A stretch of 64,000 bases of DNA from a virus, in the IMG/VR virus record IMGVR_UViG_3300030451_005868, positions 18,669 through 82,668 of that record; one strand, written 5' to 3'. The position numbers and the translations under genes are program-made. The notes beneath the pieces were generated by a model. It saw only the letters and a program-made list of their open reading frames with translations. It was not told the DNA's origin and ran no database searches. Shown here in pieces: positions 1 through 64,000 of this stretch; position 1 is the first letter of the stretch; each line of letters opens with the position of its first letter.

Positions 1-362
1 TTGTGCTAGGTATTAATAGAGGTGGATGTATCCCAGGAGTTTATCTAAGTCATCGTTTGAATGTACCACACGAAGTACTTGATATTAGATTGAGAGATCA
101 TACCAACAAACCAAATCTATCTGTGTTAGAAAAGTGCTTTGCTTATCAAAAAAAAATATTGATTGTTGACGACATCAATGACTCAGGGGCCACGTTCCAA
201 TACATATTAGACAACTTTGGTAAACATGAAGATAGAATAAAATTTGCGGCACTGATCAACAACAAGCCATCCAAGGTGGAAATGGATTACCACGGCTATG
301 AAATCAACAAAGATGAGGCGCCGGCTTGGATTGTATTCCCATGGGAAGAATGGGACAAATAA
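1..362 (+). CDS. Purine-type phosphoribosyltransferase, 5' end missing
   Basis: Partial type I phosphoribosyltransferase; the gene begins upstream of the window (a GTG at 3 opens the visible frame but is internal by homology reasoning). The PRPP-binding signature VDDINDSGAT lies about 55-64 residues into the visible part, and the loop NRGGCIPG near its start matches the RGG-type loop of xanthine/guanine phosphoribosyltransferases. The C-terminal WIVFPWEEW is also typical of the Gpt/XGPRT type. Such enzymes join a free purine base to PRPP to give a nucleotide. It sits directly upstream of a purine permease gene, so salvage of imported hypoxanthine, xanthine or guanine is the likely role (inference). 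Substrate cannot be fixed from sequence alone. Confidence 0.8.
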   Translation, partial: VLGINRGGCIPGVYLSHRLNVPHEVLDIRLRDHTNKPNLSVLEKCFAYQKKILIVDDINDSGATFQYILDNFGKHEDRIKFAALINNKPSKVEMDYHGYEINKDEAPAWIVFPWEEWDK

Positions 363-375
363 CGCCAAAGTTGTA

Positions 376-405
376 TTGACTTTATCACACAAATACTGTT
401 AAAAT
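376..405 (+). promoter_or_regulatory. Sigma70-type promoter for the purine permease
   Basis: TTGACT at 376-381 and TAAAAT at 400-405 with an 18-base spacer and a TG just before the -10. The permease gene starts 28 bases after the -10, with a good AAAGGAG ribosome site at 422-428. The permease can therefore be transcribed apart from the phosphoribosyltransferase gene. Confidence 0.55.
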
Positions 406-433
406 TACATTGAGTTAAACAAAAGGAGATAAC

Positions 434-1726
434 ATGTTAGATAAACTCTTTGGTTTGACAAAAGCCAAGACTTCAGTGAAAACTGAAATCATGGCCGGAG
501 TCGCCACTTTCCTAACAATGGCTTATATCACAGTGGTCAATCCTGCAATACTTTCTACAGAAGGTTCAGGAATGGACTTTGGTGCTGTATTCACAGCAAC
601 AATAATCGCCGCAGTGGTAGGGACATTGATTATGGGGTTATGGGCCAATTGGCCTGTAGCATTAGCACCAGGTATGGGACTGAATGCGTTCTTTACATTT
701 GGTGTGATCTTTGGAATGGGATATACTTTTCAACAGGCACTAGCCGCTGTATTTGTAGCGGGTGTTGTGTTTATTGTTTTGTCAGTAACACCTGCCAGAA
801 AGTATATTATTAATTCTATTCCGAAGAGTATGAAACTTGGAGTTGGAGCCGGTATAGGATTATTCCTTGCCATAATTGGTTTCAAAAATGCAGGCATAGT
901 AGTAGATAATCCTGCAACTCTAGTAGGACTTGGAGATATTTCCAGTTGGCCTGTGCTATTAGCAGGTTTAGGTTTTGCTGTAATGGCAATTCTAGACAAA
1001 AGAAAGATTCCAGGTGCAATCATAATCGGAATACTAGCAGTCAGTGTCATTGCTTGGGTATTTGGAGTGTCTGATCTAAATGGAGTTGCTGGTGCTATAC
1101 CTAGTCCGGCTCATGCTTTCAGTTTAGATTTCAGTCTGATTGCAACAGCAGGATTTATTGGTACAGCATTTGCATTCTTGTTTGTGGACTTTATGGACAC
1201 AGCAGGTACTTTGACTTCAGTTGCTAACCTTACAGGCAAAGTCAACAAAAACGGAGAAGTGGAAGGTATTGACAGAGCGTTGCTTTCGGATTCCGTTGCA
1301 ACATCTGTTGGTGCACTTGCGGGAACATCAAACACTACATCATATATTGAGAGTGGTGCTGGTATCAAAGAAGGTGGAAAAACTGGATTGACGGCAGTGA
1401 CAGTTGCAGTGCTATTTTTGGCCTGTCTGTTCTTTGCTCCGTTGGCCCAAAGTATTCCAGCGTTCGCAACTGCTCCGGCATTGATATTCATCGCGACATA
1501 TTTCTTGAGAAATCTTAAGGACATCGATTGGGATGATGTAAGTGAATACGCACCGGCCGTACTAGCGGCTGTGATAATGCCTTTGACATTTAGTATTGCC
1601 TACGGTATTGCGTTAGGATTTATTGCTTATGTGGTCATCAAGGCTCTAAGTGGTAAACACGCTGAATTGAACGGCGGCAGTCTTGCAATCGCGGCAGTAA
1701 GTTTATTATACTTCATAGCCGTATAA
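434..1726 (+). CDS. NCS2-family purine permease (AzgA/GhxP-like)
   Basis: A 430-residue, very hydrophobic polytopic membrane protein of the nucleobase-cation symporter-2 type, AzgA-like branch. The LAPGMGLNAFF segment (77-87) and the TSNTTSYIESGAG segment (298-310) are hallmarks of adenine/guanine/hypoxanthine permeases. Length is normal for the family and no break is seen, so it looks functional. It would import purine bases across the host inner membrane using the ion gradient. Start ATG is fixed by AAAGGAG seven bases upstream, and a promoter lies at 376-405. Its neighbour upstream is a purine phosphoribosyltransferase, and QueE (deazaguanine pathway) lies downstream. A complete nucleobase permease is unusual cargo for a T4-like phage; host origin is likely (inference). 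Exact purine preference is unknown. Confidence 0.92.
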   Translation: MLDKLFGLTKAKTSVKTEIMAGVATFLTMAYITVVNPAILSTEGSGMDFGAVFTATIIAAVVGTLIMGLWANWPVALAPGMGLNAFFTFGVIFGMGYTFQQALAAVFVAGVVFIVLSVTPARKYIINSIPKSMKLGVGAGIGLFLAIIGFKNAGIVVDNPATLVGLGDISSWPVLLAGLGFAVMAILDKRKIPGAIIIGILAVSVIAWVFGVSDLNGVAGAIPSPAHAFSLDFSLIATAGFIGTAFAFLFVDFMDTAGTLTSVANLTGKVNKNGEVEGIDRALLSDSVATSVGALAGTSNTTSYIESGAGIKEGGKTGLTAVTVAVLFLACLFFAPLAQSIPAFATAPALIFIATYFLRNLKDIDWDDVSEYAPAVLAAVIMPLTFSIAYGIALGFIAYVVIKALSGKHAELNGGSLAIAAVSLLYFIAV

Positions 1727-1731
1727 GTTAC

Positions 1732-1755
1732 ATGGGGGAATTAATTTTCCCCCAT
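1732..1755 (+). terminator. Hairpin after the permease gene, no U-tract
   Basis: Perfect 9-bp inverted repeat ATGGGGGAA / TTCCCCCAT around the loop TTAATT, five bases after the permease stop codon. No run of T follows, so it is more likely a weak terminator or a 3'-end stabilising hairpin than a standard intrinsic terminator. Confidence 0.45.
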
Positions 1756-1778
1756 TCACAAAATATCTAAATAAAATT

Positions 1779-2471
1779 ATGTTAATCATTCCAGACCTAG
1801 TAAATGTTACTCGTTACTTTAAGGGTATGGATAACCTTGAAAGATGTAAAGATAAAAAACATTGGCTTGATTACAATAAAAAAATTACATACAAATATAA
1901 TTCAAGAGGATTCAGAGATGATGAATGGCCAGCAGATTTGTCAAATGTCATATGGTGTGTAGGTGATAGTTTTACTGTGGGTATAGGACAGCCTTTTAAA
2001 GAAATATGGCCGCGTTTATTACAAACCAAAATTGGAAAACGATGCTTGAATATTTCCCGAGACGGTATGAGCAATGATACAATAGCATTAATGATAAAAG
2101 AAATAGTCAACACTTACAATCCAAAAAATGTTGTGGTCATGTGGAGTTACTTTCATAGAAGAAGAGTAAACGACCTCGATGTACACCATAATAAAAATGA
2201 TTTTGGCGTTAAACAGGATCTTGAAAATTTTTGTAAAAATTACAAATCTGTAGAAAAATTACCTACAAACATAATACATACACTAATTCCAAATGCTTTT
2301 ATGCATGATAGAAACTTTACCAAGTATGCAATTGATAAACAACTTACAAAAAAAACTGAAATTATAGAGTGCCAACAATTAGACAGGGGAAGAGATGGAA
2401 GTCATTTTGATATCAAAACAAGTGAACTTATATCAACAGAGATTACAAAACTTTTGAAAGATGATATATAA
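1779..2471 (+). CDS. SGNH/GDSL-hydrolase-like protein
   Basis: 230 residues. GDSFTVG at 62-68 matches block I of SGNH hydrolases (nucleophile Ser64), and DGSH at 206-209 matches block V (catalytic Asp206 and His209). A central VVVMWSYFHRR segment recurs in the other SGNH-like proteins of this window (17691-18491 and the N-terminal part of 22271-24316), so they form one phage-associated family. Known family members are esterases or acyl/acetyl hydrolases, often acting on carbohydrates; the substrate here is unknown. No signal peptide is seen, so action in the cytoplasm is likely. No clear ribosome site precedes the ATG; the sequence ATCTAAATAA at 1765-1774 is repeated before the next gene. Confidence 0.75.
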   Translation: MLIIPDLVNVTRYFKGMDNLERCKDKKHWLDYNKKITYKYNSRGFRDDEWPADLSNVIWCVGDSFTVGIGQPFKEIWPRLLQTKIGKRCLNISRDGMSNDTIALMIKEIVNTYNPKNVVVMWSYFHRRRVNDLDVHHNKNDFGVKQDLENFCKNYKSVEKLPTNIIHTLIPNAFMHDRNFTKYAIDKQLTKKTEIIECQQLDRGRDGSHFDIKTSELISTEITKLLKDDI

Positions 2472-2472
2472 T

Positions 2473-2501
2473 TTGACAAAACATCTAAATAATTATATAA
2501 T
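2473..2501 (+). promoter_or_regulatory. Perfect consensus sigma70 promoter, very short leader
   Basis: TTGACA at 2473-2478 and TATAAT at 2496-2501 separated by exactly 17 bases. The next ATG is at 2513, so a start about seven bases after the -10 gives a leader of only about five bases and no room for a ribosome site. Confidence 0.7.
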
Positions 2502-2512
2502 AAGATTACATT

Positions 2513-2911
2513 ATGGGAAACATAGCAGGAAAAATTTGGGGACAAACAGAACTTATTTTAGCAAATAGTTCTTGTGAATTTCACAGAATAGATTTTGTAA
2601 AAGGTGGTGTGTGTTCCAAACACAAACACGAATGGAAATGGAATGGTTTCTACGTAATGGAAGGCGAGATGAAAATCCGTGTATGGCAAAAAGACTACGA
2701 CTTAATAGACGAAACCATACTTAAAGCCGGTGACTTCACAGCAGTAAAACCAGGACTATATCATTCTTTTGAAGGATTGGAGTCGGGAGTTGCGTTTGAA
2801 TTATACTGGGCGGAATTCAGACACAACGATATAGTTAGAGAATCAGTAGGTCATTTAAAATCCAGTAACGTAGTAAGACTAGATAAAAAAAATGACAAAT
2901 CAAGAAAATAA
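2513..2911 (+). CDS. Small cupin-domain protein
   Basis: 132 residues with the cupin beta-barrel pattern: HKHE (37-40) followed by the GFYVMEGEMKIRV strand motif, then GDFTAVKPGLYHSF with a further His at 84. This matches the two conserved cupin motifs with His/Glu metal ligands. Single-domain cupins of this size include sugar isomerases, epimerases and binding proteins, so a specific reaction cannot be assigned. The C-terminus is lysine-rich. It is the first gene after a consensus sigma70 promoter and is followed by a DUF6614-like gene and queE, probably in one transcript. Possible link to the sugar genes elsewhere in the window is only inference. Confidence 0.7.
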   Translation: MGNIAGKIWGQTELILANSSCEFHRIDFVKGGVCSKHKHEWKWNGFYVMEGEMKIRVWQKDYDLIDETILKAGDFTAVKPGLYHSFEGLESGVAFELYWAEFRHNDIVRESVGHLKSSNVVRLDKKNDKSRK

Positions 2912-2943
2912 AATTTTAAACCACAACAAACTGGAGTTTTGTT

Positions 2944-3369
2944 TTGGCTGACATCTATACAATTTACGCAGATCACAAAGAAGACATCAGTGCTCAAGAT
3001 TTTGTTGCCAAGATGACTTTATTCTTGGACAAATTAGTGCAACACAAAAAAATGATTTGTTATAGGATCACAAGAATGAAATTAGGTTTTAGATCTATGG
3101 ATCTGCCAGAGTTTAGGATAGACATGGAATTTGAAAACATGCAACAGTTGGATGATGCTATGACCACTACTATTGCTGACAAAGGAATAGACAAGGTTCA
3201 TGTTGGATTCAATCAATATGTAAACACAGACACAATTCAACACTTTTTGTACAGAGATTTTCCAGACAACCTAAATACCAAAAAGTTGACAAAAACACAA
3301 GAAGCATTTACAATAGATGAAGTCGTACAGGCAACAAAAAATATAAAACCAGATTTATGGAAAAATTAA
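2944..3369 (+). CDS. Conserved protein, DUF6614-like, unknown function
   Basis: 141 residues starting with TTG; the start is supported by a GGAG ribosome site at 2933-2936 and by the lack of an ATG nearby. The N-terminal pattern (IYTIYADHK, then an amphipathic helix and YRITRMKLGF) resembles the family I recall as DUF6614, which looks like a dimeric alpha-beta barrel (ferredoxin-like) fold; this match is from memory and unverified. No catalytic motif is evident. The gene overlaps queE by 13 bases, so the two are probably co-translated and may act together. Function unknown. Confidence 0.6.
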   Translation: MADIYTIYADHKEDISAQDFVAKMTLFLDKLVQHKKMICYRITRMKLGFRSMDLPEFRIDMEFENMQQLDDAMTTTIADKGIDKVHVGFNQYVNTDTIQHFLYRDFPDNLNTKKLTKTQEAFTIDEVVQATKNIKPDLWKN

Positions 3370-4244
3370 GATATTCAGAGATATTTTATTCTGTGCAGGG
3401 CGAAGGCAGATTTGTGGGTGTGCCAAGTGTGTTCTTTAGAGTGTTTGGTTGCAACTTCAATTGTCATGGGTTTGGACAGGGCAGAGACAAAAGCAAATGG
3501 TTAAAGCCTGAAGAGATGCCTTACATGACACAGGACTTGTCACATGTCAAGCACGTGAGAGATCTGCCTGTAGTAGAAATAGGTTGTGATGCTTCAGCCA
3601 GTTGGGCATCAAGATACAAACATCTTGTTAGTTGGGACAGTGTGGAAAAGATAGCCACTGACGTAACAGCATACACGCCTGAGAATCGATGGACATGTAG
3701 CAACGGAAAAGATGTGCATTTCATAATCACCGGAGGCGAGCCTATGCTGTGGCAGAGAGAAACACAACAATTGTTAAGACAACCAGCGTTCAATGACTTG
3801 AAGAATCTCACAATTGAAACCAATTGCACACAGGCCTTCAAAGCAGATTTCCAAAGATTTTTGCATGGACTGGTTGCAGGCGATTACACAAAAGATCCTG
3901 TACACATCACTTGGTCCACTTCGCCAAAACTCACAATATCCGGAGAGGCATGGAACAAGGCCATCAAGCCGGATGTGGCGAGACAGTATGCAGAAATACC
4001 AAACTCACACTTGTATTTTAAATTTGTCATACAAGACGAACAAGATTTGGTAGAAGTAGACAAAGCCAGAGAATTGTATGCTAAAGCAGGTGTAGACGCA
4101 GATATATATTTGATGCCAGTTGGTGCAACACAAGAAGGTCAGGCAAAAACCAGTAGACAAGTGGCAGATATTTGTTTACAATATGGTTACAAATATTCAC
4201 CAAGATTACACGTGGATTTATTTGGAAACAAATGGGGAACATAA
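3357..4244 (+). CDS. queE: QueE-like radical SAM protein (7-carboxy-7-deazaguanine synthase)
   Basis: 295 residues. The N-terminus has the QueE signature FYSVQGEG (10-17), PSVFFRVFGCN (23-33) and TGGEP (125-129). QueE rearranges 6-carboxy-tetrahydropterin to 7-carboxy-7-deazaguanine using SAM and a 4Fe-4S cluster, on the path to queuosine and deazaguanine-modified DNA. The cluster cysteines are unusual: C32 and C36 have normal spacing but the third appears to be C77 in GCDASASW, after an insertion of about 40 residues. I recall similar insertions in cyanophage homologues. The gene overlaps its upstream and downstream neighbours (TAATG at the 3' end). No queD, queC or transglycosylase is in the window, so host enzymes or genes outside it would be needed. 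Confidence 0.85.
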   Translation: MEKLRYSEIFYSVQGEGRFVGVPSVFFRVFGCNFNCHGFGQGRDKSKWLKPEEMPYMTQDLSHVKHVRDLPVVEIGCDASASWASRYKHLVSWDSVEKIATDVTAYTPENRWTCSNGKDVHFIITGGEPMLWQRETQQLLRQPAFNDLKNLTIETNCTQAFKADFQRFLHGLVAGDYTKDPVHITWSTSPKLTISGEAWNKAIKPDVARQYAEIPNSHLYFKFVIQDEQDLVEVDKARELYAKAGVDADIYLMPVGATQEGQAKTSRQVADICLQYGYKYSPRLHVDLFGNKWGT

Positions 4245-4564
4245 TGAAGGTTAAAAAAACAAAAAACAGCAAAGCAAAGTCAAAAAAGGGCACAAAGAAA
4301 AGCGAAGAGCCTATGGTCAAGGTTCTTAATATGAACGTAAATCCAGATAATCCAAGAAATGGATTTTTTGAATTGGATTGGAATGACGAATTTGTTAACA
4401 TGCTCACACAACACGGATATCAAGGAGAGTCGCAGGAAGAGATAGTTGATAGATGGTTCCAAACTCTTTGTAGAACGATTGGCAATGAGCAGGGCATAGA
4501 TGTTACAGGTTCTGGATATGTGCAAGTAAACAGAAGAGAAGACGGCAAAACTGAAATATCCTAG
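4244..4564 (+). CDS. Small conserved phage protein, unknown function
   Basis: 106 residues from the ATG that overlaps the queE stop by one base (TAATG). A lysine/serine-rich N-terminus (about 25 residues, mostly K, S and T) is followed by a compact acidic domain containing NGFFELDWNDEF and ending with a GYVQVNRREDG segment. The basic tail could bind nucleic acid (inference). I do not recognise a named family, though the central motif resembles conserved T4-like cyanophage proteins from memory. Tight coupling to queE suggests joint expression rather than shared function. Confidence 0.7.
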   Translation: MKVKKTKNSKAKSKKGTKKSEEPMVKVLNMNVNPDNPRNGFFELDWNDEFVNMLTQHGYQGESQEEIVDRWFQTLCRTIGNEQGIDVTGSGYVQVNRREDGKTEIS

Positions 4565-4593
4565 TAGACATATAATCATACCTGTGTTATAAT
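4565..4593 (+). promoter_or_regulatory. Sigma70-type promoter placing the start at the ATG
   Basis: TAGACA at 4565-4570 and TATAAT at 4588-4593 with a 17-base spacer. The exonuclease ATG at 4599 is only five bases beyond the -10, so transcription from it would give an essentially leaderless message. A second TATAAT lies at 4571-4576 without a clear -35. Confidence 0.5.
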
Positions 4594-4598
4594 TGCAT

Positions 4599-5585
4599 AT
4601 GACTCATATATTAGTGGACACAGCAAATACATTCTTTAGAGCAAGACATGTGATCAGAGGTGATACTTCTGAAAAAATTGGCATGGCCATACATATTATG
4701 ATGAATTCAATCAAAAAAGCCTGGCAGGACTTTGATGGCACACACGTTATATTTTGCTTAGAAGGACGTAGTTGGCGTAAGGATCATTATGCACCCTACA
4801 AACGCAATAGAAAAGATGCCGTTGATGCCATGACCACACAGGAAAAAGAAGAAAACGAAGTATTTTGGGAATGTTATGATGACTTTTGCAAATTTATTAC
4901 AGAAAAGACTAATGTTACTGTGTTGAGAAATCCAAGAACAGAAGCAGACGACTTGATTGCACGTTGGATTGACAGGCATCCTGATCAATCACATGTGATA
5001 GTCAGCACAGACAAAGACTTGAATCAGTTAGTAAAGCCTGGTGTGAAACAATATAACGGCGTTACAGAACAAACAATGACACATGAAGGATGGTTTGACA
5101 AAAAAGGCAATCCTGTGATAGACAAAAAAACTAAAGCACCAAAGCCTGCACCAGATCCAGAGTGGATCGTGTTTGAAAAAGCCATGAGAGGTGATCCAAG
5201 TGATAATATTTTTAGTGCATATCCTGGTGTAAGAACAAAAGGTACAAAAAACAAAATAGGACTACAAGAAGCCTTTGCTGATCGTAATGAAAAAGGATAC
5301 ACTTGGAACAATTTAATGCTGAGTAAATGGGTTGATCCAGAAGGAAAAGAACATAGAGTGCTAGAAGATTATGAAAGAAATAAATTGCTTGTAGATCTAC
5401 ACGCACAACCAGAAGCAATAGTTGAAGAATTAGATCAAACGATAGATCAAGCCAAGGCAGAAAATAAAAGCATAAGCCAAGTTGGAATCAGATTCATGAA
5501 GTTTTGTGCCAAGTATGATTTAAATAAAATTAGTGAGCAGGCTCAGTTGTATGTTGAGCCATTTAATGCGAGGTTAGGTGTATGA
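4599..5585 (+). CDS. rnh: T4 RNase H-like 5'-3' exonuclease (FEN family)
   Basis: 328 residues from the ATG at 4599. The metal ligands of the FEN-1/5'-exonuclease family are visible: Asp7 in ILVDTAN, E115/D117/D118 in RTEADDL, D138/D140 in STDKDLNQL, and D199/D202 in GDPSDNI, which is followed by a helix-hairpin-helix-type region. T4 RNase H of this family removes RNA primers and adjacent DNA from Okazaki fragments; a matching lagging-strand role is likely. Length is close to T4 RNase H (about 305). Residues about 165-195 form a lysine/proline-rich insert typical of marine T4-like versions by memory. ATGA overlap with the next gene indicates translational coupling. Confidence 0.85.
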   Translation: MTHILVDTANTFFRARHVIRGDTSEKIGMAIHIMMNSIKKAWQDFDGTHVIFCLEGRSWRKDHYAPYKRNRKDAVDAMTTQEKEENEVFWECYDDFCKFITEKTNVTVLRNPRTEADDLIARWIDRHPDQSHVIVSTDKDLNQLVKPGVKQYNGVTEQTMTHEGWFDKKGNPVIDKKTKAPKPAPDPEWIVFEKAMRGDPSDNIFSAYPGVRTKGTKNKIGLQEAFADRNEKGYTWNNLMLSKWVDPEGKEHRVLEDYERNKLLVDLHAQPEAIVEELDQTIDQAKAENKSISQVGIRFMKFCAKYDLNKISEQAQLYVEPFNARLGV

Positions 5586-6094
5586 CAGTAAGAGCAAAAA
5601 CACTTGTAAAAGATAAATTTTGGATTGTGGAGCAGAACGGACAAAAGTTAGGCACTCTACAAAAACAAGAAGGCAATGGTTGGATATTTCTTAGCAAAAA
5701 AGATTCAAGACAAGTTTTCCATACAAAAGAAAGTCTTTTTACACGTTTTGGATTTAACATTTTTGACAAAGCAAATGAAGTTAAAAGCGAGGCGTTAGAA
5801 CAGACAGACAACTTTGATGTGCATGGATATCCAAGTAGTCAACATCCATACAATCCAATGTTTGATGTTCAAAAGCAGTTGCCTGTTTACACTAAAACAC
5901 CAAAATCAAAAAGTCAATTTTGTGCAGGTTACTACATAATCTGTTTTGAAAAGGGATGGCGTAAGGCATACTGTCCAAAAATGATAACCTTATCACGATA
6001 TCCATACAAAGGACCAATGAAAACAAAACTAGAAATGCAACAGGTATTAAACAATGCAGTCAAAGAGTTCCAAAATACAAACACGTCCAATTGA
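5582..6094 (+). CDS. Conserved T4-like phage protein, unknown function
   Basis: 170 residues. Start overlaps the exonuclease stop as ATGA. The first part, with alternating hydrophobic residues (FWIVEQNG, KLGTLQKQ, GWIFLSK), looks like a small beta domain; the second part has the well-conserved pattern PMFDVQKQLPVYTKTPKSKS followed by CAGYYIICF and KAYCP, with cysteines at 114, 121 and 131. I remember this pattern from T4-like cyanophage genomes, where it is a hypothetical protein. The coupling to the exonuclease gene suggests a replication-related job (inference). No enzyme motif is recognised. Confidence 0.75.
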   Translation: MTVRAKTLVKDKFWIVEQNGQKLGTLQKQEGNGWIFLSKKDSRQVFHTKESLFTRFGFNIFDKANEVKSEALEQTDNFDVHGYPSSQHPYNPMFDVQKQLPVYTKTPKSKSQFCAGYYIICFEKGWRKAYCPKMITLSRYPYKGPMKTKLEMQQVLNNAVKEFQNTNTSN

Positions 6095-6311
6095 AGATTT
6101 TCTTGGCAGAGTTAGAACACTCAGGCAACAAGGACAAAAACAGATTATAATTCAAGCCGCTGAAGCAGATCGGTTGGCAGATAGTCTTAGTCAAGTAATG
6201 ACTAGGTTGGCAGGTATACAAGAGGAAGTCATAGACGCACTAAAGACCGCCCAGCAGGCCCAAACAGTAGACATCGAAATGGACGGTGGCGACTTTAAAA
6301 AAAGCAAGTAA
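6054..6311 (+). CDS. Small helical conserved phage protein
   Basis: 85 residues; the frame overlaps the previous gene by 41 bases, and no later start leaves the conserved-looking part intact. It is predicted mostly helical: a basic segment (FLGRVRTLRQQGQKQ) then a long amphipathic helix with heptad-like spacing and an acidic, lysine-ended tail (EMDGGDFKKSK). A short coiled-coil or DNA/protein-binding role is possible. No family recognised; the true start could lie a few codons later. Confidence 0.6.
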   Translation: MQSKSSKIQTRPIEDFLGRVRTLRQQGQKQIIIQAAEADRLADSLSQVMTRLAGIQEEVIDALKTAQQAQTVDIEMDGGDFKKSK

Positions 6312-6351
6312 TCACTAGCATTAAATTTTTTGGTAAATATAGTTATAAACT

Positions 6352-6639
6352 ATGAGTAGACCAAAACCAACAGTGCTGTTGCAACACAGCAATAAAACCA
6401 CGTTCAAATTGGACGAGGTGTTAGCCGCTGAAGGAATATGGGCAGTGTTCTATGACGGAAAACCCATAAACCTTAAGTCGTCTAGCCTCGTGGCTAATTA
6501 TCCAGGTCCAAAATACAAAAAGGTTAGTTTTTCAAATCCTGGACATGCAGAAAATCTAGCCAAAAAGTTGAACGCTCAACACAACACCGATAAATTTGGT
6601 GTATATCTTTTAAAAACTGGCGATAAATTCTCAAGATAA
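6352..6639 (+). CDS. Small conserved phage protein, unknown function
   Basis: 95 residues, basic, single domain. It begins with ATG ten bases after a TATAAAC sequence, and lacks a strong ribosome site. Motifs that look constrained are GIWAVFYDGKPINLK and YPGPKYKKVSFSNPGHAENLAKKLN; the alternating strand-helix order suggests a compact alpha/beta fold, and the high Lys/Arg content would suit nucleic acid binding (inference). It stands between the exonuclease block and another small conserved gene. I do not recognise a named family. Confidence 0.65.
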   Translation: MSRPKPTVLLQHSNKTTFKLDEVLAAEGIWAVFYDGKPINLKSSSLVANYPGPKYKKVSFSNPGHAENLAKKLNAQHNTDKFGVYLLKTGDKFSR

Positions 6640-6647
6640 TTAAGTGT

Positions 6648-7043
6648 ATGGATGTAAAGACAGCCTACACAAGAACCTTCTTGATGCTGAAAGACCAGCC
6701 AACACATGATGAAAGTGTGAAAGCCAGTTACTTTGCCTGGTGGCAGAATGTGCGTGAAAGTTACCAAGCACGTAGCCTTAGACTTACCAAACTTGGTTTA
6801 GAGTGGATCCAATCCTGTGACATCAAATGTTATGAGATCAAATTTCCTGCAAAAATAATATTCACACCACAAACATATCTATGGTTAGATGAATTTGTTG
6901 ACTGTCCATATTATGTAGACAAAAAAAGAATACTAGTGACCATGGAAAAAATGGCTCTACAGTTGATGATGTTTGCAGGAGATATTACAAAATACGGTCT
7001 AGCACGGGCAATGAGCAAAGCGGACGAACAAAAAAGTCAGTAA
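6648..7043 (+). CDS. Conserved phage protein, unknown function
   Basis: 131 residues. Tyr/Trp-rich N-terminal part (SYFAWWQNVRESYQARSLRLTKLG) followed by a segment with FTPQTYLWLDEFVDCPYY, then a helical C-terminus. The LRLTKLGLEWI stretch resembles a small helix-turn-helix-like or winged module seen in T4-like cyanophage hypotheticals (memory only). The gene starts eight bases after the previous stop and ends just before a strong promoter. Function unknown. Confidence 0.65.
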   Translation: MDVKTAYTRTFLMLKDQPTHDESVKASYFAWWQNVRESYQARSLRLTKLGLEWIQSCDIKCYEIKFPAKIIFTPQTYLWLDEFVDCPYYVDKKRILVTMEKMALQLMMFAGDITKYGLARAMSKADEQKSQ

Positions 7044-7062
7044 AATAGCGACTTTTAAGCGG

Positions 7063-7090
7063 TTGACCTATAACATATTTCTGCTATAAT
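7063..7090 (+). promoter_or_regulatory. Strong sigma70-type promoter with extended -10
   Basis: TTGACC at 7063-7068 and TGCTATAAT ending at 7090 (-10 TATAAT 7085-7090, extended by TG), 16-base spacer. It drives the MoxR-type ATPase gene, whose ribosome site CAGGAG is at 7111-7116 and whose ATG is at 7125, giving a normal leader of about 28 bases. Confidence 0.75.
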
Positions 7091-7124
7091 GATTATATAA
7101 ACATTTAGAACAGGAGTGTACAAA

Positions 7125-8225
7125 ATGGTTAAGAAAAACAAAGAAACAGCAGTTGGTTCGCAGAACAGAACTGTTACACCAAACGAGGCAAAATCAGCAT
7201 TAGAACATTGCATAAAATTACAAAGACCCATAATGATGTGGGGTGCACCAGGTATTGGTAAGTCAGATATTGTTAAGCAGGTTGCAGATGGCGAGAACAG
7301 ACCTGTGATTGACATTAGACTTCCATTATGGGAGCCAACAGACATAAAAGGTATTCCGTATTATAATTCTAAGGAAAATAACATGGTTTGGGCAAGTCCG
7401 GCAGAACTGCCAACAGATCCAAAATCCAATGCGATAGTGTTTTTAGATGAACTTAATTCGGCGGCGCCGGCTGTACAGGCGGCGGCATATCAACTAATAT
7501 TGAATAGAAGAGTTGGACAATATGTGTTGCCAGAAGGAGTAGCAATAGTGGCGGCAGGTAACAGAGACTCAGACAAAGGCGTAACATACAGAATGCCGGC
7601 ACCTTTGGCAAATAGATTTGTACACATTGAACTAAGAGTAGACTATGACGATTGGTTACAATGGGCAACAGACAGAAAAATTCATGCAGATGTAGTAGGA
7701 TACTGCACATTCGCAAAACAGGATTTATATGATTTTGATCCAAAAGGATCAAGTAGATCATTTGCAACTCCAAGATCTTGGAGTTTTGTAAGCCAACTTC
7801 TATCGGATGACCTGCCAGAAAGTACGCTCACTGACCTCGTTGCAGGTTGCGTAGGAGAGGGATTGGCCGTTAAATTTATGAATCATCGTAAAGTTAGCGG
7901 TCAACTTCCAAATCCGTCCGATATATTGAGCGGTAAGGTCAAAGACCTTAAGACAAAAGAAATCTCAGCCATGTACTCACTTACTGTGTCGTTGTGTTAT
8001 GAACTACAACAGGCACACGAAAAGAAAGTGAAGGATTGGAACGCACAGGCAGACAGGTACTTTAATTACATGATGGACAACTTTGAAACTGAGTTGGTTG
8101 TTATGGGTGCCAAAATTGCCTTGACCAACTACAAACTTCCGTTTGATCCTAGCAAGTTGAAATCATTTGATAGGTTCCATAAGAAGTTTGGCAAGTATGT
8201 CATTACTGCTATGGAGTCTAAATAA
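7125..8225 (+). CDS. MoxR-type AAA+ ATPase
   Basis: 366 residues from ATG 7125, chosen for the CAGGAG eight bases upstream. Walker A GAPGIGKSD at 40-48; Walker B ending in D108/E109 within IVFLDEL; sensor-1 region VAAGNRDSD follows. This is the MoxR/YifB-like AAA+ pattern. Such ATPases act as chaperone-like machines that usually work with a VWA-domain partner encoded next door, as is the case here (TAATG overlap with the VWA gene at 8225). The pair is common in T4-like marine phages by memory, but its target is unknown. Expression is from the promoter at 7063-7090. Confidence 0.88.
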   Translation: MVKKNKETAVGSQNRTVTPNEAKSALEHCIKLQRPIMMWGAPGIGKSDIVKQVADGENRPVIDIRLPLWEPTDIKGIPYYNSKENNMVWASPAELPTDPKSNAIVFLDELNSAAPAVQAAAYQLILNRRVGQYVLPEGVAIVAAGNRDSDKGVTYRMPAPLANRFVHIELRVDYDDWLQWATDRKIHADVVGYCTFAKQDLYDFDPKGSSRSFATPRSWSFVSQLLSDDLPESTLTDLVAGCVGEGLAVKFMNHRKVSGQLPNPSDILSGKVKDLKTKEISAMYSLTVSLCYELQQAHEKKVKDWNAQADRYFNYMMDNFETELVVMGAKIALTNYKLPFDPSKLKSFDRFHKKFGKYVITAMESK

Positions 8226-9460
8226 TGGTAGATTACAGAGAACAAAAAATCATAGACAAATTAGTCACAGCAAGGATTGCCTTACTACTAAAACATCCGT
8301 TTTTTGGTAACCTTGCCACTAGATTAAAACTGGTCAATGCAGACGATTGGTGTCCAACAGCAGGCACAGATGGTAGACACTTTTTCTACAACACCAAGTT
8401 CATAGATAGTCTATCTCCAAGAGAAGCAGAGTTCTTATTTGGACACGAGGTACTACACAATGTATTTGAACACATGATGGTTAGAATAGGCAGTAGGGAT
8501 CCGCAACTTTGGAACATTGCGGCAGACTTTGCAGTGAATCAAATACTCAAGGATGCCAGCATTGGAGAAATGCCTAAAGGCAAAAAGGGCGAGAACAAAG
8601 GTTTCCAAGATGACAAATACAAGGACTGGCCAGCAGAAAGAATCTATGATGACATAATGAAAAACGCCAAGAAGATAGATATGAGTAAGATGGGCGAACT
8701 GTTGGACGAGCATGTGGACTGGGGCAAAGAAAGTGAAGGACAAGGTTCTGGTAAGAAAAATGGTAAAGGAAAAGAAGGCAAAGGCAAACCTGTTTATACA
8801 AAAGAAGAACTTAAGAAGATCAGAGACGAAGTCAAAGAAGCAATGGTCAGTGCCGCACAGAGCACAGGTGCAGGCAACTTGCCAGGTGCATTACAGAGAT
8901 TGGTTGCAGATCTTACAGAGCCTAAAATGGACTGGAGAGAAATACTGCAACAACAGATCATGAGTACTATTAAGAGTGATTATACTTGGATGAGACCGAG
9001 CAGAAAGGCTTGGCATACATCTGCCATACTGCCCGGACAAAACAACGACGAGATGATTGATATCTGTCTTGCATTGGATGCCAGTGGCAGTATCAGCAAC
9101 GATCAGTGTAAAGAATTTTTGACAGAAGTAAAAAATATAATGGATCAATACAAAGACTTTCGAATACATCTTTGGAGTTTTGACACAGCGGTATTCAATC
9201 CAAAAGTTTTTACTCCTGACAATGCAGATGAACTATTGGACTATACACTAGGTTCTGGGGGTGGTACAGAGTTTGAATGCAATTGGGACTATATGAAAGA
9301 ACAAGGCATAGAACCTAAAAAATTTGTAATGTTTACAGATGGCTGGCCTTTTGATTCTTGGGGAGATGCGGACTACTGTGACACAATATTTCTTATCAAC
9401 AATCCATACGAAAGAGACATAGAAGCGCCTTTTGGAATGACGGTACAGTACAATGATTAA
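8225..9460 (+). CDS. VWA-domain protein with N-terminal zinc-peptidase-like motif
   Basis: 411 residues. N-terminal half has GHEVLHNVFEH (73-83), a zincin HExxH motif with a further His, as in DUF2201-type proteins. Residues about 170-200 are a Lys/Gly linker. The C-terminal half is a von Willebrand A domain: MIDAS DASGS at 285-289, and FTDGWP with D372. It overlaps the MoxR ATPase gene by one base. In cellular pairs the VWA protein is the adaptor or effector that binds a target through the metal site. Whether the HExxH is a working protease cannot be told, but the key residues are intact. Likely a two-part host- or virion-remodelling machine with its partner (inference). Confidence 0.85.
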   Translation: MVDYREQKIIDKLVTARIALLLKHPFFGNLATRLKLVNADDWCPTAGTDGRHFFYNTKFIDSLSPREAEFLFGHEVLHNVFEHMMVRIGSRDPQLWNIAADFAVNQILKDASIGEMPKGKKGENKGFQDDKYKDWPAERIYDDIMKNAKKIDMSKMGELLDEHVDWGKESEGQGSGKKNGKGKEGKGKPVYTKEELKKIRDEVKEAMVSAAQSTGAGNLPGALQRLVADLTEPKMDWREILQQQIMSTIKSDYTWMRPSRKAWHTSAILPGQNNDEMIDICLALDASGSISNDQCKEFLTEVKNIMDQYKDFRIHLWSFDTAVFNPKVFTPDNADELLDYTLGSGGGTEFECNWDYMKEQGIEPKKFVMFTDGWPFDSWGDADYCDTIFLINNPYERDIEAPFGMTVQYND

Positions 9461-9575
9461 AATGTTTTTTGTTAAGTTAAAAGAACTCATGACAGACTGG
9501 ATGTATCATCCTGTGACTTTAGCCATAGCAGTAGTATTATTTTCACTTTTAATATTCGAGGTAGGTATTGGATAA
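9453..9575 (+). CDS. 40-residue single-span membrane protein
   Basis: Small open frame starting with ATG at 9453 (second ATG at 9462), overlapping the VWA gene end by eight bases and sharing one base (TAATG) with the next gene. After a short basic N-terminus (FFVKLKELMTDW) there is one hydrophobic stretch of about 20 residues (VTLAIAVVLFSLLIF). The perfect stop/start coupling on both sides supports that it is translated. Its place between the MoxR/VWA pair and two further membrane proteins suggests a membrane anchor for that system (inference). Confidence 0.6.
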   Translation: MIKMFFVKLKELMTDWMYHPVTLAIAVVLFSLLIFEVGIG

Positions 9576-9937
9576 TGATGTTGTTTCCCAACCAAAACCC
9601 GTATTCAGGAAAAATGAATAAAGTTAAGTGTCTACGTAATTGGATGATAGACACTGCAACAGTTTTGTTTGATGACAATCACAACGATTTAAGGTCACTG
9701 CCAAAAACTGTGAGATTACAGATATTAGTAGTCCTAAGTTTTGTTTGGAGCACAGTATTCACAGTGTATTTCTTTTCCATTTACACCATGCTTTGGGGTT
9801 GGGTTGGCTTAGTTATAGGACATTTGGGAGTGATATTTGCGATGTATTACACTTTTAAACAGTTTCATAATAAACCGTACAAAAGAGAACCTGATCGGAA
9901 TGAACCTCCGTTGTATGATGATGTGTGGGGTGCTTAA
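9575..9937 (+). CDS. Two-span membrane protein, unknown function
   Basis: 120 residues. A soluble N-terminal part of about 50 residues is followed by two hydrophobic spans (about 51-72, ILVVLSFVWSTVFTVYFF region, and 74-96, LWGWVGLVIGHLGVIF region) and a charged, proline-containing tail (YKREPDRNEPPLYDD). Coupled by TAATG to genes on both sides. Together with the small membrane proteins before and after it forms a membrane set following the MoxR/VWA genes. No family recognised. Confidence 0.7.
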   Translation: MMLFPNQNPYSGKMNKVKCLRNWMIDTATVLFDDNHNDLRSLPKTVRLQILVVLSFVWSTVFTVYFFSIYTMLWGWVGLVIGHLGVIFAMYYTFKQFHNKPYKREPDRNEPPLYDDVWGA

Positions 9938-10128
9938 TGAACAAGTGGATTGTGTTTATAATGATGGCTGTGGTAATTGCTATGTTTTGGAAGGGCATAG
10001 AAATACTAGGGAGAAGTGACACTAATAAATCTGTATTGTACGAAGGTCCAAAAAAATCAACAGAGCAGAGATGGAACGCCGCTTTTGAATGGATGAAGAA
10101 AAGGCAAAATGAGAATAAATCCAAATAA
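9937..10128 (+). CDS. Small membrane-anchored protein
   Basis: 63 residues from the ATG that shares a base with the upstream stop. One N-terminal hydrophobic span (WIVFIMMAVVIAMFW) followed by a charged cytoplasmic or periplasmic tail rich in Lys and Glu (SVLYEGPKKSTEQRW). It could also be read as an uncleaved signal anchor. Third in a row of coupled membrane proteins. Function unknown. Confidence 0.65.
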   Translation: MNKWIVFIMMAVVIAMFWKGIEILGRSDTNKSVLYEGPKKSTEQRWNAAFEWMKKRQNENKSK

Positions 10129-10372
10129 TTTTTTTCAAAGAGAATTAAATGTATTACCTCCTCACTTTGTGAACACGGTAGTAAGAGCACACGAGGCAGA
10201 TGTTGAATTGATGCGTAAATGGATATATGAAAATTGTTCTGGTAGATATTCTATCACCAAAGATGTCATATTCAAAGACGGCAACAGTAGAAATGTCACA
10301 GTGCTTGGATTTGAAGATCCAGGCGATCTTACATTGTTCGCTTTATCAGGCGTGTTGCAGACCAGAGATTAA
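10109..10372 (+). CDS. Small soluble conserved protein, unknown function
   Basis: 87 residues, overlapping the upstream gene by 20 bases. Residues about 25-45 form an amphipathic helix (HEADVELMRKWIYENC) and the rest alternates strands (VIFKDGNSRNVTVLGFED) with a hydrophobic C-terminal helix. No motif known to me. It precedes the DegT-like gene by seven bases and is probably co-transcribed with it. Confidence 0.6.
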   Translation: MRINPNNFFQRELNVLPPHFVNTVVRAHEADVELMRKWIYENCSGRYSITKDVIFKDGNSRNVTVLGFEDPGDLTLFALSGVLQTRD

Positions 10373-10379
10373 ATATTTC

Positions 10380-10967
10380 ATGGACACATCAGTATCCAAA
10401 TTAGAAAAAAAATTAGCACGATTTACAGGAGCACCATTTGTTGTCGCCACTGATTGTTGCACACACGCAATTGAATTGTGTTTAAGACTTGACAAAGTCA
10501 AAAAATTATCTTCAACTTGTTACACATATCTCAGTGTGCCCATGACATTTAAAAAGTTGAATATCAAATTTAAGTATACCGCAGAAAAATGGATTGGTGA
10601 ATATCAACTGCACGGCACTAGGATTTGGGACAGTGCTAGATTATTACATCCAAGAATGTACCGAGAAGGTCAATTGCAATGTCTTAGTTTTGGACACGGC
10701 AAACCAATAGACAACAAAAGAGGAGGTGCAATTTTGTGTGGATCAAAGAATGATTACGACCAATTAAAACAAATGAGTTATGATGGACGCGATCTCAAAC
10801 ACAAAAATTGGATTGATCAAAAAGTCTTCAATTTAGGATTTCATTACAATATGCCTTTTGAACACGCAGAGCAAATAATAAAACTACTTGCAATCTACAA
10901 AAATCAATCAAGTCATTTACCAAAAATAATAAATTATCCCGATTGTAGAAAAATCAAGATCAAATAG
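10380..10967 (+). CDS. Shortened DegT/DnrJ-type aminotransferase-like protein
   Basis: 195 residues from the ATG at 10380. The N-terminus KKLARFTGAPFVVATDCCTH matches the start of DegT/DnrJ/EryC1/StrS sugar aminotransferases, and SFGHGKPIDNKRGGAI matches the region with the PLP-binding lysine (here K108). The normal family length is about 370 residues; this protein keeps the small-molecule core but lacks a large C-terminal domain, so it may be a minimal or non-catalytic version. In full-length relatives the reaction is transamination of keto-sugars. It could supply amino sugars to the glycan genes at 12278-28370, but it is on the opposite strand. A neighbouring promoter follows the gene. Confidence 0.6.
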   Translation: MDTSVSKLEKKLARFTGAPFVVATDCCTHAIELCLRLDKVKKLSSTCYTYLSVPMTFKKLNIKFKYTAEKWIGEYQLHGTRIWDSARLLHPRMYREGQLQCLSFGHGKPIDNKRGGAILCGSKNDYDQLKQMSYDGRDLKHKNWIDQKVFNLGFHYNMPFEHAEQIIKLLAIYKNQSSHLPKIINYPDCRKIKIK

Positions 10968-10990
10968 ATTGGTAATTTTCCATATCCAAG

Positions 10991-11020
10991 TTGACCAACA
11001 TAATTAAATTATAGTATAAT
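10991..11020 (+). promoter_or_regulatory. Sigma70-type promoter upstream of 11061
   Basis: TTGACC at 10991-10996 and TATAAT at 11015-11020, spacer 18. The next gene has an AAGGAG ribosome site at 11047-11052 and ATG at 11061, a leader of about 34 bases. Confidence 0.65.
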
Positions 11021-11060
11021 ATGCGTATATTATATTAATTGCAATTAAGGAGAAACTAAA

Positions 11061-11369
11061 ATGGCAACAGATAAAACCGAAGCAACTTCTGATACTCAAG
11101 CGGCCGCGCAACCAACTGAGCAACCAGCAAGTGCTCAAGTTCCACAACAGGACCCTATGGCTTTATCAATTGGAGATCTAAAAAATCTCGCAGTGATAAT
11201 TGATGTGGCATCCAGTAGAGGTTCTTTCAAGGCCGCAGAGATGGCCAACGTTGGAACTTTGTACAACAAACTAACGGCATTTTTAGCCAAAGTGGCACCA
11301 GCAGATGGAAAACCTGCTGAGGCACCAATGAGTGCACCAGCAACCGCAGGTCAAACTCAGGAGAAATAA
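11061..11369 (+). CDS. Small conserved phage protein with Ala/Pro/Gln-rich tails
   Basis: 102 residues. The first 30 residues and the last 25 are low-complexity (Ala, Thr, Gln, Pro, Glu); the core of about 45 residues (LSIGDLKNLAVIIDVASSRGSFKAAEMANVGTLYNKL) looks helical and is of the kind conserved in T4-like cyanophages by memory. AAGGAG precedes the ATG. It sits in a three-gene group with 11371-11913 and 11888-12277. Function unknown; a small scaffold or accessory protein for nucleic acid metabolism is only a guess. Confidence 0.65.
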   Translation: MATDKTEATSDTQAAAQPTEQPASAQVPQQDPMALSIGDLKNLAVIIDVASSRGSFKAAEMANVGTLYNKLTAFLAKVAPADGKPAEAPMSAPATAGQTQEK

Positions 11370-11370
11370 A

Positions 11371-11913
11371 ATGGCAAATTTAATGAACCTTAACCAAATG
11401 GCCATGGGACCAGACGCAGGCAATCAAGAAGGACAAGTTGAAAGAAAATACTTCAAACATGTTGGCGAACTTGCAGACGAATCCAAAGCCAAGGTTGTGG
11501 TGGTATTCAGAGTGGTTCCCGGCGAATCAAACAACTGTCTTGTAGTTGGAACAAAATTCTTACCAGACATGTACCATAACGGATTAATGAAAGCAGTCGA
11601 ATCAGAAGGTGGACAAGCCGCAGAAGAACTTGGCACTTTTCTTGCTAGACAAACATTCGCAGACGGTACAAACATGTTGGCTGTGCTGAACAACGACAAC
11701 TACATCAAGAAGTTCAAAACCAAAGACATTGTGATGACATATGGTCCAACCGAAGAGGGTAAAATTACTCTCAACAAGTTGAACGAATTGATCGCAAAAG
11801 AAAAAGGTGTAAAAGTCAGCGAACTAGCAGTAGAAGACGACACACCAAAAGCAGAGGCACCAGCAAAAAAACCAGCAAAAAAAACTGATGCCAAAGAAGC
11901 CGCCAAAAAATAG
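11371..11913 (+). CDS. Conserved phage protein with Lys/Ala-rich tail
   Basis: 180 residues from the ATG at 11371 (ribosome site CAGGAG at 11358-11363; the frame opens earlier but this start is clearly better). Core with alternating strands (KVVVVFRVVPGESNNCLVVGTKFL) and a helical middle, then a C-terminal tail of about 25 residues that is Lys/Ala/Pro rich (APAKKPAKKTDAKEAAKK), like histone-type DNA-binding tails. Resembles conserved T4-like cyanophage proteins by memory. A nucleic acid-binding role is plausible from the tail (inference). Confidence 0.7.
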   Translation: MANLMNLNQMAMGPDAGNQEGQVERKYFKHVGELADESKAKVVVVFRVVPGESNNCLVVGTKFLPDMYHNGLMKAVESEGGQAAEELGTFLARQTFADGTNMLAVLNNDNYIKKFKTKDIVMTYGPTEEGKITLNKLNELIAKEKGVKVSELAVEDDTPKAEAPAKKPAKKTDAKEAAKK

Positions 11914-12277
11914 TAACTGGGTACAATTAACAAAAAATTTTGTTAAGGAATGGCCGGAAGTTTTGGAAGGACTAGAATTCCAAAACATGCCGGTCAAATA
12001 CCTAGAAAAAGTAGAACTAATACTTAAAAACTGTGTTACAATTGTGATTGATATACGATCGCAAATGAAATCCACAAAATTTCCTTTAAGTGGACCAACC
12101 AGCATGTCAAAAACTTCCGTTGATAGACAGCAAAAAATTGCTAAATTTTTACAGGACACAATTAAAACAAACTACTACAAGATAAAACATGTAGAGTTAA
12201 AATTTGATATTCCAGCACTTAAAAAAGATATGGAATCAAAAACCAGTGCAATCTTACAAAAAACTTTTCAAAAATAA
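11888..12277 (+). CDS. Conserved phage protein, unknown function
   Basis: 129 residues, overlapping the previous gene by 26 bases. Helix-rich, basic, with FVKEWPEVLEGLEFQNMP near the start and a VTIVIDIRSQM segment. No enzyme motif. It is the last rightward gene before a convergent leftward cluster; its stop codon abuts the stop of the gene at 12278 with no base between. Confidence 0.65.
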   Translation: MPKKPPKNSNWVQLTKNFVKEWPEVLEGLEFQNMPVKYLEKVELILKNCVTIVIDIRSQMKSTKFPLSGPTSMSKTSVDRQQKIAKFLQDTIKTNYYKIKHVELKFDIPALKKDMESKTSAILQKTFQK

Positions 12278-12292
12278 TTATTGATATTTTTG
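12269..12292. terminator. AT-rich inverted repeat at convergent gene ends
   Basis: CAAAAATA at 12269-12276 and TATTTTTG at 12285-12292 around an 8-base loop that spans the two abutting stop codons. Its symmetry and the A/T arms would give a U-rich 3' side on both strands, so it may end transcription from both directions, but the stem is weak. Confidence 0.3.
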
Positions 12293-14593
12293 CTTGAACT
12301 GTTCGTTGAGCCAATCTAGTTCAAAACTCTTTTTTAATGCGCTCATATCATGTTTGTGTTGTTGATAATATTCTGTGGCGTCTTTGGCCGCAAGGTATAC
12401 GTAATCTGCGTATTTGTCTGTACCTAATTGCATCCATTTTTTTAATCTATACTTTGACTCCACCGTGGGTGTCATCTGTAATAATTTTAAAACTTCTCTG
12501 AAAGTTGTTCTCCAACTCATAATAGCAGTTTGATTAAAACGATTTACACAACTTAGAATTGGCACATAATCATGAGGAGCGGACAATGTGAAATCCAAAC
12601 CAGGCCTTGCTGTTTCCATGACTAATTTTTTGTTATACAGTAATACTGCTCCATGGCCATATTCTAAACCTGTCACAGGATTACGAGCATTAAAAATATA
12701 GTGGCAAGGATTCTTCATTCTATCAGGTTGGAAGTCAAATTTAAAACTTTCAACAAGATCCTGTTTAGGTGTCACAAAGAAAAAGTAATCTGTTTCACTC
12801 ATTTGAGCCGCAGTGATGTAGGCCAATGATCTCATATTGATGCCTTTGCACCATTTTGCTCTTGGATAACTTTTGCGTAATTTTTCAAATTGACTTTGGG
12901 CATTTGGCTCATCGTAACTAAGAAACACAATGTCCATGGGTTTTACCTCATAATCATAGTCAAAATGCACGTGTCTATCAACATCATAAAACTGTGTGAA
13001 TTTCTGCCTATAAGGAATCAACATGATATCTTTGGTGGGGCCCCATGAATATATTTTTTCATCTTCCCAATAACTAGGAAAAAAATTAGGCATTTTTTCA
13101 ATGTTCAAGTCTTTGTTTACCATCCATCTGTAATACTTAGGCTCATCATTCTGAAATGAACCAATTGGATCTTGTAGATCAAACACAGTCTTTGGCAACC
13201 AATTCTGGAAAAGGTTATCGTGTGCATGATACTTGATGTCTTGATAATCACGTAAATAATTCAACTTGGATATTTGTTGTTTCAATGCCCTTGTTGGAAT
13301 AAGAAATACATTTCCTTCCTTGTTCGTTCCGCCCAACGGATGCGTATTGTACCATACATGTATTTGATCGCTTTCTAGCACATCTGGAATAAAATTTTTA
13401 TCTACAGTCTTTAGATCCATAAAGTTTGCAAAGAACCAAAAATATTCAGTTTTGATATCGTCAATTACGGATTTAAGCACAGTCAAATAACTGTCTACAA
13501 AGGGTACTATTCTAGTATTTTCAAAAGGTGACGGCCATGTTTTTGTATTTTTAAAACGGACTTGCACACTATCAAAATTTTTATCCTTGATGCATATTTC
13601 ACCTCCACTTGAGTTTTCCCAAAAACTAGGATACATCTTTGTGTTGTCAATATTACTCTCCGCATCAACTAACTTGATGTGTAATTTTTTACCTTTGTTG
13701 AAACGCTTATGTATTTCATAGATGTTACTACTGGATTTTTCTTGTAGTGTTTCGTTTTTATGGTAGTTAATCTGTTGGTAATCTCTAAGACATTTAAGTT
13801 TGGGTAGTTGCTGTTTGAAAGACTTTGTGGGTATCAAAAACAGATTACCTTCTTTGTTACTCCCTGGCTTGTACCATGTGTGTATTTGGTCACTTTCAAT
13901 TGCATCTGGCACATAATATATGTCTGCTGTACTCATGTCCACAAAATCTGCAAACATCCAAAAGTATTCTGTCTTTATATCATCTATCACTGTTTTCACA
14001 GTATCTAAATAACTGTTTGTAAAGTCAACATCTCGAGTATTTTTCCAAGGCGATCTACTTGAATCAGTATTGAATCTTACCTGCACAGCATCAAAACTTT
14101 GATCATTTATAAAAACTACTCCGCCATAATCTGCTTCCCAAAAACTGCTGAATTTTCTAGTCATTTTTTTGTCGGTATAATGTATCCTATATTTTTTATT
14201 AGCGTTTACACATGGTGTTTCATTGATGTGTTTTACAGGATGATAATTTACGTGATCGTATTCTCTAAGTGCTTGTAACCTATTGATTTGTTTTTTAAAG
14301 GCGTTGGTTGGTATAAGAAACACGTTTCCTTCTTTACAGGCTACTTGATCTGAATTATTAAACCAAACATGTATTTGATCTTTTTCGTGTTGCTCAGGAA
14401 TAAAATCAAAGTCTAAAAAAGAGATGTCAACGAAATCAGCAAACATCCAAAAGTATTCTGTTTTTATATTGTGTATTTCTTGTTTTAAAACATCTAGATA
14501 ACTTAGATTAAATTGCACCTGCCTAGTGTTGGCAAATGGAGATTCGTAAGTTGTGTTACCAAAGGTTATCTGGATACTGTCGAATCCATTCAT
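12278..14593 (-). CDS. Glycosyltransferase-like protein with three tandem GT-A-type repeats
   Basis: 771 residues. Three repeats of about 115 residues at 4-118, 167-278 and 340-456 share the pattern FDxxQxxF, then a helix ending KTEYFWMFADFVD, then a stretch ending DQIHxWY, KEGNxFLIPT and LRDYQxIxYH. The C-terminal domain (about 552-771) matches the protein encoded at 25670-26566: DIVFLSYDEPN, TDYFFFVTPKQD and NPCHYIFNARNPVTGLEYGHGAVLL. The FADFVD/FANFMD core of the repeats lines up with the DxD region of GT-A glycosyltransferases, so the repeats appear to be cut-down copies of the same fold. No signal peptide. Last gene of the leftward accessory cluster, overlapping the epimerase gene by 38 bases. 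Enzymatic activity is uncertain. Confidence 0.7.
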   Translation of the reverse strand: MNGFDSIQITFGNTTYESPFANTRQVQFNLSYLDVLKQEIHNIKTEYFWMFADFVDISFLDFDFIPEQHEKDQIHVWFNNSDQVACKEGNVFLIPTNAFKKQINRLQALREYDHVNYHPVKHINETPCVNANKKYRIHYTDKKMTRKFSSFWEADYGGVVFINDQSFDAVQVRFNTDSSRSPWKNTRDVDFTNSYLDTVKTVIDDIKTEYFWMFADFVDMSTADIYYVPDAIESDQIHTWYKPGSNKEGNLFLIPTKSFKQQLPKLKCLRDYQQINYHKNETLQEKSSSNIYEIHKRFNKGKKLHIKLVDAESNIDNTKMYPSFWENSSGGEICIKDKNFDSVQVRFKNTKTWPSPFENTRIVPFVDSYLTVLKSVIDDIKTEYFWFFANFMDLKTVDKNFIPDVLESDQIHVWYNTHPLGGTNKEGNVFLIPTRALKQQISKLNYLRDYQDIKYHAHDNLFQNWLPKTVFDLQDPIGSFQNDEPKYYRWMVNKDLNIEKMPNFFPSYWEDEKIYSWGPTKDIMLIPYRQKFTQFYDVDRHVHFDYDYEVKPMDIVFLSYDEPNAQSQFEKLRKSYPRAKWCKGINMRSLAYITAAQMSETDYFFFVTPKQDLVESFKFDFQPDRMKNPCHYIFNARNPVTGLEYGHGAVLLYNKKLVMETARPGLDFTLSAPHDYVPILSCVNRFNQTAIMSWRTTFREVLKLLQMTPTVESKYRLKKWMQLGTDKYADYVYLAAKDATEYYQQHKHDMSALKKSFELDWLNEQFKQKYQ
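13226..14584 (-). repeat. Three diverged internal repeats in the coding sequence
   Basis: Repeat 1 is encoded at 14240-14584, repeat 2 at 13760-14095 and repeat 3 at 13226-13576. They are similar in protein (KTEYFW, DQIH, KEGN, FLIPT in each) but diverged in DNA, so the duplication is old. Confidence 0.85.
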
Positions 14594-15518
14594 AATATTT
14601 TTCTAATCCTTGTCGTAAGTTATATTCAGGTTGGTATTTGATTAGATCTTTTGCACGGCTTATATCTAGTGTGCCACGGGCAGGGTACAGACTATGATTA
14701 CCTATGTCTTCAATATCTGACTTACTGCCTGTGATATCGATTATAGTTTCAGCAAGTGTTCTTAGACTTGTAGCATTTCCTGTGGTGATATTAAGACTAA
14801 CATTGGCCACTTTGGATAGTGTGGCTTTTATGATGCCTTGTGCCGCGTCTTCTCTATAGGTGAAATCAACTTTGTTGTTTCCGTTGTGTAGTGTAATTGG
14901 TTCGTCTTTCACTGCATTTGCAAAAAACTTTGACACGACTCTATCAGGCAGATCACCTGGACCATACACTCCGCTGGGTCTCACAATTACATAATTTAAA
15001 TTATCACGTTTTGAAAACAATTTTACTAGACGTTCACCTGCCAACTTGGCCTCTCCGTATATATTCATTGGTTTGGTTTTTGATCCTTCACGTGTGCCGT
15101 CTTTGAAGTTGCCATACACCATTGATGAACTAATGTATACAAATTTTGACACACCAAATTTACTAGAATGCCAAAGCAGATTTGTAGTGGTGTTGATAAC
15201 TTTGGGTATGCCATTGATTGGATCCTTATCAACAATTTTTGCTCTTGGATATGTTGCTAAATGAATCACAGCATCTGGAATATGCGAAAATGCTTTTAAG
15301 CAAACTAACCTGTCCAGCACGTCGCCGTCTATCACATTGATATTTTTATGATTCCAATTACGCATACGCCAATTCATTAAATTTTTCAATTGTTCGTCGT
15401 TCATTAATCCGTATGTGTCTCGGTTATCAACCACAATTACTTTGTTATCTTGTGACAATTCTTCCACAATTTTTGAACCAATAAATCCTTTTCCGCCTGT
15501 GACTAATATTTTTTTCAT
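14556..15518 (-). CDS. NAD-dependent epimerase/dehydratase (extended SDR)
   Basis: 320 residues. NAD-binding GGKGFIG at 8-14, the SSS stretch at 130-132, and the catalytic pair Tyr154 and Lys158 in NIYGEAKLAG; VRPSGVYGPGD follows, as in nucleotide-sugar 4-epimerases and dehydratases. Length is normal and all key residues are present, so it should be active on an NDP-sugar. It sits between the repeat glycosyltransferase and the carbamoyltransferase and likely supplies a sugar for the cluster (inference). No ribosome site is evident; TACAAATA lies just upstream of the ATG. Confidence 0.9.
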   Translation of the reverse strand: MKKILVTGGKGFIGSKIVEELSQDNKVIVVDNRDTYGLMNDEQLKNLMNWRMRNWNHKNINVIDGDVLDRLVCLKAFSHIPDAVIHLATYPRAKIVDKDPINGIPKVINTTTNLLWHSSKFGVSKFVYISSSMVYGNFKDGTREGSKTKPMNIYGEAKLAGERLVKLFSKRDNLNYVIVRPSGVYGPGDLPDRVVSKFFANAVKDEPITLHNGNNKVDFTYREDAAQGIIKATLSKVANVSLNITTGNATSLRTLAETIIDITGSKSDIEDIGNHSLYPARGTLDISRAKDLIKYQPEYNLRQGLEKYYEWIRQYPDNLW

Positions 15519-15546
15519 TTATTTGTATAGTTGCCTGTGATACCAA

Positions 15547-17028
15547 TCAACACACTTTTACTCCATACTTTTTGGAAAATGCTTCAGCATCTTCTCTGTC
15601 ATTTACAATTGGCTGTCCCTTTATGTTCAAACTGGTATTCAATAGTATCGGACAACCAGTCTGTTTCTTCCATTCTGTCAGTAGTGCATGAAAGCCTGGA
15701 TTATCTGTTTTTCGCACAGTTTGTACCCTAGAAGTGTTATCATAGTGTATTATGGCAGGAAAGTCTTTACCATGCGTACACGCCGCTGTATATTGCATAT
15801 AAGGGGTGTTTTTAACACCTGTAGGTAGGTCAAAATACTCGTTTACATCTTCTTCTAATATGGCTGGAGCAAACGGTCTAAACTTCTGTCTCTTCTTAAT
15901 TGCATTTACCAAATCCTTAATTTCTTTGCCTCTTGGATCCGCCAACAGCGATCTATTACCAAGTGCCCGTGGCCCAAACTCTGCTCTACCATTTGCAACT
16001 CCCACCATTTTGTTTTCTTTCAATTCTTTAATAATAGCGTCTACAGGATATTCGCCATCTATGTTGTGTCCCAAGAATGGATGTTGCCAATCAATCTGTT
16101 TACTTTCTGATGCCGCTATACATCCTATACTTGAACCTGCATCACCTGGATTGGGAATAATCCAAATATTTTCAAACAATCCTAAATTTGCAAGAGTTCT
16201 GTTTGCGGCACAGTTCAATGCAACACCGCCTGCATAAACTAAATTTTTGTTTCCAAATCCTGCATACTTGCTGGCACGTATCCATAAGTCTGTGAGACAT
16301 TCTTCAGTGACTGCTTGTACACTTGCGGCTAGATCCATTACGTCTGCATTGGGTTTCCAATTGCCTATACCTTTGTGTAGATTACGTTTTAATCTAAATG
16401 GATTACGTGTCACAAAATCTTTGTATATTTCATCTTTGTATATTGGCCGACCATAAGCACTCATACCCATCAAAATATATTCTTCTTCAGCAGGTTTAAG
16501 TCCACATCGTTGTGTAAACGCCGAATACAATATACCTATGCTGTGAGGATATTGTTGTGATTCCATGTGCTGTATTGCTTTCTGATTATAACCTTTTGAA
16601 ATAGATATTGTTTCCCATTCTCCAATTGCATCCACGGTAAGAATTACTGCATCCTTAAATCCAGATGTAAAATATCCTGCGGCGGCATGAGAGGCATGAT
16701 GTTTTACATATTGGTCAATTCTCAAACCAAATTTTTTCATATGATGTTCTGGCATTTCTTTTCTGTCAAAAGCAGTTCTAAATTGTGTGGCATAAAATTG
16801 TCTTGTTTTTTTCAGTATAGGTTTTTCGTAATAGACAACCTTATCAATAGGAACATAAGATACTGCTTCATTTACAATATCCCAATTTAGATAGTGATCA
16901 TTTTTTATTTTTGAATATCTTTCACTATGAGCCGCCCATAATATCTTGCCAGGCGCTTTGTTGTCCTCAAACTCTACCACTGCCATAGCGGCATCGTGGT
17001 TCATACAATTTACCCCTAGTATTCTCAT
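15547..17028 (-). CDS. NodU/CmcH-type carbamoyltransferase
   Basis: 493 residues. The N-terminal Kae1-like domain has His11 (GVNCMNHDAA), HHASH at 110-114 and TVDAIGEWET around Asp133. The C-terminal part has GRAEFGPRALGNRS and FNTSLNIKG-like sequence (NTSLNIKGQPIV), typical of O-carbamoyltransferases such as NodU and TobZ, which carbamoylate sugars or antibiotics using carbamoyl phosphate and ATP. It is somewhat shorter than the usual 550-600 residues. Start overlaps the GNAT gene stop as ATGA. In this cluster it most likely carbamoylates a sugar. One base deletion near the stop would extend the protein by nine residues; I treat the stop as real. Confidence 0.9.
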   Translation of the reverse strand: MRILGVNCMNHDAAMAVVEFEDNKAPGKILWAAHSERYSKIKNDHYLNWDIVNEAVSYVPIDKVVYYEKPILKKTRQFYATQFRTAFDRKEMPEHHMKKFGLRIDQYVKHHASHAAAGYFTSGFKDAVILTVDAIGEWETISISKGYNQKAIQHMESQQYPHSIGILYSAFTQRCGLKPAEEEYILMGMSAYGRPIYKDEIYKDFVTRNPFRLKRNLHKGIGNWKPNADVMDLAASVQAVTEECLTDLWIRASKYAGFGNKNLVYAGGVALNCAANRTLANLGLFENIWIIPNPGDAGSSIGCIAASESKQIDWQHPFLGHNIDGEYPVDAIIKELKENKMVGVANGRAEFGPRALGNRSLLADPRGKEIKDLVNAIKKRQKFRPFAPAILEEDVNEYFDLPTGVKNTPYMQYTAACTHGKDFPAIIHYDNTSRVQTVRKTDNPGFHALLTEWKKQTGCPILLNTSLNIKGQPIVNDREDAEAFSKKYGVKVC

Positions 17029-17588
17029 TTAATCTTGAACCAACCCTTTGCACGTTCCAGGTATTTCTCCCATTCTTCTAATTCAATATCATATTCAAAA
17101 TTTTGTGAAGTTTCATTTACTTGTAATTCTTTAGCACCATTTTTAATATGAAAATTACGTGCCATGTCTGTTAATGGACTCAAGGTTACTAATCTGTTTA
17201 GATGATTAGACTTTTTAACCATTTTGTACACTTCATTTACAATAGCACGTCCACCGCCTCTTTTTTTGGCCCATACAGTGTAGGCTATTGCAATCGATCC
17301 TTGAACTCCCGCACGATGTACAGCCTTCATGGCGGCATCCTTACTTAGAACTTCCATTTCTTCAACTGTTTTAGGGACTTCATCAGTGAAAGCAAAACAC
17401 ATTACAGCGGCAATGTCTCCTTCGCTGTCCTTTAGTCCATAAATTTTTCTACCATATGCTTGTCTAAATTCGAGATTAAGTTCAGGACGTACCGGATCCT
17501 CCTCACAATCGATGTATGGTAATTCTATTAATTCATACTTGGGTTTTTTCTCAAGTACTTTTGCAATTTTTTGTTTGATCGTATTCAT
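17025..17588 (-). CDS. GNAT-type acetyltransferase-like protein
   Basis: 187 residues. The middle has the GNAT order: strand (DIAAVMCFAFTDEV), strand (GSIAIAYTVWAKKRGGGRAIVNEVYKMV) with the R/Q-x-x-G-x-G/A-like pyrophosphate loop, then VTLSPLTDMARNFHIKNGAKEL, the usual strand-helix with the conserved Phe/His and Gly near the C-terminus. Such enzymes transfer acetyl or another acyl group from CoA to an amine. A target sugar amine or peptide is possible given the cluster. ATGA overlap with the carbamoyltransferase gene. Confidence 0.7.
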   Translation of the reverse strand: MNTIKQKIAKVLEKKPKYELIELPYIDCEEDPVRPELNLEFRQAYGRKIYGLKDSEGDIAAVMCFAFTDEVPKTVEEMEVLSKDAAMKAVHRAGVQGSIAIAYTVWAKKRGGGRAIVNEVYKMVKKSNHLNRLVTLSPLTDMARNFHIKNGAKELQVNETSQNFEYDIELEEWEKYLERAKGWFKIK

Positions 17589-17589
17589 A

Positions 17590-17694
17590 TTATTTGTATA
17601 TAAATGGGTCTTTTTTCTTTAATTCTTTAAGTCTTTTTCTATAGGCCATTTCTTGTTTGATCTTTGTGATCAAGTTTTTAAGCCATGTGATCAT
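17590..17694 (-). CDS. 34-residue basic conserved phage protein
   Basis: Small gene missed by length cut-offs. A strong ribosome site (AGGAGG, complement at 17701-17706) lies seven bases before the ATG at 17694, inside the 3' end of the SGNH gene, whose stop it overlaps as ATGA. The product is strongly basic, with WLKNLITKIKQEM, then YRKRLKELKK and a C-terminal KDPFIYK. This short pattern is familiar from T4-like cyanophages (memory). It stops two bases before the start codon of the GNAT gene (17588), so it is part of the operon. A single amphipathic helix that binds nucleic acid or membrane is likely; function unknown. Confidence 0.75.
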   Translation of the reverse strand: MITWLKNLITKIKQEMAYRKRLKELKKKDPFIYK

Positions 17695-18491
17695 GTTTGT
17701 CCTCCTATTATTCTTTTAAACTCTGGTAACATTAATTTTACAGCATCTTCATGCGATTCGTCAAGTGGATGAGTTGTGCCACGGGCATAGTCATTCATAA
17801 GTGCCCACTGGTTGAATCCCATCATTCTTTCACCAAAACTATACCAATTGGTTATATCAATCTCATTGAACATATTTTCCATCAGAGGATCTAACGACTT
17901 TTTATGATTTAAATTGTCATAAAACACACAGTTGTCTGCTAGAGTAAAAAAATATGGTATTTTTCTTTTTTCCAAAATATTTTGTAACCAAATAATACTC
18001 TTCCAACTTAGATAAGTTTCGTGGTAATCGTTAGCGGCGTATTTGTATAGACTACTTGCAAAAGGTCTTACTCCAGCATCCTGGAAATTTTTTTGTCTAA
18101 TTTTATGTAGTTTCATTTGTACTTGATTATTATGTAACATTGATTCTGCTTCAGCATCTCCGGCTTCTGTCTCCCACGGGGTAATTGACGCCCATCTATT
18201 ATTTTCTAAAATTGCGTGTGGTGGCATGGCCCAGTCATATCTGGAAATAAAAGTCCACATCACTGCAACACATTTGACATCTGTGTTTTTGGTGACAGTT
18301 TCAAATACTTTTCTGGCTATCGCTTGGTTTCCGATACCACCTCTGGCACAGCAAAGATAATTGTCTGCCACTTGGCTTTGTTCGTAAATTTGATAGGCCC
18401 ATGATTTTTTACTAGGGTACCTACTCTCAAAATCATCACTCAATTCGTTTCCAAAAGTGAAACTACAACCGCCTGAAATAAAATTACTCAT
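17691..18491 (-). CDS. SGNH-hydrolase-like protein
   Basis: 266 residues from the ATG at 18491, which places the block I motif at the N-terminus (SGGCSFTFGNEL, nucleophile Ser). GGIGNQAIARKV is the block II region, VAVMWTFISRYDW the strand seen in its paralogues, and HPLDESH near the C-terminus provides the Asp/His pair. All catalytic residues are present. It overlaps the adjacent radical SAM gene by eight bases. It is related to the degenerate SGNH domain fused to the radical SAM protein at 22271-24316. Substrate unknown; de-acylation of a glycan or peptide is the family norm. Confidence 0.75.
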   Translation of the reverse strand: MSNFISGGCSFTFGNELSDDFESRYPSKKSWAYQIYEQSQVADNYLCCARGGIGNQAIARKVFETVTKNTDVKCVAVMWTFISRYDWAMPPHAILENNRWASITPWETEAGDAEAESMLHNNQVQMKLHKIRQKNFQDAGVRPFASSLYKYAANDYHETYLSWKSIIWLQNILEKRKIPYFFTLADNCVFYDNLNHKKSLDPLMENMFNEIDITNWYSFGERMMGFNQWALMNDYARGTTHPLDESHEDAVKLMLPEFKRIIGGQT

Positions 18492-19686
18492 AAATTTTAA
18501 ACTCCTTATCCAGTTCTGGAAAAGTTTTGGCAAAATTTTCCTTACGAATATAGTCCACAGATTTAATGGAACTTATTAATTTGTTATACCAATTTTCAAC
18601 TTTTTTTCCAGGAGTATCTTTAAGGTAGTCCAAAGCAGACTGTAATTCAGATTTGTATATATCGCATTTTTTTATTTTTTCTAAAACTTTATTTTTGAAC
18701 GAAGTTGGCAATTGCTGAACATCATAAACTTCAGGTTGGTGTAAAACATTTATATACCAAAAATCAGGCTCCCATTCTTTTACAACTTTTGCTAATTCGT
18801 CAAGATAAAAAATGTTGAAAAAATTAATTGTAGTGCAAACCTGAATAGATAAATTTTTTAATCCACTTGCCTTAAATTTTTCAATATTTTTCTTAACTTC
18901 GATCCATTTAGCATTTGTCCTTTGGTATTCAAAACGGTCTCCCACATCATCTATACTAAATGCTACTTCTATTCTTTTGAAATGCGGCCATATGTCCTTT
19001 ATTGCTTTATCAGGATACTGTGTGCCGTTTGTATTGTAATGTACGTCAATTAATTTTGAAGACCCTTTATCTATACACTTTTGTAAAATATCAAATTGTT
19101 CTTTTATCATTAAAGGCTCACCGCCTGTGATTTCAAAAAATCTAATTTGTTCCACATGCTCAGCAATACTATCTAAAAAAGCATTTTTTTCTCTCGGCCA
19201 GGCTCCCTCTTTATTATATTGTTTCCATTGTTTATCTTGGTCTGGATTTAATTTAATCATATCGGATACCCATTGCGAACTTGAATGTGGTGAACATATC
19301 CTACATTTCAAGTTGCAAATATTTCCAAGTTTTAGATCAATAAAATGCGGAGCAACGATGTTTTTCTTAATGGCATACTGACCTAACGTGCCCGCCTTAT
19401 TCCACATGTGCTGTCTTTTTGAAGTTTTACCCACTGCTTCCTCCTTCCAGCAACTGGAACATCCATCTGGCCTTTTTCCATCTAAAAACTCTTGCCTTAA
19501 AGTGTCCATAAAATTTGAATTTTGAACTTCTTTAATTTTGTTTTTTAATGTTGTGTATCTATTGTTATTACTATCTGTAATTGTTCCTTTGTATAGACAA
19601 CACGGCCTATAGTTACCGGTTGCAGTGGTCTCTAGTGAAGTCCACGGAAGATGACACAAATTAGAATCTAAATACTGTGCCACCAT
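18484..19686 (-). CDS. Radical SAM protein with N-terminal SPASM/twitch-like module (A)
   Basis: 400 residues. The SAM core has CNLKCRIC with C124, C128 and C131 and ITGGEPL (187-192). Before it, residues 11-80 carry an auxiliary cluster pattern: LCHLPW (C11), RPCC (C29/C30) and CSSCW (C76/C79). In most SPASM proteins such a module follows the core; here it precedes it, as in the NCBI family I recall as N-terminal twitch radical SAM. Function of the family is unknown. The C-terminus FAKTFPELDKEF is shared by the other cluster members. Overlaps genes on both sides. Likely needs two 4Fe-4S clusters and may act on a peptide or sugar. Confidence 0.85.
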   Translation of the reverse strand: MVAQYLDSNLCHLPWTSLETTATGNYRPCCLYKGTITDSNNNRYTTLKNKIKEVQNSNFMDTLRQEFLDGKRPDGCSSCWKEEAVGKTSKRQHMWNKAGTLGQYAIKKNIVAPHFIDLKLGNICNLKCRICSPHSSSQWVSDMIKLNPDQDKQWKQYNKEGAWPREKNAFLDSIAEHVEQIRFFEITGGEPLMIKEQFDILQKCIDKGSSKLIDVHYNTNGTQYPDKAIKDIWPHFKRIEVAFSIDDVGDRFEYQRTNAKWIEVKKNIEKFKASGLKNLSIQVCTTINFFNIFYLDELAKVVKEWEPDFWYINVLHQPEVYDVQQLPTSFKNKVLEKIKKCDIYKSELQSALDYLKDTPGKKVENWYNKLISSIKSVDYIRKENFAKTFPELDKEFKIYE

Positions 19687-21002
19687 TGCAATACCTCTGG
19701 ATCTCTCGCCAATATTTTTTTAATATCTGTACCTCTTATTCTATCTATTCTTTCACACTCTGCTTTGCCATCTTTCCAACCTTGCCTGCAGGTCTTGTCA
19801 TCATATTTTTCTTCATTTGTAGGAGTATCCAAAATATTTTGTAAATTTGTAAAAAAATTGAAATTTAAAACATTCTGTTTTTCATTTTCATATTTTTTAA
19901 GAGTTTTGTTTATAATTTTGTGTAATAATTTTTTTGGCAAAAAACTTGGACTACTGTAAGTGTCAGGAGAAAAGTTAAAAACTTTTTTACATAATAATGG
20001 AATTTTTAGTGTTTTATGTAAATCATACATTCCTTCTAAATCAAATAGTCCAGGCAAAGTAACTGTGAGATCTAGTTGTAATTGCCTTGGGTGTTTTGTA
20101 AATTTTTTTGCATACTGCATGTTTTCAAACCATTGCTTGTAATTTAAGCCTGTCCTGACATATTCACCTACCTCTCCTGTTCCGTCGATGGAGGCATTGA
20201 TTTGCCAGTCATTAAATTTTGATAAAAGATCGTCAAATAAATTTAAACCAAAAAAGTCTATTCTGCTCATGTTTGAATTATATCTTGCAAAAACTGAATT
20301 GGCATAGCCTAGTTCTACGACTCGTTGCATGGCTGTCCAATGTATTTTCCACATCAATGGCTCTCCCCCACACCAATAAAATTCTTTGATACTTTTATTT
20401 TCAACAGCATTCATAAATTCTTTAACCACATGCTGATCGTGAAATTTTTGTAGATGCTCTTTCACATCTTTTCTTCCCCATATGTGTTTTGTTTCGTAGC
20501 GTTCGGCCCTTCCGTGTTTTTTATTTTCTGCTTCCCAACTGCTTGAAAGCATGTCTCCACACATTCTACAACTAAAATTACAAAGATTTGAAAAACGATA
20601 GTCCCAACTTGTTACTTGCATAGTGGTTGCACCTGTTTCATCTGTGCTCTCAAACGCCTCGTCAATTTGATTTTGATAAAACCTATTGAAATGCTGTCGA
20701 TAAACATTGGCATTTAACAACTTATGATTACATGTTGCACATTGCGATATCTCTTCACCAGCCATAAGTTTCAGTCTAATATCCTTCATGTAAGCACTAT
20801 TCCAATGTTCATCTAAAGTGGTTAACTTTAATTGGTCCGCATTTTTAGTCACAGACTCGGTATCAATATACTGATTAAAATTTTGCGATTGTTCACGACT
20901 AGCACAACACAATCTTCTTTCCATTTGCGGAGAAATAAATGTATGGGTCCACGGAGCCATACAAAACCTTTTGTTGCCTTCGTTTGGTTTAATTCTTTTC
21001 AT
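19668..21002 (-). CDS. Radical SAM protein with N-terminal SPASM/twitch-like module (B)
   Basis: 444 residues from the ATG at 21002 (a TTG three codons upstream would need an odd start). The auxiliary module has FCMAPW, RRLCCAS and CATC; the core has CNFSCRMC followed by SSSWE and WCGGEPLM. Numbered from the ATG, C14, C32, C33, C88 and C91 are auxiliary and C141, C145 and C148 bind the SAM cluster. Sequence identity to its neighbours looks low outside the motifs, so these are old paralogues and not recent duplicates. Gene is very A/T-rich. Substrate unknown. Confidence 0.85.
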   Translation of the reverse strand: MKRIKPNEGNKRFCMAPWTHTFISPQMERRLCCASREQSQNFNQYIDTESVTKNADQLKLTTLDEHWNSAYMKDIRLKLMAGEEISQCATCNHKLLNANVYRQHFNRFYQNQIDEAFESTDETGATTMQVTSWDYRFSNLCNFSCRMCGDMLSSSWEAENKKHGRAERYETKHIWGRKDVKEHLQKFHDQHVVKEFMNAVENKSIKEFYWCGGEPLMWKIHWTAMQRVVELGYANSVFARYNSNMSRIDFFGLNLFDDLLSKFNDWQINASIDGTGEVGEYVRTGLNYKQWFENMQYAKKFTKHPRQLQLDLTVTLPGLFDLEGMYDLHKTLKIPLLCKKVFNFSPDTYSSPSFLPKKLLHKIINKTLKKYENEKQNVLNFNFFTNLQNILDTPTNEEKYDDKTCRQGWKDGKAECERIDRIRGTDIKKILARDPEVLQWWHSI

Positions 21003-22281
21003 ATTTGTCAAATAAATCTTTCCATTCTGGAAATATATCTATAAAGTTTTCATCTCTTATTTTGTCATATCTTCTAGTTTGAGAGAAGAAATTATCAAGA
21101 TGTTTTTGATTATCAGTTTTAAACATCCAATCCAGGGCAGATTGATAACCTTTCGTGGCCCTAGTCAAATGATCTTGTGTTGCAATCCATTTAATGTGTG
21201 TATCGTATTTTTCTTTGACCTGCTGTTTGAATTCAGGTGGCAATATGTCCATTCTTTGCCATGTTGGATGTTGTAATAAATTAAAATTAAAATCTTGAGG
21301 TTTGATCAATCCTTGTTCGACCCAACTTTTATGAAAATCACATACATGTAGACTGTTGGCTAAACCAACCGTAGAACTAATATAAAAATCAACTTGTGGA
21401 CAAACTTGCATCATTCTTTTTCTATTTTCCACAGTCTCTTCCCACTTGGTGCCTTTTCGCATAAGTTCTGCCCTATCCCATTCAGCGTCCAGACTGGCTC
21501 CAACAGATACAGAATCAAATTTATTCCAAAGTTCAAACACATCAATATCCTTAAATTTAGTACGACTGAAATTGGTGTTATAAATTAGTCTCACATGATA
21601 CATTTTACGTTTGTCTAATTCTTTTAGAATTCTATAATGCTCCTCCATTATTATAGGTTCACCACCTGCAAAATAAAACTGCTCAGTATGATCAAATGAC
21701 TCCAACATCTGTTCCCATAAGTCATTGGTGTGCCTTCCTACTTTCATTACCTTAGCATGTGGCGGTGGAGAACCTGTGAGTTTTTTATGGTCTTCATACC
21801 AATTAGAACTGAACCAAGTTCCACAACTTCTACAAGCCATATTACATAGATTGGAAAAACGTATATCCCAATATTTCATTACAAAATCTGCAGTGCCGTC
21901 AGGCTTGGTTGAATCCACTAAGCCTATGTTGTGTCCAAAGTGTTTGTTAGAACTAAGACGCAGACTAAAAAAACCAGATTTCTCTTGATCATAACACTTT
22001 AAACATTCACGAGATTTTTTGTTGTTTAGCATTCGAAGTCTCATCTCCTTCATTTTGTCACCATTGAAAACTTCTTTCAAACTGTTTTTGTTAAGATTCC
22101 CAACATCATAAGGGTCAAAAGCAAAACAGCAAGGATATGCCCTACCATCTGGATACGCATGAAGATGCATCCAAGGAAGCATACAAAAAGATTCTGATTC
22201 TATCAATAACTCCTTCTGTCTAGGAGTCATATCTTTTATTTTTAATTTTTCAGGCTCTTTGGCCCCGTACTCATATGCCAT
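20989..22281 (-). CDS. Radical SAM protein with N-terminal SPASM/twitch-like module (C)
   Basis: 430 residues; ATG at 22281 has AGGAG upstream. It has the clearest SPASM-like module of the set: FCMLPWMHLHAYPDGRAYPCC (C33, C51, C52), VGNLNKNSLKEVF and ECLKC (C93, C96). The SAM core is CNMACRSC (C146, C150, C153), followed by AGGEPIIMEE. The C-terminus ends FIDIFPEWKDLF, like its paralogues. Together these would bind one SAM-cleaving and one or more auxiliary 4Fe-4S clusters. No known peptide substrate is adjacent. Confidence 0.87.
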   Translation of the reverse strand: MAYEYGAKEPEKLKIKDMTPRQKELLIESESFCMLPWMHLHAYPDGRAYPCCFAFDPYDVGNLNKNSLKEVFNGDKMKEMRLRMLNNKKSRECLKCYDQEKSGFFSLRLSSNKHFGHNIGLVDSTKPDGTADFVMKYWDIRFSNLCNMACRSCGTWFSSNWYEDHKKLTGSPPPHAKVMKVGRHTNDLWEQMLESFDHTEQFYFAGGEPIIMEEHYRILKELDKRKMYHVRLIYNTNFSRTKFKDIDVFELWNKFDSVSVGASLDAEWDRAELMRKGTKWEETVENRKRMMQVCPQVDFYISSTVGLANSLHVCDFHKSWVEQGLIKPQDFNFNLLQHPTWQRMDILPPEFKQQVKEKYDTHIKWIATQDHLTRATKGYQSALDWMFKTDNQKHLDNFFSQTRRYDKIRDENFIDIFPEWKDLFDKYEKN

Positions 22282-24316
22282 TGTACCATTCTCCTATTAT
22301 TGGAAAAGTTTTTTCAAAACTCTTGCCTCTACGTGTATCGTATTGACTGTAGAAAACTTTAAAGTCTTTTTGTAATTTATCTTGTGTAGCCGCACCAGCG
22401 TGTGGAGTTTTAACCACATCCAAATAATCTATCAGCCTTTTTGTGTGTTCTATTTCCATGCCCTCTAACCATTTCTCATTATTAGTTAAGAACTTTTCAA
22501 TATCACCCTTAAATTTATTTCTAAGATCATCTGGTAGCACTAAAGGCGATTGAAAACTAGGAAACCTAAGTATATTCAACGTAAAGTTAATTGATCTTTT
22601 ATGATGTTTCATGCCTACAAGTATTTCTAAAAATTTTGATAATGACTCTAAACATAGTGCGTTAATTGTACACATATTATGGACACTGTTTGGCACTCCA
22701 GATAAAATTATATCATTTAAATTTTCGTACCAGTATTCAAAATCCATGCCATCCCTGATATATTCTGCCTGTTGAAATACTGATTCATTTGAGGTATATA
22801 AATCCACTGCATGAAAATTCCAAAGTTTTTTCTTAAATCTTTCTATTATTTCCTTTTTGGCACCAAGATTTGTGTTAATTGCTAGTCGCATATTTGGATT
22901 AATTTTATCACCTTGCGTTTCAATCCAATCTAAGAGACGCCATAAATTAGGAGACATCATTGGCTCTCCCCCAGTAATTCTTAATTCATCTAAAGTTTTA
23001 TGAAGATCACTTTCCCACCATTTGTAAAATGCCTCCACATATGGATTGGTTTCATCTTTTTTATATGGCTCTGCAGATTCATGACTATGAGTAAAATGAT
23101 TACGACCGTCTGATTGTAGTCCAGTATATGGTCCTTTTTGCTTGATGTCATTTGCCCAGGTTGTACTAAAAGCAGGATTACAATATGTGCAGGCAAATTG
23201 ACAAGTTCTGTCAAACGCAATTTCTAAAGTTTTCAAGTTGTGATTTGCTTGATGATTGGTTGCAAAAGCAGTATGCAAATCTTCATTAGTAAAAATTTTA
23301 CTTTTATATACTCTATCACTAATTGCATTACGACCCATGTCCTCAATTTTCCAACAATATTCGCAACCAGCAGGTCTTTCGCCGCACTGCATCTGCCTAC
23401 GCTGTTCTTTTTTTTGTTTGGTATTGTGTATTGCACTTGGGTTAGTTTTTATCTCTTCTAGATCAATTTTGTGTGGCAATGGATGATGACAACTTGTAGT
23501 CATACCTGAACCTAGCCATATAGTGGCATTATACCATTTGGCTCCGCAAAAACTTGCTGACTTTGTATCTAATACTTGTTTTTTATAATCTATATCATTC
23601 ATGGTATTTTGCACATGGTCATCTTTTTTAAATAATTTTTCAAACTTATCATTTGGCAAAAAATTTTCTGTCTTCAAAATAATGTTTTTTGCCCAATAGT
23701 ACTGTGCCAACCTAGATGCATCATGTTCACTTTGACTGTTTTTATTTGCATAATCTGTAGTGAATTCTTTTATTCCTTTCTTGCCATCATAAAAAATAAA
23801 CTTACTCCAATCAATTTCGTTGTATAATCTTTTTTCACTTATACTTGAGAATGTATTTCTTAACACATCTTTATGCTCAATCATCATTGTAAAACTAATG
23901 CTTTGACTAGTGAGAAATTGTTGTGTGCGTAAAATGTGTTCTAGTGTTCTATAATATTGTCTGTCTAAATTGAAAAAATGTTTATTATAAAACTCATGTT
24001 TCTCTTTCTGTGGGTGTTGTCCATAAGCAACCTTAAAATTAGTGTTTTGATCTTTAACAACTAATGATTCACTTCCTAAAACATAATCTTTTTGTACAAC
24101 TTCATATTTCTCTGGTCCAGTCCACATCACATAAAGATGACTTATTAAAGATCTTAATTCTAAAACGCTATCAATTACTTTCCTGCTGATTGTCTCATTA
24201 CTTGCATTTTTAAAAGAAAAGGTTTCATAGTCTTTTCCTTGTAATTCTGCCAAATACCTTGGCCATGACCAACCAGTATTTTTGTACCCACCCCATCCGT
24301 GACAAACTATTTTCAT
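22271..24316 (-). CDS. SGNH-like domain fused to radical SAM protein (D)
   Basis: 681 residues. Residues about 1-215 resemble the SGNH-like proteins of this window (SNETISRKV, YVMWTGPEKYE, HDASRLAQYYW) but the nucleophile region reads HGWGGYKN and the Asp-x-x-His block reads DASR, so Ser and His are absent and this domain is probably a binding, not catalytic, part. Residues about 250-681 are a radical SAM protein: auxiliary cysteines C257, C276, C318 and C321 (CEYCW), then CQFACTYC (C372, C376, C379) and RITGGEPMM. The radical SAM part is closest to the protein at 24313-25683. Overlaps both neighbours (ATGA with the latter). Confidence 0.8.
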   Translation of the reverse strand: MKIVCHGWGGYKNTGWSWPRYLAELQGKDYETFSFKNASNETISRKVIDSVLELRSLISHLYVMWTGPEKYEVVQKDYVLGSESLVVKDQNTNFKVAYGQHPQKEKHEFYNKHFFNLDRQYYRTLEHILRTQQFLTSQSISFTMMIEHKDVLRNTFSSISEKRLYNEIDWSKFIFYDGKKGIKEFTTDYANKNSQSEHDASRLAQYYWAKNIILKTENFLPNDKFEKLFKKDDHVQNTMNDIDYKKQVLDTKSASFCGAKWYNATIWLGSGMTTSCHHPLPHKIDLEEIKTNPSAIHNTKQKKEQRRQMQCGERPAGCEYCWKIEDMGRNAISDRVYKSKIFTNEDLHTAFATNHQANHNLKTLEIAFDRTCQFACTYCNPAFSTTWANDIKQKGPYTGLQSDGRNHFTHSHESAEPYKKDETNPYVEAFYKWWESDLHKTLDELRITGGEPMMSPNLWRLLDWIETQGDKINPNMRLAINTNLGAKKEIIERFKKKLWNFHAVDLYTSNESVFQQAEYIRDGMDFEYWYENLNDIILSGVPNSVHNMCTINALCLESLSKFLEILVGMKHHKRSINFTLNILRFPSFQSPLVLPDDLRNKFKGDIEKFLTNNEKWLEGMEIEHTKRLIDYLDVVKTPHAGAATQDKLQKDFKVFYSQYDTRRGKSFEKTFPIIGEWYNGI

Positions 24317-25683
24317 GCGTTTTTACACTCCTGCCAAAATTCTATCATTTCTGGAAATGTGTTTTGAAAATTAGTGTTGCGTCTGCGATCGTGTTCGTTA
24401 AAAAATGCGTAAAAGTTCTTTTTTAGCATAGCACTTGCGTTTGCGTTTTTTTTCCAGTAAGCAAGATTGCGAAGCATTTTTTGAATCTCAAAGTCCTTGA
24501 ACTTGTCAAACCCTTTGCCCTCTCCAGAATTTTGCCTCATGTATTCTATGTTGTCCTCGTGAATGCTCATATATGACTCAGGTAACAGAGTGATCTGTTG
24601 CCACACCGGTTGTCTCAACAGGGGCACATCAAACCACACACGTTGATACTCCTTGCTGTATTTCTGTCTAAGATCCAATATCTTTTCCAGTAGTTTGTCC
24701 ATGCTGGTTATACTGAGGTTGTTGTATGTGCAAATAAACGTTATGCTGTTTCTGTAGGGTATTCGGTACAGAAATTCCTCCACATTGTCCATCATGCGAT
24801 TGAAGTCCAGTCCGTTACGTATGTACTCAGCACGTTTGCCATAAGCATCCACACTCACAAACTGCATCACGTGTTCAACTTTTTTTTGCAGGCATATCTC
24901 CTGCAACATGTTGAAATATCTAGTTTTCAACTTCACATCCGGTGGACACATGTTGCTGGTGATGTTCAAATGCAGATCCTGTTTGGGATGATCTATTATG
25001 TATTGAAACACCTTGTATGTGTTTTTGTCCATCATGGGTTCACCTCCGGTCATACGAAAGTGTTTTAGATTTTTGTATAGGTCAGGCCACCACTTCCAGA
25101 ATGCTTCCACGTAAGGATTTGATTCACGTTGTGGTATGGGTCTCTTCCTGCCTTGAAAGTGTTCTGGAGCGTTGTGTGGTGGCGATGTGGGAAACTCACC
25201 GTAAAGGTCTGTTTCTTTGCCCCAGGCAGTGGAAAACTGTGGCGAACAGTAACTACACTTGAAATTACAAGCATGGTTAAAATTGACTTCCACGTACCTG
25301 GGAGTCCAACTTGTGGTCATTGGATTTTGTTTGATGGCCTCAAAGTCCTGCATGGCCCATGGTTCACCTGATCTATAATGTCTGTCTGACATTTCACCGG
25401 TGTCTTCCATTTTCCAGCAGTAGGAACATCCGTCTGGACGTTCGCCTTGTAGCATCTTGAATCTTTGATCTAGTTTTTCTGCGGTGTTGTGCAGTGCCGC
25501 AGGATTGGTTTTCACTGCTTCTGCATCTATTTCGTGCAAGGGAGGGTGATAACAACTGTTGGTCAAACCAGTGGGCAGATGGAAACTGACTTGATTCCAC
25601 TTGGCCAAACACATGGTAGGCGACACTTCCTGTAATTTTATCTGTGCCCGATGTGCATCTGCTTTATAATCACTGGTACTCAC
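24313..25683 (-). CDS. Radical SAM protein with N-terminal SPASM/twitch-like module (E)
   Basis: 456 residues; the GTG start at 25683 is supported by an AGGAG ribosome site nine bases upstream. Auxiliary cysteines C25, C44, C86 and C89 (CSYCW) precede CNFKCSYC (C139, C143, C146) and MTGGEPMMDK. The C-terminus (NFQNTFPEMIEF) matches the shared end of the group. Its DNA is visibly less A/T-rich than the genes at 18484-24316, hinting at a different origin. Closest relative in the window is the radical SAM half of the preceding fusion protein. Substrate unknown. Confidence 0.85.
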   Translation of the reverse strand: MSTSDYKADAHRAQIKLQEVSPTMCLAKWNQVSFHLPTGLTNSCYHPPLHEIDAEAVKTNPAALHNTAEKLDQRFKMLQGERPDGCSYCWKMEDTGEMSDRHYRSGEPWAMQDFEAIKQNPMTTSWTPRYVEVNFNHACNFKCSYCSPQFSTAWGKETDLYGEFPTSPPHNAPEHFQGRKRPIPQRESNPYVEAFWKWWPDLYKNLKHFRMTGGEPMMDKNTYKVFQYIIDHPKQDLHLNITSNMCPPDVKLKTRYFNMLQEICLQKKVEHVMQFVSVDAYGKRAEYIRNGLDFNRMMDNVEEFLYRIPYRNSITFICTYNNLSITSMDKLLEKILDLRQKYSKEYQRVWFDVPLLRQPVWQQITLLPESYMSIHEDNIEYMRQNSGEGKGFDKFKDFEIQKMLRNLAYWKKNANASAMLKKNFYAFFNEHDRRRNTNFQNTFPEMIEFWQECKNA

Positions 25684-26566
25684 GATCTTGCACTCCTCTG
25701 TTGATGTGTGGTGGCATCACAAACCTATAAAACACACTTTCACTATCATTGTATTCTGCTATGGGCATGGCCAGTTGCTGTCTAAGACTGTTGCCAAACA
25801 ATTGAAGTTCTTCGTCTATGTCATTGTCTTTGACTTCCTGAAAATATTTCGCCAACTCTGACAGATCTCTCACACTGAATATGTCATGTTTTTTTTCCAA
25901 CACTGTGTAAAAGCAACCCATTCTTGCACCCAACATTGCCCACTTGCCATAAGATTGGTCCGCACCAATTGTACACCATGTGCTCAGTATCCGCAAGTTA
26001 TTGGGCCACATTTTTTTGAAATCACCTGCAGGAATAGGCTTGCCTTTGTCTGTGCTCATTTTTACACCTTCTCTCCATCCGGCCACAAATGCCTGCTCTG
26101 CGGAGGAATTGATCACAGTGGTTGAATAACAATTGTGTAAATTTTCATGTGGAACTCCCCAACAAAAGTCAATTTGATTTTCTTCCGAGTCTGCGTTTTC
26201 GTGTGTTCTCATACCAAGGCAAGTCTGCTTGTCCCAACCCACGATGCCACCATTGCCGTACACCAATCCATTCACACTGTTACGGCCTCTCCATCTATGC
26301 ACTGCTTTTCGATTGGTTTTGCTCCAGTCCAGTGTTTCAAGTAAGAATTTTTCGTCCAATATATTATCACCGTCTATGCTGATAAAAAAATCAGTCTGTG
26401 CCAGTTCCGCGGCGGCCTTGTGTGCAGAATCAAATCCCACAACACCGTCCACACGTTTTGCCCATGGCACTTTGTTTTTGAGGTCTGCCCAATTTTGTTC
26501 TTTGTTGGGTTCACGAAAACTTATAAAAACAAAATCTAAATCACTTACTCTGATTCTATCAGCCAT
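25670..26566 (-). CDS. GT-A-type glycosyltransferase-like protein
   Basis: 298 residues. The order DFVFISFREPN, TDFFISIDGDN (DGD at 65-67) and YGNGGIVGW fits a small GT-A glycosyltransferase with a DxD metal/nucleotide-sugar site. ATG follows GGAGGAG. The C-terminal domain of the repeat protein at 12278-14593 is homologous. Less A/T-rich than most of the cluster. Donor and acceptor unknown; a glycosyl step on the phage or host surface glycan is the simplest idea. Confidence 0.7.
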   Translation of the reverse strand: MADRIRVSDLDFVFISFREPNKEQNWADLKNKVPWAKRVDGVVGFDSAHKAAAELAQTDFFISIDGDNILDEKFLLETLDWSKTNRKAVHRWRGRNSVNGLVYGNGGIVGWDKQTCLGMRTHENADSEENQIDFCWGVPHENLHNCYSTTVINSSAEQAFVAGWREGVKMSTDKGKPIPAGDFKKMWPNNLRILSTWCTIGADQSYGKWAMLGARMGCFYTVLEKKHDIFSVRDLSELAKYFQEVKDNDIDEELQLFGNSLRQQLAMPIAEYNDSESVFYRFVMPPHINRGVQDREYQ

Positions 26567-26850
26567 GTGTCTCCTCCATCAACCACTGCGTTGGGCCAGT
26601 GAATATCACCCTGTTCAAAACTATACCCTCGTGTAGAACTTTGTAATACTGAATATTGTGTTTTGCGTTTTTGTTTTGTTCTTAAAGCAGGTCCAAATTT
26701 AGTCCATGCATAGTTTTCTTCACCTTGCTTGATTATTTCTAATTTTTTCTGTAAACTAACTTCACACTTTTTGCCTTGAATCATAACAAAATGTTTTTTC
26801 TCCCTCACAGGCGGCAAGTTACGTATGGCGTCCAGCAAACTATCTGACAT
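26545..26850 (-). CDS. Conserved small phage protein
   Basis: 101 residues from the ATG at 26850, chosen because AAAAGGA stands seven bases upstream; a longer version would start within the previous gene. Motifs SLLDAIRNLPPV and EENYAWTKFGPALRTKQKRK occur in T4-like cyanophages by memory. Basic and helical at the start. It sits between two glycosyltransferases, overlapping both. Function unknown. Confidence 0.7.
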   Translation of the reverse strand: MSDSLLDAIRNLPPVREKKHFVMIQGKKCEVSLQKKLEIIKQGEENYAWTKFGPALRTKQKRKTQYSVLQSSTRGYSFEQGDIHWPNAVVDGGDTWLIESE

Positions 26851-27628
26851 ACAAATCCTTTTCATGATAGTGCCACACACGTGTGATACGACTGTCACCT
26901 AAATATATGTTTTCTCCTGATCTGTTGGGATAGAGATACTCGTTTTGATTTTTGACATGCTGTAGATTGTTGACGGCTGGTTTGTGATGTAAAAATTTAA
27001 ACCATTCATAGTCTATGAGATACTGATTTGTTGGGTCAATCAGTCTATAGGCCAAAGCATAAACCACATCTGTGCTTGGATATGTATCATGACAGTCAAT
27101 CAACATGGTGGTTCTTACATATTTCCAGTTTTTGGTGATATATTCAGCCGTTTTAAAAAACTTTTGTGCCCATGTGCTTTTTCTAAAGTACATCAATCCA
27201 TTGTAGATATTGGGCAATTGGTTTGTTTGCCATAACTTTCTATATGGTGTATCTATGACCAGTTCGTCTTTGTAGTTTCTACAATTAACACTGAACACCA
27301 AGTTGTGTTGCCATAAGTGATACCACCACCAATCAGTATTTGTGCTCCATAACATGTCACTTTCCAGTTTTATGGTGTGAGTAAAAGGTGAAACTGCAAA
27401 TGCTTTGTATTCGTTTGCCCATTTTGTACTGTGTTCAGCACTTTCGTCGTTGTGCATCACTTTGACTAGATCAACAGCCGGATGTTCAAAAGCACTGGCC
27501 TTATCTGTAACCACGCAAATTTTGTTTTCTTTGTTGCAATATTTTATACTCTTGGCCAATTTGATACTGAGTTCAACATAATCTGTAGTTTCGTTATTTT
27601 GTGCAAACCATAAAAAACCCTTATGCAT
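26840..27628 (-). CDS. GT-A-type glycosyltransferase-like protein
   Basis: 262 residues. ICVVTDKASAFEHP, then THTIKLESDMLW (ESD at 89-91, the place of the DxD motif) and IYNGLMYFRKS (a conserved NGG-like loop) indicate the nucleotide-diphospho-sugar transferase fold used by GT-A enzymes. Ends with HYHEKDLY. The motif is a variant of the DxD (ExD), so metal binding is plausible but not certain. Overlaps genes on both sides. Confidence 0.65.
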   Translation of the reverse strand: MHKGFLWFAQNNETTDYVELSIKLAKSIKYCNKENKICVVTDKASAFEHPAVDLVKVMHNDESAEHSTKWANEYKAFAVSPFTHTIKLESDMLWSTNTDWWWYHLWQHNLVFSVNCRNYKDELVIDTPYRKLWQTNQLPNIYNGLMYFRKSTWAQKFFKTAEYITKNWKYVRTTMLIDCHDTYPSTDVVYALAYRLIDPTNQYLIDYEWFKFLHHKPAVNNLQHVKNQNEYLYPNRSGENIYLGDSRITRVWHYHEKDLYVR

Positions 27629-28370
27629 TGGCCATCTCCTTGTTTAACACATGCACGTCTTGATTTTCTACATAATTTATTTCATCATTGTATTGCCATG
27701 CTATGCCCGTGTCTGACATTTTAACAATTTGACAATCTGGCGGCAGTGTTGGCAACTTTAACGGGAGTGTGAAATACGGCATGAACCCATTAGACTGTTG
27801 TAGTGCAATGGCAAATGCATAGTCGTTACGAAATTTTTTATCATATATTCTGTACATGTCTGTGAAATAAGCATAGAATGATTTTACATATTTTAAAGTA
27901 TCAAAAACTCGTCTTGCACGTTTGCCTTTGCGGAAAATAAACACCGTGGCCCATACCATATCAATCATGCTGTATTTTCGGAAGTCAAAACTGTTCCTAC
28001 CAGATAGGTCATGTGCTTGTTTACTGATTAAAAAATCGTAATCTGTGTCCAAAAATTGTTTTAGATTGTCAGTATAGACAAAATAATCTATATCCATAAC
28101 CAATGTCACATCGTAGGGTGACAGTTCATACGCAAGATGTCTATCCACATTCAACCATTGTTCGCCATTTCTTGTGTTACCGTGTTCAGGTTCTACAAAT
28201 TTGTAATTGATTAGGCCCAACGGCTTTAATTTTTTGAATGTATCAAAATTTGTAACAACTGTGATCTCTAATTGTAGATTTTTTTTGATTAGATACACAC
28301 AGCGTTCTAATATTTTGTGATAATTTATTTTTTCTGTGTTAAAACAGAATAAAAGTACACCTTTTGTCAT
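27621..28370 (-). CDS. GT-A-type glycosyltransferase-like protein
   Basis: 249 residues. VVTNFDTFKKLKPL followed by YDVTLVMDIDYFVY (DID at 93-95) is a clear DxD-type site; VWATVFIFRKG is the NGG-like strand. It resembles the protein at 26840-27628 in order and is likely a distant paralogue. Start ATG overlaps the stop of the upstream gene by one base (TAATG). Probable sugar transfer step; donor unknown. Confidence 0.65.
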   Translation of the reverse strand: MTKGVLLFCFNTEKINYHKILERCVYLIKKNLQLEITVVTNFDTFKKLKPLGLINYKFVEPEHGNTRNGEQWLNVDRHLAYELSPYDVTLVMDIDYFVYTDNLKQFLDTDYDFLISKQAHDLSGRNSFDFRKYSMIDMVWATVFIFRKGKRARRVFDTLKYVKSFYAYFTDMYRIYDKKFRNDYAFAIALQQSNGFMPYFTLPLKLPTLPPDCQIVKMSDTGIAWQYNDEINYVENQDVHVLNKEMANA

Positions 28371-28687
28371 TAGCCTTCTCGTTTTGCAAATGTTTTAGAC
28401 ATTTGGTGATACGAACTAATGGCTTCTTGATTTCTTTGTATTAATGTTTGTATAAATTCTGTAGGACTATCGATTTCTACAGGATTTTGATTGGTATCTA
28501 AAATAAAAAACTTGTCATTTGTTTCTGCAAGTGTTTTAGCCAAACAGATTGTTTCCGCATCTGCACGAAAGATATGTTCCTTGTATACCACAACAAGTCG
28601 CGAGTGTGCTTTCTCAATGGCATTGCGTTTTGCCACAGCCACATTGTATGAAAGATCTGATTGTTTTTTTAGTTCGCCAATGTCCAT
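28370..28687 (-). CDS. Conserved small phage protein at head of accessory cluster
   Basis: 105 residues, first gene of the leftward cluster that runs to 12278. Mostly helical with two likely beta strands (RLVVVYKEHIFRADAET, KFFILDTNQNPV). A sigma70-like promoter (28694-28722) puts the expected transcript start on the A of its ATG. Resembles short conserved cyanophage proteins by memory. Function unknown. Confidence 0.65.
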   Translation of the reverse strand: MDIGELKKQSDLSYNVAVAKRNAIEKAHSRLVVVYKEHIFRADAETICLAKTLAETNDKFFILDTNQNPVEIDSPTEFIQTLIQRNQEAISSYHQMSKTFAKREG

Positions 28688-28693
28688 ACCACA

Positions 28694-28722
28694 ATTATAT
28701 TGTAATTATGGATGTAAATCAA
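28694..28722 (-). promoter_or_regulatory. Sigma70-like promoter of the accessory cluster, leaderless
   Basis: On the minus strand, TTGATT (28722-28717) and TATAAT (28699-28694) with a 17-base spacer. Six bases separate the -10 from the ATG at 28687, so the predicted start is the A of the ATG. It separates the glycan/radical SAM cluster from the upstream virion genes. Confidence 0.6.
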
Positions 28723-28737
28723 CCTGGATAAAATAAA

Positions 28738-29697
28738 TTATGATACTGAGTTGCTGACTTCTGCGTTTGAAGACGACTGAATTGCGGCGGCTAAACCTTG
28801 TGCATCTGTTGGATGTACTTCAATTAAGGCCATTGTCATGATAGGCGCTTCGTTGGGATTTGTCGGTACACCGGCAGTGTTACCAGCAGTGAATGTATCA
28901 TCCCCAGCGGCATCAGTTGATACCATTTTGACTGTCATTACCGTAGCACTGCCAACCGCGGCGTCTAATTTTGCTGAGATCTCCACCGTGTTTGAAGTGT
29001 AGCCTGAGTTGTCAGATGTCAATTTGATAATTGTTGTATAGCCTGTTCCTAAATCATGAAAGCCATTTGCTAGACCGTTAGTGGTCAATGTTTCACCTGA
29101 TCCTGATCTTGTGCTGGCTTGAGACCCAATATCTAAGTTTCCTATTGCTGTGGTGGTTAGATCATCAAAAACTGTGTCTTTGTCTCCGTCAATACCTGTT
29201 GTAGCACTAGGATCAACTCTTATTTTTCCACCTGCATTGAAAAAATGTCTCATAGCATCTGCACTGGCAAAGGTAACTGATCGTTCAATAGTAGATGTGT
29301 TATTCCATGTACTTGCATTTGAACTTGAACCTACAGCGTTAGTTCCAAGTGCTGTTGCATTTGGTGAACCTGCCGCAACCGATGCCGCCAATGTGGCCAA
29401 ATCCGCCTCTACTGCTGATTTGATTTCTATTGTTTGGCCTGCCGCAACTGAAGTTCTTGCTGTGAGTGAATCATTTGTGTGATTGGCAATGTTGTCCATT
29501 CCTGTTAGAAGTGAGTTCCATTGTGATGCATTGATTGTGCCTGCTCCTGCTGTCACTGTGGCTATGTGAGTCTGTCCTAATCCGTATTCTCCTGATCCTG
29601 TACCAGCAAAGTGGTTGTATCCAAACGGACTTGAACTGTTGTTCACAAACGTGTTATACGTGTCTGCTGTAATTGTATCACCTGATGCGTATGCCAT
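28738..29697 (-). CDS. Virion-associated structural protein
   Basis: 319 residues, rich in Thr, Ser, Ala and Gly, as is usual for phage fibre or decoration proteins. The N-terminus SGDTITADTYNTFVN and the long TxTAxxGTINAxQWN stretch recall conserved virion proteins of T4-like cyanophages (memory). AGGAG before the ATG. It follows three paralogous fibre proteins in the same operon and is probably part of the distal tail or fibre set. No specific domain recognised. Confidence 0.6.
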   Translation of the reverse strand: MAYASGDTITADTYNTFVNNSSSPFGYNHFAGTGSGEYGLGQTHIATVTAGAGTINASQWNSLLTGMDNIANHTNDSLTARTSVAAGQTIEIKSAVEADLATLAASVAAGSPNATALGTNAVGSSSNASTWNNTSTIERSVTFASADAMRHFFNAGGKIRVDPSATTGIDGDKDTVFDDLTTTAIGNLDIGSQASTRSGSGETLTTNGLANGFHDLGTGYTTIIKLTSDNSGYTSNTVEISAKLDAAVGSATVMTVKMVSTDAAGDDTFTAGNTAGVPTNPNEAPIMTMALIEVHPTDAQGLAAAIQSSSNAEVSNSVS

Positions 29698-29698
29698 T

Positions 29699-31345
29699 TT
29701 ACTTAACTCCTATCACACATTCTGTTAAATTTGTTTCTTCGTTATATTTAGCCTTGATCACACGGCCTATGACGTTAAAAGCGGTACATTCGTCCAGTGA
29801 GGCCGCTCGTGCCACTCCGTTTCCAGCACTGATTACTCTGTCGCCTGCTTTTGCTGTGCCTGAAATCTTCACAAACACCCGTCCTTTGAGTGCTATCATT
29901 GGATGTGTATCATTGTTACCTGCCTGTGCGTTCATCAAAACTGCTGGAGTTTCGGACACAACTCCAAACACTGCGTTACATGATTCTGTTATGCATTTGG
30001 TTATTTCTTCCGATCCGCCCAAACATACCAAATCACCAACCTCAACTGGTGTGTCAGTGGCGTATCTCTCAGCCAAGTCCGCGTATTGTGCCGATGTTGA
30101 TGTGGCATGTACCACGTTGGCTCTGATATCTACCAGCGTGGCCGCTGATAATTCTTCACCTACACCTGCGGATTTGAATGCTGTCCAGGCGCCGCCTGCA
30201 TTTCCAAACACAGTAGTGCCGTCGTCTGCAAACGTTTCATCCCATACCCAGAACAAATCTTGTTCAGTGGCAACTGATGTCTCACCTCTGTTTACTTTTA
30301 ATCCTGAAAAATTTGGCATGCCAGACGCACTAGAAATATTTCTATTCAATTCCAAAATGTTATCTTCAACAGACATTGTTGAAGTGTTCATTATCACCTG
30401 TGTGCCATCCACAGTAAGATTTCCTTTGACTCTTATATCTCCAACACTAGGCAGTTCCAAACGCCCTGTATCACCGTCCAGTGTCATCAGTGTTGTGGTT
30501 GTTCCGCCATCGTTGACTGTGAAAATAATATCTTTGTCTTGTGTGGTTTGTGCAATTGTGAGATTATCACTTGATAGACTCATAGTGATGTCTGAACCAG
30601 CACCTAATACCAATCCGTCGTCATTTTGGATTGTGAGTTTACCGGTTGTAGTGTCGTCTTCATTGGCACGTAAAAAGTTTGCCGCGACAACTCCGCCAAG
30701 TGCCTCAGAATCAGTTGCTGTACCTCTGAACTTTGCAGACGAAACAGTAGAAGACAATTGAATACCTTGTGCCACGGTGCTAAATCCTGCAGTGATCAAT
30801 GCCGCTCCGTTTGTTTCTGTCGAACTTGGAGTGAATGCTATGTCAGATACTACGCCAACCACATTGTCGTTGGACACCATTTTAAGAATAGATCTGTTTA
30901 CTCCGGTGTTATCTTGTACTGTGTCTGTTGTAAATTGTGTGACTCCAGATCCTGCAATTGTTGTTGGTCCAATTAGTGTAAAAGCAGATCCGTTATAAAC
31001 ATAAAGTTGTTTATTTGTTGTGTCAAACCACATATCTCCTAACACAGCATTAGTAGGAGCAGTAGTTGAATTTGTAGATGATCCAACAGGTTTGAACTTT
31101 GTGCCTGTGTAAACGTTCAATTGCTTGTTTGTTTGATCATACCAAAGTTGTCCTGTGATCTTGTTGCTAGGTGCTGATGTGTTGTTAAAATTTTCTAGTA
31201 GTTTAACAAGGTTTTCGTTTAATGCTTCCCCAAACCCTGCATAACCTTTGCCTATTAGTGTAAGATCAGTTGCGGCTGTATCGATGGTGCCATCAGCCAA
31301 TGTGACCAATAAGGTTCCAAATGTGTTGTTGATTTTATATGCCAT
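29699..31345 (-). CDS. Tail-fibre-like structural protein (paralogue 1)
   Basis: 548 residues. First of three tandem paralogues sharing an N-terminal module (about 110 residues: AYKINNTFGTLL, TLIGKGYAGFGEALNENLVKLLEN, GQLWYDQTNKQLNVYTG) and a C-terminal module (about 135 residues beginning AQYADLAERYATDTPVEVGD) that I know from many phage fibre proteins. The middle is Thr/Gly/Asp-rich beta-type sequence. GGAG before the ATG. The N-terminal module is probably the attachment part, with the middle and C-terminus exposed (inference). Confidence 0.75.
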   Translation of the reverse strand: MAYKINNTFGTLLVTLADGTIDTAATDLTLIGKGYAGFGEALNENLVKLLENFNNTSAPSNKITGQLWYDQTNKQLNVYTGTKFKPVGSSTNSTTAPTNAVLGDMWFDTTNKQLYVYNGSAFTLIGPTTIAGSGVTQFTTDTVQDNTGVNRSILKMVSNDNVVGVVSDIAFTPSSTETNGAALITAGFSTVAQGIQLSSTVSSAKFRGTATDSEALGGVVAANFLRANEDDTTTGKLTIQNDDGLVLGAGSDITMSLSSDNLTIAQTTQDKDIIFTVNDGGTTTTLMTLDGDTGRLELPSVGDIRVKGNLTVDGTQVIMNTSTMSVEDNILELNRNISSASGMPNFSGLKVNRGETSVATEQDLFWVWDETFADDGTTVFGNAGGAWTAFKSAGVGEELSAATLVDIRANVVHATSTSAQYADLAERYATDTPVEVGDLVCLGGSEEITKCITESCNAVFGVVSETPAVLMNAQAGNNDTHPMIALKGRVFVKISGTAKAGDRVISAGNGVARAASLDECTAFNVIGRVIKAKYNEETNLTECVIGVK

Positions 31346-31354
31346 TGAACTCCA

Positions 31355-32974
31355 TTAACACCTTCCTACTACCATTTCTATTGTGCCTTCTGATTCTGAG
31401 TGTGAAGATAGTGCCTTGCCAATTACAGATCCAAATGTTGGATTGCTTTCTGCTCTGGCAAACCCGTCACCTGCTGACACTAACATGTCACCTGGTTGTA
31501 CAGTACCTTTTACTTTTACTTTCACTCTTCCCATCAAAGCAACAACTGCCGCGGAATTTGTTAATGAAGCGTTCATTAAGTATGCTGGATTTTCTGATAT
31601 AACACCTGCAACTTTTGTACACATGTCTTGATTACAAATAGTCACTTCTGGTTCGCCACTGAACATCATTACTGTGCCAGGCTCGTACTCAGCATCTGTT
31701 GTGTATTTTTCTGCCAAGTCAGCGTATTGTGCCGAAGTAGATGTGGCATGTACCACATTCGCTCTAATATCAACTAGATCTTTGTTTGTTAAGTCGTTGT
31801 CAGATCTATAAGCAGTCCAGGCACCACCAGCATTTCCAAATGTAGTTGTGCCGTCATCTGAGAATGTTTCGTCCCATACCCAAAATAGATCTTCTTCTGT
31901 TCCTGATGCCGCTTCACCTCTATTGGCTTTGATACCAGTAAAGTCCGGCATACCAGATGCACTTGATACGTTCCTGTTTAATTCTAATATACTGTCTTCT
32001 ATACTAAGGTTTGTTGTGTTAAGAATCACTTGTTCACCAGTGACCTCTAAGTCTTTTACTCTAAGTCTACTAATTGCACCTTGCAATCTCATGACTTCTG
32101 TAGTGACACCTCCGTCATTGACAGTAAAGATCATGTCTTTGTCTTGTTCGGTTTGTGCAAATGTCACATCGTTGCTGGATACTGAAATGGTCAAGTCTTG
32201 TGAATCACCAATTATCACTCCAGTGTCGTTGTCAATGGTTAAAGCGCCTGTTGTGGTATCTGATGCGTCTGCCCGTAAAAAGTTTCCGCCTGCTACTAAA
32301 CTGGCAGAACTATTTGTTGTACCACTGACATCTACAAATGCGGCCGATGTGTTAGTCCCTTCGAATACTGCACTCAATGTTGAATTAAGTGTTAGTCCTG
32401 CCTTGATAGAAGCAAATCCTGTCTGCGATACTGATGGTGTGAATGTTTCTTTTGATAGTATGGCTACTCTTGTGCTATTAGCGTACATTGATGACACAAC
32501 TTTATCACCACCAGAACTAGCAATTGTTTCTATTACAAATCCTGACTCACCTTGTGAAGCAGTATGAACCGGACCTAATAGTTCCCATTTATCATTAATT
32601 TGGTGTGATCTTGAATCTCCTGTGTACACAAACACTTGGTCATTTGTTGAGTCTAACCATAAATCACCTTGCCCTGGTGAAGTTGGTACTGATGTTGAAG
32701 GTTGAGCACCTCCTGCTGGTTCAAACTGTGAACCGTTGTACACTTTCAGTTGTCCTGTGTTTGTATCAAACCATAATTGTCCACGTAACGGAGTTGTGGG
32801 TGCTGATGTTGATGCAGAATTTTCTAATAATTTTACAAGGTTTTCGTTTAAATTTTCACCCCATCCAGAATAACTTTTTCCTATTAGTGTAAGGTTGGTT
32901 GCGGTTGTGTTTATTGTGCCGTCTACTATTGTTGCTAGGATTGTTCCGTCTGTTTTGTTTATTGTGTAAGCCAT
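31355..32974 (-). CDS. Tail-fibre-like structural protein (paralogue 2)
   Basis: 539 residues with the same two modules as its neighbours: TLIGKSYSGWGENLNENLVKLLEN near the start, and AQYADLAEKYTTDAEYEPGT, NPAYLMN and VIGKAL near the end. The C-terminal part resembles the self-associating end of marine phage fibres. It differs from paralogue 1 mainly in the N-terminal third. Likely expressed with them from a virion operon. Confidence 0.75.
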   Translation of the reverse strand: MAYTINKTDGTILATIVDGTINTTATNLTLIGKSYSGWGENLNENLVKLLENSASTSAPTTPLRGQLWFDTNTGQLKVYNGSQFEPAGGAQPSTSVPTSPGQGDLWLDSTNDQVFVYTGDSRSHQINDKWELLGPVHTASQGESGFVIETIASSGGDKVVSSMYANSTRVAILSKETFTPSVSQTGFASIKAGLTLNSTLSAVFEGTNTSAAFVDVSGTTNSSASLVAGGNFLRADASDTTTGALTIDNDTGVIIGDSQDLTISVSSNDVTFAQTEQDKDMIFTVNDGGVTTEVMRLQGAISRLRVKDLEVTGEQVILNTTNLSIEDSILELNRNVSSASGMPDFTGIKANRGEAASGTEEDLFWVWDETFSDDGTTTFGNAGGAWTAYRSDNDLTNKDLVDIRANVVHATSTSAQYADLAEKYTTDAEYEPGTVMMFSGEPEVTICNQDMCTKVAGVISENPAYLMNASLTNSAAVVALMGRVKVKVKGTVQPGDMLVSAGDGFARAESNPTFGSVIGKALSSHSESEGTIEMVVGRC

Positions 32975-32984
32975 TTGTGTATAT

Positions 32985-34478
32985 TTAGCACCTTCCCACT
33001 ACAATATTAATCGTGCCAATTTCGCTGGAATCGTAGTCTTCTAATGCTTTTCCTATCACTGAGCCTACTGGTGGATAGTAAGATGATGTTGCACATCCTG
33101 TTTCACCTGATGAGACTAGCAGTGATCCTTTTGTAATTGTACCATGTACCTTGCATTTGACTTTTCCCGCCAAAGCCACCGGCTGTCCCTCAGATTTGCT
33201 GTTCATGATGTAAGCCGGGTTTTCACTGATCACACCTGCTATTCTCGTATCATATTTTTGATCACTTACTGTAATTTCTTTTGCGCCGCCAAATACAACC
33301 ACTGTACCTATTTCGTACTGAGTGTCAGTTTCATAAATCTCAGCCAAGTCAGCGTATTGTGCCGATGTTGCTTTGGCATGAACTGTGCTGTAACCTTTTG
33401 AACTAGTTCCTATATCATAAGTGTCATCTAGATCAGGCTCAATCTCTTGGGTGACCATTTTGTCTGTCATGGTCAATGTGGCCATAGTATTAGCGCCAGT
33501 GCTTGATATATTTCCTGTTACATTACCTGTCAATGGACCTGCAAAAGCAGTTGATGTAGTAGTGCCTGATATGTCAAGTTTAGTGCTAGGTGTTGTTGTT
33601 CCTATTCCAATTCTTGAAGTGCTACCATCTATTGTCATCATAGTAATTGTAGAACCGCCATCATTGACTTTGAATGTAATGTCAGTATCCTGTGTAGCAT
33701 TTGAAATAATTGCTCCTCCAGAATCAACTGAAATTGTTAGATCACTGTCAACTCCAACTATCACTCCACCATCGTTAGCAACTGTCACTGTACCTGATGT
33801 AGTATCATTAGCATTTGATCTAAAATAGTTTGCGGCCGCAACATCACCTAAAGCATCTGCATTAGTCGCTGTACCGTTGAATTTTGTGTCTGATATCGCA
33901 GTGGTTAAAGTGATACCCTTTTTAATTGTGGCAAATCCAGACATAGAAGTTTTTGGTGTAAACTCATCTTCACTTATTATTGCAATCTTATTTCCATCGT
34001 TGAATATATTGGTGACATTCTGAGTAACGTCTGATGTATCAACAATTGAACTGAATGTAAATCCATTTGTTGTACCTGTAGTGCCAGGAGGGCCTACTAA
34101 CACAGACGCTGTTCCGTTGTAAAAAAACATCTGTCCGGTATCTGAGTCTATCCATATATCACCTGCAGACATTCCTGTAGGCGCGGACGATTGGTAAGGT
34201 GCACTACCGCCACTGTTTTGGAAAGTGGTACCTGTGTAGACTTTTAATTTGTTATTTGTACTGTCCCACCACAGTTGTCCAGTAATCGGTTTACTTGGTG
34301 CATCTCCATTTGCAAAATTTTCAAGTAGATGTAAAAAGTTTTCAGCAATCAGTTCACCATAACCTGCGTAACCTTTTCCAATAAAACTCAAATCAGTTTG
34401 TGCGTTGACCACACCATCTTGTACTGTGTACTGATTTGGAGACGCTGAACTATTAGTTTTGTTGACAGTATATGGCAT
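32985..34478 (-). CDS. Tail-fibre-like structural protein (paralogue 3)
   Basis: 497 residues; shortest of the three. N-terminal module FIGKGYAGYGELIAENFLHLLEN, C-terminal module AQYADLAEIYETDTQYEIGT and GSVIGKALEDYDSSE. The middle (residues about 150-370) has more TTxxGxT beta repeats and lacks the MPNFSGLKVNRGE-type segment of the other two. It may be a different specificity version of the fibre or a separate part of the fibre. Confidence 0.7.
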   Translation of the reverse strand: MPYTVNKTNSSASPNQYTVQDGVVNAQTDLSFIGKGYAGYGELIAENFLHLLENFANGDAPSKPITGQLWWDSTNNKLKVYTGTTFQNSGGSAPYQSSAPTGMSAGDIWIDSDTGQMFFYNGTASVLVGPPGTTGTTNGFTFSSIVDTSDVTQNVTNIFNDGNKIAIISEDEFTPKTSMSGFATIKKGITLTTAISDTKFNGTATNADALGDVAAANYFRSNANDTTSGTVTVANDGGVIVGVDSDLTISVDSGGAIISNATQDTDITFKVNDGGSTITMMTIDGSTSRIGIGTTTPSTKLDISGTTTSTAFAGPLTGNVTGNISSTGANTMATLTMTDKMVTQEIEPDLDDTYDIGTSSKGYSTVHAKATSAQYADLAEIYETDTQYEIGTVVVFGGAKEITVSDQKYDTRIAGVISENPAYIMNSKSEGQPVALAGKVKCKVHGTITKGSLLVSSGETGCATSSYYPPVGSVIGKALEDYDSSEIGTINIVVGRC

Positions 34479-34480
34479 TT

Positions 34481-35206
34481 TTAATATCCTGTGCTACTAC
34501 CTGAAGAAGTACCGCTGATTGTGTTTGAAGTTGACAACGCAGTTGAACTTGTTTCAGTAAATGTTGTTAAACTTTGTATTCTAAGTGTATAATCAATCTG
34601 TATCAATCTATTCAAAGATTTTTGAACTGGGTGAAATACCACGTGTGTCAACAATTTATTTGTTGATCCGTTTTCTGTACCTTCATAACTTTTTAATCCT
34701 AATTCATCAAAAACAAAGTCGCCATTAAAGTTTGTTGTGTTATCAAATGCTTCTTGTCCAGTAGGCTCACCATAATCTAAAGTACAAGTACAAACTATGT
34801 CTGTGTATTTGTTACCTGCTGTATGACGCACCTCCATTTTGTTTCTAGTTGTGTCTTTGTTTGTGACAGAGTTGTCATCTATCACTTTATAATAAGTTTG
34901 ATTGTAAAGTGTGGCGTTGCTTCCTGTAGAGTTAGGCGTAAGATAAGTTATAATTCCTGTTGGATCCACTGAGGTTCCACCATTACCAAAAGCCATTTCA
35001 TGTATAAATCCTGATGTCTTGTTGGCCAATGAATTTGCAAGAGCCTGTGACATGTTTTCATAATGGATAGCATTTCTTTTATCCACTATCACCTCTCCAG
35101 TCTCAGGATCAAAAATTTTGATGTGACCCTGCATCATCACACCTGACTGATCATTAGGCTTTTTGTTTTCTTCTTGTGATTCTGTGTGTTTATTTTCTTC
35201 TGTCAT
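34481..35206 (-). CDS. Virion structural protein, baseplate/fibre region
   Basis: 241 residues from the ATG at 35206, chosen because it lies just after the upstream stop; an ATG at 35242 would overlap the giant gene by 26 bases. The conserved stretch VMMQGHIKIFDPETGEVIVDKRNAIHYENMS is familiar from T4-like cyanophage structural proteins (memory). The C-terminal 25 residues are a Ser/Thr/Gly tail like that on gp6. It is transcribed just after the 4311-residue protein. Likely a baseplate or fibre adaptor. Confidence 0.7.
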   Translation of the reverse strand: MTEENKHTESQEENKKPNDQSGVMMQGHIKIFDPETGEVIVDKRNAIHYENMSQALANSLANKTSGFIHEMAFGNGGTSVDPTGIITYLTPNSTGSNATLYNQTYYKVIDDNSVTNKDTTRNKMEVRHTAGNKYTDIVCTCTLDYGEPTGQEAFDNTTNFNGDFVFDELGLKSYEGTENGSTNKLLTHVVFHPVQKSLNRLIQIDYTLRIQSLTTFTETSSTALSTSNTISGTSSGSSTGY

Positions 35207-35213
35207 CCTAGTG

Positions 35214-35221
35214 TATTTATT
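35214..35221 (-). promoter_or_regulatory. Possible late-type box AATAAATA
   Basis: One mismatch to the T4 late consensus TATAAATA, on the minus strand and eight bases from the start at 35206. It overlaps the stop codon of the giant gene, so it may be chance. Confidence 0.2.
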
Positions 35222-38200
35222 CAGGTGCATTTGTCGGCTCATCCGCTATGAAACGAGCCTGAACTGTGCTTGATGCTTGTAAACCTTTACCATCTGCAGG
35301 ATTACCATCAGCCGCTGTATACCATACCTGTCCTCTCTTGTGTAGTATTTTGACCTGTGTATCTGCCGCTGGTGCTGTGCTTAATGTCACTGCCGCAGTC
35401 GATCCGTCCACAGAGTAGTTAATAGTTGATCCGTCTTCGCTAGTGAGCAACAATCGTTGGCCACCAATGAATATGTCTAACTCACTAGCAGAAGCGGGTG
35501 TTTGTGATAGATTAAACGTTGCAGTACTACCATCACCAGTAAATGTATTGGTGTATACTGTGTCCGTATAAGGTATAGTTTGAGTACCAGACGCATCTAC
35601 CACTGCTGTGCCTGAACTATGATCCTTAATTCCTGTACCAAGTGTGCCTCGTCTTAGTTGGCCTAAAGTGTCTCCTGACTTGGTAAAATATTCTATTCTT
35701 TCTTTATCAACAAAAATTACACCTGGTATGTTGTTGGCCGCATTTGGCTCCGGCAACACAGTTCCATCCTCAACTTGAATAACGATAGATTCGTCTGTTA
35801 CATCTTGTGCAATTTTTGTTGTGGCATTTTTGTTTATTCGTTTGTAAAAAGTTCTATTCAACATGTCTTTGAATATTCTAAAACCTGTTGCTCCAATTGC
35901 AGATTCAACCGCAAAATACATCACATCCAATCTGTCTGAAGATGTGATACTTGTTTTGTTCAACACAGTTAAAGTATTGCCTGACACTGTGAAGCCAGTA
36001 CCAGGAGTCAACTGTTCTCCATTGAACCATGCAAAAGTGTAACTTGGATTCAAGGTATCAAATCTCAGTTTGAATACATTATTAGTCTTGCCTTCCAATA
36101 CCTCCCTACGTAGTTTCATTCCCAAAGCATTATTAAATGTGGTGACATTTATCACATCACCACTGGATAAAGAATATCCATCTGAAGAAATTTGAGCAGG
36201 TTCTAGTATGACGTCTGTGCCATCAACTGTGTAATGATTATCAACTAATGTTGAAATTGCAATTAGGTCATTTTGTGCTGGTGCTGTAACAAATGAAATT
36301 CTGTCTGGAGATCCAGCCACATCTGTTGTGACTAAAGTAGTGTCCACTGTGTCAGTTTCATCAGCAGTCAGAATAGTGCCTGCAAGATCCACCACATAAT
36401 CTGTGTTCTGTACCTGTTTCACCCCATTGACATGCACAACAATTTGTGATGGATCTGTGATAGTCTTCACAGGATCAATTGTGCTGTCTTCACCTAATGT
36501 GTTTGTAAATGTTGAATCTTCTCCCAAACCTGTCAATGGATTGAATCCATATCTAGTGGTAGTGCCATCTCCAACATAGTAACTGATGTCAGGACCACGT
36601 AACATTTTTCCGCCCACTTCGATCATTGTCAAACCTGATAGAGGACCAATTGCTCCTGGAGGAAACGACAATGTGTATCTTGTTATGGCACTGTTAAATG
36701 TGATTAGTTCATTTCTAATACTTGCAAAACTTCTTGTGGACGTAGTTGATTTGTTGAAACCAGCGATCTGAACAAAAGCGTTTGCCGCTGGTGCACTGTC
36801 AAATGTAACTGTGATTGTGTTTGCAGTGGTTGTAGTTGAAAATAAAGTAGTTGGGCCTCCGTCAATGGTCACGTAGATGTCACTGGCAGTTGAATCCAAA
36901 TTAAATTCTCCTCTGGTGCTTGTGGTGAATGTGGTAGTTGATCCGTCACCTCGGTATTGGTCCAATACTCTGTAGTTTTCACCTGATACAGCAAAAGTTC
37001 TAACACTGATTGCTTTTCCTAGTCCTGGCGCACTTCCAAATGTGATTGTTTTGTCTCCAACATCAACTGTGTAGTCTGTGGTTAATCGTTTGACTGTGCC
37101 GTCTACAGAAACTGTTACTGATGCAAGAGATCCAGGGAAATCTCCTAATGCAAAAGTAGTAGTTACAGCATCTCCTGTATATAAATTTTCAGTTATAAAT
37201 GGAACTCCAGACTCTGGTGATGTATAAACTTTGATATCAACTGTGTCAAACATTTGGCCTGGTACAGCCTCTTCTGGTGCGTAACTTGTTTCTGGTGATA
37301 CAAATTGATCACCGTCGGTAAGTATATCACTGGCCGCTGTGCCTAATGCAGTGTTGAATAGGCCCCCTTTTAATAATGTATCAAGTGTTCTATCATCCGT
37401 TGGTGTCAGCACTCCGTCATCATCAATAGGAATAAACTCTACTAAAGCATTTTCGTCTGGAGTGGTGCTGAGTTGGAAACTGGTTGTGGAGCCATCTCCT
37501 CTAAACACATCTGACAGTTTAGTTCTTGTGCTATCGCCTAAAGTGGTGTATACAGAATATACATCTGACTTGGCAGGAGCAGTTGTGAAAGTATATGTGT
37601 TTGTAGAGCCATCTGCAATAAAGGCTTTGACACGTGTGTCACCAAAATTGTCCCATGGATAATCATACCAATCAGCGTTATCCCATCCTTGTCCTTGACG
37701 GAATAGTAATCCTGTAACCATTGTGCCACCGTAATCTACACCCGCCATTAGTTGGGATAATTCATTACCAGGCATACCTGAACCTGGTGTGTAGAATCCT
37801 GCTGTTCTGTCTGCGGCAGTTAGGCCTGTTTCGTCACCTCGTATTTTATAAACTTTGCCAATGTTGTCATTGAATTTAGTATTTGAAGTGAAATGATCTG
37901 TAGCCTTATACAATTCATTGTTGTATCTAATTAATTGTCCGTAAGCATAGGAAGTGTTTATGGCCCAATCTACCACAGCATGAACTGGATGAACTCTGTC
38001 AAACTTGATAGTGGTATCAATATCTCTCACAAGATCATTCTGTAAATTAGCATATGCTCTCGCAGTGTCACTTGGTGTGGTGCCATCATTTTTTCCGCCA
38101 GTAAGAACCACAGTAGGAGTTGTAGTATAATTTTTTCCGTTACTGACCAATGTAATTTTTGTTACTCGGCCGTCAACAACTGTGGCTGTGGCTGTGGCCG

Positions 38201-41200
38201 CTGTGGTATCAGGCGTTTCGTACATTTTATACACTGTGCTTCTTGAACTTTGACCTGTGTTTGTTGTTGCATCCGGCATCCAAAAAGTGCCTTCATATTC
38301 ATCAAAACTAAATTCTGTTGCAGTTCCGCTACCACCGTTGTTTTGCGTATCCCAAGTTTTTGCCAATCGTTCACTAGTAAACAATGGATAGTAATATCCA
38401 TAGGTGCCTGATGTTGCCCCTCTATTGCTGTTGCCTTGAATTTGGAATGGGCCAGTTGATGCTGTGGTTCCCCCAAGCACTGTAACTGTTGGCGCAGTTT
38501 CGTATCCTGTTCCGCTGTATGATACCGTAATTGATGTCACATATTTTTTATGATTATCGTACCAAATCTGATGAGGATATTCTGTTAACTTATCTGAATC
38601 AGAGGTTACATTTAGATTACGTATTTTACTTTCGGCTGAATCATAAAATGGTGGATTATCAAAATCAGAGAATATACCATCTTGGGTATCTGTTGACTCA
38701 TAACCTAGTTTGTATTCACGTATTTTTGAATGAAATGGCTTGACTTCGTTTATGTAACTTTCTACCCAACTGTCTGTGCCAGCCGTGTAACTCTTTCTTT
38801 GATCTAGTTTTCTAACTGTGTTTGTAACATTAATAAATGAAGTTTTAAACAACCAATCCACATATGTTTGTTCTTGTAAAACTTTTCTCAAACCTATGAA
38901 GAATAAATTGTTGTATTCTACTGCTAGTTCGTTTATAAACAAATCATCTCTTAGTGCTGTCAATATATTTCTAGTTTCTTTTGTTGGTTCCTGGTCAAAG
39001 AAATTATCATCAAAGTTATCTTCACCAGCAAATCCAGTTGCATCTTGCGTGTAGTCATATAATTTTGTGCTTAATCTAATAGTGCCATTCTCTGTTCCTA
39101 CGTTAGTATAACCTTTAGCAGTCTTCATAAACAGTTTCCAACCTCCTGTGTCACCCTGAGTAACTTTGACGTGCTTCCCAACTGCTAGGTCAAGTGAATC
39201 TAACTCATATTCATACGTTACCTGGGCATCAATAGGAGTATTCTCATCATGAATCATCTCATGTACCTCAGGATCAGTGCCATACCAGTCTACGTAACTC
39301 CAATATGCTCCTGTGTTGAAACCTTGTAATTTTGTTCTATTAAATTGTGTGCCATCCCATGTGTAGATTGACCAGAAATTGTTGGCTGTTTCGTCTGCTT
39401 TGACAAGATATTTCACAGCACCTGATAAGTCAGCAGTATTGATGTATGATAATTCTACATGTGTGTCTACAACGGCATCCCACTCGAGACTTGCCGCAGT
39501 TGGCTCAGGATCTGCCTTGTTAAGATTATCAAGTTTGATTGGTCCAGTCAATTGAATCTTTTTAAGAACTGTGTTAGAATAATCAATAATTTCTTTTAGT
39601 GCATTGTAACGATTCACGTACCAACTTTGTCTTGGGCGTATTTCATTTCCGTATCTTTCATTCAATGGCAAATTAATATCTGGAACCATGTCCCCTTCTA
39701 TATTTTTTCCAACTAAACTATCCCACCAGCGTTGTTCAACCTGTGTGCTTGGACGTTGAGCAGGATCTCCTTCTTTGACTAATTTCCAAACAGAATGTGC
39801 TGATGCATCACTGTTATTAGTTCTAATATCAATGTTAAGTTTGATTGTATCATTAGATAGGCCTCTAACATTTGCCAACAACATTTTGTTTGTATCTGTA
39901 GGTGCAAACCATTTGTGTCCTTGTCTCTGTGGATTTTCAATTAAATTTTTAACAAAAGCAACTGTGTTTTTTCTACCAACCACACTGTTGAGAGGTATAG
40001 CATTATCATCTCTTACCCAATAGTAGTAGTATCTAATGGTTCTATCAAGTCTGCCATTGTATCTGTCTTTGATAGTAAGATTGGAGTCGTCTGCATGTAA
40101 AGGAATTCCACCTGTGCCCAATTGTTGATACCTACTTGGAGGAACTGTTGATTCAACCCACTGATAAACATGTATCTGAGATCCAGGGAAAGTTTGTCCC
40201 CAATGATTTGTTTTGTATTCTTGGGTGTCTTGCTCATACCATAGCCACTTGACTTTGGATAGATCCCACCATACTTCACCAATATGTTTTTCTGCCCATG
40301 GGGTTTGTCTGTTAGCGTTGGCTCCAAAATTGTAAACTGCTGGATCCCATGTGGTTTTATATTGTATTTCTCTGTCTGCAATTCCTGGAATACGTCCTTG
40401 AACTGGATTATAAAGTTCATAAAAATCTCTGATCTGTTTGGTGTTTACATTAAAGTCAAATGTTTGTCCTAATTTTGAAACATCCATAAGTGGAGTTTCA
40501 GTTGTAATATTTTTCCAAGCATACTCACCTGATTTGTTCGCATCAAAAATTGTAACTGTTCCGTCATCCGCCACAAGTGAACTGCCGTCAGAGCCAACAT
40601 TACCTTCATCGTCAGGTGCACCTACAAACACACTATTATCAATTACGCACACGCCTCTGCCAAAATCGTCATTTGCAGATACACTAGTTGTGACTAATCT
40701 TTCATCTATAATAAATTTGGTATTGTATTTTGTGGCTGTGTATGCACCGCCTGAACCTGTATTTGAATCAACAAATCTAGTGTCCTGTAAATCGAAAGTT
40801 GTGGCGTCTAAATCAAACAACATCTGTCTGCTATTACCGTTGTTTTCAGCGCCTATCACTAGTCTTGTTGCATCATCGTTTATGTCAATTGAACTTCCAA
40901 ACTTGTTGTTAATCTGTCCGTCAGGAGCATTAATTGTTTGTTGTAATGTATATGCCAGTGTACTGTCACCGTCTGCGTCCCATTTATAATAATAAACTGC
41001 TCCAGCATCTGCTTGGTTGCCAACATCTAAACCAGGAGCCGTGATCATTAGTGTTGTGCCATCCTTGCTCATTGCTATACTGTCACCAAACTGTGTGTTC
41101 ACTGACGATCCATCACTGGATACAGCAGAAAGTGTTTGCACCAGAGTAAAACTGTGATCAACACTGTCGTCGTTGCTCTGAGAAGTTCTTGTAAATATTT

Positions 41201-44200
41201 CTACCATACCTGCCTTGCCAGGTGCTTTTGAACTTACTGCCAGTATGTCTCCGTTGTCGTTGGCCGCTAATGCATGACCAAATCTTTTATTACTGGCTGG
41301 ATCATCTGAACTGATTGTTAAGTTTTGTGTCCATGTGTCGTACGTAGATCCATCAGATCCTACACCCCATTCATACATGTACACTGCTCCAGTGTCTGTG
41401 GATATACCTGGTGCAGACACAAACAAATATTTCACAGGAGTGCTTCTAATAGAATCTATTGTTGGCTCACATATTTTGTGTGCCCATCCAAAATTTTGAC
41501 TTGCTTCATCTGTGGGTGGTAATAATGTGTTAAGTGCTGAATATGTAAAACGAGTAGGATCCCAAACAAAAATTTCAATAAGGCCTGCATCAGCAAATCT
41601 TGTGCTACCATCAGAGCCTATGCTGTTGGCAAAAGGCGCACCTGCTACCACAAAGTTTTCATCTGTACTCATAGTCAGACTGTAACCAAGTCTACCTGTG
41701 TTGTCATTACCAGCAGTTGTGGTCACTGTGGACTGTGTCTGAAATTCAGTGCCAGCGGATGCAGTACGCCTGAATAAAAAGTGTATTTCGCCTTGGCCTT
41801 TTTTAGGAGCAGAAACCACTGCTGTCCTTCCGTCGTTTCTAGCAACTATTTGTGTGCCAAAATCTTGTTGCGTTGTAGTAGTATCTGGTGAAAGTTGTCT
41901 AAACACACTGTAGGCGTTTTGTTTTTCGTATACTCTCCATAGTCCTGTACTGTCTGCATCAGTGAATACTTTGTCTCCGGGAGTATCTAATGCATCATTC
42001 CTATTACGCCAAACATTGTAGGCAATGTTGTCATTGACATTGTCCATTGAATCCATTCTTACAGAAATAAATTTGTATAAACTACCGTATAGATCTGCAG
42101 TGGACTCGTCAGCAAGAGTAGGCACGCCAGCAAGATCTCCATCAAAATCAATAATAACTGACTTGTGATTCACAACAGTTTTGACTTTATATACACCGTT
42201 AAGGTCTGGAATCTGAGCGTTGATTATTGCAAAGAAACTGGCTTCGGTTCTGTTAGTCTGCGCTGACAATCCATGAGAATCATTGAACGTTATAATTATT
42301 TCTAAATTATCATTTATTTTTTGCACAGTTACAATCTGAACTCCTGCACTTGATAGCCGCAATACGTCCCAATCTTTATTTGATTTGTTTGCCACCCAGA
42401 CCAGATCATTCCGTGTAATTGTGCTCACATCTAAATTCACTAAGTCAATTTCGTTAAATGCAGTCAGTTGCACTTGCGCTGGTTGAACATATCCTGCAGT
42501 TTTTAATTTTTGTACAGAGTCTCTGCTAACACCTTGTGTGTCATAATTGTATTTGCTGAAAGTGGTTGCAGTATCATAATCAACTGGATCATGATAAAAA
42601 TCTGTTTTGCTAATACCTAAACTTCTAGCGTAATCTTTTGTAAAATTTGTAGTGCCGTAAAATTCTAAACTTTGTGGATTTGCTAAGATTTCATTTTCAT
42701 TTAGAGTAATTTGAATATTTTCTCTGGCATCAACATTTCCAAATCTTCCTGTTCTAATCATCCACTCGGGATACATGTTCAAGGTAATATCTTGATCTTC
42801 GTATTTGGCTTTTAACAATTTATCAATTGCATTCTGCGTGCCTTTTTCTCTGATATAACCTTGATAAAATTTATACTGTGATACATCATTTACAAATAAA
42901 TTTTCTAAATAATCTCTGCTTTGATAACCAATAAGTCTTTGTGCAAGTTCTTGCTGAGACTCGTCAAAATTATTTGTTTCTAAATTATAAAAGTCGTTAA
43001 ACTGCTGTATCTTGTAATCAAAATTTGGTATCAATTGTGGTTGAGGTTTTTCATCCTTCAATGTCCAATTACTTGCTTCGAATTGATCTGTGCTGGTGTG
43101 ATTGCTTTTGGCCACATAAAACTTACCAGAATATTCAACAGTGTCTCCAATTTTGTAATCTTTGTTGCGTGACCAGTATTTTACTTCTGCACTATCAAAT
43201 ACAAATCCAGGAGCGTAGTAATCACCATTCCAATTTGACGTTTTCCATCCAACTAATTTCAATCTTTCTTGTCTAAAGCCTGTGTAAGGATCATATATCA
43301 CATCACTAAACACAGTTTTGTTATCAAATAGTAATAAATGTTCTTTCTGAACTGTGTTCAGAGATATATTATATAAACCAACGTCAGGCGATTTAATGTT
43401 GAGATCAAATGTTTTTCCTATACGCTTAGTTGATACTTCTCTAATGTCAAGTTTTCTGCCTCCAGCATCCAACATAGAATAATCGCCGGCAATGTTTTTC
43501 AGCCTGCCTACAATAGTGTTGTTGGTGTCAAGTTCAAAACCATCAGCGGCCGGAGACACTGTAACTGCACTTCCTGGCGCCCAATTCTGTTCGGTCCAGT
43601 ATAAAAATTCACTGACTGCGTTTCTCCAATTCAGTGTTTCTTTAATTTCTTTGCTGTATTTGTTGAAACGAAATCCCTGTTGTTCTAAATAATACCCATG
43701 CCCTAACAAGAAGTCAGCCACATCCTGTCTAGTTTCAAACACATATCCATACGGAATAGTTTGCACATCTTGTTGATAGTTGTCGTACACAGCCACTTCT
43801 GCATCAATTACACTAACTTTTTTCGCTGTCAACGTTTTAATAGGATAATTGAATTTGAAGAATGGTTTAGTAGTTGAATAACCTAAAATTTTATAACCGC
43901 CTAACAATGTTGATCCGTCGCTGGATACGTCTGTGTTTTTTTCTATTAAAACACCTGAATAATCAAATGTTTCCACAGGATTGGAAGTTCTAAATAAAAT
44001 TTTGTAGTTCTCATCTGGAATAAATTTTGAGCCTGAAGTTGAACCAGGTGACACTGAATCTGTCAAGACTTTTAAATTGTCTTTGTCTGAAAAGCCTCCC
44101 AACTTGTATGCCAACTGTGTTTTTAGTCCTTTACACTTGTCATAAAAGAATGTTTTTGGATCTAAATTTTGCGATGTTAGATATCCAACCACTAGAGGTT

Positions 44201-47200
44201 GATATCCCGCAGTTGCATATCTGGTCACTGTGCCTGTTGTGTTGTCAGTTTCAGTCTCAAGATGGTACTTGGCTTTAGCGAGATTTTGTCTTACACCTGT
44301 GTCTTTATCTATGTAATTGTTGGCAGTGTTTAAAGTTAATCTACTGTTATCAAAAAATACTGAGAAAAATTTAGCAGGTTTTGTTAAGGCCAAAGTTTTT
44401 ACGACAGTATACGGATAAGCACTGGATCTACGCCAGGCTGTTTCTGCCGGTGCTTGATCACCAAATTTCCAACTTGATCTTCGACCAGGCACATCATAAT
44501 CTTCAACAAGTCCAGCCGCTATAGGATCTAACAGATTTCCTGATGTATCAACTGGCAAATAATTTTTTATATCAGGTTTTCCATATCTACCAGATTCGTT
44601 TGCTATCGCACTCCACAACACATCATTGCCTGCTGTGTATGGTGCGGCACCATACGTGCTGTCCCAGTCACTTGGTTTTTCACTGTGACCCAAAATCTCC
44701 CATGGACGTAAATGCGGAGCATCTGTGTCGTAAAAATATTGATATATGCCTCTCCAATACCCTGGCAGTTTTTCATTATTGAGTCTGTCAGTGGAGTTGC
44801 TGTAATTGTAAGTGAAAGGCGAACCTTCTGTGAACACAGTGTTGTTGATGTATTGCACATTGTTTCTACCTGCCCATACATAAAAGTCAGTGGCCATTAT
44901 GTCATCTATTTCACTTCTAGTGAATTCTGTTGACGTAAATGCACTTGGTTTAACATCGTTGATGTCTAATATGGAAGCGTCATAGGCAGTTTTACAGTTG
45001 TTGTAAATTCTTTTTTCTAATTCAAGAATTAAATCATCTCTTTCATCGCCATATGCTTTTATAATAGATCCATCATGCCTTCTAATCACATCGGTGGTTG
45101 TCAAATAAGTGTCATCAGAAAATAATTCTGGTTTGAATTTAGGATACATTCCTAATTTAGTAGGAGTAGGTGGAATAAAACTGCCAGTTGTGTCTGCATA
45201 GTCTTTGATAATAATTTTGTCTCCGTCTGTCAATGTGGCTGATATGTTAATACTATCGTCTGTGGTACTAAACGTGTAATCGTTGCCTTCAAGCAGTTGG
45301 ACGTCGTTAAGATAAACATACACAGCACGGTTGCTAAGTTCAGTGAGACTATGCTGTTTGTCAATTGCATACTCTGTTTCTAAATCATCACGCACAGTGT
45401 ATGTTCTTGTCGAAACATTTTCTCCATATCCTGCCATGTCTTCATAATAAAAAGGTGAACCAGAATTTTGTCCTTCACTAATTGCTGAAATTATTTCATC
45501 AACCCTATCACGCACGACTCCTTCATATGCAGTGCCTAGTGCTTTGGTTAAAAAACTGCTATACCATTGCTCATATTTTTTACTAGTGTATTCAATTGAT
45601 CTGATCACATTGGCTTTTTGATCAATTAAACCAAAAACGGCTGGCAACAATGATCCTTGATGTTGTAATATTTTTCCGCCTTTTAATCTTGCTTCTGGTT
45701 TGTCTCTTAGATTTGACACACCAGGCACAACCCCTGTTACATCTGAATTTTTGTCTTGAATATCTTGCACATGTTTGGAAATTTGTCCAAGAGTAAATGT
45801 GCCTAGTTGTGTATTTTCAGCATTGATTTCCAAGTTACTTGCAATTTCATAAATGCCTTTTGTATCAACCTTGTCTTCAGCACTATATCCACTCAGTCGA
45901 ATTTGATCTCCCACTTCTAATTCGTCCACAAATCTTACAAATTTGTTTACAGTTCCATCAACAATAGTAAAGTCAGTATCAATACTTTTGTTTACACCGT
46001 TCACTTTGACCGAAATGTCTAGATCAGAAATGTCAATACTGTTGGCATAAAAATCAATTGGAAACAATCTTTTTTCAACACTTGTGGCTTCGAATGTTCT
46101 AATCACTCTCTGTTTACTTTCCGCCAAGCGTTCTATCCATGCACTTCGAGAATTATGTGATGTCAGGCTAGTTGTATAATGCAAGTGCCCTTCGGCCAAA
46201 CTTTTTGTTACAGTTTTTTTATCGCTTTTATAAGTGAATGTGCCATTGGTATGGTCACTGTCAAACACAATGTCTCCCACATTGTTGATAGTTTGATACT
46301 TAACTTTGATGCCAAGGACAGTATCTTCTGTTGCACTGTCACTTGTGGCATATTCAAAAACTTTTGCACCAGCGAATGAACTGTTTGGATAAGTTGTTGC
46401 ATCATCAAAACTCACATGATTGTTATCCCACATGCCAAACAAAGGTTGTTGATTGACTTGAGATTTGTGTTGTGCTTCTTTCCAAGATGTACTAGAACTA
46501 TCATAGTAAAAAGTTTTTCCAATATTTTTTGTGCCAAATTCTACAAAAACTGAGTCTCCGTCGGCTGGTGTACCGTCTGTGGCCTTTGTCAGTGCAATCA
46601 CCTTACTACTGTCAGAGGCAGTGATAAAATTAACCACATAAATGTTGTTCTTGACAAGATTATCTGTGTCAGCCGTGAATATTACTCTGTCTCCTTCTTC
46701 CAATTCAATACCATCAACTGTGTATCCTGTCTGGTTAACCACTGTACTAAAAGCATCTGTGGTCACTGTGTCTATCACTTTCAAAGGATCTTTGGCCACT
46801 GTGCCATGATTGTAAAGTGCTAGGCCAGAGTCAAATTCTATGATTGGTCTCTTTGCTCTATCTGTTTCGTTTAGGTTTGCAGTGTATCCTTCAATCCGTG
46901 CTACTTCTTCTATAATTGATCTATGAAACCATCTGTTGTATCTTGACCACGCATTCCTATCGATAGAATCTCGCTTGATTGTGATGTAATCTAGTGTTTC
47001 AGGTCTGTGTAAGGCTTTAGCATAAGGCTGTTGATCAAATAGAAAACTATCATAACCAACTGTAAATTCTTCAGCGTAACTTCCAGGGTTGATTAATTTG
47101 CTAACATCTGTGAGAGTAATTTTGTCTCCCACACCTTCCACATAATATTCTTTGTTTTGATATTCGGTATCAACTTTTGCATTGGCAAATTTAATTTTCA

Positions 47201-48152
47201 TTCCATTTGATAAATCCAGTGTTCTTAGGCTATAATTTGTTGCTCCAATAATTTCTTTATCTGGCTTAATTTTATCAGTGCTCTGTACTGTGGCAATTTC
47301 CAATGATCCGTTCATGGCATCATGCACACCACATTGATAAAATAAGAAGTTAGGGCCAGTAGTGGGCACAGTAAAGGTCACAGTTCCATAATCTGTTCCG
47401 TTGTTGGTAACTCCTGTGTCGTATATTGTTGACGTTGATCCATCTGCTGAAATCTTGTCTTTGTAAGGTTCAGTCATAATCCAAAAAGGATGACCTTTTG
47501 CGTCTACATTAAATTTGTATGTGTTACCTCTATACAGTTTCAATATTGGATTATTAGTCCCGTCTTGCACACTGAAATTGTATGCTCCTTTAACCACATT
47601 GGTAACTTTTATTTCGATTGTGGCACCAGGTCCAACTGAGTCAATTTCTAAAGCACTAGGCCCTTCTGGCAACCAATAGTATTCTCTGTAATTGATAAGT
47701 TTATCATAATCAATAGCAGGATTCCAACTGTAAACTTTTGCCTTGTTAAGTCTATCATGATTGTTAGTTTTTCCACCAAAGTATTTGATTTGATTAATGT
47801 AATCGTCATAGGTGCCTGTAAATTCAACTTGATCTTCTGGATTGATAGAAGTTGTATCATTCAAAGAATAAGTGACAGCAGGCTCTAACTGATATGCCAA
47901 TCTATCTCTACTTGTCGCTGATAGGTATTTGTCCGACGCCTTTCTAGTGTATGCATCTTGTTTTCCAATAAATGCATCAAGTCTCTCCAAAGATCCTTTT
48001 TGCATCAAAGCATCCATAGTGCTCGCTAAGAATCGTTCATTAGCGTCTGTTCTATAAAATGCTGGTAGATGTTGAACAGTTCTACGTAGTTCCGCAGTGC
48101 CCTGTGTTACAACTTCCTGATTTGTTAGTGAATTAGTGGGTGCGTCTGCCAT
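35217..48152 (-). CDS. Giant 4311-residue baseplate/tail-fibre structural protein
   Basis: Very large single open frame with no internal break, starting at a TAATG junction with gp6. N-terminal part (LPAFYRTDANERFLAST, EYYWLPEG) looks like the large virion proteins of T4-like marine phages that follow gp6, in the place of T4 gp7 (1032 residues), though four times as long. Recognisable inserts: a cupredoxin-like domain at about 195-290 (H221, C274, H277, M280); a seven-blade FG-GAP-type propeller at about 2090-2540; and C-terminal repeats of GDGSTTTF-type beta domains at about 3500-4270. Thr/Asp/Tyr-rich elsewhere. Functional position near the baseplate is inferred from order; receptor or host-surface binding is likely. 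Confidence 0.8.
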   Translation of the reverse strand: MADAPTNSLTNQEVVTQGTAELRRTVQHLPAFYRTDANERFLASTMDALMQKGSLERLDAFIGKQDAYTRKASDKYLSATSRDRLAYQLEPAVTYSLNDTTSINPEDQVEFTGTYDDYINQIKYFGGKTNNHDRLNKAKVYSWNPAIDYDKLINYREYYWLPEGPSALEIDSVGPGATIEIKVTNVVKGAYNFSVQDGTNNPILKLYRGNTYKFNVDAKGHPFWIMTEPYKDKISADGSTSTIYDTGVTNNGTDYGTVTFTVPTTGPNFLFYQCGVHDAMNGSLEIATVQSTDKIKPDKEIIGATNYSLRTLDLSNGMKIKFANAKVDTEYQNKEYYVEGVGDKITLTDVSKLINPGSYAEEFTVGYDSFLFDQQPYAKALHRPETLDYITIKRDSIDRNAWSRYNRWFHRSIIEEVARIEGYTANLNETDRAKRPIIEFDSGLALYNHGTVAKDPLKVIDTVTTDAFSTVVNQTGYTVDGIELEEGDRVIFTADTDNLVKNNIYVVNFITASDSSKVIALTKATDGTPADGDSVFVEFGTKNIGKTFYYDSSSTSWKEAQHKSQVNQQPLFGMWDNNHVSFDDATTYPNSSFAGAKVFEYATSDSATEDTVLGIKVKYQTINNVGDIVFDSDHTNGTFTYKSDKKTVTKSLAEGHLHYTTSLTSHNSRSAWIERLAESKQRVIRTFEATSVEKRLFPIDFYANSIDISDLDISVKVNGVNKSIDTDFTIVDGTVNKFVRFVDELEVGDQIRLSGYSAEDKVDTKGIYEIASNLEINAENTQLGTFTLGQISKHVQDIQDKNSDVTGVVPGVSNLRDKPEARLKGGKILQHQGSLLPAVFGLIDQKANVIRSIEYTSKKYEQWYSSFLTKALGTAYEGVVRDRVDEIISAISEGQNSGSPFYYEDMAGYGENVSTRTYTVRDDLETEYAIDKQHSLTELSNRAVYVYLNDVQLLEGNDYTFSTTDDSINISATLTDGDKIIIKDYADTTGSFIPPTPTKLGMYPKFKPELFSDDTYLTTTDVIRRHDGSIIKAYGDERDDLILELEKRIYNNCKTAYDASILDINDVKPSAFTSTEFTRSEIDDIMATDFYVWAGRNNVQYINNTVFTEGSPFTYNYSNSTDRLNNEKLPGYWRGIYQYFYDTDAPHLRPWEILGHSEKPSDWDSTYGAAPYTAGNDVLWSAIANESGRYGKPDIKNYLPVDTSGNLLDPIAAGLVEDYDVPGRRSSWKFGDQAPAETAWRRSSAYPYTVVKTLALTKPAKFFSVFFDNSRLTLNTANNYIDKDTGVRQNLAKAKYHLETETDNTTGTVTRYATAGYQPLVVGYLTSQNLDPKTFFYDKCKGLKTQLAYKLGGFSDKDNLKVLTDSVSPGSTSGSKFIPDENYKILFRTSNPVETFDYSGVLIEKNTDVSSDGSTLLGGYKILGYSTTKPFFKFNYPIKTLTAKKVSVIDAEVAVYDNYQQDVQTIPYGYVFETRQDVADFLLGHGYYLEQQGFRFNKYSKEIKETLNWRNAVSEFLYWTEQNWAPGSAVTVSPAADGFELDTNNTIVGRLKNIAGDYSMLDAGGRKLDIREVSTKRIGKTFDLNIKSPDVGLYNISLNTVQKEHLLLFDNKTVFSDVIYDPYTGFRQERLKLVGWKTSNWNGDYYAPGFVFDSAEVKYWSRNKDYKIGDTVEYSGKFYVAKSNHTSTDQFEASNWTLKDEKPQPQLIPNFDYKIQQFNDFYNLETNNFDESQQELAQRLIGYQSRDYLENLFVNDVSQYKFYQGYIREKGTQNAIDKLLKAKYEDQDITLNMYPEWMIRTGRFGNVDARENIQITLNENEILANPQSLEFYGTTNFTKDYARSLGISKTDFYHDPVDYDTATTFSKYNYDTQGVSRDSVQKLKTAGYVQPAQVQLTAFNEIDLVNLDVSTITRNDLVWVANKSNKDWDVLRLSSAGVQIVTVQKINDNLEIIITFNDSHGLSAQTNRTEASFFAIINAQIPDLNGVYKVKTVVNHKSVIIDFDGDLAGVPTLADESTADLYGSLYKFISVRMDSMDNVNDNIAYNVWRNRNDALDTPGDKVFTDADSTGLWRVYEKQNAYSVFRQLSPDTTTTQQDFGTQIVARNDGRTAVVSAPKKGQGEIHFLFRRTASAGTEFQTQSTVTTTAGNDNTGRLGYSLTMSTDENFVVAGAPFANSIGSDGSTRFADAGLIEIFVWDPTRFTYSALNTLLPPTDEASQNFGWAHKICEPTIDSIRSTPVKYLFVSAPGISTDTGAVYMYEWGVGSDGSTYDTWTQNLTISSDDPASNKRFGHALAANDNGDILAVSSKAPGKAGMVEIFTRTSQSNDDSVDHSFTLVQTLSAVSSDGSSVNTQFGDSIAMSKDGTTLMITAPGLDVGNQADAGAVYYYKWDADGDSTLAYTLQQTINAPDGQINNKFGSSIDINDDATRLVIGAENNGNSRQMLFDLDATTFDLQDTRFVDSNTGSGGAYTATKYNTKFIIDERLVTTSVSANDDFGRGVCVIDNSVFVGAPDDEGNVGSDGSSLVADDGTVTIFDANKSGEYAWKNITTETPLMDVSKLGQTFDFNVNTKQIRDFYELYNPVQGRIPGIADREIQYKTTWDPAVYNFGANANRQTPWAEKHIGEVWWDLSKVKWLWYEQDTQEYKTNHWGQTFPGSQIHVYQWVESTVPPSRYQQLGTGGIPLHADDSNLTIKDRYNGRLDRTIRYYYYWVRDDNAIPLNSVVGRKNTVAFVKNLIENPQRQGHKWFAPTDTNKMLLANVRGLSNDTIKLNIDIRTNNSDASAHSVWKLVKEGDPAQRPSTQVEQRWWDSLVGKNIEGDMVPDINLPLNERYGNEIRPRQSWYVNRYNALKEIIDYSNTVLKKIQLTGPIKLDNLNKADPEPTAASLEWDAVVDTHVELSYINTADLSGAVKYLVKADETANNFWSIYTWDGTQFNRTKLQGFNTGAYWSYVDWYGTDPEVHEMIHDENTPIDAQVTYEYELDSLDLAVGKHVKVTQGDTGGWKLFMKTAKGYTNVGTENGTIRLSTKLYDYTQDATGFAGEDNFDDNFFDQEPTKETRNILTALRDDLFINELAVEYNNLFFIGLRKVLQEQTYVDWLFKTSFINVTNTVRKLDQRKSYTAGTDSWVESYINEVKPFHSKIREYKLGYESTDTQDGIFSDFDNPPFYDSAESKIRNLNVTSDSDKLTEYPHQIWYDNHKKYVTSITVSYSGTGYETAPTVTVLGGTTASTGPFQIQGNSNRGATSGTYGYYYPLFTSERLAKTWDTQNNGGSGTATEFSFDEYEGTFWMPDATTNTGQSSRSTVYKMYETPDTTAATATATVVDGRVTKITLVSNGKNYTTTPTVVLTGGKNDGTTPSDTARAYANLQNDLVRDIDTTIKFDRVHPVHAVVDWAINTSYAYGQLIRYNNELYKATDHFTSNTKFNDNIGKVYKIRGDETGLTAADRTAGFYTPGSGMPGNELSQLMAGVDYGGTMVTGLLFRQGQGWDNADWYDYPWDNFGDTRVKAFIADGSTNTYTFTTAPAKSDVYSVYTTLGDSTRTKLSDVFRGDGSTTSFQLSTTPDENALVEFIPIDDDGVLTPTDDRTLDTLLKGGLFNTALGTAASDILTDGDQFVSPETSYAPEEAVPGQMFDTVDIKVYTSPESGVPFITENLYTGDAVTTTFALGDFPGSLASVTVSVDGTVKRLTTDYTVDVGDKTITFGSAPGLGKAISVRTFAVSGENYRVLDQYRGDGSTTTFTTSTRGEFNLDSTASDIYVTIDGGPTTLFSTTTTANTITVTFDSAPAANAFVQIAGFNKSTTSTRSFASIRNELITFNSAITRYTLSFPPGAIGPLSGLTMIEVGGKMLRGPDISYYVGDGTTTRYGFNPLTGLGEDSTFTNTLGEDSTIDPVKTITDPSQIVVHVNGVKQVQNTDYVVDLAGTILTADETDTVDTTLVTTDVAGSPDRISFVTAPAQNDLIAISTLVDNHYTVDGTDVILEPAQISSDGYSLSSGDVINVTTFNNALGMKLRREVLEGKTNNVFKLRFDTLNPSYTFAWFNGEQLTPGTGFTVSGNTLTVLNKTSITSSDRLDVMYFAVESAIGATGFRIFKDMLNRTFYKRINKNATTKIAQDVTDESIVIQVEDGTVLPEPNAANNIPGVIFVDKERIEYFTKSGDTLGQLRRGTLGTGIKDHSSGTAVVDASGTQTIPYTDTVYTNTFTGDGSTATFNLSQTPASASELDIFIGGQRLLLTSEDGSTINYSVDGSTAAVTLSTAPAADTQVKILHKRGQVWYTAADGNPADGKGLQASSTVQARFIADEPTNAPE
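35340..37630 (-). repeat. About six tandem beta-domain repeats in the giant protein
   Basis: Residues about 3500-4270 carry repeated units of roughly 80-100 residues: GDGSTTSFQL, GDAVTTTFAL, GDGSTTTFTT, GDGTTTRYGF and GDGSTATFNL near each start, and a closing strand such as ITFGSAPG or ISFVTAPAQND. They resemble the immunoglobulin-like or beta-sandwich repeats common in tail fibres. Confidence 0.65.
40533..41885 (-). repeat. Seven FG-GAP-type repeats, probable beta-propeller
   Basis: Seven units with the FG-GAP pattern: QDFGTQIV, GRLGYSLT, QNFGWAHK, KRFGHALA, TQFGDSIA, NKFGSSID and DDFGRGVC, each followed by a strand such as VVSAP, VVAGAP or LMITAPG and a YxYxW- or IFxW-like strand. Seven blades fit a closed propeller. 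Confidence 0.75.
47283..47570 (-). other. Cupredoxin-like domain in the giant protein
   Basis: Encodes residues about 195-290. KLYRGNTYKFNV and KGHPFW give H221; FYQCGVHDAMNG gives C274, H277 and M280. Cys, two His and Met in this order are the type 1 copper ligands of plastocyanin-like proteins. Confidence 0.65.
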
Positions 48153-51100
48153 TAGTATCCTGATCCACTACTGCCTGAACTTGAACTAGATCCAGAACTT
48201 GTTGTAGTAGAGCCTGACACTGCTGATCCTGACACTGATCCTGATGAAGTGCTTGTAGTATTTGACGATGTTGATGTCACCACTGAACCTGATGCAACCA
48301 ATTGATTGGCACCTACAGCAGAAATAATCGAAACATCATCAACGGTGGCCCCACTGATAAAAATCTCGTCTGCGGCTGAATCTATTTGGAACAAAGACCC
48401 AAAACCTTGTCCAGATTGATTTGGTACTATCAACAGTGTTAGCAAATCAGGTGCCAACTGCTGGTGTACATACGCCGCTAGTTCTGTAAAATAAAAACTG
48501 TCTCCAAAATCCCAATTATCCAAAGCAAAAAATTCATTTATGGCCGCAATAATCCTTGTTTTAATTACAGCATCAGATGTTTTTGTAACTGGATTTTTGA
48601 CAATTTTGAAGGTTGCTTGTAAATTTTCTTCCGCTCTAGTACCAAATAAAATTTTGTATTTTACAGGATGATATATTATTTGATCTGACAAACTTTTTAT
48701 TTTGTCTAATGATGAGGAATAATTGATACGTAACTGATCTCCGGTGGCTGGAGTTGGTTCTGTGCCACCATCCTGTAACCAAATACGGTATAGATTGTCA
48801 TATGATCTTTCCAACAAGTATAGATCAATTATGTTAGACACTGCTGGATCAATACGTGTTTCTTGGCCAGCATGATGTTTGTATTGGAAATTAATACCTG
48901 ATCTACCACGTCTAGCAATATAATCAGTTGATGTTGTTAATGTGTTAGTAGTCGAACTGTATTTTTTAACAACATCTTCTTCTTGATCATAAAAATAAAA
49001 AAGTTGTCCATCTGTATATGCAGTTGTGCTAAGATTTATGTCTGTTTCATTTTCTGACACAATAAAATTTGTTGCCGCGTAAGGTCTAAATCTCTCAATG
49101 TTGTTGTAACTTAAATATTTTTCAAAAAACACAAATTTGTTTGTGATAGAAGTATCAGGTTCAACAAAAATATCAAACAGTTCAGGATTGTCTACAACTC
49201 CGTCGTCGTCACTGTCATAAAATCCAATTTTGATTTTTCTGTTGTCTTGAAATCCATCTGATTCCGTCACTGTGTCAGTAACTGCCCATGTTAATGGATA
49301 TCCAATTGAATTTCCTGTGCTGACAATACTGTTTGTAGAAAGTATTTTTATTGTGTCATATACTACATTACCAGTTTTGTAATCATAAATTTTGTCTTGC
49401 GTGTCATAATGAAATTTATTTTGTCCTTCAGACTCAAACACATACTCAAGACTTCGATATGTCACCGTGTAGGTACTTCCGTCGTTAGTAAGTTTAAACC
49501 ACCAACTAGCGTCTAAGTTACCATCTGACTCATCTCCTGTGTTTGCTAAACTAAAAATATTGCTGGCACTCAGATTAGTGCTGGTAATAACTTTCCAAGT
49601 TTCAGTATCTATATCGTATCTTAAACCAAAATCTTCATATGCTTCAATACGATCGATAATGTTGTCTTTCAATATGTTATTGAATGTTGTGGTTAAATTT
49701 GGAATCACACTGTTTACTACACTTCCATTTGGAATAATTTGCGCCAATGTAACAGGGCCTTCACCAGATTCCAAATTTCCTACTCCTGCATTGGCTCCGT
49801 CCCCTTCGACAGCACCAATTTTTGCCCATGCTCTATCTTCTGCATTTTCTGTGCCTGCCGTTACAAGAATATCATTCAAAAATTCTCTGGTGTCAGGTGA
49901 TGTAAATTTAACCAAAGCACCAGGTTTTGCAAATTTAAAGTTTGAAGTGGCTTGATCGCCAATCGCCAAAGCACCACCTGATGTGAAATATCCTGTGTTA
50001 GTATTAGTGCTCGTGGTTGTGGAGTTCCATGTTGCATTTAGACTAGATAAATCTTTACTTGCATATTTCAAATAATAAAAATGTCTCGAGTAAGGATTTT
50101 TAATTTTTGCTTCAATGTCTGCTGTAATTGTTTCATTTATTGAATTTCTATTATTAAAACTAAATGTAAATTGTTGCGTTGACTCTTCTCTGTAAATTAA
50201 TCCATCATCAGCAAACACATTAACATTAGAATAAGCACCAGTTGGATCCAAAATTTCTTTGGCTCTTGATATGCCTGATGCTGATCTATTAACTGATCTC
50301 ACTTTAATAATTTCTTGTGATGCGTTCAACGGTGCGATTTGATAGTCTTCACCAGTGATCATTCTATTTTGTGTGTAATATACCTGTGCGGCTTTTGTTC
50401 GAATTGAACTGTTGGACTCTGATGCCGCTCCATTGAACACACTATTTTTCAAACTCATAGTTACAGTCAATGTTTGTTGTGATCCATTTAGGTCAATGTA
50501 AGGTACATTTATTTGGACATTTTGTATATCAGAAGGTTGTATGGCAAACTTGGCATTATCACTCTGTCTGTAGTATGTTCTAAATCTACCCAACGGAATG
50601 TTACTGAAGTTTCCGTCCCCAAACACAAGGTCAATTGTGTCTGATGCTTTGGTCACAACATTGTAAATGTTTCTTTCACCTTTGCTAAGACTGTTATAAA
50701 TGGCATTGTTACCTGATAGTGCAGGCACCTGTTTCCATTGTGCAATAAATTGTCCAAATTCATTTACACTGTACAACCAAACGTCTGAATTGTTGATGTT
50801 AGAGGCTGTGATATTTTTTACATAATTTGTAGTAGCAAACGGCACATTGAAATCTTCATAAGAGATTGTACCCTGTTTGAATAGAAAGAAAAATCCTGTA
50901 TTGTTTGAACTGTCGCCGGACCCGTCGTTACGATAACAATATGTTAAACCAGTTCCATTAACTGGTGCAGATTCATAAATTGATTCTGAGTCTGTGATTG
51001 TTGACGGAACAATTTCAAAATTTCTTGTTGGGCCACCAATTGAAGCACTAAAATTAAATATTGGCAAATCCAATTGATTTGAGGCCAGTGTATAAATGTC

Positions 51101-51652
51101 AGTTGCAATTCCACCTATATTGTCTGATTCTCTAGGCTTACCAATTATCTGTCCTGTTTGATTTGCCGCATTCAATATTGCTGTAAATTGTTCATTGTAA
51201 TTTGAATTAGCAGAATCATTCCAAATGATTGTTGAGTTTGCAAGATTCGTTCCTGTCGAATCTAGGACGTCTTGTGTTGTCTGGATTGAGTCTACTTTTA
51301 ACAAGCCAGTTGCAGGTTGATTACGTTTTGAATTGTAACTAACTAATCTGGCCAATCTTAAAATTGAGTTACGTCTTTCTGCGGTTTCCAGGAAATTTTC
51401 TCTGGCATTTAGATCAACTCTAAATGACAGTGCCTGTGCCATGTATGCAATTAGATCAATAAGTGCCACATACTCAGAACTTTCAACAAAATCATTGAAA
51501 TCATCTGGATAATTTTCACGTAGATATGCCACCATTGTTCTACGAAGTGTTTCAAAGTCGTAACTTTTAAAATCTGCCTGTTGGAAAGCCTGATAAATCT
51601 TACGCCAATCCTCGGCTACAAGTAATCTGTTTTGTCTGTCTGTAGTGGCCAT
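48152..51652 (-). CDS. gp6: Baseplate wedge protein gp6
   Basis: 1166 residues. The N-terminal region (RKIYQAFQQADFKSYDFETLR, YLRENYPDDFNDF, ESSEYVALIDLIAYM, RENFLETAERR) is the typical start of gp6 of T4-like cyanophages, much better preserved than the rest; T4 gp6 has 660 residues. It forms the inner wedge ring of the baseplate with gp25 and gp53. Central part has an Ig-like and baseplate J-type pattern. The last 60 residues are Ser/Gly/Thr-rich. A perfect T4 late box TATAAATA lies 15 bases upstream of the ATG. Confidence 0.9.
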   Translation of the reverse strand: MATTDRQNRLLVAEDWRKIYQAFQQADFKSYDFETLRRTMVAYLRENYPDDFNDFVESSEYVALIDLIAYMAQALSFRVDLNARENFLETAERRNSILRLARLVSYNSKRNQPATGLLKVDSIQTTQDVLDSTGTNLANSTIIWNDSANSNYNEQFTAILNAANQTGQIIGKPRESDNIGGIATDIYTLASNQLDLPIFNFSASIGGPTRNFEIVPSTITDSESIYESAPVNGTGLTYCYRNDGSGDSSNNTGFFFLFKQGTISYEDFNVPFATTNYVKNITASNINNSDVWLYSVNEFGQFIAQWKQVPALSGNNAIYNSLSKGERNIYNVVTKASDTIDLVFGDGNFSNIPLGRFRTYYRQSDNAKFAIQPSDIQNVQINVPYIDLNGSQQTLTVTMSLKNSVFNGAASESNSSIRTKAAQVYYTQNRMITGEDYQIAPLNASQEIIKVRSVNRSASGISRAKEILDPTGAYSNVNVFADDGLIYREESTQQFTFSFNNRNSINETITADIEAKIKNPYSRHFYYLKYASKDLSSLNATWNSTTTSTNTNTGYFTSGGALAIGDQATSNFKFAKPGALVKFTSPDTREFLNDILVTAGTENAEDRAWAKIGAVEGDGANAGVGNLESGEGPVTLAQIIPNGSVVNSVIPNLTTTFNNILKDNIIDRIEAYEDFGLRYDIDTETWKVITSTNLSASNIFSLANTGDESDGNLDASWWFKLTNDGSTYTVTYRSLEYVFESEGQNKFHYDTQDKIYDYKTGNVVYDTIKILSTNSIVSTGNSIGYPLTWAVTDTVTESDGFQDNRKIKIGFYDSDDDGVVDNPELFDIFVEPDTSITNKFVFFEKYLSYNNIERFRPYAATNFIVSENETDINLSTTAYTDGQLFYFYDQEEDVVKKYSSTTNTLTTSTDYIARRGRSGINFQYKHHAGQETRIDPAVSNIIDLYLLERSYDNLYRIWLQDGGTEPTPATGDQLRINYSSSLDKIKSLSDQIIYHPVKYKILFGTRAEENLQATFKIVKNPVTKTSDAVIKTRIIAAINEFFALDNWDFGDSFYFTELAAYVHQQLAPDLLTLLIVPNQSGQGFGSLFQIDSAADEIFISGATVDDVSIISAVGANQLVASGSVVTSTSSNTTSTSSGSVSGSAVSGSTTTSSGSSSSSGSSGSGY

Positions 51653-51666
51653 ACTGTTTGTATGGA

Positions 51667-51674
51667 TATTTATA
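51667..51674 (-). promoter_or_regulatory. T4-type late promoter box upstream of gp6
   Basis: TATAAATA on the minus strand, exact match to the T4 late consensus, ending 14 bases from the gp6 ATG. A gp55-type sigma factor is encoded at 58241-59227. Confidence 0.75.
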
Positions 51675-51694
51675 TATTAAATTAACGGCGTATA

Positions 51695-52108
51695 TTAAGA
51701 TAGACGCAGAAGTGCGTTTTCGTCAAAAGAGAAGCGTAATTTTTCAGTGATATCTAGTGGTAGATAACGTATACTGGCCTGTATTGATATGCCTCGATCT
51801 GCTTCTGTGAGTGTGATATCGTCTGTGGCAATACGTGGATCTGCATTCAAATTCTGTGTTACGTCCTCTACTATGGCTTCCTTTAGTTCTTCTGTGAGAG
51901 GTTCAAACAGAACATCATAGATTATCGTACCAAATTCTGGATTTTCAACCCTTTCGCCCTTACGCACAGACAGTCTGTTGATTAAATCTTGCTTGGCACA
52001 TTCAAAGTCATATACTTTGAAATTCTGCTTGTCTGCTCGAGATGAAAATCCCTTGAATGTAACCTGACCGTTACCTGTACCTTCGCCTGTGTTTGATTCG
52101 TATGCCAT
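51695..52108 (-). CDS. gp25: Baseplate wedge protein gp25
   Basis: 137 residues. NFKVYDFECAKQDLINRLSVRKGERVENPEFGT, then YDVLFEPLTEE and the IQASIRYLPLD strand, are typical of the GPW/gp25 family (T4 gp25, 132 residues), the inner baseplate wedge component that also occurs in contractile injection systems. The Asp-Pro and Glu-Arg positions of the family are in place. It lies between gp6 and gp5, as often in T4-like marine phages. Confidence 0.92.
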   Translation of the reverse strand: MAYESNTGEGTGNGQVTFKGFSSRADKQNFKVYDFECAKQDLINRLSVRKGERVENPEFGTIIYDVLFEPLTEELKEAIVEDVTQNLNADPRIATDDITLTEADRGISIQASIRYLPLDITEKLRFSFDENALLRLS

Positions 52109-52118
52109 ATACTATTAA

Positions 52119-54281
52119 TTATCCTGATATAACCGGACGCTGGTCATCATCATTTCTTTTTTCCAATACCTGTTGTCTGGCTTCATAACTCATACTTTGA
52201 AACCTTTGCTGTCTTTGTTTTAGTTCTTTGTAGAATTTGGCTTTGGCTTCGTTCCATCCCGGAAAACTGCCTGGGAAATTTGGATCAACTTTCAATCCAA
52301 ACTTGTTTAACAATTGGTTACGACGTTGATCAACCACTACACTTCCAGATGCCGCTACGCCTCCATATAAATTTCCTTCCAATTCTAGCCACTCATTGTC
52401 ATAGAGTTCTGTGTATAGATCACCTCTGTCCTGGCCAGATTCTCGAAGTTTTGGTTGCATGTAGAAAGGATCAAAATTAAATCTAACAGGTTGAGCACTC
52501 TCACTTTGAAAGCCATACCGTTTCCATGGTTCATGTGTAACAAATGCCGCACCTGCTTGATCAGGTTTGTTGTACAACTGTCTTTTTCTCAGACCTTCAT
52601 AAAATTCTTTCTTCTTTTGTTCAATATTACCCACACCAAATTCTTTGTCCATAAAAGGAGTTTGTAGTCCCAATGATTTTATTATTTGATTGACACGTAA
52701 TTCATATTGTGGCTGACTAAGATCACTGCTGGCTCCCAAGCCTGCTCCAGGACTAACAACACTTGGATTTAATTGTTCCAATTCGTCCCAGATATTTTCT
52801 GCCTTGAATGATTGTCCTGAGGGTTGCACATAAGTTGGATCAAGATCGCCTGGCCATGATCCTCTTTGTAGCGTGGTATCAGCCACTGATGTTTTGTTTT
52901 CAACTTCGTTGCGTTCACCTGTTGTTGCATCTATTCCGCCAAATGATTCAATGTCTATCAATCCTTCTTTAATTACAATATTGATTTTTTCGTGTTCGGG
53001 CACCATCCAACCAGGACCCCATGTTTCTTGTGCGGCCACACTGTTGAAGTGTACCTGTTCTCCTGCAAGATCAATTCTGCCGTCTGCTCCGTGCAATTGT
53101 ACTCCTTTGGCAAAACTTGTAATATTTTCTTTGGCAAAATCACTGACGCTTCCGTTCTGTGACGCAGTTAGCACTCCACTATCTCCCATAGCATGAATAA
53201 ATTTTTCTGCGTTCAAGTTGATGTCTTTTTCTGCTGTGAATTTTATAGATTCTCTGGCATGAAAATGTATGTTTTTGTCAGCATGGAGATTGAAGTCTGC
53301 TTCTGTTCTAAGCGCAATGCCTCCTTGAGCATATATGGCAATCCTTCCAGTTTCATCCATTTCTAAAAATGTAAGGCCCGACTTGTTTGCAATGTATATC
53401 ACGCCTTCGTCATCGTTAAGTAACACTTGATGTCCACCACCTGTACGCAGTCTTATCTGTCTATTCTCGCCAAAATCATCACCGTCGTCCATCACAAAAC
53501 TATGTCCTATTTCTCTGTCAGCAGACACCGGTGAACCCGCAACTCCTATGTTGTATGTTCTTGAATCTGCTCTCAATGCTCCAGGAGTACTGACTCCAAA
53601 CACACGACTAGGTGTTTCTCTACGTGCTGAACTACTGGTTGTGCCTCTCACAGTGTCTTGAATTAAACCTTGGTTTAATAATTGTTCTGCAAGATCTTTC
53701 TGAACAGGATATCTAATACTGTTGATTCCGTCATCTAATAGTCTACGATTTTTTTCTGCAACAGGCAAAAAGTCCGTGCCATAATTGATTACATCTCCAG
53801 GTGAACGCCTTGCGGCGGCTCTTGTGCCTGTCTGTTCAGCGGCAACAAACACTTCACTGCTGGAAGCATATCCTGGCACTTGATAATTTGTTTCTGGTTG
53901 TTGTACACAGCCAATCCAAAAAGCATTTCTCCTATTGGCTTCTCCTTTGGCAAAAATTACCAACACTTCTGTGTCCACATCAGGTGGCACAAACCAAAAA
54001 CCATAACTGCTCTGTGTGCCTCTGTGATCTATACTGTCACTTTTTGACACTGTGCCCAGTGGCTTGGCGCCGTAGAAAGGTGAAAGATACTGACACCAAA
54101 TCACTTGCTCCACTGTGGGATCATTTGTTTTTGTGATGTCAGGAATGTTGACACCCAGTCTGCCTTGAAATGTGGGATCGTTGGTAAACTTTACCACACC
54201 CACAAACGGACCGGCATCACTGCCAGCAAATTTTTCTTTGAAATCTTTTCTATTGTCTTGTGTGTCTACAAACCCTGTCAT
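52119..54281 (-). CDS. gp5: Baseplate hub/spike protein gp5-like
   Basis: 720 residues. The N-terminal OB-fold (GVVKFTNDPTFQGRLGVNIP, then DTEVLVIFAKGEANRRNAFWIG) and the middle part (GGGHQVLLNDDEGVIYIANKSGLTFLEMDETG, then HADKNIHFHARESIKFTAEKDINLNAEKFIH) are the VgrG/gp5 pattern that leads to the beta-helix of the spike. No T4 lysozyme domain with its catalytic Glu is apparent between OB-fold and helix; instead there is a linker of about 150 residues, so cell-wall hydrolysis is probably done elsewhere. The C-terminal 180 residues are proline/glutamine-rich and unlike T4. Confidence 0.88.
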   Translation of the reverse strand: MTGFVDTQDNRKDFKEKFAGSDAGPFVGVVKFTNDPTFQGRLGVNIPDITKTNDPTVEQVIWCQYLSPFYGAKPLGTVSKSDSIDHRGTQSSYGFWFVPPDVDTEVLVIFAKGEANRRNAFWIGCVQQPETNYQVPGYASSSEVFVAAEQTGTRAAARRSPGDVINYGTDFLPVAEKNRRLLDDGINSIRYPVQKDLAEQLLNQGLIQDTVRGTTSSSARRETPSRVFGVSTPGALRADSRTYNIGVAGSPVSADREIGHSFVMDDGDDFGENRQIRLRTGGGHQVLLNDDEGVIYIANKSGLTFLEMDETGRIAIYAQGGIALRTEADFNLHADKNIHFHARESIKFTAEKDINLNAEKFIHAMGDSGVLTASQNGSVSDFAKENITSFAKGVQLHGADGRIDLAGEQVHFNSVAAQETWGPGWMVPEHEKINIVIKEGLIDIESFGGIDATTGERNEVENKTSVADTTLQRGSWPGDLDPTYVQPSGQSFKAENIWDELEQLNPSVVSPGAGLGASSDLSQPQYELRVNQIIKSLGLQTPFMDKEFGVGNIEQKKKEFYEGLRKRQLYNKPDQAGAAFVTHEPWKRYGFQSESAQPVRFNFDPFYMQPKLRESGQDRGDLYTELYDNEWLELEGNLYGGVAASGSVVVDQRRNQLLNKFGLKVDPNFPGSFPGWNEAKAKFYKELKQRQQRFQSMSYEARQQVLEKRNDDDQRPVISG

Positions 54282-54321
54282 TTTTTTTATTTAAGTGCTA
54301 ATTTAAGTTTCATTTTTAATT

Positions 54322-56967
54322 TTATATTTCCACATTGACATCTACCCCGCCTGGACTCTGCTCGGACTTGTTGCCTTTTCTCATATCAGGCACGCCGTTA
54401 ATGCTCTTCCTAAATTGTTCATTTGCTAAAGGACTTTTATCTTCTGTCCTTTCTTCTGGTGTGCTTAACAATTTTTTATTTGCCGCCTTTACCAACACAG
54501 GAGGTATACCTTCACCGTCTTGATTGTTCAACCTTACACAGGTCAAGGTCTGTAAAAATTGTCCTTGATCAATATTGCTTTCAATTCTTGTGACCTCGTA
54601 CACGCCACTGAAAAATAAATTTCCATCATAGGTTGGATTACTGTCAGAAAATGTAAGACCTTTGTCCTCACGTGGATCTGTTGGCAGTCTATAATTAATC
54701 ATTATTTTTGGAGCGGCTGAATCTGCTCTAAAACTGCCTGTTTGATTGTCAAAATCTGATCTTGCGGAAGGTCTTCTACTTGCTGGAATAAATTGATCTT
54801 GGCAAATAAATGCAGGATCGCCCAATATCTGTAGTTCAACTCTCATCATGTCTTCCTGAGGATTTGTGAGGTAATCAAAAAATTCTTGAGATTTTGTGTC
54901 ATCACCGTCTGCGGTTTCCAGTAGGCTTTTGCCTTTCAATGTGGATGGATATTGTCTCAACGGCAGACGTTTTTCAGGTTGCTTTTCTAGTCCAAACAGA
55001 ACATTTTTGATTTTGTCTTTAAGTATAGGAAAAATTCCCGAGTTGGGTTTTTCAGGTTCATACACGTTACGTTTGTAGAATGCCGCCTTGTAAAATATAC
55101 GCAAGTTTTGAACATCTGTGTTTTCACCAGTGTAGATATAATTGTACACTCTTCTTGCGATTTTTTTTGACTGATCTGTTTTCAACGACATGCCTGGTTT
55201 AACCAACTTCAACACGTGTACCTTATAAGGCACTGCTCTAAAAGTGATTGTTTTTCTATGCATTTTGGTAATTCTATCCAATTTAGATGTGTCAGTCTGT
55301 ATAGATGTTTTGATTTTGAACCAGTCAATGTATTGATTGTCTACGACTGTCTGTTCAAACCCAGGTGCTCCAAGTTGTGCTTTCAACTCATCCTGTGTTT
55401 TGATTTCTTCGTCTTCCCCGATCACATTGGCTCTCCGTAAATATGTGGTCCAAAAATCCTCTGTGATATCTTTATATCCTTTGGCCTGTCTTAGTACATC
55501 TTCAAATATTTTCACTAACGAATGTAGACCTGAGCCATCACCATACACAGCATCTGGAAGTTCTCTTTCAGGCAATTTACGTTCACGTCTTCTTTGACTA
55601 CTTGTGGTTGCGCTTAATTCATCGTCTCCAATTAGTCCAATATCAATATCATCGTCATCACCTGTACGAACACTGTCTAGTATGCCTGCGGCAAAATTTT
55701 TCACTTTTGCTAGAATTCCGTGTTGGCTGGTAACTTCTGATCTAAACTCTTTGGCAAATTTTTCAACTGCTGGATCCATTTCAAACACATAGTGATCAAT
55801 ATACTCTCTGGCATTGTGTTCGTCTCTTTCAGCAACCTGCGAATCATACAACTGCTCGCTGACTTTTCTCATGATGCCTTTGGGTGTACGTCCTTGTAAC
55901 TTCAAAGTGGTACGTGGAAATTTGTAGCGATCATCAAAAGCCATGTCCTGATATCGCACAGCGATTACATCATATGTTGCGCCACCTTCGGTCACATCAA
56001 ATTCAACTCTGGATATCAGTATTGGAATTTTCCTTACGGTACCAAAGCCTTTATATTCTTTTCCGTTCTCATCAAATCCTTTGAATTCAATTGTCAACAA
56101 TAGAGGTGCATCCTGATAATCATCAAAACCGTTTAGTTGCGTGGCCGCTCTTATTTTTTCTGTCAATGTGATTGAAAAAGGCTCAACCATTTTGAATTCC
56201 ATTTTTGAAAAATCTGCTAGACTTCGCTCGGGACTTGGAGAAGTGGTTGATATAATGTTGACATTTTCAAAAAATATATCGTGTCCTCTTTTTAGTATTT
56301 CCACAGATTCATCTATGTCTTTTTTAGTGGCCTCTCTTTGACGTTGTTCGTTGGGATTACCGGTAGGTTCAGATATTTTAAAAGTACTATAAGTGGCGTC
56401 ACCGCCTATACCACTTGATCGCGCCACCACATCATGCACAGGGTTTTTCAAATATGACTGACTGTCTAATTCTCCTTGTGTAATTCCACTAAGTGTGAAT
56501 AGGGTGTTGTAAGACGCAAAATTGTGTAGAACATTTTCGTCCTTGAACGGATGATATTGGTTATATTTTAAGGCACTGCCTTGCCTTACTCTACGAGAAT
56601 CATTTTTAGCAAATCCATAGGCAGTATTTGGCCCAAGATCATCATAGTCGTTGAGATTGGTGTTGTCTATAAAATCATTGTCGTTCAACCCTTCGTAGTC
56701 ATTTAGATTGGTAGGTTGAATGACACCTTCGTAGTCGTTGTTGTTGGTGTTTCTTATGAAGTCGTTTTCGTTTAGTCCTTCGTAGTCATTTTGATTTTTT
56801 GCCTCAACAAATGCAGTTTCTTGTCCTGCATAATCATTTAAATTTGTTCTACCTAGTTGAGTTCTTTTGGCTGTTCTACCATATCTACCTGTTTGAACAA
56901 CTCTGTCTCCCACTCCATTGTTGAACTGCCTTGATGGACGTTTTTTACTGCCTTTTTTGCCTGGCAT
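54322..56967 (-). CDS. Baseplate hub-like virion protein
   Basis: 881 residues. Lies between gp5 and gp53, the place of a large hub component in T4-like marine phages; T4 gp27 occupies a similar job and may be its functional match (inference). Residues 1-40 are strongly basic; 40-112 contain repeated NDYEG/NDF units; the middle (PLLLTIEFKGFDENGKEYKGFG, RKIPILISRVEFDVTEGGATYDVIAVRYQDMAF) is beta-rich and typical of hub proteins; toward the C-terminus there is DPAFICQDQF and FSGVYEVTRIESNID. Function in assembling the baseplate centre is inferred. Confidence 0.65.
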   Translation of the reverse strand: MPGKKGSKKRPSRQFNNGVGDRVVQTGRYGRTAKRTQLGRTNLNDYAGQETAFVEAKNQNDYEGLNENDFIRNTNNNDYEGVIQPTNLNDYEGLNDNDFIDNTNLNDYDDLGPNTAYGFAKNDSRRVRQGSALKYNQYHPFKDENVLHNFASYNTLFTLSGITQGELDSQSYLKNPVHDVVARSSGIGGDATYSTFKISEPTGNPNEQRQREATKKDIDESVEILKRGHDIFFENVNIISTTSPSPERSLADFSKMEFKMVEPFSITLTEKIRAATQLNGFDDYQDAPLLLTIEFKGFDENGKEYKGFGTVRKIPILISRVEFDVTEGGATYDVIAVRYQDMAFDDRYKFPRTTLKLQGRTPKGIMRKVSEQLYDSQVAERDEHNAREYIDHYVFEMDPAVEKFAKEFRSEVTSQHGILAKVKNFAAGILDSVRTGDDDDIDIGLIGDDELSATTSSQRRRERKLPERELPDAVYGDGSGLHSLVKIFEDVLRQAKGYKDITEDFWTTYLRRANVIGEDEEIKTQDELKAQLGAPGFEQTVVDNQYIDWFKIKTSIQTDTSKLDRITKMHRKTITFRAVPYKVHVLKLVKPGMSLKTDQSKKIARRVYNYIYTGENTDVQNLRIFYKAAFYKRNVYEPEKPNSGIFPILKDKIKNVLFGLEKQPEKRLPLRQYPSTLKGKSLLETADGDDTKSQEFFDYLTNPQEDMMRVELQILGDPAFICQDQFIPASRRPSARSDFDNQTGSFRADSAAPKIMINYRLPTDPREDKGLTFSDSNPTYDGNLFFSGVYEVTRIESNIDQGQFLQTLTCVRLNNQDGEGIPPVLVKAANKKLLSTPEERTEDKSPLANEQFRKSINGVPDMRKGNKSEQSPGGVDVNVEI
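56632..56850 (-). repeat. Repeated NDYEG/NDF units in hub-like protein
   Basis: Encodes residues about 40-112; NDY occurs at 44, 60, 77, 89 and 106, with NDF at 68 and 97, at spacings of 12 to 17 residues. Likely a flexible or metal/partner-binding linker. Confidence 0.8.
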
Positions 56968-56968
56968 G

Positions 56969-57268
56969 TTATACTCCTAGATCACGAGATATGTTGGCCG
57001 GCTTTGGCAATTTGATAGTTACTCCAGGTCTGAAATCGTAGATAGGATCCTCAATCTCATCTGGATTTCTTTGAGCAAACACCCACCATAATCTCGGTGT
57101 ACCATAAAGGTCAAATGCCAATAGATCTGGCCTATATGCATATGTTCTCTCTATGGTATAGGACTGATCATCTGTTTCGATTGCAAAACTACGTTTGACC
57201 AAAGGCTCCAGTGACAAATTATTTTGTGGTGTTTGAGCATAAGGTGATGTGTTAGAATATTTGGCCAT
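56969..57268 (-). CDS. gp53: Baseplate wedge protein gp53
   Basis: 99 residues. PLVKRSFAIETDDQSYTIERTYAYRPDLLAFDLYGTPRLWWVFAQRNPDEIEDPIYDFRPG in two parts is a good match to gp53-like/LysM-type wedge proteins: YRPDLLAFDLYGTPRLWW and DFRPGVTIKLP. T4 gp53 is about twice as long. It joins wedges around the hub. TAATG overlap with the following tube-like gene supports co-expression. Confidence 0.85.
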   Translation of the reverse strand: MAKYSNTSPYAQTPQNNLSLEPLVKRSFAIETDDQSYTIERTYAYRPDLLAFDLYGTPRLWWVFAQRNPDEIEDPIYDFRPGVTIKLPKPANISRDLGV

Positions 57269-58098
57269 TAGATAAATCCTATAGTTTGATCTTTGCCAGA
57301 GCCAGATAGATTACCTTTTGCAAACTCACTAAGACTAAAGTTTTTGATTGAATTTCTTGAGTATACTGGTGTCACCAACACAGATATAAGTGACATTGTA
57401 GGTGCCCAAGTCTGTGCCTCATAGCCTTCTTCATCAAAATCATTGAATTGTTGTTTGTACACATTTGATTGTTTTGTTGATATGTAATCTATTCCAGATC
57501 TCAGTTCAACGTTGAACGTGTTGACCACCACTGGAACATTAGTAAACATGTGATCACCATAACCATTTAAATGTAGTATTGGTGGTGGATTGCCTTTCAG
57601 ACGTGACTCTTGTCCAAAAAACATTTTTGTGCAGGCACGTAAAAATTGTATCGTGGCTACCCAATGTTGAGCGTCTTTGTAATTTTGTACAGGAAATTCA
57701 CCAACTATGTTCATCTGATCAACTTGTGAATTTTGATATGCTTGAAACGGAAAATTAGAGTGTGTCTGTGCCAACGCATTGTAATTGGCCGAATGCTGTA
57801 TTACCATGGATGGCGTCAAAGGCCAAAACATTCCTCTTGACTCTACAAGTGGTTCCAACAATTTATTAGAACCATCGTCAAAAATTGCATTGTACAATTC
57901 ATCACCCTTGATTGGAATTGTCAAACGCACACGCCAGTCTCGGCTGTCTGCTCTACCACTCCATTTGGCTCGTGCTTCGGTGATACGTGAATCTCCCTGT
58001 ATTCCGGCACCTTTCAACCTAGCAAGTGTTTTGTTTATGGCTCCACCTGCTACTTTTTTAACTGTATTACCTACTTTGTCTATTAATCCTTTAACCAT
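57268..58098 (-). CDS. Baseplate/tail-tube-cap-like structural protein
   Basis: 276 residues, first gene of the leftward virion operon. An N-terminal helix (LIDKVGNTVKKVAGGAINKTLARLK) is followed by WRVRLTIPIKGDELYN, GMFWPLTPSMVIQHSANYNALAQTH and FQAYQNSQVDQMNIVGEFP. The position next to gp53 and the beta-rich core fit a gp48/gp54-type tube initiator, but I cannot confirm it by sequence. A T4-type late box TATAAATA is about 48 bases upstream. Confidence 0.55.
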   Translation of the reverse strand: MVKGLIDKVGNTVKKVAGGAINKTLARLKGAGIQGDSRITEARAKWSGRADSRDWRVRLTIPIKGDELYNAIFDDGSNKLLEPLVESRGMFWPLTPSMVIQHSANYNALAQTHSNFPFQAYQNSQVDQMNIVGEFPVQNYKDAQHWVATIQFLRACTKMFFGQESRLKGNPPPILHLNGYGDHMFTNVPVVVNTFNVELRSGIDYISTKQSNVYKQQFNDFDEEGYEAQTWAPTMSLISVLVTPVYSRNSIKNFSLSEFAKGNLSGSGKDQTIGFI

Positions 58099-58145
58099 AA
58101 AATTTTTGGTTGTGTTTCCTTGTTAAATTTTGTATACTGTAACTA

Positions 58146-58153
58146 TATTTATA
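58146..58153 (-). promoter_or_regulatory. T4-type late promoter box for the baseplate operon
   Basis: TATAAATA on the minus strand in the divergent spacer between the baseplate operon and gp55, 48 bases from the ATG at 58098. Exact match to the late consensus recognised by gp55. Confidence 0.75.
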
Positions 58154-58240
58154 GGCACAATTTTAGGCGCACTTAATTACTCATACGGCACGATTCAACA
58201 GACCTGTTTGTGGTCACTTTAACTACATAGAAGGATAATT

Positions 58241-59227
58241 ATGAAACGAGTGAAGTACCTAAACAATCGAGATCTTTTGGCACAGATACATGCCAGTAAA
58301 AACACATACTGTTCATACGTTGCACCAGAGGACGCACAGTATGATTTAATATTGCCAAATCTCAAAAAAATTAATACTAGTGCCATTGCACAGGCACGAA
58401 AAGCCAGAGCCAAACGATTGACACAGGAGGCATGGGAGTCGGCCAAATCCGCCGGCGAGAAAAAAATACGATTGGTTGATTTCACAGTGTCCCCGAGAAA
58501 AATAGACAAAAAAGATCTAGTATTCAGAGTCATGACTTATGATCATATACCCATGGACAGTGAACGTAAAAAGAACCCAAAACAAAAAGCAGATCATCAC
58601 AGCAAGGTAAACTTTCCACCCTTTCAACATTTTAGGATTGATGAAAAAAATCGTCCCAAGTGTGTGGGCAAAAGTCACTGGCAAGGCGGAATGGTCAACG
58701 GTGCTTTCAGTGTTGATCACGGAAAAATCACCAACAGTTTGGCAATGATGTTTATGAAACTGTGTGAACGATACGGTACCAGAGCCAATTGGAGAGGTTA
58801 CACATACAATGACGAGATGCAGTCACAGGCATTGATGCAACTGTCACAGATTGGATTGCAATTTGATGAATCAAAATCTGAAAATCCTTTTGCATACTAC
58901 ACTGCCGCAATCACAAATTCATTCACGAGAATACTGAACATAGAAAAGAAAAATCAAGCAATCAGAGATGACTTGTTGGAAATGCACAATATGAATCCAT
59001 CATTTACAAGACAAAACGAAAACGAAAGAAACACAGCATCCTTTAAAAAACGTATGCAAAATGTTCATGGTGATGTAAAAACTGTAAACAAAACAGGCAT
59101 CGTGAAACTGAATAGACAGTTAAAGAAACAAGGCAAACTGACACAAGACGATTTCGAAGACGTGGGATACAAAAAAGTAGAATTGAAACCTGGACGTAAA
59201 CCTCCAGTGATACAAAAAAAATGGTAA
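58241..59227 (+). CDS. gp55: Late sigma factor gp55-like, with long N-terminal part
   Basis: 328 residues, against 185 in T4. The C-terminal half has the gp55/sigma region 2-like pattern: YTYNDEMQSQALMQL, then SENPFAYYTAAITNSFTRIL (211-230 or so) and EKKNQAI. The N-terminal 130 residues are basic and not seen in T4. gp55 directs RNA polymerase to TATAAATA late promoters with the clamp and co-activator gp33. Ribosome site AGAAGGA at 58229-58235. Downstream is gp47, the same order as in marine T4-like phages. Two exact late boxes in the window fit its role. Confidence 0.82.
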   Translation: MKRVKYLNNRDLLAQIHASKNTYCSYVAPEDAQYDLILPNLKKINTSAIAQARKARAKRLTQEAWESAKSAGEKKIRLVDFTVSPRKIDKKDLVFRVMTYDHIPMDSERKKNPKQKADHHSKVNFPPFQHFRIDEKNRPKCVGKSHWQGGMVNGAFSVDHGKITNSLAMMFMKLCERYGTRANWRGYTYNDEMQSQALMQLSQIGLQFDESKSENPFAYYTAAITNSFTRILNIEKKNQAIRDDLLEMHNMNPSFTRQNENERNTASFKKRMQNVHGDVKTVNKTGIVKLNRQLKKQGKLTQDDFEDVGYKKVELKPGRKPPVIQKKW

Positions 59228-59230
59228 CAT

Positions 59231-60253
59231 ATGTTTTTTAAAAAAGTTGCTTGTTTCACAGACATACACTTTGGATTGAAAGGTAACAGTCGTGTACACA
59301 ACGATGACTGCGAAGCATTTGTGTATTGGTTCATTGAACAGGCCAAGCAACATGGTTGTGAAACTGCAATTTTCCTAGGTGACTGGCATCACCACAGGTC
59401 AGCAACCAATGTGTCCACTATGAATTACACAGTGTCAAACATGGAAAGACTAGGTAAAGCATTTGAACAAGTGTATGTTATAATGGGCAATCATGATCTG
59501 TATTACAGAGACAAACGAGAAATAAACTCTATGGAATACATTAGAAACATTCCCAACATCAACATTGTAAACGACTGGATAGTCAAAGATGATGTTGCAA
59601 TTATTCCATGGGTGGTGGGTGACGAATGGAAAATTATACAAAAAATGAAACAAAAATATGTGTTTGGACACTTTGAACTGCCGTATTTTAAAATGAATGC
59701 AATGGTAGAAATGCCAGATGTGGGTGAACTGAAAGCAGATCATTTTGCAGACTGCGGTATGGTATTCTCAGGACACTTTCACAAACGACAACAAATGAAA
59801 AATGTCACATACATGGGCAATGCCTTTCCACACAACTATGCAGATGCATGGGATGACGACAGAGGTATGATGATATTGGAGTATGGCGGTGAACCAAAAT
59901 ATATCAATTGGCCCGACATGCCAAGATACATCACTATTAAAATCAGTGAGTTGTTGGAAGATCCTGAACAATATCTTAAACCAAAAATGTATGTGAGATG
60001 CACACTGGATATAAAAATCAGTTACGAAGAAGCAAACTTTATAAGAGAAACTTTCATAGACAAATATCAACTGCGTGAACTACAACTGATCCCTGAACAG
60101 GTTGAACAAGCACAACAACCCACTGTGGAAGTGCAAAAGTTTGACAGTGTGGACCAAATTGTGATCAAACAGTTGCAGGGTGTTGACAGTGAAACTTATG
60201 ACAAAAGTATATTAACAGCAATTTACAATGATCTAGATGTCTCGAGTCAGTAA
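59231..60253 (+). CDS. gp47: Recombination nuclease subunit gp47 (Mre11-like)
   Basis: 340 residues. The metallophosphoesterase motifs are intact: FTDIHFG (D11, H13), LGDWHHHR (D51), GNHDLYY (N87, H88) and GHFHKRQ. gp47 works with gp46 (Rad50-like) in end resection, recombination-dependent replication and, in T4, host DNA breakdown. Length equals that of T4 gp47 (339). ATG follows the gp55 stop by a few bases. A small gene overlaps its 3' end. Confidence 0.93.
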   Translation: MFFKKVACFTDIHFGLKGNSRVHNDDCEAFVYWFIEQAKQHGCETAIFLGDWHHHRSATNVSTMNYTVSNMERLGKAFEQVYVIMGNHDLYYRDKREINSMEYIRNIPNINIVNDWIVKDDVAIIPWVVGDEWKIIQKMKQKYVFGHFELPYFKMNAMVEMPDVGELKADHFADCGMVFSGHFHKRQQMKNVTYMGNAFPHNYADAWDDDRGMMILEYGGEPKYINWPDMPRYITIKISELLEDPEQYLKPKMYVRCTLDIKISYEEANFIRETFIDKYQLRELQLIPEQVEQAQQPTVEVQKFDSVDQIVIKQLQGVDSETYDKSILTAIYNDLDVSSQ

Positions 60254-60413
60254 AAAGAAATTATTGAAAATATTAAAAGGTGAATATGAGTACAATGACT
60301 CATTGACCATGAACAAACAACAAATTTTTGACATGTTCAAAAATCCACCAACTCAAGAACAATGGTTAACTGGATACAAACAATGGAAAAGAAAACAAAG
60401 TGCTAACAATTAA
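60237..60413 (+). CDS. 58-residue basic protein between gp47 and gp46
   Basis: Small open frame beginning at ATG 60237 inside the end of gp47 and ending inside the start of gp46. Lys-rich N-terminus (SRVSKKKLLKILKG), then a segment QQIFDMFKNPPTQEQWLTGYKQWKRK with well-spaced Trp and Pro. The overlap at both ends (17 bases with gp47, 14 with gp46) is typical of real phage operon genes. A short conserved gene in this position is known from T4-like cyanophages by memory. Function unknown; a partner of the nuclease complex is possible. Confidence 0.65.
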   Translation: MSRVSKKKLLKILKGEYEYNDSLTMNKQQIFDMFKNPPTQEQWLTGYKQWKRKQSANN

Positions 60414-62175
60414 AGAACTAACAGTAAAAAACTTTATGAGTGTGGGCAATGCCGCACAGAGCATAAATTTTGCCAATAAAAATTTAGTTTTGGTTATTGG
60501 CGAAAACATGGACTTGGGTGGCGATGACGCAGGTGCCAGAAACGGCACAGGAAAGACCACCATAGTGAATGCACTCAGTTATGTGCTGTTTGGTGAACCT
60601 TTGACACAGATAAGAAGAGATAATCTTGTCAACAAAACCAACGAAAAAGGCATGATGGTCAGTGTGAAGTTCACAAAAAACAATGTGGAATACACCATTG
60701 AAAGAGGACGTAAACCACAGATATTCAAATTTTATGCCAACAACATTGAACAAGACTTTGAAAGTAACGAAGCACAAGGTGAAAACAGAGAAACACAACA
60801 AGAAATAAACAGTCTGTTGGGCATGACTCATGCCATGTTCAAACACATCTGTGCATTGAACACATACACACAACCATTCCTGGCCACCAAACAGGCAGAA
60901 CAAAGGGAAATAATTGAACAGTTGTTGGGTATAACACTGTTGTCACAAAAAGCAGATTTACTGAAAGAAAAAATGAAAGCGGCCAAACAGGAACTTACAG
61001 AACAAAAATACAAAATTGACAGCCAGATTGCATCTAATGAAAAAATACAAGAAAGCATTGAAAGTTTGAAACTGAGATCCACTGCATGGCAAACACAAAA
61101 AGATCAAGACACAGAAAAATTTTCTGAGGCCATTGCTGAATTGGAGAAAGTGGACATCAAAGCAGAACTGGACGCACACAAACGTCTGCAAAAACACACA
61201 GAAATGCAGACTGCACTCAGAGGACTGCAAAAAGAACGTGCATATCACGAAGATGCTTTGACCAAAGCACAGACCACTGTGGAAAAAACAGAAAATGATC
61301 TGGAATACACTGCACAACAAAAGTGTCCCACATGTGAACAGGAACTAAAAGACGACAAGCACGAACAATTGGTGGGCAAATTGAAAACCACACTGACAGA
61401 ATCCAAAGAATATGCTGACAAACTGCAAAGTGATCTTGCAAAAATACAACAGGGCATTGATGACGTGGGTGATCTGGGTCAAATACCAGACACATACTAT
61501 GACTCCATAGACGAAGCATACAATCACAAAGGATCATTGAAAGATCTCAAACGTCAATTGGAACAAACACAGTCCAAAGAAGATCCATACGCAGAACAGA
61601 TCGAAGACCTAACCAAAAAAGCCATACAAAAAATAGACTACACGCAAGTCAACGAAATGGAAGATCTCTACAGGCATCAAGAGTTTTTATACAAACTGCT
61701 GACAGCAAAAGATTCGTTTATTAGAACAAGAATAATAGAACAGAATCTCACATACTTGAATCAGCGTTTGGCATTTTTCTTGGGCAAGGTGAAACTGCCA
61801 CACACAGTGATTTTCCAACCAGATCTCAGTGTGAGAATTGAAGAGTTGGGCAGAGAACTGGATTTTGATAATCTAAGCAGAGGTGAACGTAACAGATTGA
61901 TATTGAGTTTGAGTTGGGCATTCAGAGATGTGTGGGAAAGTCTTTATCAACAGATCAACTTGCTGTTCATTGACGAGTTGGTGGATGCCGGGATGGACAT
62001 ATCCGGTGTGGAAAGTTCCATGGCAGTGCTGAAAGAGATGAGCAGAACACAAAACAAAAACATTTTCTTGATTTCACACAAAGATGAATTGGTAAGCAGA
62101 GTTAATTCTGTACTGAAAGTAACCAAAGAAAACGGTTTTACCAATTATGCCAACGATGTTGAAATAATTGTATAA
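60400..62175 (+). CDS. gp46: Recombination nuclease ATPase subunit gp46 (Rad50-like)
   Basis: 591 residues; GTG start at 60400 keeps the first beta strand (LTIKELTVKNFMSVGN). Walker A ARNGTGKTT at 46-54, zinc-hook CPTC at 309-312 in the middle of the coiled-coil, signature LSRGE at 492-496 and Walker B IDEL with D525/E526; the switch His is in SHKDE. An insertion (DLGGDDAGARN) makes the Walker A loop longer than in Rad50. Together with gp47 it forms the DNA end-processing complex. Coiled-coil of about 350 residues is short like that of T4 gp46 (560). Confidence 0.93.
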   Translation: MLTIKELTVKNFMSVGNAAQSINFANKNLVLVIGENMDLGGDDAGARNGTGKTTIVNALSYVLFGEPLTQIRRDNLVNKTNEKGMMVSVKFTKNNVEYTIERGRKPQIFKFYANNIEQDFESNEAQGENRETQQEINSLLGMTHAMFKHICALNTYTQPFLATKQAEQREIIEQLLGITLLSQKADLLKEKMKAAKQELTEQKYKIDSQIASNEKIQESIESLKLRSTAWQTQKDQDTEKFSEAIAELEKVDIKAELDAHKRLQKHTEMQTALRGLQKERAYHEDALTKAQTTVEKTENDLEYTAQQKCPTCEQELKDDKHEQLVGKLKTTLTESKEYADKLQSDLAKIQQGIDDVGDLGQIPDTYYDSIDEAYNHKGSLKDLKRQLEQTQSKEDPYAEQIEDLTKKAIQKIDYTQVNEMEDLYRHQEFLYKLLTAKDSFIRTRIIEQNLTYLNQRLAFFLGKVKLPHTVIFQPDLSVRIEELGRELDFDNLSRGERNRLILSLSWAFRDVWESLYQQINLLFIDELVDAGMDISGVESSMAVLKEMSRTQNKNIFLISHKDELVSRVNSVLKVTKENGFTNYANDVEIIV

Positions 62176-62182
62176 TTTTCTA

Positions 62183-62212
62183 TTGACAAAACCACTTCTT
62201 ACGTGCTTTAAT
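62183..62212 (+). promoter_or_regulatory. Sigma70-type promoter for the Hc1-like gene
   Basis: TTGACA at 62183-62188 and TTTAAT at 62207-62212, 18-base spacer. The ribosome site AAAGGAAGGA is at about 62245-62254, before the ATG at 62263. Confidence 0.55.
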
Positions 62213-62262
62213 AACACATATGTTAATTAATAATATCGTACGATAAAGGAAGGACGTAAATT

Positions 62263-62457
62263 ATGTCTAACACACACGAACAGATCATGACAGAGATTCA
62301 AGCATACTCTGAAGAGAACGGTAAGTTCACAGAGAAAGGTGTCAAGGCTTCTGCAACAAGAGCCAGAAAAGCACTTGCTAATCTTTCTAAATTGATCAAA
62401 GCAAGAAGAAAAGAAATTCAAGAGGCAAAAAACGCGGCATCAACGCCGGCGGCATAA
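62263..62457 (+). CDS. Hc1-like small DNA-binding protein
   Basis: 64 residues. GVKASATRARKALANLSKLIKARRKEIQEAKN is the pattern of histone H1-like Hc1 proteins found in T4-like marine phages and in Chlamydia. The basic helix (ATRARKAL) would bind DNA and the protein probably compacts phage or host DNA. Own promoter and very good ribosome site; a terminator follows 22 bases after the stop. Suggests high, separate expression. Confidence 0.75.
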   Translation: MSNTHEQIMTEIQAYSEENGKFTEKGVKASATRARKALANLSKLIKARRKEIQEAKNAASTPAA

Positions 62458-62478
62458 TTGCCAATTGGATCCAATTAG

Positions 62479-62511
62479 AGCCTCTACTTTCGAGTAGAGG
62501 CTTTTTCTTTT
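62479..62511 (+). terminator. Intrinsic terminator with UUCG tetraloop
   Basis: Perfect 10-bp stem AGCCTCTACT / AGTAGAGGCT (62479-62488 and 62493-62502) with loop TTCG, then a T-run (TTTTCTTTT). Closes the gp55-gp47-gp46-Hc1 side. The stop codon of the converging GIY-YIG gene is at 62484-62486, inside the stem. Confidence 0.93.
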
Positions 62512-62906
62512 AATATACCTTTGCCATGAACACGCACACGAATGTGTCCGTTGTAGTACTGATTTGATTCTAAAACCTTACGAGCAAACTGCTCTCTGGC
62601 CTCCACATAACTTAATTCTGCTTTGGAGTAACAGTAAAAAAGTATTTCTCTGGTAAAATTTTGTTTGCCAATTTTTTTGATGTCCAAAGAAAGTTCGTCA
62701 CTGCTTCCGTAATAGTCTCGCCAGTCCGAATCCACTTTGTATCTTCTTTTGTTTTTTCTCCCTTTCAGTGGTGGACGTGATCTTTTGAATCTGGCTAATT
62801 TTTTACCAATATACATCCTACCATTAGTAACATTGGTTATTTGATACACAAAACCTACCACGTCTTCTGGTAATTCATTCACAGTTTTTTGTTGAAAAGT
62901 CCACAT
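62484..62906 (-). CDS. GIY-YIG nuclease-like protein
   Basis: 140 residues from the ATG at 62906. GFVYQITNVTNGRMYIGKK is the GIY-YIG core (in the form VYQI ... MYIG), followed by DYYGSSDELSLDIKKIG, REILFYC, AELSYVEARE with the acidic metal residue. Such proteins in T4-like phages are free-standing homing endonucleases (Seg family) or repair-type nucleases; there is no extra DNA-binding domain beyond about 110 residues. It lies against the Hc1 terminator and just left of the structured RNA. TTTAAATA at 62913-62920 on its strand could be a late-type start. Confidence 0.75.
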   Translation of the reverse strand: MWTFQQKTVNELPEDVVGFVYQITNVTNGRMYIGKKLARFKRSRPPLKGRKNKRRYKVDSDWRDYYGSSDELSLDIKKIGKQNFTREILFYCYSKAELSYVEAREQFARKVLESNQYYNGHIRVRVHGKGILKEKASTRK

Positions 62907-62930
62907 TGACAATATTTAAATCCAAAAAGA

Positions 62931-62957
62931 TTGACCTTCAAATAAAACTCATATAAA
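62931..62957 (+). promoter_or_regulatory. Possible promoter of the structured RNA
   Basis: TTGACC at 62931-62936 and TATAAA at 62952-62957, spacer 15 (short). TATAAACA also resembles the T4 late box with one mismatch. Would start transcription near 62964, with no reading frame after it until 63394. Confidence 0.45.
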
Positions 62958-62963
62958 CAAGTG

Positions 62964-63374
62964 TGATAGGCACACAAACAATTCTTTATAATTCACACAG
63001 GCAAACATAGCATCCAAGTAGTGAGCACGGAAATGCGGCTGAAATGCGACAGGTGAATCCGTTGATGCAAAAGGCAAAATGATGAGGCTCTGAGAAACAG
63101 CAACCTCAGGTCTACCAAAAATTATCATGCAAAGATTTGGTAGGCTCGCGTTGGATGAATAAGCGAATGGGTACAGCACAACCGCCCAGTTACGACAGCG
63201 TTGCATGGTGACTGTGATACTCGCCACAGTGGGTACAAGTCAGTTCGGCTAGAAATAGCCGAATTGTGACTGCTCATCTGCCACAGTAGGCGCTAAAATT
63301 TAAAATTGCGTTTGCGTAAATTAAAAAAGAAACGAGCGTAAGCGAAGTTTCAGATGGTTGTAAACCATCTTTTC
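62964..63374 (+). ncRNA. Structured RNA of unknown family, about 400 bases
   Basis: No plausible gene occupies 62907-63393. Complementary arms seen by eye: GCATC 63010-63014 with GATGC 63064-63068; ACGGA 63027-63031 with TCCGT 63058-63062; TGAGG 63083-63087 with CCTCA 63104-63108 enclosing CTG/CAG; CTACCAAA 63112-63119 with TTTGGTAG 63136-63143; ACTGTG 63211-63216 with CACAGT 63225-63230; TTCGGCTA 63244-63251 with TAGCCGAA 63256-63263 around a GAAA tetraloop, extended by AGTCA/TGACT; GAAAC 63329-63333 with GTTTC 63347-63351. The 3' end is a terminator-type hairpin. It is either a free RNA or a long leader (riboswitch-like) of the gene at 63394. I cannot match it to RNase P, tmRNA or a group I intron. 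Confidence 0.6.
63352..63374 (+). terminator. Terminator hairpin at the RNA 3' end
   Basis: AGATGGTT 63352-63359 and AACCATCT 63363-63370 around a 3-base loop, followed by TTTTC. Perfect 8-bp stem with a short T-run, 20 bases before the next ATG, so it could act as an attenuator. Confidence 0.65.
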
Positions 63375-63393
63375 ATTGACCTTAAGTAACAGT

Positions 63394-64000
63394 ATGAAAA
63401 CGTTTGTGTACGGAGATTCTTTCAGCAATCATGCATGGTGTCAATGTCCGCAGGATCGCATGTGGTATGCACAATTGGTTCGGGGTGAACTGATTGATCG
63501 CACACGTGTGAGTGCCAGCACACAGGAGATGTTTCTGCTGGCCACCACAGACGCCGTGTCTAACCCCACAGCACGTTTTATTCTGGGCACCGGAGTGATG
63601 TATTCTCGCATGATGTTGTACACAGATCAACTGTACGCCGACGAACAGCGTCCCGACAGCATAGACTCGTGCCTACAGCATTTTGACACACAGCAGTTGG
63701 ACCGAGCACTGCACGTGGGCATATATCATCACACCCTGGTTTGGAGTCAGTATCTGGCCAATGTGATCAGTTTTGGCAGTGTGGCACAGGGACAACAGTG
63801 GTTGATCACTCACATGAACGCACCTGCCAACGAACACATCGCTGTCACACACCCGCTGATACAGCCGTTGCTGAAACGCACCATGTCCATGCCCGGATAC
63901 ATCGATCATCGTCACTCGTGCAGACACCTGTGTGAACAGGCCGGGATACTGCCGCATGATCATGCACAGTACGGTTGGGACGGTCATCACTCTGAGGCGG
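63394..64000 (+). CDS. SGNH-hydrolase-like protein, runs off the right edge
   Basis: At least 202 residues with no stop in the window. The N-terminus MKTFVYGDSFSNHAWC has block I (GDSFS, Ser9), RFILGTGVMYSRMMLY is the strand also seen in the other SGNH proteins, and DGHHS near the visible end gives Asp/His of block V. Base composition is visibly higher in G and C than in all neighbours (CAC, CTG, GCC and CGT codons). Ribosome site is weak. Just downstream of the terminator hairpin of the structured RNA. Substrate unknown. Confidence 0.75.
   Translation, partial: MKTFVYGDSFSNHAWCQCPQDRMWYAQLVRGELIDRTRVSASTQEMFLLATTDAVSNPTARFILGTGVMYSRMMLYTDQLYADEQRPDSIDSCLQHFDTQQLDRALHVGIYHHTLVWSQYLANVISFGSVAQGQQWLITHMNAPANEHIAVTHPLIQPLLKRTMSMPGYIDHRHSCRHLCEQAGILPHDHAQYGWDGHHSEA

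Follow-up and report, generated by a model that had tools for sequence, protein, structure and literature searches.

The locus downstream of gp46

The window, by which we mean the whole 64,000-nt stretch analysed (positions 18,669 to 82,668 of IMG/VR record IMGVR_UViG_3300030451_005868), comes from an 82,668-base viral contig whose end is the window's last base. Positions 62913-63393 hold neither a gene nor an annotated RNA. Upstream lie gp47-like and gp46-like genes (metallophosphatase, AAA/SMC), a gene for an Hc1 histone-like protein and a gene for a SegE-type GIY-YIG endonuclease; downstream, an SGNH-like gene begins at 63394. The Hc1 gene (62263-62457), which encodes a small histone-H1-like protein and lies between gp46 and the gap, is conserved in many relatives too.

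The first-pass annotation had called this gap a highly structured, gene-free region, and comparison with relatives bears this out: the arms that it named exist, and sequence comparison confirms that the window encodes at about 62964-63374 a structured noncoding RNA with no protein product (Table 1). Conservation extends from about 62996 to 63370, at roughly 70-80% identity in closer relatives, and stops at about 63370-63399 depending on the relative, i.e. short of the downstream gene or where that gene starts; similarity ceases at or shortly past the last hairpin. A conserved open frame, which the annotation had named as grounds for rejection, was looked for, and the 92-aa antisense frame of the window carries stops in 23 of 25 relatives, so that the reading frame is not conserved.

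Table 1. Features of the RNA locus in window coordinates
Feature	Position	Strand	Basis or remark
SegE-type GIY-YIG endonuclease gene, constant neighbour	62484..62912	-	Pfam PF19835 1.7e-36; synteny
Sigma70-type promoter, TTGACC (62931-62936) and TATAAA (62952-62957)	62931..62957	+	15-nt spacer
Structured noncoding RNA, about 410 nt	62964..63374	+	start inferred from promoter, end from last conserved hairpin
5' domain, window type: P1 (63010-63014/63064-63068) around P2 (63027-63031/63058-63062) and P2a	63010..63068	+	
P3/P3a hairpin with GGCUCUG..AACC motif	63083..63108	+	compensatory changes in 4 of 7 pairs
P4, hairpin of variable sequence	63109..63146	+	compensatory changes in 11 of 13 pairs
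Pseudoknot, CGUUG (63149-63153) with CAA-CG (63179-63184, P5 loop)	63149..63184	+	partner covariation
P5 with near-invariant core motif GGGUACAGCACAACCGCCC (63169-63187)	63168..63188	+	motif scans, alignment
Twin loop, copy 1: GCCACAGU	63223..63230	+	identical to copy 2, changes in concert
P7, GAAA-loop hairpin between twin loops	63241..63266	+	11 pairs, 4 with compensatory changes
Twin loop, copy 2: GCCACAGU	63280..63287	+	identical to copy 1, changes in concert
P8, hairpin GAAAC-GAGCGUAAGCGAA-GUUUC	63329..63351	+	kept in nearly all close relatives
P9, terminal hairpin and T-tract	63352..63374	+	compensatory changes; terminator-like in window

The plus strand of 62958-63380 folds at -124.6 kcal/mol, compared with -104.7 ± 5.2 for shuffled sequences (z -3.85). 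Since the minus strand of the region reaches a similar z of -3.72, energy alone cannot choose the strand; the plus strand was chosen on the promoter, the synteny and G-U-tolerant pair counts. The promoter boxes, whose coordinates in the first-pass annotation were exact, precede the core motif by about 230-260 nt, a near-constant distance in the window's clade across which the spacer sequence drifts. In that clade they are supported, by sequence only, as the RNA's own early promoter. In other branches the nuclease gene is on the same strand as the RNA, and where no obvious promoter of its own is present the RNA may be transcribed together with the nuclease gene. At the other end of the gap, many relatives conserve a TTAAGTA directly ahead of the start codon of the next gene (63376-63393 in the window), which is perhaps a late-promoter or initiation element.

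Distribution among large phages

With gp46 as query, 80 loci at 56-86% identity were retrieved, 22 of them on contigs that end too early for the RNA to be judged. It is present at all 58 judgeable loci (at least 2.5 kb of downstream sequence), usually 0.9-2.4 kb past gp46, and the order gp47-gp46, nuclease, RNA holds in each of these 58 contigs. The core motif accounts for 54 of the detections and a covariance model for three (L065, L074 and L081); the remaining one (L076) is an HMM match identical to that of L074. The synteny is maintained even in very divergent branches. The nuclease slot upstream of the RNA, examined in the window (62484-62912) and at L090, L099, L112, L187 and L195, holds a GIY-YIG gene in the majority of branches; in others its occupant is a gene for a RusA-like Holliday junction resolvase (PHROG 244).

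A scan with the motif GGGTACAGCNNNACCGCCC returned at least 120 stretches, adding very divergent members and a handful of chance matches, and three pattern scans that included the pseudoknot returned at least 120, at least 120 and 85. Overall the scans yielded more than 400 stretches of environmental contigs, which overlap in part; phages larger than 150 kb contribute many of these stretches. Judging by these sequence matches, hundreds of large bacteriophages, most of them uncultivated, carry relatives of the RNA. Twelve contigs of 159-345 kb have one or two motif matches each, one match being chance-like: the second one in contig G385 (L543) is without twin loops and beside coding sequence. 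A 235-kb contig (G382) carries two copies of the RNA (L541 and L542), from different branches. Nucleotide search of 50,697 phage records found no relative of the window RNA or of three divergent members. A cellular origin was considered and rejected, the only genuine matches in genome contigs being phage-like contigs in metagenome bins.

A covariance model built on the RNA core was searched in cultured phage genomes, and it matched the Agrobacterium jumbo phage Atu_ph07 at 490117-490289 on the minus strand (E 5e-5). The core pattern occurs twice in this genome, at 490121 and 383321, with zero hits for backward-pattern controls. It occurs in none of nine other phages (PA5oct-like PAC2, Phosso, SCTP-2, HTVC008M, phiM12, P10VF, P-SSM2, XbC2 and T4), and the covariance model had no match in those of the nine that were tested with it. 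Both Atu_ph07 copies (L221 and L222) fall in unannotated gene-free gaps of MF403008.1, 382155-384353 and 489782-490380 running into 1-243; no nuclease gene adjoins the RNA there. On visual inspection, the pseudoknot, hairpin P7 and twin loops are recognisable in both, as is a flanking helix that differs between the copies and pairs in each (CGAGAAU/AUUCUCG and CGACA-AU/AUGUCG). The terms intergenic, noncoding and transcriptome are absent from the Atu_ph07 genome paper (PMC6102473).

Helices and pseudoknot

Covariation, which the first-pass annotation had named as the check on its arms, was assessed in 26 aligned relatives on a consensus fold of 67 pairs, pseudoknot included. Base-pair cells are paired in 98.5% of cases. 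Compensatory changes occur in 32 of the 67 pairs; shuffling gives 18.9 such pairs, and sliding the partner strand leaves 5-8. The shuffle tests ignore relatedness, counting related sequences as independent, and the slid-partner control is therefore the safer one. Covarying structure without a conserved frame, the pattern of a trans-acting noncoding RNA, is thus what the window has.

In the 5' domain, compensatory changes are present in P1 and P2 among these relatives; divergent branches swap this domain for other 5' domains, RF01718 among them. The GGCUCUG..AACC motif of P3/P3a is retained in most divergent members. The loop of P5 pairs with an upstream CGUYR element, and this pseudoknot, like the twin loops, goes beyond what the first-pass annotation described. 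Among 63 distinct core sequences, all from loci not fetched by a pseudoknot pattern, there are 18 partner combinations, including CGUUGU/ACAACCG, CGUCAG/CUGACCG, CGUUAU/AUAACCG and CGUCGU/ACGACCG, and none of 5000 shuffles reaches the observed pairing. A long-range GCGUU/ACGC pairing proposed by RNAalifold was dropped: it is invariant or varies by wobble only, is missing in divergent branches and clashes with the pseudoknot.

Two of the hairpins named earlier needed revision. The GAAA hairpin, P7, had been drawn as a 13-bp stem at 63238-63271; the hairpin stands, with 11 contiguous pairs (63241-63251/63256-63266). The supposed terminator, P9, is a conserved hairpin with compensatory changes (63352-63370), followed by TTTTC in the window, but the T-tract is not conserved and many relatives have CTGACA at that place, so the label of intrinsic terminator is safe for the window only. 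P8 covaries little because it varies little.

Twin loops

Either side of P7, typically after ACUC and after AUCU, stand two loops of 6-9 nt that are nearly identical within each RNA and change together between phages. The shared word is GCCACAG in the window and elsewhere ACCACAG, AGUACA, AGCACAU, ACUACAA, AGAUAAU, GGAUAAU, AGAUGAU, GUGUCAAGU, GGUCAAGU and others. Over 248 distinct RNAs, the longest shared twin word averages 7.1 nt within an RNA versus 5.4 nt across RNAs; in a cleaner subset, loop identity is 6.1 of 7 positions versus 3.5 of 7 when shuffled. Where one phage has two copies of the RNA, the duplicated word differs from copy to copy: AUGAAU and CGCAU in Atu_ph07, ACGAAAU and GACA in G382 (read by eye, CGCAU and GACA being short).

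The loops do not seem to pair within their own RNA, in which internal complements are not enriched (1.68 for its own loops versus 1.72 for those of other RNAs), and no convincing target was found elsewhere in the phage. CTGTGGC, the complement of the twin word, occurs 10 times on the plus strand of the window; these sites, mostly antisense to minus-strand genes, were rejected as a target signal. The twin word itself is about twofold commoner in its own contig (1.9 per 10 kb versus 0.9 in others, codon usage not being controlled).

From their sequence behaviour, the chances seem evenly balanced that the twin loops are partner-binding sites; that they form a specificity element particular to each RNA is a more tentative proposal. 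A partner specific to the RNA would be likelier than one phage-wide protein, given that loop sequence differs between the two RNA copies of a single phage.

Relation to Polynucleobacter-1 and other known RNAs

The window RNA matches no Rfam family at gathering score, and at E values up to 5 the only hit is U1 (E 2.4), rejected as a chance match; a search for tRNA and tmRNA in the region found none. The first-pass annotation's failure to assign a family thus holds for the window, but not for the 5' third of its divergent relatives. In 15 of 32 divergent loci scanned, this third is RF01718 (Polynucleobacter-1, 141 nt), on the same strand and directly before P3. These 15 loci share the same 3' core and the gp46-nuclease-RNA order, which makes the window RNA homologous to the RNAs that bear RF01718. 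The RF01718 model finds nothing in the window, whether at gathering (37 bits) or with E relaxed to 5; in the window's branch the 5' domain is a different one, and we therefore do not file the window as a member. None of the conserved 3' domain, the core motif, the pseudoknot and the twin loops is part of RF01718. It had no matches in 369 genomes of one class, where the control was likewise empty. The 2010 catalogue scored Polynucleobacter-1 as 'y' for RNA, 'y' for cis-regulatory and '?' for switch, from Burkholderiales and fresh water/estuary samples (PMC2864571). The shared core and order suggest that Polynucleobacter-1 is a fragment, the 5' domain in one part, of a larger trans-acting phage RNA family. 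The orphan Rfam entry would be explained in this way and its cis-regulatory label questioned.

In size class, folding and phage life, the RNA appears by analogy to work most like GOLLD and ROOL, which are also large structured RNAs of phages or prophages with pseudoknots and undefined function. It is a member of neither, the GOLLD and ROOL Rfam models having no match in the window or in the divergent loci scanned. It is about 410 nt long, compared with 600-800 nt for GOLLD and ROOL, and stands beside gp46 and a nuclease gene whereas they stand beside tRNA islands; we know of no description of twin loops for either. HEARO and omega RNAs and group I and II introns resemble it as structured RNAs beside a homing-type nuclease gene. 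Unlike them, it has no adjoining RNA-guided nuclease, interrupts no gene and shows fixed synteny rather than mobility. Rfam models of group I and group II introns have no match in the window, where the flanks are complete unrelated genes, and HEARO and OMEGA RNA are likewise without an Rfam match, the neighbours being GIY-YIG or RusA-like and not of the IscB/TnpB type.

Nature of the RNA

The first-pass annotation had left a choice between a free noncoding RNA and a very long leader of the SGNH-like gene. Covariation, promoter, synteny and the lack of a conserved frame argue for the free RNA, which is very probably a standalone, trans-acting one. A cis-acting, riboswitch-like leader controlling the next gene would fit the plus-strand gene that follows 20-300 nt past the RNA in the window and several branches, as well as the catalogue's listing of RF01718 as probably cis-regulatory. 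We hold it to be quite improbable, for the constant genes are the upstream gp47-gp46 and nuclease genes, while those downstream vary and are not homologous between branches; no conserved co-oriented downstream gene was found. Of the 29 inspected loci with a gene downstream, 17 have the first such gene convergent, often preceding a minus-strand baseplate-hub gene, and for the SGNH-like protein no relative turned up among viral contigs. A DNA element such as an origin or recombination site, rather than an RNA, is extremely improbable. Its place beside the recombination genes gp46 and gp47 and an antisense fold almost as stable would suit it, but a conserved promoter points into the region, the hairpin loops and pseudoknot show RNA-type G-U variation, and UACG, GAAA and GCAA tetraloop families are exchanged at P5a.

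Alternatively, the RNA might form multimers in the manner of the GOLLD and ROOL nanocages, the twin loops serving as assembly contacts. It shares with GOLLD a conserved 3' and a variable 5' part (PMC12286853), and some twin words contain palindromes, for instance CAUG or ACGU. Against this, most twin words are not self-complementary, complements are not enriched in the same RNA, and the molecule is about half the size of GOLLD and unrelated to it in Rfam; we regard multimers as rather unlikely. Very improbable, in our estimate, is an RNA belonging to a mobile element with the neighbouring nuclease, whether intron-like, HEARO-like or an endonuclease guide. A GIY-YIG or RusA-like gene does adjoin the RNA in most loci, but inheritance is vertical and syntenic and presence uniform rather than patchy, the nuclease changes type and lies on either strand or, in Atu_ph07, is missing, and Rfam has no intron or HEARO match.

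The best explanation of the whole, which we consider likely, is that a large group of T4-like and jumbo phages has as a core component a structured RNA, about 410 nt long, that stands alone and acts in trans. We infer that this RNA would be transcribed early by the host sigma70 polymerase and fold compactly into a scaffold whose 3' domain is conserved and whose 5' domain is interchangeable, acting as an RNP or RNA complex. The twin loops, held around P7, would duplicate a single recognition site, with which the RNA would grip the same external partner twice. That partner would more probably be specific to each RNA, either a dedicated protein or a nucleic acid, RNA or DNA, that base-pairs with the loops. 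The twin words would be reset independently in each RNA, even between copies in one phage, with the scaffold kept constant. As to its role, a guess would be a scaffold or guide supporting phage replication or host takeover.

A stronger reading, in which the specificity element of a phage RNA machine is both duplicated and resettable and Polynucleobacter-1 is only the machine's 5' fragment in one branch, is possible but doubtful; if true, this would be a previously unrecognised class of phage RNA machine. To our knowledge, few large structured phage RNAs are known and no ornate one has a proven function. Two loops evolving as near-identical copies are an unusual evolutionary signature, one that points to a specific partner, and the presence of the RNA in Atu_ph07, a cultured phage with a laboratory host, makes its function testable.

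We also note two peculiarities elsewhere in the window. (i) A single open frame of 4311 aa lies among the tail genes (35217-48152); Atu_ph07 and AP-J-162 are reported to have giant structural proteins of similar size (PMC11242549). (ii) A run of proteins with radical-SAM-like CxxxCxxC-type starts (LCHLPW..CCLYKG, FCMAPW..CC, FCMLPW..CC) is encoded at 18484-25683, possibly a peptide- or glycan-modifying cluster.
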